Below, piece after piece: positions 1-21,195 of a DNA stretch of 21,195 nt. Under the pieces are notes generated by a model. It saw only the letters and a program-made list of their open reading frames with translations. It had not been told where the DNA came from and did not search any database. Source of the DNA: a virus; the IMG/VR virus record IMGVR_UViG_3300032245_001425, positions 1-21,195 of that record; one strand, written 5' to 3'. Position 1 is the stretch's first letter. The number at the start of each line of letters is the position of its first letter. The position numbers were made by a program, and so were the translations under genes.

Positions 1-333
1 ACCACAGAAGGCACATTTGAAGCTCCTACAAACACCAAGTTTGTTGGTACATTGAACGGCGCTATGCGTGTGTTTGTAAACAGCTACGCTTCTGACACAG
101 CTTCTGTGTTGGTTGGCTACAAAGGTACCAGCGAAGCTGATGCCGCAGCATTCTACTGCCCATACATTCCATTGATGAGCAGCGGTGTTGTTCTTGATCC
201 ATCTACTTTCGAACCAGTCGTGTCATTCATGACACGTTATGGCTTCGTTGAGTTGACCAACACAGCAAGCAGCTTCGGTAACGCAGCTGACTACGTTGGT
301 GAGATCGCAGTTCAAAACTTGTCATTCTCCTAA
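1..333 (+). CDS. 23: Major capsid protein gp23, C-terminal part (5' end outside window)
   Basis: The frame is open from the first base and ends at TAA 331-333, giving about 110 residues of the C-terminus. It forms the hexameric shell of the T4-type head. The visible pattern matches T4 gp23 near its C-terminus: a GYKG-x2-E-x-DA-x3-FYCPYIPL segment, then DP-x2-F-x-PV-x2-F-x-TRYG, in the same order and spacing as in the T4 protein. This identification rests on recalled family sequence, not on a search. The tail after TRYG is short and ends in NLSFS, so the very C-terminus differs from T4. A strong terminator follows 32 bases downstream, so the gene is the last of a rightward head operon. No start can be assigned because the gene begins upstream of the window. 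Confidence 0.92.
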   Translation, partial: TTEGTFEAPTNTKFVGTLNGAMRVFVNSYASDTASVLVGYKGTSEADAAAFYCPYIPLMSSGVVLDPSTFEPVVSFMTRYGFVELTNTASSFGNAADYVGEIAVQNLSFS

Positions 334-364
334 TCAGAGAAACCAACCCAGGGATGGGAAGGAC

Positions 365-391
365 AAAAAAAGGGCCGAAAGGCCCTTTTTT
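365..391 (+). terminator. Intrinsic terminator after gp23, probably bidirectional
   Basis: GGGCC at 372-376 pairs with GGCCC at 381-385 around a GAAA tetraloop (377-380). An A-tract (365-371) precedes the stem and a T-tract (386-391) follows it, so the A and T runs can extend the stem, and the element reads as a terminator from either strand. It lies between the converging ends of the capsid gene and the TPR/glycosyltransferase gene and could serve both. Confidence 0.9.
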
Positions 392-396
392 GTTGA

Positions 397-1551
397 CTAT
401 ATTTTGTACCAACTGAGATATTGATGTATTTTGTCCATGACCGAAGTCCAGTCACCCATGGCGGGTTGACGGAACAAACTGGCTGTGCCATACCAAGGAC
501 TGTTGTCGCGATTCAACAACCAACGCCAGTCTAAAGCATATTGATTCAGCATGACCCAGGTTGGTCGACCCAGTGCACCACTGAGATGTGCCACAGCAGT
601 ATCCACGCTTAGTACCACATCAAGGTGATGTATCAAGGCAGCACTGTCACCAAAATTTCTTATGCTGCCTGGATAAGTTTTTACTCCGGCGGCACTCAAT
701 TCAGCTTCTTCTTCTTCGGTACAGTCGCATTGTAAATTGATCCACTCATAGTTGGGATTGCGTTTGATCAAGGCCAGCATGTCCGCAAATGGCACAGCCT
801 TGTGACGATTGATCCAGGTATCTCTACGACCACTCCAACAAAATCCCACACGCAATCGATTTTTTGGTCCTAGCACATCTGCCCAGGCCTTGGTCAACTC
901 AGGCTGAGCCACTAGATAATATTGACTGTAGCTGAGATTTTCCAGTGTGACACCAATCACTCCTGGAATACTCATGATGGGAACCCAGTAGTCAAATTCA
1001 GGCAGTGGTTGATTGAAAGCAACCAATTGACTGATTTGTTTGATGCTGGCAAACAACGGCAACAAGTTGTCATTGACTTGAACAACTACACGAGCACCTC
1101 TTTCAGTCAGGTCACCAACAAATCTTATAAATTGTATGTTGTCGCCGTGTCCTTGTTCGCCCCAGACCAGGATTGTTTTGTCTTTGAGATCTTGACCAGT
1201 CCACCTGGGCTGAGTGAAGTTGGGCAGTGCACCATTGAGATGCTCGTACTGCCAACGACTTTCATACGCAGGCCAACCTTGTGAGTAGTTGCCTTGGATC
1301 AGAAATGCCACAGCCAAGTTGAAATGAGCTGTGATATTACTGGGATCCAATTGCATGGCACGCAACAAAAATGGAACAGCACCAGCCGGCTCGCCTAGTT
1401 CTCTCAATACGTTGCCATAATTGTTGAATGCTGCTGCTGAATTTCTATCTTGTGCAAATGCCTGAGCATAAAATGACAGTGCGCCTTCGGGGTTGTTTTG
1501 TTCACGACAGGTGTTGCCGTGTGCTATCAATAGTTCTGTGTCCATGATCAT
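397..1551 (-). CDS. TPR repeat protein with GT9-like glycosyltransferase domain
   Basis: The 384-aa protein begins with about two and a half tetratricopeptide repeats (residues about 3-100, with A-x-NNYGNVLRELG and A-x-FNLAVAFLIQGN helices). A C-terminal domain resembling glycosyltransferase family 9 follows (about 120-384). Diagnostic pieces are WGEQGHGDNIQF (about residue 130), a GFCWSGR strand, and DTAVAHLSGALGRPTW (about 317), the sugar-nucleotide-side motif of heptosyltransferase-type enzymes. DWRW and R-x-NSPWY near the end are typical of bacterial TPR-GT9 proteins. The likely role is sugar transfer to a phage structural protein or host surface glycan; the substrate is unknown. It is the only leftward gene in the left half and converges on the capsid terminator. 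ATG 1551 is chosen; ATG 1545 and TTG 1569 are alternatives, since only a weak GGTGG lies upstream. The stop is TAG, unlike most neighbours (TAA). Confidence 0.85.
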   Translation of the reverse strand: MIMDTELLIAHGNTCREQNNPEGALSFYAQAFAQDRNSAAAFNNYGNVLRELGEPAGAVPFLLRAMQLDPSNITAHFNLAVAFLIQGNYSQGWPAYESRWQYEHLNGALPNFTQPRWTGQDLKDKTILVWGEQGHGDNIQFIRFVGDLTERGARVVVQVNDNLLPLFASIKQISQLVAFNQPLPEFDYWVPIMSIPGVIGVTLENLSYSQYYLVAQPELTKAWADVLGPKNRLRVGFCWSGRRDTWINRHKAVPFADMLALIKRNPNYEWINLQCDCTEEEEAELSAAGVKTYPGSIRNFGDSAALIHHLDVVLSVDTAVAHLSGALGRPTWVMLNQYALDWRWLLNRDNSPWYGTASLFRQPAMGDWTSVMDKIHQYLSWYKI

Positions 1552-1577
1552 ATTTAATTTGACCACCAACGACTCAA

Positions 1578-1607
1578 AATATTTGTTGCACCATAAATAC
1601 TTGCCAA
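1578..1607 (-). promoter_or_regulatory. Possible sigma70-like promoter for the TPR/GT9 gene
   Basis: Read on the minus strand, TTGGCA (1602-1607; 5 of 6 to TTGACA) is followed after 18 bases by AATATT (1578-1583; 4 of 6 to TATAAT), 27 bases upstream of ATG 1551. The match is modest and may be chance. It overlaps the rightward late-promoter motif, which would make the two promoters divergent and overlapping. Confidence 0.28.
1592..1599 (+). promoter_or_regulatory. Late-promoter-like element CATAAATA
   Basis: CATAAATA matches the T4 late consensus TATAAATA at 7 of 8 positions and fits the NATAAATA form reported for marine T4-like phages. It lies 91 bases upstream of the ATG at 1691, leaving a leader of roughly 80 bases with inverted repeats. 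Confidence 0.65.
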
Positions 1608-1662
1608 CGCAATTGGGCGTTTTATGCAGGCTTTAACCCCCTGCGTAGCGGCTAGAACCCGC
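1606..1662 (+). promoter_or_regulatory. Structured 5' leader with three tandem hairpins
   Basis: Three adjacent inverted repeats lie between the late-promoter motif and the ribosome binding site. AACGC 1606-1610 pairs with GCGTT 1617-1621. ATGCAGG 1624-1630 pairs with CCTGCGT 1640-1646 (one GU pair, 9-base loop). GCGG 1648-1651 pairs with CCGC 1659-1662. None has a T-tract, so they are not terminators. They could stabilise the mRNA or regulate translation. The hairpins are short and no thermodynamic calculation was done. Confidence 0.4.
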
Positions 1663-1690
1663 ATCGGACTTCTATTAAGGAGAAAACAAA

Positions 1691-2218
1691 ATGGGTCGTC
1701 CTCTAAAAATTAAAAAAATATCTGAAGCCAGCTATAACTCTAGCACCGGTGCAAATCCTGGTGTGGACATTGGTTTCAACGCATTCAATACTTTTATCAA
1801 TCCAGTGTTGCCCACAGGCGCACTCAACACTGATCAGTTTATTGGTGTAGTGGGTGGTTCTAACACAGTTGACACAGCCACATACCCAACTGTGAAATGT
1901 CGCGTGTTTATCACTGGTATTTCAGCAGAAGAAGATGGATACATCATCCGTCAAAAAGGGTCAAGAAAATTCCTAGTCGGCGGTACAACCAGCCGTACAG
2001 CATTGGTCTCTGGTGTTGCTTATGTGATCACCACAGTGGGCAACACTGACTGGAACTCATATGGTTTGTATGGCACAGCCGCTGTGGGCACAATCTTCAC
2101 AGCCACTGCTGCTCTGGCCAACACAGGCACAGGCCGTGTCAACGCAGTTGGTCAATGTGTGTTGTCCAGCGAAGCTGACACTGCACTCACAGCAGGCAAC
2201 ATGAACATCACTTACTAA
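1691..2218 (+). CDS. MGRPL-type phage structural protein, N-terminal portion (frame interrupted by TAA)
   Basis: The protein starts MGRPLKIKK, the N-terminus typical of a conserved T4-like cyanophage/marine phage protein of unassigned structural role, often near capsid genes (recalled from family knowledge). The start has an excellent Shine-Dalgarno, AAGGAG at 1677-1682. Residues about 75-98 include EEDGYIIRQKGSRKFLV, a conserved-looking core. Residues about 100-152 (ALVSGVAYVITTVGNTDW through GTGRV) look like an inserted beta module known from other phage structural proteins. The frame stops at TAA 2216-2218 after 175 residues, but the same frame stays open for another 272 bases without a credible new start. 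The intact protein would be about 266 residues. Probably a virion or head-associated protein; biochemical function is unknown. Confidence 0.75.
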   Translation: MGRPLKIKKISEASYNSSTGANPGVDIGFNAFNTFINPVLPTGALNTDQFIGVVGGSNTVDTATYPTVKCRVFITGISAEEDGYIIRQKGSRKFLVGGTTSRTALVSGVAYVITTVGNTDWNSYGLYGTAAVGTIFTATAALANTGTGRVNAVGQCVLSSEADTALTAGNMNITY

Positions 2219-2251
2219 CTGGGTGATTCAACTGCTACCAACATCAGCAAG

Positions 2252-2491
2252 TTGACTAACAAGTTCTTACAGAATTTTGCTGGTGGCGAAACTGGTGGTT
2301 CTGCCAACACAAACAATGTATGGAATCCTGATCAAGTGGTCAACAACGTTGAAATTGTGGCCAACTTCTTCACAGACGAAGGCACCATGCTCAAGAGTGG
2401 TGCTGAAGTGGCAACATGGGGCGCCAATGGATCTGAACAGAATTCAGGTGGCACCATGGATGTTGCTATTGTTGAAAATTACAACGCTTAA
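2252..2491 (+). pseudogene. C-terminal portion of the MGRPL-type protein, separated by an in-frame stop
   Basis: This segment is in the same reading frame as the gene ending at 2218 and is open from 2219. The nearest possible start is TTG 2252 with no ribosome binding site, and there is no ATG near its beginning. It carries LGDSTATNISKLTNKF followed by a Gly/Asn-rich stretch and NAEIVANFF-like sequence (NNVEIVANFFTDEGTM). D-x3-T-x2-I-x-KLTNK resembles the part that follows the core in related MGRPL proteins, so it is best read as the missing C-terminus. Explanations are a nonsense change (a single base would turn CAA, GAA or AAA into TAA), a sequencing or assembly error, or programmed readthrough. 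A terminator follows at 2512. Confidence 0.65.
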
Positions 2492-2511
2492 TTTTTACTC
2501 CGATCTAAAAC

Positions 2512-2541
2512 AATCCCCACTAAGTATTGTGGGGATTTTTT
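2512..2541 (+). terminator. Intrinsic terminator after the MGRPL gene, overlapping the next RBS
   Basis: AATCCCCAC (2512-2520) pairs perfectly with GTGGGGATT (2529-2537) across an 8-base loop, and T residues continue to 2541. The 9-bp stem with a T-run is a standard intrinsic terminator. The next gene's ATG is at 2542, immediately after the T-run. Confidence 0.85.
2531..2535 (+). promoter_or_regulatory. Ribosome binding site GGGGA embedded in the terminator's 3' arm
   Basis: GGGGA lies 6 bases before ATG 2542 and is the only Shine-Dalgarno-like sequence for that gene. When the terminator hairpin forms, this site is base-paired with CCCC of the 5' arm. It also argues for ATG 2542 as the start rather than the earlier TTG 2527. 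Confidence 0.55.
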
Positions 2542-3129
2542 ATGATTACAGCATTTGTTTTGGGCAACGGTGTCAGCCGTCAAGCAGTTTCTTTGCCTGC
2601 ATTAAAATCACACGGATCCATTTATGGATGCAATGCCTTGCACAGAGAATTTGTGCCCGATGTGCTGGTGGCCACAGACAGTCCAATATCTACACATATA
2701 CAACAAAGTGGATACAGCAAAAACAACAAATTCTACACACGCAAACCACAAGAAGGAACAGGTGCATTGAGTGTGCCTTCCCAGTATCGTGGATTCAGTT
2801 CTGGTCCAATTGCTGTGGGCATAGCGGCCATTGATGGGCATCAAAAAATATATCTGTTGGGATTTGATCTTGGCCCTGACAAAAATCAAAAATTCAATAA
2901 TGTTTATGCAGGAACAGAATTCTATAAGCCAGTTAACTCCTCACCTACCTTCACAGGAAATTGGATAAAACAATTGATTAGAATTGCAAAAGATTATCCA
3001 CAAGTGCAATTTGTTCGCGTAGCAGGACCAACCACTGCACAAATACCAGATTTTTCAACAGTACCGAACATGCAAAATCTAGATGTCAACACACTATTAG
3101 ACCGCATAAATAACAAAAAGGATCTATAA
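2542..3129 (+). CDS. Unrecognised protein with N-terminal LGNG motif; paralogue of 18373-19035
   Basis: A 195-aa protein of unassigned function. It begins ITAFVLGNGVSR, a hydrophobic strand followed by a Gly-rich turn, then YGCNALHREF and DVLVATD. This strand-turn-helix order recalls Rossmann-like families such as DUF115 and GT29/GT42 sialyltransferases, but the resemblance is only in outline. The second half carries GIAAIDGHQKIYLLGFDLG (about 95-113), then YPQVQF, VAGPTT and VPNMQ. The same series appears in the protein at 18373-19035 (AAFDGHKEIFLLGY, YPGVQF, VGEATI, LPNVQ), so the two are homologous. It has no signal peptide or membrane segment. The start is ATG 2542, with GGGGA 7 bases upstream inside a terminator. 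The stop abuts the next gene's ATG. It may be a sugar-related enzyme or a fibre-associated factor. Confidence 0.8.
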   Translation: MITAFVLGNGVSRQAVSLPALKSHGSIYGCNALHREFVPDVLVATDSPISTHIQQSGYSKNNKFYTRKPQEGTGALSVPSQYRGFSSGPIAVGIAAIDGHQKIYLLGFDLGPDKNQKFNNVYAGTEFYKPVNSSPTFTGNWIKQLIRIAKDYPQVQFVRVAGPTTAQIPDFSTVPNMQNLDVNTLLDRINNKKDL

Positions 3130-3741
3130 ATGTCAACATACAAGAATATCAGCAGCGATTGGTATATCACCGTTGATGGTGGTGTAGGTACTGTCTATGT
3201 AGACGGCAACTTGGATGTGGCTGGCAATATCACCTATGTCAGTGACATTGCTGTGAATGATTCATTCATTATTGTAGCTGCCAACAACACAGGTACTGTG
3301 CAAAGCATGGGTTTGGTAGCAACCAAAGTTGCCAATGCTACTTACGCTGGACTGCGATTCAATACCACAGCCAATGCCTGGCAAGTCAGCAGCAGTGTAT
3401 ACGCCAATGGTGCTCCTATTAGTGCGTACTCAACACTAGCATCAGGCGGCTCAGGACTACCGGGCGGCAACATCAATGACGTACAGATCAATGGTGGCAG
3501 TTCGACATTCACAGCCAACGGCAGTTTTCAATATGACATTGCCAATTCTAAATTGACATTGTCTGGTTATGAAGTGCTTGGCAACATTGGATCAGCACCC
3601 ACAGCAGTGGCCAACAGTGTGGCAATTTACAACAATCAACCGGGCGCTGGATCTACTGGACTGTATGTCACTGGAACCACAATACCCACCGACGAAGTCA
3701 TCAGCTTGACTCGAGCAAGATTATACGGCATTATATTTTAA
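3130..3741 (+). CDS. Small fibre-like structural protein
   Basis: A 203-aa protein rich in Gly, Ser, Thr, Ala and Asn, with no signal peptide. The N-terminal part (about 15-100) has VYVDGNLDVAGNITYVSDIAVNDSF followed by TGTVQSMG and a GLRFNTTANAWQV strand. It is the same module type as the N-terminus of the giant fibre (GNLTVQGTSTTIDTTI and SVDIGYIGRRG). A second module (about 113-140) has LPGGNINDVQING and GSFQYDIANSKLTLSG. This is a version of the GGSNTYVQFNDGG module seen in the second large fibre at about 13900-14010. It is probably a tail-fibre or decoration subunit. ATG 3130 directly follows the previous stop, with AAAGGA at 3117-3122. It is tightly coupled to its neighbours in a rightward cluster. 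Confidence 0.75.
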   Translation: MSTYKNISSDWYITVDGGVGTVYVDGNLDVAGNITYVSDIAVNDSFIIVAANNTGTVQSMGLVATKVANATYAGLRFNTTANAWQVSSSVYANGAPISAYSTLASGGSGLPGGNINDVQINGGSSTFTANGSFQYDIANSKLTLSGYEVLGNIGSAPTAVANSVAIYNNQPGAGSTGLYVTGTTIPTDEVISLTRARLYGIIF

Positions 3742-3750
3742 GGAACAATC

Positions 3751-4068
3751 ATGGCATCTCTTCAGACAGCAAACGTAACAACCGCCGCAGCCAATGCGTA
3801 TGTTAGCACAGGAAACACTGTGGTGACTTACTTGAGCTTGTGTAACTATTCAGCAAGCAATGTCACCGCCAACATTTTTGTGGTGCCCAATGGAGATTCC
3901 ATCGGAAATATCAACAAAGTAGTTTCCAATATTTTGATAACCACAGGTGATACATATCAATTCTATGCTGGCAATGAAAAATTGATACTTTCTAATTCAG
4001 ACAGTATTCGTGCCAATGCTAGTGCCAATAATTCAATATCAATTGTTACATCGTATACATCGGCGTAA
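3751..4068 (+). CDS. Small beta-structured phage structural protein
   Basis: A 105-aa protein with alternating hydrophobic and polar residues, consistent with an all-beta fold. The middle reads YLSLCNYSASNVTANIFVVP, then ITTGDTYQFYAGNEKLILSNSD and IRANASANNSISIVTSY. This order (chemically plain strands, then GDTY, then EKLIL, then D-x-IRA-x-A) recurs in small proteins encoded beside fibres in marine T4-like phages, whose function is unassigned. The start is ATG 3751 with AAGGA at 3740-3744, which overlaps the previous stop. Its TAA shares one base with the next ATG (TAATG, 4066-4070), so translation of the pair is likely coupled. A fibre- or baseplate-associated decoration protein is likely, but this is inferred from context. 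Confidence 0.72.
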   Translation: MASLQTANVTTAAANAYVSTGNTVVTYLSLCNYSASNVTANIFVVPNGDSIGNINKVVSNILITTGDTYQFYAGNEKLILSNSDSIRANASANNSISIVTSYTSA

Positions 4069-4472
4069 TGGGAAATTTTTTAAAAAATCGTCAACTGCAA
4101 TCTGGCAGTTCAGGTGTGGTTTTACCCACAGGCAGCTCAGCCACACGGCCTGATGCTCCAGCATTTGGCATGATACGTTACAACACTGATGTGGGATTTT
4201 GTGAATTCTACAACGGATCAATTTGGCAAAACTTGGGCATTGGTGGCATAATTGCCTACACCGTGGATGAATTCACAGGCAACGGATCTCAAACTGTGTT
4301 TACAATGAGCTTGGCTGAAAGCAGTGCTACTCAAATCATAGTTTTTGTGGGATCTGTGTATCAGGATCCTGCCACTGCTTACACAGTCAACGGTGGGTTC
4401 GACATCACATTTACCAGCGCACCGCCTAACACTGTTCCCATCAGTGTGATTCACACCAGAAACAACAGCTAA
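4068..4472 (+). CDS. Small fibre-like protein with PTG-ATRP and GNGS modules
   Basis: A 134-aa protein with two modules. The first (about 17-57) is VVLPTGSSATRPDAPAFGMI followed by RYNTD, then EFYNGSIWQNLG. The second (about 67-134) is DEFTGNGSQTVFTMS, then IIVFVGSVYQDPATAY, then ITFTSAPP. The same pair, in the same order, occurs in the next gene (4495-5214) and inside the giant fibre (about 10210-10540). The modules are common in phage fibre and baseplate appendage proteins. It overlaps the upstream gene by one base and has no clear Shine-Dalgarno of its own, so it probably depends on translational coupling. A structural role in the tail-fibre assembly is inferred. The stop TAA is embedded in a TAAATA motif that precedes the next gene. 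Confidence 0.75.
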   Translation: MGNFLKNRQLQSGSSGVVLPTGSSATRPDAPAFGMIRYNTDVGFCEFYNGSIWQNLGIGGIIAYTVDEFTGNGSQTVFTMSLAESSATQIIVFVGSVYQDPATAYTVNGGFDITFTSAPPNTVPISVIHTRNNS

Positions 4473-4475
4473 ATA
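4468..4475 (+). promoter_or_regulatory. Weak late-promoter-like element GCTAAATA
   Basis: GCTAAATA matches TATAAATA at 6 of 8 positions and lies 19 bases upstream of ATG 4495, overlapping the stop of the preceding gene. It is a candidate internal late promoter; the same octamer recurs before the gene at 12072. Confidence 0.35.
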
Positions 4476-4494
4476 TCCTATACCGGGATAATCT

Positions 4495-5214
4495 ATGGCA
4501 ATCAACTACGTAAAAGGGCAAATACTTGCAGCCAATCTTGAAAGAGATGGCATCAACTTGTCCATTAGTAATGCCAATGTAGGAATCAACAAAGTGTCTC
4601 CCACAACTGCTCTTGACGTGGCTGGTGTTGTGACTGTGGGAAATATCAGCATTTCCAATGTGGCCAACATAAACATGGGCAACCGTTATATAAACAATTT
4701 AAGTACGCCAGTGTTGCCATCAGATGCTGTACCTAAATCTTACGTGGATTCTGCTACGGGTAATTCACTGGCTAACTTGAGGGTGGCCAATACTACAATT
4801 ACTACAGACGGTACCATTGGCAACATAACCATACAGCCTACTAGTACAGGGGTTGTAATAATCAACACCACCACAGGCTTGGTGGTACCTGTGGGTACAA
4901 CAGCACAACGTCCCAGCCCTGCTAGACAAGGCACAGTGCGATTCAATTCAGACAATTTGAGAATTGAAGTATACGATGGCACAGAATGGGACCAGATTGT
5001 CAGCGGTGTTACCAATCAAACATTCAACGGCGACGGGTCAACCACTACGTTTACACTGAATAGACAAACTACTACAGCGGCAGCATTGATCATGCTCAAC
5101 GGTGTTACACAGGTACCTGCAACTGCATACAACATGTCTCCAAATCCCAGCACCACATTAATTTTTACAGAAGCACCTGCATCCACAGACGTTGTAGACG
5201 TGCGATTCTTGTAA
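4495..5214 (+). CDS. Fibre-like structural protein with shared AQRP/GDGS modules
   Basis: A 239-aa protein. The N-terminal part (about 1-100) has a fibre-type GNISISNVANINMGNRYINN strand series and STPVLPSDAVPKSYVD, the 'A-x-K-x-YVD' linker common in phage tail fibres. This linker recurs in the giant fibre as NDAASKIYVDN. Residues about 128-168 are the PVGTTAQRP module with VRFNSD and EVYDGTEW. Residues about 175-239 are NQTFNGDGSTTTFTL, VTQVPATAY, FTEAPASTDVVDV. No catalytic motif is visible. A tail-fibre or fibre-connector role is likely. The start is ATG 4495 with GGGA at 4485-4488; a TAAATA element precedes it. It ends at TAA 5212-5214, and the following 82 bases contain a new promoter. 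Confidence 0.78.
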   Translation: MAINYVKGQILAANLERDGINLSISNANVGINKVSPTTALDVAGVVTVGNISISNVANINMGNRYINNLSTPVLPSDAVPKSYVDSATGNSLANLRVANTTITTDGTIGNITIQPTSTGVVIINTTTGLVVPVGTTAQRPSPARQGTVRFNSDNLRIEVYDGTEWDQIVSGVTNQTFNGDGSTTTFTLNRQTTTAAALIMLNGVTQVPATAYNMSPNPSTTLIFTEAPASTDVVDVRFL

Positions 5215-5236
5215 TAATACCCACACACTTATTATT
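5213..5236 (+). other. AT-rich inverted repeat after the fibre-like gene
   Basis: AATAATA (5213-5219) is complementary to TATTATT (5230-5236) across a 10-base loop. The stem is all A-T and no T-run follows, so it is a poor terminator; it may be a weak attenuating or 3'-end structure. Confidence 0.3.
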
Positions 5237-5241
5237 GTTCT

Positions 5242-5265
5242 GGCTCTGATAAATAACTAAGAGCC
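5242..5265 (+). promoter_or_regulatory. Late-promoter-like GATAAATA inside a perfect inverted repeat
   Basis: GATAAATA (5248-5255) matches NATAAATA and lies 41 bases upstream of the giant fibre's ATG. It is flanked by GGCTCT (5242-5247) and AGAGCC (5260-5265), a perfect 6-bp inverted repeat. The ribosome binding site GGAG (5287-5290) is 6 bases before ATG 5297, so promoter, leader and start are well ordered. Confidence 0.6.
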
Positions 5266-5296
5266 ATAAATTGACATGGCTATAATGGAGATATAA

Positions 5297-8200
5297 ATGG
5301 CCGTAACTAGAATCAAGAACAATCAGATAACAGATACAACTATTCAGGCAAACGCCAAAGTTGTACCCTACACCGTCACTGCTGGATTGTTGGCCAACAA
5401 TTTAGTTTATGGATCTGATTTGACAGTCACTGGTAATCTTACTGTACAAGGTACCAGTACCACAATTGACACCACAATTACCACCATTGAAGATCCTGTT
5501 ATTTTGTTGGCGTCAACACAAACAGGTTCTCCCTCAGTGGACATTGGATACATTGGACGTCGTGGTACATCTCCAAATATTGCCATGGTTTGGAAAGAAA
5601 GTGCGTCAGAATTTGTCACAGCATTCACTAGCACCGGTGAAACCAGCACCACAATCACTGTTACTGGTTACGCTAACCTCCACACCGGCAACGCCAACAT
5701 TGGCGGCAACATTGTAATCAATGGTACAACCAGCTTGGTTGGCAACTTGGCTTCAGCCAACGTCACTGGCAACATCAACGGCGGTAATTTGTTAACTGCC
5801 GGAATAGTCAGTGCCACTGCCAACATCACTGGCGGCAACGTCTTAACTGGTGGATTGATATCAGCCACTTCAACTATAACTTCGAGTGCTACCATAACTG
5901 GTGGCAACTTGGCCACAGGTGGTACCATAAGCGGCACAGGAAACATCACCGGCGGTAATGTATTGACTGGTGGTATCATGAGCTCAACTGGTAATGCCAC
6001 ACATGGCAATATCTTAACTGGTGGTATCATAAGTGGTACAGGCAACATCACAGGTGGTAATGTATTGACAGGTGGATTGGTGTCGGCTACGGGCAACGTT
6101 ACTTCAGCAGCCAATGTGTCAGGTGGCAACGTAGTCACTGGTGGTTTGATTTCGGCCACAGCCACTATAACTGGTGGTAACTTGGCCACAGGCGGTACAA
6201 TATCAGCCACTGCCAACATCACTGGTGGTAATGTACTCACAGGTGGCCTGATCTCGGCAACTGGCAACGTTTCTGGTGGCAATTTGATCACAACTGGCGC
6301 AGGCGGCAGCATCAGCGGATCAGGTAACATCACCGGAGGAAACATACTCACTGGTGGTGTTGTATCGGCTGCTGGCAATATCACATCCGGAGCCGGCAGT
6401 TTCTTCATAGGTAACGGTAGCCAACTAACTGGTGTAACTGCTACCAGTGCAGGATTTCCAGTGTCAGCTGGCACATCAAACATCAACGCCATCAGCAGTG
6501 GCAATATTTTTGTTGGCGTGGGTGGTACACCCAACGTCACAGTGTTTACTACAACTGGCGTCAGTGTAGCAGGAACTGTTGCAGCCAATGGTACCATAAC
6601 AGGTGGCAATCTAGCCACAGGCGGTACTGCTAGTGCAACAGGCAATATAACAGGTGGCAACTTGTTGACTGGCGGTGTAGCCAGTGCAGGCGGAAATGTC
6701 ACTGGTGCAAACATTGTCACAGGTGGTCAAGTCACAGCAACTGGATCTGTAATCGGCGGCAGCTTGTGGTCAAATGGCACAATCAGTGCGGTGGGCAATG
6801 CCATAGCTGGCAATGTCACAACCGCTGGGCAAGTCAGTGCCACAGCCAACATAACTGGTGGTAACTTGTTGACTGGTGGCTTGGTGTCGGCCACAGCCAA
6901 CATAACTGGTGGTAACTTGTTGACTGGTGGCTTGATATCAGCCACAAGCACAATAACATCAGGTGCCAATGTGATTGGCGGCAACCTGACCACAGCTGGT
7001 CAAGTGTCGGCCACGGCCAACGTCACTGGTGGCAATGTATTAACAGGTGGATTGATCAGTGCCACAGCCACTATTACAGGTGGTAACTTGGCCACTGGCG
7101 GAACAATATCAGGCACAGGCAATATCACAGGTGGCAATGTAAGTACCGCTGGGCAAGTGTCAGCCACAGCCAACGTTACTGGTGGTAATGTCTTAACCGG
7201 CGGATTGATTAGTGCTACAGCCACCATTACAGGTGGTAACTTGGCCACAGGTGGCACAGCGAGTGCTACTGGCAACATCACTGGAGGTAATGTCTTAACT
7301 GGTGGGTTGATGTCAGCCACTGGCAACATCACTGGAGCCAACTTAAATTCTGCACAACTTTATTCAAGCGGTGCATTGACTATTACCAATGCTTCAGGCA
7401 ACATTAACTTGACCCCAGCTGGCAACCTGGTGTTGAACAACAAGTACATAAATGGTGTAAGCCAGCCAGTCCAAGACAACGATGCGGCCAGCAAGATTTA
7501 TGTTGACAACTTGGTCAGCACACAAATTTCTTATCACCAAGCTGTGTCGGCAGCCACCACAACCACACTGGCTACTACAACTGGCGGTACAATCACATAT
7601 ACTCAACCCAACGGGGCAGCCAACGGTGTTGGCGCCTTGTTGACTACAACTGGTAGTTTCAACTTGATTGACACTGCCAACGTACAAACTGTGGGCATAC
7701 GTATCTTGGTCAAGAACGAAGCCAATGCAGTGTACAACGGTATATATACCTGGGCCAATGCTACCAACATTGTGCGTTCAACAGACGCAGACGAATATGG
7801 CGCTAACAGTATTACGCAACTGAGTCTCAACGATTACTTCTTTGTCACCAGCGGTAATGTCAATGCTGGATCAGCTTGGATTGTTGATGCTCCTTCGGGC
7901 ACAATCACATTTGGTACCAGCAATATCACATTTGCTCAGTTCAGCCAAAGCCAAGTTTACACTGCTGGCAACGGTGTCAGCATCAACGGCACAGTAATTT
8001 CAGCCAAGGTTGACAACAATACCACAGCATTTGACGGCGCAGGCAACATCATTGTCAAAGCCGGTGCTAATTTGACCACACCCAACATTGGTGCTGCCAC
8101 TGGTACCAGTGTCAGCGTAACTGGTACAGTATCAGGATCTTCTGTTGTGGGCGGTGTAATGACTGGTAGCAGTGTGAGTGTTACAGGCACAGTCACTGGT

Positions 8201-11200
8201 GCTTCAGTGGTTGGTGGCGTAATAACTGGTACCAGTGTCAGCGTTTCGGGTAACGTAACTGGTGGCAATGTAAACACTGGCGGCCAAGTGTCAGCCACAG
8301 CCAATGTCACAGGTGGCAATGTATTAACAGGTGGATTAATCAGCGCCACTTCAACAATAACATCAAGTGCCAACGTCACTGGTGGTAATATATTAACCGC
8401 TGGTATCATGAGCTCAACTGGCAATGCCACACATGGAAATATACTCACAGGTGGATTGATTTCAGCCACAGCCACTATAACTGGTGGCAACTTGGCCACA
8501 GGTGGCACCGCAAGCGCCACAGGCAACATCACTGGTGGCAACATACTCACAGCTGGCTTGATTTCAGCCACTGGCAACATCAGCACAGCCAACTCAGTAA
8601 TAGCCACAGGCGTTTCAGGAACTGGTGTCAGTGCTGGTATTTTTGGCAATGTGTCTAACGCACAAATACACGCCAATGCAATTTTGCAAGTGGCTGGCAA
8701 AACCCCCAACAGTTATGTGCAAATTGCGTTCCAGAACCTTAGTAACACTGCCAACGCTTCTACAGACCTAGCACTGTACAACGCTTCGGGCACAGACACT
8801 GCTTACTTCATTGACATGGGTATCACCAGCCCAACGTTCAATGGCACAAACTACGGGGCCAATGTTTACGGAGCCAATGACGGCTACTTGTACGTGGTTG
8901 GAAATTCACAGACTGGACCTTCGGGATCAGGCGCCAACATTGGCAACTTGGTCTTGGGTGCTACAACCGGCAAGATCATACAGTTCATTGGTAACCAATC
9001 AACCGACAACATTATAACCACAACCAGTTCAACTGGATTCACAGTAACCGGGGTGATGAGTGCCAGTGGCAACGTCACTGGTGGTAACATCTTAACAGGT
9101 GGCATTGTAAGCACAGTTGGCAACATCACCGCTGGCACAGCCGCAGCCGGATATGTGTTTGGTAATGCATATTACATGACTGGGCTCAGCGCAGCGGTCA
9201 GTGTGAGCAAAATTGTCAATGGTACCAGCTATGCCAACATTGCCAGTTCTAATGGCAACTTGGTAGTGGCAATTGGTGCCAGCAGCAACACAGTGGCCAC
9301 ATTCTATGATCAGGGAGTGAACTTTACTGGTCCAACCAGTGCATCAGGCAACGTCACTGGTGGCAACTTGTTGACAGGCGGATTGATGTCGGCCACTGGT
9401 AACATCACAGGTGGCAACTTGATATCGAGTGGCAACGTATTTGCCACAAGTGCAGCCAATGTTCAATTCAATGATAATACTTGGTTCTACAGTGGTTATA
9501 CCACAATGAACACCGGTGGTATCTTCCATGACACAGGTGCTAACCCAGATACAATTCAAGTCAGTACCAACAGTCGTAGCAACGGTATTGCAATGTGGAC
9601 CAACGGTGTTGCTAACAGTTACATCGTTTCTACTGGCGGCTTTGAGTTCTTCACAGGCGGAACATTAAGGGCCAACACTAACCCAACAGGCGGAACAAGC
9701 ACAGCTCAAATTACTTCATCTGGATTAACAGTCAGTGGTATTATCAGTGCCACAGCCAACGTCACTGGTGGCAATGTATTAACAGGCGGATTAATTTCAG
9801 CTACAAGTACAATAACTTCAAGTGCCAATGTGATTGGTGGTAACTTGACCACAACAGGACAAGTGTCAGCCACAGCCAATATAACTGGTGGCAATGTATT
9901 AACCGGTGGACTAATTTCGGCCACAGCCACTATTACAGGTGGTAACTTGGCCACAGGTGGTACAGCGTCAGCAACTGGCAACGTCACCGCTGGCAACTTG
10001 ATCACCGCTGGCAACTTGGTTGTGAATGGTGGCAACATCGACAGCAGCGCCAGTGCAATCACCATAAATGGTGCCAGTGCTGATGTGAACTTTGCAGTCA
10101 ACGGCGACACAACCACTGTGTTCTTTGTGGATGCTGGAACAGAAACAGCCAGTTTTGGTAATTCAACACAAGTAACCAATTCTATTGTTTCGTTCAATTC
10201 CACAAATTCAATCAAGATGCCAGTGGGCAACACAGCACAACGCCCAACAGGTGTAACAGGTCAACTGCGCTTCAACACAACAACCAACGGTTTGGAAGTG
10301 TTTGACAACAGTGCCTGGACAGCAGTGGGTACTCCGACATTTACTGTGATTTCAGATCAGCAGTTCAGTGGTGACGGCTCCACAGTGGCATTTACTTTGA
10401 GCACAGCATCAACCACAGCAGGTTCTGTGGTCAGTATCAACGGTGTGGTGCAGATTCCAACCACAGCATACAGTATTTCAAGTACCACACTGACATTTAC
10501 AGAAGCACCTGCTACTGGTGATCAAATTGACGTTAGAACATTCACTACAACTACATCAGTAACATCAATATCTAACAGTGCTGGCAATGCTGTTATCTCA
10601 ACTAGTGAAACCGCAGCTCAGATCAATGTTACTGGTAATTTGGTTCCCACTGCCAACGTGACTTACAACTTGGGTAGTTCAAGTCTTCGTTGGAAAGACG
10701 CTTACTTCTCTGGAACATCAATTACCTTGGGCAATGTGGTGATCAAGAACGTGGCTGGTGGAAACACTGTAGGCTTCTACGGTCCAGACGGCACAACACC
10801 AGCCAACATTGCTGCTTCCAGTGTTGATACCACACAAATCACCAGCGGCACCAGCAACATGTCTGTGGTGTCATCTAACGGTAACATCAGAGCCAACATT
10901 GCTGGCACCACTGTGATGACCATCAGCCCTGGCTTGGTAGACATTGTGGGCAACTTGACTGTGAGTGGAAACGCTACACTACAAGGCAACATTTTAGGCG
11001 ATAGAGTACAAAACGGTACAACCAGTATTGATATTCAAACCCCAAGCGGCAATGCCAATATCACTATTGGCGGAACCAGCAACGTGGCAGTGTTTACCAC
11101 AACAGGTGTAAACGTAACTGGGGTAATGAGTGCAAGTGGTAACGTCACAGGTGGCAACGTCTTAACAGGTGGATTGATATCTGCCACAGGTAATATCAAT

Positions 11201-11995
11201 GCCGGCAATCTAATCATAACTGGTGTATTGGTTGATAATACTGGTAACCTTGAGTTACAAAGTACAGCCACTAACGGCAACATTAATTTGACACCTAATG
11301 GTACTGGTATTGTTGGCATATCTACCTCACTCAGCGTCACAGGCAACATCACTGGTGGTAACGTGCTTGGCGGAGCCAATGTTAATGCCACAACACACAC
11401 AGGTACCACTGTTTCAGTTACTGCCAACGTCACTGGTGGTAACATCTTAACAGGTGGATTGATCAGTTCAACTGGTAATATAACTGGTGGCAATTTGACA
11501 GTGGGCACAGGTACTATCACCGGCGGTAATATTGTTAACTCAAATGCCAATGGTGTGGGCAACATTGGTAGCTCAACAGTTTACTACAACACTGTGTTTG
11601 CCAAGGCCACATCAGCTCAATACGCCGACTTGGCAGAAAAATACACAGCTGATGCAGAATACACACCAGGTACAGTTGTGAGTTTTGGCGGCTCAGCAGA
11701 AGTCACTGTGACCAGCACTGATGCAGATCGACGTGTGGCAGGTGTGGTATCTACCAATCCAAGTTATACCATGAACTCAGGCCTTCAAGGTGAACACGTG
11801 GTAACAGTGGCTCTAACAGGTCGTGTGCCAACACAGGTCATTGGCCTAGTACGCAAAGGTGACATGATGGTATCAGCAGGCGCAGGTCGAGCCAGAGCAG
11901 AAGCAGATCCCAAAGTGGGCACAGTGATTGGTAAAGCCTTGGAAGATTTCAACGGTGATGAAGGCGTGATCGAAGTTGTCGTAGGACGCTTCTAA
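5297..11995 (+). CDS. Giant repeat-rich tail fibre protein (2232 aa)
   Basis: The largest gene in the window; probably a homotrimeric fibre at the tail. The N-terminal module (about 35-115) has LTVTGNLTVQGTSTT and IGYIGRRG. Long arrays of a 17-residue repeat, consensus NITGGNVLTGGLISATx, fill about 159-680, 985-1098 and 1487-1570, with further scattered copies; I count about 45. Interspersed modules are NDAASKIYVDN (about 725), a 'RILVKNEANAVYNGIYTW' domain (about 745-900), a YVQIAFQNLSN domain (about 1130-1250), a FYSGYTTMN domain (about 1390-1480), PVGNTAQRP plus FSGDGST (about 1640-1750) and YNLGSSSLRWKD (about 1790). The C-terminal domain (about 2083-2232) has AQYADLAEKY, RVAGVVSTNP, ALTGRVP and GTVIGKALE. 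It is shared with the next fibre and known at the ends of cyanophage structural proteins. GGAG is 6 bases before ATG. No enzyme motif is seen. Confidence 0.88.
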   Translation: MAVTRIKNNQITDTTIQANAKVVPYTVTAGLLANNLVYGSDLTVTGNLTVQGTSTTIDTTITTIEDPVILLASTQTGSPSVDIGYIGRRGTSPNIAMVWKESASEFVTAFTSTGETSTTITVTGYANLHTGNANIGGNIVINGTTSLVGNLASANVTGNINGGNLLTAGIVSATANITGGNVLTGGLISATSTITSSATITGGNLATGGTISGTGNITGGNVLTGGIMSSTGNATHGNILTGGIISGTGNITGGNVLTGGLVSATGNVTSAANVSGGNVVTGGLISATATITGGNLATGGTISATANITGGNVLTGGLISATGNVSGGNLITTGAGGSISGSGNITGGNILTGGVVSAAGNITSGAGSFFIGNGSQLTGVTATSAGFPVSAGTSNINAISSGNIFVGVGGTPNVTVFTTTGVSVAGTVAANGTITGGNLATGGTASATGNITGGNLLTGGVASAGGNVTGANIVTGGQVTATGSVIGGSLWSNGTISAVGNAIAGNVTTAGQVSATANITGGNLLTGGLVSATANITGGNLLTGGLISATSTITSGANVIGGNLTTAGQVSATANVTGGNVLTGGLISATATITGGNLATGGTISGTGNITGGNVSTAGQVSATANVTGGNVLTGGLISATATITGGNLATGGTASATGNITGGNVLTGGLMSATGNITGANLNSAQLYSSGALTITNASGNINLTPAGNLVLNNKYINGVSQPVQDNDAASKIYVDNLVSTQISYHQAVSAATTTTLATTTGGTITYTQPNGAANGVGALLTTTGSFNLIDTANVQTVGIRILVKNEANAVYNGIYTWANATNIVRSTDADEYGANSITQLSLNDYFFVTSGNVNAGSAWIVDAPSGTITFGTSNITFAQFSQSQVYTAGNGVSINGTVISAKVDNNTTAFDGAGNIIVKAGANLTTPNIGAATGTSVSVTGTVSGSSVVGGVMTGSSVSVTGTVTGASVVGGVITGTSVSVSGNVTGGNVNTGGQVSATANVTGGNVLTGGLISATSTITSSANVTGGNILTAGIMSSTGNATHGNILTGGLISATATITGGNLATGGTASATGNITGGNILTAGLISATGNISTANSVIATGVSGTGVSAGIFGNVSNAQIHANAILQVAGKTPNSYVQIAFQNLSNTANASTDLALYNASGTDTAYFIDMGITSPTFNGTNYGANVYGANDGYLYVVGNSQTGPSGSGANIGNLVLGATTGKIIQFIGNQSTDNIITTTSSTGFTVTGVMSASGNVTGGNILTGGIVSTVGNITAGTAAAGYVFGNAYYMTGLSAAVSVSKIVNGTSYANIASSNGNLVVAIGASSNTVATFYDQGVNFTGPTSASGNVTGGNLLTGGLMSATGNITGGNLISSGNVFATSAANVQFNDNTWFYSGYTTMNTGGIFHDTGANPDTIQVSTNSRSNGIAMWTNGVANSYIVSTGGFEFFTGGTLRANTNPTGGTSTAQITSSGLTVSGIISATANVTGGNVLTGGLISATSTITSSANVIGGNLTTTGQVSATANITGGNVLTGGLISATATITGGNLATGGTASATGNVTAGNLITAGNLVVNGGNIDSSASAITINGASADVNFAVNGDTTTVFFVDAGTETASFGNSTQVTNSIVSFNSTNSIKMPVGNTAQRPTGVTGQLRFNTTTNGLEVFDNSAWTAVGTPTFTVISDQQFSGDGSTVAFTLSTASTTAGSVVSINGVVQIPTTAYSISSTTLTFTEAPATGDQIDVRTFTTTTSVTSISNSAGNAVISTSETAAQINVTGNLVPTANVTYNLGSSSLRWKDAYFSGTSITLGNVVIKNVAGGNTVGFYGPDGTTPANIAASSVDTTQITSGTSNMSVVSSNGNIRANIAGTTVMTISPGLVDIVGNLTVSGNATLQGNILGDRVQNGTTSIDIQTPSGNANITIGGTSNVAVFTTTGVNVTGVMSASGNVTGGNVLTGGLISATGNINAGNLIITGVLVDNTGNLELQSTATNGNINLTPNGTGIVGISTSLSVTGNITGGNVLGGANVNATTHTGTTVSVTANVTGGNILTGGLISSTGNITGGNLTVGTGTITGGNIVNSNANGVGNIGSSTVYYNTVFAKATSAQYADLAEKYTADAEYTPGTVVSFGGSAEVTVTSTDADRRVAGVVSTNPSYTMNSGLQGEHVVTVALTGRVPTQVIGLVRKGDMMVSAGAGRARAEADPKVGTVIGKALEDFNGDEGVIEVVVGRF
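5771..7344 (+). repeat. Main 51-bp/17-aa repeat array in the giant fibre
   Basis: About 25 consecutive or nearly consecutive units of the form N-[IV]-TGGN-[VLI]-x-TGG-x-[IVM]-S-x-T-x fill this stretch, interrupted near 6390-6590 by a non-repeat insert with FFIGNGSQLTG and VFTTTGVSV. The protein repeat is kept while synonymous bases vary. One pair (6848-6898 and 6899-6949) is identical over its first 36 bases. Asn and Gly at fixed spacing fit a beta-helix or beta-prism fibre shaft. Confidence 0.85.
8255..8590 (+). repeat. Second repeat array in the giant fibre
   Basis: Six or so 17-residue units continue after a short three-copy variant repeat at about 8100-8255 (TGTSVSVTGTVSGSSVVGG, TGSSVSVTGTVTGASVVGG, TGTSVSVSG). 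The unit with AGIMSSTG-NATHGN here (about 8385-8445) repeats one near 5955-6015 almost exactly at protein level. Confidence 0.8.
9758..10010 (+). repeat. Third repeat array in the giant fibre
   Basis: About five units run from AAC 9758 in the order LISATS-TITSSA, VIGGNLTTTGQ, VLTGGLISATA, NLATGGTASATG. That order matches blocks at about 6899-7140 of the same gene and, in part, 14553-14740 of the next gene. Confidence 0.8.
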
Positions 11996-12012
11996 CAACA
12001 ACGCTGCTTTAT

Positions 12013-12041
12013 GATAGGGTCCTTTGCGGCCCTATCTTTTT
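12013..12041 (+). terminator. Intrinsic terminator after the giant fibre gene
   Basis: GATAGGG (12013-12019) pairs with CCCTATC (12030-12036), with possible inner TC/GG pairs, and is followed by TTTTT (12037-12041). It lies 18 bases after the stop of the giant fibre gene and before the TAAATA element of the next transcript. Confidence 0.9.
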
Positions 12042-12042
12042 G

Positions 12043-12050
12043 GCTAAATA
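12043..12050 (+). promoter_or_regulatory. Late-promoter-like element GCTAAATA
   Basis: GCTAAATA, the same octamer as at 4468, directly follows the terminator and lies 21 bases before ATG 12072. Its position between a terminator and the next gene supports a promoter role even though it departs from TATAAATA at two positions. Confidence 0.5.
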
Positions 12051-12071
12051 TTAGATATTAATGGATCAACC

Positions 12072-15000
12072 ATGGGATTAACCAAGCCACGTGCCGCGCA
12101 GATTTACAATTTAGACTACAAGCAAGCCACTAGAGTGGTCACAGTTGCCAACATCACCTTGACTGGTGGTGCACCCGCTGTTGTGGACGGTGTAAGTCTC
12201 AGTACCAATGACCGTGTTTTGGTAACAGGGCAGTCAACTGCCAGTCAAAACGGTTTGTATTATGTGAGTACACTGGGTTCGGGCAACAACGGAACTTGGT
12301 CAAGAACCTCGGATGGCAACGAAACCGGCGAAATTGACGCTGGCATGATTGTCATGGTCACTGAAGGCTCAACCTATGCTGATACACAATGGAAATTGAT
12401 AACTGACAATCCTATTACCATTGGCAGCACTGCACTGGTTTTTACTCAAAATTACTATGCAAACAGCATCAACAGTGGTAGTAGCAATGTAACAGTATAC
12501 TCCAACGCCAATGTCACAATGAGCTCGGCTGGCACAGCCAATGTGTTAGCTGTGAGCTCAACAGGAACAGTGACTTCAGGCACAGCCAGCGTGAGCGGCA
12601 ACGTCACAGGTGGTAACGTATTAACTGGTGGATTGATATCTGCCACAGGCAACGTCACTGGCAACTATATCCTGGGCAATGGCGCATTGCTCACCGGGGT
12701 AATTACATCAGTGGCCAACATCAACAACGGCACCAGTAATGTCACTGTAGTGAGTTCAGGTGGCAACGTCACAGTGGGCATAGGTGGAACGTCAAATGTG
12801 GCTGTTTTTGCTACCTCAGGCGAGTACGTCACTGGTGTAATAAGTGCTTCGGGTAATGTCACAGGCGGAAACATTTTGACCAGTGGCCTGATTAGTGCTA
12901 CAGGTAATGTCACCGTTGGAAACATTTCTGCAACCATTGGTGCTTTTACAACATTTACTTCAGCACAAGGTGGTAATGTGACTGGCACATTGATTGCAAC
13001 ATCGTCTAATGCTCAGTTTTTCAATCAAACTAATGGTGCTGGATACTTCACAGTTGCTGGTTACTTGTCAGCAGTGGGCAACGTTACAGGTGGAAATTTA
13101 ATCACTGCTGCTGCGGTCAGCGCAGCATCAGTTAGTGCGTCGGGTAATGTCACTGGTGGTAACATCTTAACAGGTGGATTGATCAGTTCAACTGGTAATA
13201 TAACTGGGAATTATATCTTGGGCAATGGCAGTCAATTAACTGGCCTGCCAGCAACATATTCAAATACCAATGTCAGTTCTTTCCTGGCTGCATTTGGATC
13301 GAACACAATCAGTACCACCGGCACTGTAACAGCAGGCAACATCACTGGTGGCAATATATTAACCGTTGGTCAAGTCAGTGCTACTGGAACTATAACCACA
13401 GCTGGTGGTACCAACAGCACCGGTTTTGCAGTAGGCAATGGTGCAGTGTCAAACGTGGGCCTGGGATTCTTCCCAACAGCAGGAACCAGAGGTGACTATG
13501 CCATTCGTGACTATTCCAGTGTATTCAGTACCATGTATTTGGATGTGGGTATGGGCAGTTCTGCCGGCGGCGAATTTCAATTCAGATCATCAAACGCATT
13601 TTCTCTTGTAATGAGAGCCAATTCCTCAGGTGTTTATACGCCTGGGATAATGTCGGCCACCGGATCTGTTTATGGTCTTGAACTTTGGTCCACTAACAGT
13701 GTTGGCAGCGAAGGTGGACAGATCAATCTTGCATTGCCTGCGTCAGGCAGCACCATCAGCGGCGGTGTGATCATTGACGTTTACAACAACTTATTGCGTT
13801 TTTATGAGCGCTCTGGAACCAATCGTGGTGCATATATTGATTTAACCGCAACCTCGGCTGCTGTGGGCACAAACTTGTTGGCCAGTGGTGGCGGCGGCAC
13901 ACCCGGTGGATCAAACACTTATGTACAGTTCAATGACGGCGGCGCATTCGGAGGCAATGGACAGTTTGTGTACAATAAAACCACCAACACACTCACCGTT
14001 GGCAACGTAGCAGCCAACGCCAACGGCCAGGGCACAAACTTTATAGTTGGCGATGACGGATACATTGGTGATATCAACACTGCTGATACCATTGGTATCA
14101 AAGGCCAACAAAATGGTGCCAATGGATATATTGTGTTTGGCAATGCTGATTCAACTTCGAAACTTGGTCGTGCAGGTTCTGGTCCGCTGACCTATGCTGG
14201 CGCATTCAGTGCCACTGCCAACGTTACAGGTGGTAATATTTTAACAGGTGGATTGATATCTGCAACTGGCAACATCATAGGCAACAGAATTGCTGTTGCC
14301 GCAGGTACTGCTGCCGCACCATCTGTACAATTTTCAAATGACATTTCTGCTGACACTGGTTTTTATTGGGTCAGCGATGGCAATATTGGGGTCACAACCA
14401 ATGGCACACTAAGAGCAACCTTCCTGGACACTGGCGTCAGTGTTGTAGGCAACGTCACAGGTGGCAATGTATTAACTGGTGGATTGATCTCAGCAACTGC
14501 CAACGTCACAGGTGGCAATGTATTAACTGGTGGATTGATCTCAGCAACTGCCAACGTCACAGGTGGCAATGTATTAACTGGTGGATTGATATCTGCCACA
14601 TCAACTATTACTTCAGCAGCCAATGTGATTGGTGGTAATTTGACCACAGCTGGCCAAGTAAGTGCCACTGCTAATATCACCGGTGGTAATATCTTAACAG
14701 GTGGATTGATATCAGCAACTGCCAACATCACAGGCGGTAATTTGAATGCTGCTGGACTCAGCTTGTCTGGCAACGTAGTGTCAGCTTTGAATTCCACAGC
14801 CAACATTACCACAACTGCCAACATAAGTGGTGGTTTCATCCTGGGTAATGGTAGCCAATTGACTGGAATAACAGGCACATATGGCAATGCTAATGTGGCC
14901 ACATTCTTGGCGGCATTTGGTAGCAACACTATATCAACCACAGGCAATATCACCAGTGGCAACTTGATACAAGGCGGTGTACGAGTTTTCAAATGGACCA

Positions 15001-15668
15001 CTTCGGAAACTGCACCAGTTGGTCCCGTGCCCGGAGATCAATGGTTCATTGCCAGCACTGGCAAACGTTATGAATACTGGAATGATGGTACTGGCAATGC
15101 CTGGGTAGATCAAAGTCAGTCAACTTCGTTTGATGCCTTGGCAGTGTCTGGCGCTGCTACCATCAGCGGTTCTTTGACAGTTGGCACTTTGGCCATTGCA
15201 AATATAACCAATTCTGGTGCCAACGGCGTAGGCAACATTGGCAATTCTACTGGATATTTCAACACAATATTTGCCAAAGCCACGTCGGCTCAATACGCTG
15301 ACTTGGCAGAGAAATATATAGCTGACGCAGAATATCCATCAGGCACAGTGGTAATTTTTGGCGGCGATCAAGAAATCACAGTAAGTAATATCAGCCACGA
15401 CACAAGACTTGCTGGAGTGGTTTCCACAAATCCAGCATATTTGATGAACAGTGGAGAACAAGGACTGCCAGTGGCATTGACTGGTCGTGTACCGTGTCAA
15501 GTAAGAGGACCAGTGCAAAAAGGAGATGTTTTGGTAAACGTTGAACAAGGAATTGCAGGACGACTAGACCCGTCAAAAGCCACCTGGGGCTGTGTACTAG
15601 GTAAAAGTTTAGAAAATTATTCAGGCAACAGCATTGCCTTGATTGAAATAGCAGTGGGGAGATTTTAA
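12072..15668 (+). CDS. Second large tail fibre protein (1198 aa) sharing repeats and C-terminus with the giant fibre
   Basis: The N-terminal domain (about 15-135) contains NGLYYVSTLGSG, TWSRTSDGNETGEI and GMIVMVTEGS, a widespread phage tail-protein domain. A diverged copy lies inside the giant fibre at about 7530-7990. The 17-residue repeats follow from residue 177 and are dense at about 794-900. Other modules are ILGNGSQLTG with FLAAFGSNTISTTG (twice, about 390 and 920), GGSNTYVQFNDGG (about 610), SNDISADTGFYWVSDG (about 755) and TSETAPVGPVPGDQWF (about 975). The C-terminal domain (about 1050-1198) repeats that of the giant fibre: AQYADLAEKY, STNPAYLMNSG, ALTGRVP, VLGKSLEN, and an identical VGRF end. 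It is likely a trimeric fibre or part of the same fibre. The start is ATG 12072 with only a weak GGA upstream. The stop overlaps the next ATG (TAATG). Confidence 0.88.
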   Translation: MGLTKPRAAQIYNLDYKQATRVVTVANITLTGGAPAVVDGVSLSTNDRVLVTGQSTASQNGLYYVSTLGSGNNGTWSRTSDGNETGEIDAGMIVMVTEGSTYADTQWKLITDNPITIGSTALVFTQNYYANSINSGSSNVTVYSNANVTMSSAGTANVLAVSSTGTVTSGTASVSGNVTGGNVLTGGLISATGNVTGNYILGNGALLTGVITSVANINNGTSNVTVVSSGGNVTVGIGGTSNVAVFATSGEYVTGVISASGNVTGGNILTSGLISATGNVTVGNISATIGAFTTFTSAQGGNVTGTLIATSSNAQFFNQTNGAGYFTVAGYLSAVGNVTGGNLITAAAVSAASVSASGNVTGGNILTGGLISSTGNITGNYILGNGSQLTGLPATYSNTNVSSFLAAFGSNTISTTGTVTAGNITGGNILTVGQVSATGTITTAGGTNSTGFAVGNGAVSNVGLGFFPTAGTRGDYAIRDYSSVFSTMYLDVGMGSSAGGEFQFRSSNAFSLVMRANSSGVYTPGIMSATGSVYGLELWSTNSVGSEGGQINLALPASGSTISGGVIIDVYNNLLRFYERSGTNRGAYIDLTATSAAVGTNLLASGGGGTPGGSNTYVQFNDGGAFGGNGQFVYNKTTNTLTVGNVAANANGQGTNFIVGDDGYIGDINTADTIGIKGQQNGANGYIVFGNADSTSKLGRAGSGPLTYAGAFSATANVTGGNILTGGLISATGNIIGNRIAVAAGTAAAPSVQFSNDISADTGFYWVSDGNIGVTTNGTLRATFLDTGVSVVGNVTGGNVLTGGLISATANVTGGNVLTGGLISATANVTGGNVLTGGLISATSTITSAANVIGGNLTTAGQVSATANITGGNILTGGLISATANITGGNLNAAGLSLSGNVVSALNSTANITTTANISGGFILGNGSQLTGITGTYGNANVATFLAAFGSNTISTTGNITSGNLIQGGVRVFKWTTSETAPVGPVPGDQWFIASTGKRYEYWNDGTGNAWVDQSQSTSFDALAVSGAATISGSLTVGTLAIANITNSGANGVGNIGNSTGYFNTIFAKATSAQYADLAEKYIADAEYPSGTVVIFGGDQEITVSNISHDTRLAGVVSTNPAYLMNSGEQGLPVALTGRVPCQVRGPVQKGDVLVNVEQGIAGRLDPSKATWGCVLGKSLENYSGNSIALIEIAVGRF
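14451..14590 (+). repeat. Perfect 51-bp tandem repeat in the second large fibre
   Basis: Two exact 51-bp copies (14451-14501 and 14502-14552) and the first 38 bases of a third (14553-14590) stand in tandem, in frame, each coding 17 residues (NVTGGNVLTGGLISATA). The lack of synonymous differences, against clear divergence between other copies, points to recent duplication or gene conversion. Confidence 0.9.
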
Positions 15669-16009
15669 TGGCTTTTCCAACATCACCTACAAACGGTCAA
15701 ACCACCACACAGAATGGCCTGGTATATACCTGGAATTCAACACTGGGTGTTTGGGCACTGACCACGTCCACAACTGGCGCTATAAGTGCTACCAGCGTCA
15801 CTGCTACTGCCAACATCACAGGCGGAAATATCTTAACAAGTGGAGTAATATCTGCTACCGGCAACTTAACTTCAGGTGGTACAGTCAGTGTCACTGGCAA
15901 TGTCAACATAGGCAACGGCACAGGCGTAACCTGGGCCAATGCTGGTGGCGTTAGAGTGTGGACATACTATAACAATAGTACTTCAAGTTTAGATACACTG
16001 TTCTTGTAA
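15668..16009 (+). CDS. Small fibre-like protein with the shared 17-residue repeat
   Basis: A 113-aa protein. The N-terminal 30 residues (MAFPTSPTNGQTTTQNGLVY followed by WNSTLGVW) form a small beta module common at the start of phage fibre and appendage proteins. Residues about 50-75 carry two or three copies of the island's repeat (NITGGNILTSGVISATG). The end is short and ends WTYYNNSTSSLDTLFL. It may be an adaptor between the large fibres and the LamG protein that follows, or a remnant of a larger fibre; neither can be proven here. A strong GGGGAG at 15656-15661 lies before ATG 15668, whose A is the last base of the previous stop. TAA 16007-16009 abuts the next ATG. Confidence 0.72.
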   Translation: MAFPTSPTNGQTTTQNGLVYTWNSTLGVWALTTSTTGAISATSVTATANITGGNILTSGVISATGNLTSGGTVSVTGNVNIGNGTGVTWANAGGVRVWTYYNNSTSSLDTLFL

Positions 16010-17530
16010 ATGCCAATAGCCACACGATTTACCAATGCCGGGACACTGTTGGTCAATGGAAGTTTTGACGAAAATACTTCTATTGCTCCTGCTGAATTTA
16101 GCACCGCGGTAAACACAGTGTATGCTGGCACATTAGATGAAGTTACACTGGCATCCGGTGCCGCAGTGTTCAACGGCACCAGTCAATCTTTGAGCGTGGC
16201 ATCCAACGCAGTTTTTGCCGTAGGCACCGGTGATTTCACCGTTGAATGTTGGGTGTACCCACGGGCCAGCACCTCGCAGGCAATATTTGATTTGCGTAAT
16301 CCAAACACTGTCGGGGCCGGATTCGACATGTACATAAGCCCAACTGGTCCCAGTTTTCGGGTAGGAACAGCTGGTACTAACTATCTAACAAGCAATTTCT
16401 CAGGACTAAATCGATGGTATCATTTGGCCTTGTCAAGAAGCAGTAGCACATTCTCACTGTATGTAAATGGTACACTGGGGCAGACAGTTACAAACACTAG
16501 TAATTTCACCAACAGCACTCCCACGGTGGCTGGCGGCGTCAATGGATTTTTTAATGGTTACATCAGCAATTTTCGCTTTATCAAAGGCACAGGACTGTAC
16601 ACCGCCAATTTTACTCCATCACAAACAGTATTACCTGCTGTGTCGGGCACAAGTTTGTTGTTGAACACGTTGACCAGCGCAAACTTTACTACAGATACCA
16701 GTCCAAACGCATTCACAGTGACCAACAATGGAACAGCTACATATACCACAGCTAATCCATACATTCAAGGATCAACTACAATCAAACAACGCCAGTTCAT
16801 CGATGGCACACAGGAAGTGTACACACAATTTGATGAATTCACTGGCGCACCTGTGGTTGATGCCAATTTGATGGTCTGGGTAGACGCTGCTCAGACTGCC
16901 AGTTATTCTGGCTCAGGCACAACCTGGACAGATCTCAGTGGCAATGGTAAAACCTACACTTTGACCAACAGTCCAACTTTTAACAGCACCACCGGCGGCG
17001 GAGTCATAACATTTGCCGGAGCAAGCAGTCAATATGCTACTACAGCTGCCACACTGTTTAACTCTACCACAAGCAATGCCTATAGCATAAACATCTGGGT
17101 CTATCCCACAGGTGCTGGACAGATTGTATCAGTGGATGGTCAGACCACTCCCAACACTGCATATCATTACACTGCTATTGAAATTACTGCGGCAGGATTG
17201 ATATATTTTGGACAATGGACCGGCGCAATAAGTACTGTCGCCACCAGCGCTCAAAGTTTGAATGCTTGGTACAATTTGGTGATTACCTACAATGGTACCA
17301 CAGCCACTGCCTATGTAAATGGAACCACTGTGGGATCGTCAAATATCTCTTGGACAGCACCAGGAGCAAATACATTTTTTGCATTGATGTCAACTGACAG
17401 TACCAATATGTCTGGTGTTGCAGGATATGCCAGTGGCAGCGTGGGTGCATTCATGGTGTACAATCGTGCGTTAACTTCAGATGAAGTCACTTCGAACTTC
17501 AATGCATTACGTAATAGATACGGTAGATAA
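16010..17530 (+). CDS. Adhesin-like protein with two LamG/concanavalin A-like domains
   Basis: A 506-aa protein with two jelly-roll domains of the laminin G/LamG-like class. Domain 1 (about 55-240) has FNGTSQSLSVAS, DFTVECWVYPR, RWYHLALSRS and FSLYVNGTLGQ, then GYISNFRFIKGTGLY, the usual order in phage LamG proteins. Domain 2 (about 280-506) starts VWVDAAQTASYSGSG-x-TWTDLSGNG and has INIWVYPTG, AWYNLVITYNGTTATAYVNG and GSVGAFMVYNRALTSDE. LamG domains bind carbohydrates or proteins, so this is a likely host-surface-binding component of the tail fibre. It carries no 17-residue repeat, unlike its neighbours. ATG directly follows the previous stop and no Shine-Dalgarno is evident, suggesting coupling. 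No signal peptide is present, in keeping with a virion protein. Confidence 0.87.
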   Translation: MPIATRFTNAGTLLVNGSFDENTSIAPAEFSTAVNTVYAGTLDEVTLASGAAVFNGTSQSLSVASNAVFAVGTGDFTVECWVYPRASTSQAIFDLRNPNTVGAGFDMYISPTGPSFRVGTAGTNYLTSNFSGLNRWYHLALSRSSSTFSLYVNGTLGQTVTNTSNFTNSTPTVAGGVNGFFNGYISNFRFIKGTGLYTANFTPSQTVLPAVSGTSLLLNTLTSANFTTDTSPNAFTVTNNGTATYTTANPYIQGSTTIKQRQFIDGTQEVYTQFDEFTGAPVVDANLMVWVDAAQTASYSGSGTTWTDLSGNGKTYTLTNSPTFNSTTGGGVITFAGASSQYATTAATLFNSTTSNAYSINIWVYPTGAGQIVSVDGQTTPNTAYHYTAIEITAAGLIYFGQWTGAISTVATSAQSLNAWYNLVITYNGTTATAYVNGTTVGSSNISWTAPGANTFFALMSTDSTNMSGVAGYASGSVGAFMVYNRALTSDEVTSNFNALRNRYGR

Positions 17531-17535
17531 TTTAC

Positions 17536-17543
17536 GGTAAATA
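17536..17543 (+). promoter_or_regulatory. Possible late-promoter-like element GGTAAATA
   Basis: GGTAAATA ends only 7 bases before ATG 17551, too close for an ordinary leader, and the gene also lacks a Shine-Dalgarno. It may be chance in AT-rich spacer, or it may give a near-leaderless transcript. Confidence 0.2.
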
Positions 17544-17550
17544 TCAAACT

Positions 17551-18363
17551 ATGGCCAAACTCAACTCAGGAACAAGAATTTACGGCAACGTAACAATAGA
17601 TACGTTTGCAACCGTTACTGGCAACGTCACAGGTGGTAATGTACTCACTGCTGGTATAATGAGCTCAACTGGCAACATCACTGGTGGTAATATCAGCATT
17701 GGTGTAGCGGCTCCTACAGCAGTGTTAACAGTCAAAGCAGGTACCACGACAGCGGGTACTGCACCAATAAAACTAACTTCGGGCACAGTATTGACCACAG
17801 CTGAAGCTGGTGCAGTTGAATATGACGGCAGTTTCTTTTATGCAACACCACAGACCACAAACGGCCGTCAAGTAATTTCAACTCCAAGTTATTATGTGTT
17901 GAGTGCTGATGCGGCTGCGGTTGGCTCCACAATTGCCAACTTCTTCCCAGGTACCACAAGTATTCCACTGGTTGCATCTGGTGTGTATGAAGTTGAATTC
18001 AATTGTTGGTTCTTAAAAACCACAGCAGGAACCTTGGTGTGGACCTTGGTCAACTCAACTACAGTCACAAAATTGCATGCCGACATGCAAATGTCACCAA
18101 TTACTGGTGTCACCTCAACCAATGCGACCTCAGAACTATTTGCACAGGTTGCCAATCAAACAGCCGCATCAGTGGCCTTTGCTGCCACAGGTTCGTTGAC
18201 CACTGGTGTCAACCACTTTATGAGAATGAGAGCTTATCTAGTTAATGGTTCATCAACCAGTTTGCGATTGCAAGTGACCAACAGTGCAGGCACAGTGACA
18301 CCACTTGGTGGCAGCTACTGGCGAGCAACAAGAATTGCGTCAATTGGCACATTGGCTGCATAA
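17551..18363 (+). CDS. Fibre tip / receptor-binding-like protein
   Basis: A 270-aa protein. Residues about 22-52 carry two copies of the island repeat (NVTGGNVLTAGIMSSTG, NITGGNISIG). Residues about 52-95 are the module APTAVLTVKAGTTTAGTAPI followed by KLTSGTVLTTAEAGAVEYDG, commonly found upstream of phage fibre tips. The C-terminal part (about 105-270) looks like a beta sandwich, with YEVEFNCWFLKTTAGTLVW, MRMRAYLVNGSSTSLRLQV and GSYWRATRI. This layout (short stem, conserved linker, globular tip) suggests a trimeric tip that contacts the receptor. No ribosome binding site is obvious. TAA 18361-18363 is part of the TAAGGA that serves the next gene. Confidence 0.75.
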   Translation: MAKLNSGTRIYGNVTIDTFATVTGNVTGGNVLTAGIMSSTGNITGGNISIGVAAPTAVLTVKAGTTTAGTAPIKLTSGTVLTTAEAGAVEYDGSFFYATPQTTNGRQVISTPSYYVLSADAAAVGSTIANFFPGTTSIPLVASGVYEVEFNCWFLKTTAGTLVWTLVNSTTVTKLHADMQMSPITGVTSTNATSELFAQVANQTAASVAFAATGSLTTGVNHFMRMRAYLVNGSSTSLRLQVTNSAGTVTPLGGSYWRATRIASIGTLAA

Positions 18364-18372
18364 GGAAAAATA

Positions 18373-19035
18373 ATGCAAGCAAGATACAGAGCCGACTATG
18401 CTGGTGAATTTGTCATACATGAAACCAAGTGGACTGGCGGCAAAAAACTTGAGACCAGAGAATGGGTGGCTAATCCCATTACCAATCAGCATATTTCAGG
18501 ACGTGCAGTTTGCGTTGGCAGCACTGTGGATCAATACCTTTTTGATTACACTAGATTGCAAAGACATCGCGGTGGACTACTGAGTTCAAAAAAATTGCAA
18601 ACCTACGGTGTAGGCGACATTGCAAAACAAATGCGCCTGGACTTTGCTGTGGAAACAAACAACCAACAACTGCAAGATATTCTACAGTCAAATTATCAAA
18701 CAGACAATGTGGTATACACCAGTCCAAGACATTGCATTGCACACCCAGGTGAATTTTACTTGATTCCCTTGCGTCCTAATATAACTGACATGGCCACACT
18801 AATATACCTGGCTGCGTTTGATGGACACAAAGAAATATTTTTACTGGGCTATCATCGTGAAACTCCCAATGGCAGAATTGACTGGATTGATGAGATCACT
18901 GGGATATTTTACGCCTACCCCGGCGTGCAATTTTATCTAGTAGGCGAAGCAACCATCATGCCTGAGTCTTGGCTAAATTTGCCCAATGTGCAAACACAGA
19001 CTTATCAGGCCTGGATCAGTCACTGTGACATTTGA
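18373..19035 (+). CDS. Unrecognised protein; paralogue of 2542-3129
   Basis: A 220-aa protein of unknown function. The N-terminal 45 residues (basic, Trp/Glu-rich) are not present in the paralogue. The body starts ISGRAVCVGSTVDQYL, a strand plus Gly-turn comparable with VLGNGVSR at 2542. The C-terminal half holds IYLAAFDGHKEIFLLGYHRE (about 140-158), YPGVQFYLVGEATI and LPNVQTQTYQ, matching the DGH-x2-[IY]-x-LLG, YP-x-VQF and PN-x-Q series of the paralogue. It is soluble, with no signal or membrane segment. The start is ATG 18373, with AAGGA 18362-18366 upstream. The stop is TGA, unlike most genes here. Its last 16 bases overlap the end of the convergent NUDIX gene. A modifying enzyme or fibre-assembly factor is possible. 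The second is supported only by its place at the end of the fibre cluster. Confidence 0.78.
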   Translation: MQARYRADYAGEFVIHETKWTGGKKLETREWVANPITNQHISGRAVCVGSTVDQYLFDYTRLQRHRGGLLSSKKLQTYGVGDIAKQMRLDFAVETNNQQLQDILQSNYQTDNVVYTSPRHCIAHPGEFYLIPLRPNITDMATLIYLAAFDGHKEIFLLGYHRETPNGRIDWIDEITGIFYAYPGVQFYLVGEATIMPESWLNLPNVQTQTYQAWISHCDI

Positions 19036-19460
19036 ACACTGTGTTCCATCACAGCAATTTTGTCTTTGACTGCGTCAAAATTCACAGTTGACCATAATCC
19101 AGGATGCATGGGTTTGGGCCAGGTGCCTGATGCAATCCAGGCCCAGCCATGATGCTCGTGATTGAGCCGCGGTATAAATTCACTGGCCACACTGCAAAAA
19201 AATGTGTGATATGCAAATTTTAAATCAGCTGTGGTAAATTTTTCCAAAGGCACCAATTTTAAGTAATCAGGCATGGCACCCAATTCTTCCTGGCATTCAC
19301 GCACAATTGATTCTATTAGAGTTTCCTCAGCTTCCACTCTGCCTCCTGGCAGTCCCCAGGTATCGGGATGTTTGGTATCAGTGCGCATCAAATAAAGATA
19401 TGATCCGGTGTCAATGGCGTAGAACCAAACACCCACAGCATTTACAACACTAGACTCCAT
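19020..19460 (-). CDS. NUDIX hydrolase
   Basis: A 146-aa protein with a complete Nudix box at residues 40-62: G, then E at 46, then REC-x-EELG at 54-61 (GX5EX7REUXEEXGU). The box residues bind the divalent metal and hydrolyse a nucleoside diphosphate linked to another moiety. WGLPGGRVEAEETL starts the box, and FAYHTFFCSV and HHGWAWI are typical later strands of small Nudix proteins. The substrate cannot be read; nucleotide sugars, (d)NTPs and alarmones are all possible. ATG 19460 is preferred because GGGAGG lies 3 bases upstream; an in-frame ATG at 19514 has no such site. The start lies 19 bases inside the gp15-like gene, so translation is probably coupled with tail genes. The 3' end overlaps the convergent gene by 16 bases with no terminator between. 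Confidence 0.9.
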   Translation of the reverse strand: MESSVVNAVGVWFYAIDTGSYLYLMRTDTKHPDTWGLPGGRVEAEETLIESIVRECQEELGAMPDYLKLVPLEKFTTADLKFAYHTFFCSVASEFIPRLNHEHHGWAWIASGTWPKPMHPGLWSTVNFDAVKDKIAVMEHSVQMSQ

Positions 19461-20833
19461 GTGCCTCCCTGATACAATCCTTGATAACTTTTGACCCAAC
19501 TGTTGCCAGTCCATTCGTACTGTATTTCTGTCGTGATGTTTGTGACATACTGTTGATTGCCTGGACTTGATGTGCTGTCAAACGACACTGTCCATCTGGA
19601 TCCATCATACTCCACAATATCATTGGCTTGAGCCACCAATGGTTGTCCATTGACTCCTGCCCAGGCTTCGGCATTGCCGTTGTCGTAAGTGCCAGTTGCT
19701 TCAGTAAACAAGTATCGTTGGCCTATTGAAGCGGCTGGTAATCCAGCACCAGGTCCACTGCGCAACGGATCAATGACAGCGTTCACAGCAGACAAAGTAT
19801 TACCGGGTACTGTGTCTATGTCCACAGTGAACAGTAAGAATCTGTCATCAGTGGGATCATATGCCACTGTGCCCACAACGTTTGTACCATCTTCTTGTTC
19901 AAGATTGACCAAGCTCACGCCAGGTCGTAACACACCATACACGCCAATCAGCGAATGCCATAGCAAATTGCTGTCAGGAGAATCCGGAGGTGTCAAACTG
20001 GTATTGGGTTCATCTATCACTTGTGCTGATCTCAATGCCTGCAGTTTGTTGCCAATCAGCAAGACCTGGTAGTTGTAAGGAGTAAACACTTGTCGTGTGC
20101 CCATCAACAAGTCGTTGTTCAGTATGGCGTTTGATGCATCGCCTTGTGCGTCGAATATTGATGCCACAATGCGTTCCACCACACCCAATTTTTTGACCTT
20201 GGCTGGCGAACTGATCCAAATTGGAACATTGAAAGTCAGTGTGGCCACATCGATAGGGTCTTCTGTGCCCACTGGTATGGTTTTACTGCTCCACTGTGTG
20301 CTGACCAATTCACATACTGTCAAACTGGTCCAATCAATGTAGTTGTCTGTGCTTTGTATTTCTAAACTGGGGTTAAACAACACCAGGATCTGTTCCAGCA
20401 GTTGCATTTTTTGATTGGTGTTTGATGTCCAAATTTCCAGCTTGATCGTGAGTTTGTATGGCACTGGCATCAAGCGTTCAATAGTAAATGCATTGCCTTG
20501 TGTGGTTTCATAACTGTCAGTGTTTGAGTCGTAGGTTCGTTGACGCACTTGAATGTTGCTGACAAAATACGGCTCCTGCATTCGGGGACGATCATAATCC
20601 AGCCCACTGACAAAAAACGTCATCAACGGGGTTGACGGCATGTCGTTGGCAGAATTGTTCTGCAAAATTGTCTGTGCTTGACGACTGCTGTCACCATAGC
20701 GTACAGGCACACGTACTAGAGTATCATTCTTTCCACTTTGATTGCGTCCGTACTCTACATCAAAGTTGCTGAAAATTCTAGCAAACTGCAATAGAAAACG
20801 TCGAATTTGCCCGTCATAAAAAAATTGTGCCAT
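19442..20833 (-). CDS. 15: Proximal tail sheath stabilisation protein, gp15-like
   Basis: A 463-aa protein. In T4, gp15 caps the tail and sheath and joins the tail to the neck. The first about 250 residues follow the T4 gp15 plan: FFYDGQIRRFLLQFARIFSN at the N-terminus (T4: FYNSSFRRYATLMGDLFSN), RVPVRYGD, PVPYKLTIKLEIWTSNTNQK and LLEQILVLFNPSLE (T4: VEQILPYFQPHF). These matches are from memory of the family. T4 gp15 is about 270 residues, so the extra C-terminal part (about 300-463) is an extension. It has GQRYLFTEATG, ANDIVEYDGSRWTVSFDS and YEWTGNSWVKSYQG, and I recall similar tails in cyanophage gp15 proteins. The upstream AGGA is 8 bases before ATG, and the gp14-like stop is 2 bases upstream, so the two form an operon with the NUDIX gene. 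Confidence 0.82.
   Translation of the reverse strand: MAQFFYDGQIRRFLLQFARIFSNFDVEYGRNQSGKNDTLVRVPVRYGDSSRQAQTILQNNSANDMPSTPLMTFFVSGLDYDRPRMQEPYFVSNIQVRQRTYDSNTDSYETTQGNAFTIERLMPVPYKLTIKLEIWTSNTNQKMQLLEQILVLFNPSLEIQSTDNYIDWTSLTVCELVSTQWSSKTIPVGTEDPIDVATLTFNVPIWISSPAKVKKLGVVERIVASIFDAQGDASNAILNNDLLMGTRQVFTPYNYQVLLIGNKLQALRSAQVIDEPNTSLTPPDSPDSNLLWHSLIGVYGVLRPGVSLVNLEQEDGTNVVGTVAYDPTDDRFLLFTVDIDTVPGNTLSAVNAVIDPLRSGPGAGLPAASIGQRYLFTEATGTYDNGNAEAWAGVNGQPLVAQANDIVEYDGSRWTVSFDSTSSPGNQQYVTNITTEIQYEWTGNSWVKSYQGLYQGGTWSLVL
19464..19469 (-). promoter_or_regulatory. Ribosome binding site deciding the NUDIX start
   Basis: On the minus strand GGGAGG lies 3 bases before ATG 19460, within the last codons of the gp15-like gene. 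It supports the shorter 146-aa start over the 164-aa alternative at 19514. Confidence 0.75.
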
Positions 20834-20835
20834 GT

Positions 20836-21195
20836 TTATCGTCCTGGGGGTCTTGGATTGGGCGGTAAATTGCCGCCTTGGTCGCCATTGTCAGCCTGTG
20901 GTTTTAGAATCTGACTCAAGCTCTGACGACTTGGTATGTTGCCCAGATCTGTGGTGGGCACTGTGTAAGTGTTGTTTACAAAACTGGCTCGACTGGTCAA
21001 CGCATCGTCAGCTAGATCCAATCCAGTTCTTACATTGTCTTCGATCTTGATCCAGGTACGACCATTGAAACGGAACAGTCTATTGGGGAAATAATCCAGT
21101 CGCAGAGCATAGTCTCCGCTGACAGGGTTATTCGGGAAGCTCACACCCGGAGTGACCGGCAACCCGTTGGGTGCAACATCATTGCCAGTGAGATA
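20836..21195 (-). CDS. 14: Probable neck protein gp14, C-terminal part (5' end outside window)
   Basis: The frame is open to the window edge, and 119 residues of the C-terminus are visible. The sequence includes VPVTPGV-like start (LPVTPGVSFPNNP), GDYALRLDYFPNRLFRFNGR, TWIKIEDNVRT, SRASFVNNT and PSRQSLSQILKPQADN, then a Pro/Gly-rich tail. This pattern resembles the end of gp14 neck proteins of marine T4-like phages as I recall them. It also fits the order gp14-gp15 seen in T4. In T4 gp14 works with gp13 to complete the head-tail joint. The stop TAA is 2 bases from the gp15-like start. The assignment could be wrong if only the RFNGR-TWIK beta module is shared; another neck or baseplate protein with that module is the alternative. 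Confidence 0.58.
   Translation of the reverse strand, partial: YLTGNDVAPNGLPVTPGVSFPNNPVSGDYALRLDYFPNRLFRFNGRTWIKIEDNVRTGLDLADDALTSRASFVNNTYTVPTTDLGNIPSRQSLSQILKPQADNGDQGGNLPPNPRPPGR

Follow-up and report, generated by a model that had tools for sequence, protein, structure and literature searches.

Introduction

Among the described systems closest to the fibre proteins analysed here is the pre-neck appendage protein gp12 of Bacillus phage phi29 (PF11962; structures 3SUC and 3GQH), which has a C-terminal domain of the same fold and in which the Asp692/Glu695 pair at the cut aligns with the Asp and Glu of their motif YADLAE. The two kinds of protein differ in their body, since that of gp12 is a pectate-lyase-like tailspike, whereas the proteins described below carry a repeat shaft. 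Phage intramolecular chaperones have been reported to accompany triple beta-helices (PMC8326128, PMC4690869). In isolated phages, the closest relatives are structural proteins of PA5oct (YP_010678855.1, recorded as virion structural protein with the note ESI-MS/MS) and of Agrobacterium phage Atu_ph07 (AUZ94958.1), which share the C-terminal domain with YADLAE but are 478 and 607 aa long, start with other N-termini, and show no 17-residue repeat in their sequences. The repeat itself is reminiscent of FapA and of bactofilins (the bactofilin structure 2N3D has a Foldseek TM of 0.46-0.52 to the array model), although these are cellular proteins and not fibres. Two further likenesses come from collections of viral proteins: phrog_18536, a PHROGs family of function unknown, matches 28 of 44 array segments (best 1.3e-5), and the BFVD entry A0A6J5QQ29 resembles the array with 49% identity and a TM of 0.78, the array-like proteins of BFVD being uncharacterised and derived from uncultured Caudovirales. 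Literature searches returned no description of this 17-residue repeat. The fibres are built of parts of known kinds; the 17-residue building block itself is undescribed.

Results

The window is a complete IMG/VR virus record of 21,195 nucleotides. Its left end codes for the C-terminal part of a T4-like major head protein (phrog_138), and on the minus strand of its right part lie the genes of a Nudix protein and of the tail-sheath completion protein (phrog_11196). Between the end of the head protein gene and the tail-sheath completion gene lies the fibre cluster. Among isolates, the tail-sheath completion protein is matched best, at ~35-36% identity, by the jumbo phages Atu_ph07, Phosso and the PA5oct group, and L011, a syntenic relative, is part of a 352,754-bp contig. 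Based on these genes, the jumbo-phage matches and the L011 contig, the window represents part of a large T4-like myovirus without a close isolate, and a nucleotide search of isolate phages gave no match. The source was probably a jumbo phage, and the closest matches and the contig sources suggest an aquatic one.

The Nudix gene (19020-19514) overlaps the tail-sheath completion gene (19442-20833), both on the minus strand; the pair is likewise adjacent in L011 and L014, and several phages of the PA5oct group have an annotated Nudix gene under the tail-sheath-completion match. Between the head protein gene and the fibre genes, a minus-strand ORF (397-1569) encodes a TPR protein that weakly matches glycosyltransferase-9 (1.4e-4, just under the curated cut-off). 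L009, L010 and L012 have similar minus-strand proteins at this place, and no such ORF is found in L011. Judged from its sequence, this glycosyltransferase-like protein is a candidate modifier of the Thr/Ser/Asn-rich fibres. Small conserved proteins (2527-3129, with a weak MptE-like match, and 18373-19035) flank the fibre genes in relatives, and both hold similar I-[FY]-LLG-[YF] stretches. The 239-aa protein encoded at 4495-5214 starts like the 780-861-aa fibres that precede the main fibre gene in L010 and L011, is far shorter than these and has no unit.

The ORFs of the fibre cluster were confirmed at the positions from which the sequence-only reading had started (Table 1), and the 2232-aa protein has syntenic homologues in L009, L010, L011 and L014. 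That reading had proposed that one 17-residue unit is spread over four neighbouring genes, with about 45 copies in the 2232-aa protein, many in the 1198-aa protein, some in the small proteins at 15668 and 17551, and none in the LamG gene (16010) between them. The unit has the consensus N-[IV]-T-G-G-N-[VLI]-x-T-G-G-x-[VI]-S-A-T-G. A position-weight profile derived from the window counts 42 and 13 non-overlapping copies for the two long proteins, 1 and 2 for the small ones and 0 for the LamG protein, in agreement with the proposal, and likewise 0 for the fibre-like genes upstream of 5297. The literal consensus used earlier has 16 matches in the 2232-aa and 7 in the 1198-aa protein; in 200 shuffles it had 0 matches, and the profile essentially none. 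As the 113-aa and 270-aa proteins hold only one and two units, the mention of four genes is true but concerns mainly two. The start-to-start spacing is most often 17 (26 of 41 in the 2232-aa protein), then 23, and the share of sequence covered by units is 32% in the 2232-aa protein and 18% in the 1198-aa protein.

Table 1. Features of the fibre cluster in the window
Feature	Position	Strand	Description
2232-aa fibre protein	5297..11995	+	N-terminal module MAVTRIKNNQITD, 42 units in several arrays, other domains between, C-terminal Peptidase_G2-like domain
Repeat region 1 of 2232-aa protein	5771..7375	+	25 units, residues 159-693, break at about residues 361-432
Repeat region 2 of 2232-aa protein	8252..8575	+	6 units
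Repeat region 3 of 2232-aa protein	9758..10030	+	5 units
62-bp tract, 2232-aa gene	11426..11487	+	98.4% identical to 13146..13207
C-terminal domain of 2232-aa protein	11504..11992	+	phi29 gp12 C-terminal (Peptidase_G2) fold
Predicted cut in 2232-aa protein	immediately before Asp2111, about 11627	+	
1198-aa fibre protein	12072..15668	+	different N-terminal module, 13 units, C-terminal domain shared with 2232-aa protein
62-bp tract partner, 1198-aa gene	13146..13207	+	98.4% identical to 11426..11487
51-bp tandem array	14450..14590	+	2.8 copies, 100% matches
C-terminal domain of 1198-aa protein	15177..15665	+	Peptidase_G2-like family of 2232-aa protein, by alignment
113-aa protein	15668..16009	+	one unit (15812-15862)
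LamG/concanavalin-like lectin protein	16010..17530	+	no unit
270-aa protein	17551..18363	+	two units (17623-17724) and a further C-terminal part

The N-terminal module of the 1198-aa protein matches PHROGs named head decoration and virion structural protein, plus one named tail fiber. The 113-aa protein begins with MAFPTSPTNGQ, similarly to full fibre genes in L027, L048 and L118; the form MAFPxSPTNGQ is common to full-length fibres of 632-2445 aa, and the 113-aa protein is without the C-terminal domain. It could represent a fibre gene that was shortened or broken up.

A DNA pattern that spans one and a half units matches the window 18 times and its shuffles not at all. In IMG/VR the pattern occurs in at least 120 stretches and, among the matches listed, 107 of 120 hold three or more profile units and 46 of 120 have units in two or more ORFs, the stretch counts being lower bounds and the shares valid for the retrieved sample. 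The unit therefore recurs in uncultured phages, which is what the earlier proposal of a profile search in viral metagenomes was aimed at. The same pattern has 84 matches in 84,980 bacterial and archaeal species genomes, none of them with a profile unit, and a cellular origin of the repeat was rejected on this ground. The main fibre of the syntenic relatives holds 26 (L009), 54 (L010) and 46 (L011) units, with fibres of up to 3166 aa (L011), and in L014 both termini are kept in a 2032-aa protein in which a different, VTGATTLSSTLG-like repeat replaces the unit. The expectation that close relatives carry the unit in several genes was borne out in L010 (three genes) and L011 (two) but not in L009 (one) or L014 (none); sharing of the unit by several genes of one phage is common, yet not universal. 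A tblastn search of isolate phages with the array alone returned only weak matches in Pseudomonas syringae phages (E 0.1 or worse). Pfam gave no fibre-repeat family for the 2232-aa protein, the 1198-aa protein or the arrays, the sole fibre-type match being the T7 tail N-domain PF03906, below cut-off and outside the arrays, and a PDB sequence search with both proteins and the array profile found no usable relative.

The anatomy of the unit was derived from 1804 units in the loci of the viral scan, among the matches listed. Val, Ile or Leu occupies position 2 in 93%, position 7 in 100% and position 13 in 88% of these, Asn6 rounds to 100%, and Gly is the commonest residue at positions 4, 5, 10, 11 and 17. 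About 98% of the unit consists of eight residues (G, T, N, A, V, I, L and S), and charged residues account for about 1%. The hydrophobic spacing of 5-6-6 is the pattern of three short strands per turn. In accordance with the beta shaft, rather than disordered chain, that had been anticipated, AlphaFold2 modelled the seven-unit run 7019-7375 (single chain, 44 sequences) as a beta-solenoid with a mean pLDDT of 96.1 and a pTM of 0.88, four of five models being above 95. AlphaFold2 is reported to yield confident beta-solenoids for meaningless repeats as well, one of them rich in T/S/G/I/V (PMC11795689), and consequently a pLDDT of 96 is weak on its own and has to be discounted.

Two lines are independent of AlphaFold2, namely the permutation result with FapA and the periodicity of the spacings. 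The Pfam FapA beta-solenoid family is found in 15 of 44 array segments, with a best value of 5e-5, and one segment matches bactofilin, marginally (0.056); these FapA matches come from relatives, the seven-unit run of the window itself having no Pfam match. Arrays with permuted unit positions match FapA in 0 of 10 cases, a difference with a one-sided Fisher value of about 0.03 that is to be read in the light of related segments and a small control. Inter-unit spacings cluster at 17, 22-23, 27-29, 33-34, 38-40, 44-45, 49-50 and 54-55, with a period of 5.3-5.5 residues (404 distinct inserts; R 0.45 vs a 99.9% null of 0.20) that persists at 5.5 in 95 dissimilar inserts left after clustering (R 0.378 vs a 99.9% null of 0.352), and the V/I/L autocorrelation of the unit-free L014 protein peaks at 6 and 12. 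Judged by this clustering and these peaks, the building step is one strand of about 5.5 residues and not the whole 17-mer. A fold search with the array model gave no PDB match at E 0.001, and a kinship with the left-handed helices of acyltransferases was rejected (Z 12-16, but rmsd near 11).

The sequence-only reading had also held that copy number sets fibre length. In fact, among 46 complete ORFs with the C-terminal domain and units, about 50 residues are gained per unit instead of 17, protein length outside the units rises with unit number (rank correlation 0.87), and the L014 protein attains its full length, with both ends, without any 17-mer. The number of repeats does vary among relatives, as had been foreseen, but length does not simply follow: copy number alone does not set it, and given the gain per unit and the growing non-unit part, shafts grow by mixed modules, of which the 17-mer is one.

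The claim that the protein motif is kept while synonymous bases vary stands, as 30% of inter-unit codon pairs are identical, 37% synonymous and 34% non-synonymous. Synonymous codon identity is about 0.45 within a gene of the window, close to the 0.40-0.47 for units of different phages, and the DNA behind the repeat is accordingly old. Most matches between the two big genes are 75-80% identical, vs 98.4% for the 62-bp tract, which marks a recent exchange between these paralogues. Ongoing slippage as the chief source of copy number was rejected, since neighbouring units are not clearly more alike than distant ones (permutation p 0.16, 0.38, 0.46 and 0.94; 0.036 in L011). Despite this result one exact tandem array is present, and its 51-bp period and perfect copies point to a recent tandem duplication.

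Both big proteins end in one and the same domain, with which 52 complete ORFs of the window and the sampled loci terminate. PF11962 (Peptidase_G2) matches 24 of 56 homologous C-terminal domains (E up to 1, best 2.4e-8) but not the domain of the window alone; 47 of the 56 match phrog_19602, which is annotated tail fiber. A PDB search with the domain profile retrieved no phage fibre, the best match (0.0066) being an unrelated short stretch. The AlphaFold2 model of the domain has a mean pLDDT of 84, with values of at least 90 for residues 41 to 160 (ten-residue blocks). Its best Foldseek matches are head proteins of HFTV1, Pam3, phi29 (gp8.5) and BB1, and it is similar to capsid decoration and head-fibre base proteins as well (Z 8-13). 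In a second-look alignment the C-terminal fragment of phi29 gp12 (3GQH) ranks first, with Z 14.7 and 2.3 A over 109 residues, followed by 3SUC. The first pair aligned with 3GQH joins model residue 42 to chain residue 692. Accordingly, SDFAE at 691-695 of phi29 corresponds to A-D-L-A-E in the family of the window (YADLAE), whose D and E are present in all 56 domains. A phi29-gp12-type chaperone fold is well supported, and from the conserved site a self-cut before the Asp of YADLAE is likely, though not certain; as Ser691 of phi29 is replaced by Ala in 56 of 56 relatives, cleavage may be altered or lost. The L011 contig (G001) has at least three more ORFs with the domain (31745-32230, 172897-173499 and 234492-234848), two of which are far from the fibre cluster.

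Discussion

The best explanation of these results, which we regard as probable, is that the proteins are repeat-shaft fibres with a triangular beta-helix unit and a phi29-gp12-type C-terminal chaperone. Each 17-mer would form one turn of the helix, with strands of 5, 6 and 6 residues that each direct one V/I/L inward and turns made of Gly and Asn, and the arrays, broken by other small domains, would be shaft stretches of the long virion fibres of a T4-like aquatic phage, fibres that presumably bind a receptor. Three chains would align at their C-terminal chaperones, most likely giving a trimer, whereupon the shaft would zip up as a triangular beta-helix and the Peptidase_G2 intramolecular chaperone would release itself by a cut immediately ahead of the invariant Asp of YADLAE. 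The differing N-terminal modules may dock different members of the set onto the virion, and one shaft module would serve several paralogous fibre genes, between which it may now and then be exchanged or duplicated. The structural fibre shaft suggested earlier thus gains from a predicted beta-solenoid in place of disorder, from the FapA matches and from a C-terminal phage fibre maturation domain, while the simple length rule attached to it is lost.

Within this fibre model, separate solenoids compete with an intertwined triple beta-helix, in which three chains wrap around each other, each supplying every third strand, so that a 17-mer is a full turn per chain rising three layers. We hold this version to be a serious possibility, if somewhat less likely than not. 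Inserts in single-strand steps are easily accommodated by it, given that threefold symmetry keeps the faces equivalent for any number of strands, whereas an extra strand turns a single-chain three-sided solenoid by 120 degrees; the replacement repeat of L014, with about 12 residues and two strands, and the reported pairing of phage chaperones with triple beta-helices (PMC8326128, PMC4690869) point the same way. On the other hand, the confident AlphaFold2 model is single-chain, the likeness to FapA and bactofilin points to single-chain solenoids, and the near-invariant Asn6 fits an Asn ladder across stacked turns of one chain. At 4.8 A per layer of beta-helix, the two versions differ in size, a shaft of 42 units being about 20 nm long as a single-chain solenoid and about 60 nm if intertwined. 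A wider variant, to which we give only about one chance in four, sees here an undescribed architecture that combines a strand-quantised beta-helix shaft growing by strands of 5-6 residues, sharing among paralogues by recombination and possible surface decoration by the 397-1569 product.

Other readings would place the proteins elsewhere or deny them a shaft. Head fibres decorating the capsid, with the C-terminal domain binding the capsid as a base in the manner of phi29 gp8.5 or of the HFTV1, Pam3 and BB1 decoration proteins, would agree with the top Foldseek matches of this domain, with the PHROG matches of the 1198-aa N-terminal module (one tail fiber among them) and with the major head protein gene that adjoins the fibre genes. 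We nevertheless consider them unlikely, because the second-look alignment puts phi29 gp12 first (Z 14.7 vs 12.9 and lower), Pfam gives Peptidase_G2 and the D and E of the cleavage site are invariant, lectin and tail-sheath genes are neighbours too, and the tail-fiber family phrog_19602 covers most of the domains. Still further down in probability, and in our opinion hardly credible, is a low-complexity flexible or disordered linker with an artefactual AlphaFold2 fold: the restricted composition of the unit and the AlphaFold2 bias (PMC11795689) would suit it, but it does not account for a regular V/I/L triad with 5-6-6 spacing, for inserts quantised by strand, for constraint at the protein level amid much synonymous change, or for the loss of FapA matches upon permutation of positions.

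The repeat-shaft fibres described here reveal a recurrent building block, found only in viral contigs among the matches listed, of some of the longest proteins of uncultured aquatic phages, and this block is tied to a chaperone domain with a testable self-cleavage. One strand per step provides a simple rule for the gain and loss of fibre shaft length, so that both the evolution of fibre length and the question of single-chain versus intertwined shafts become testable, and the 17-residue motif can be used as a marker for these fibres in metagenomes.
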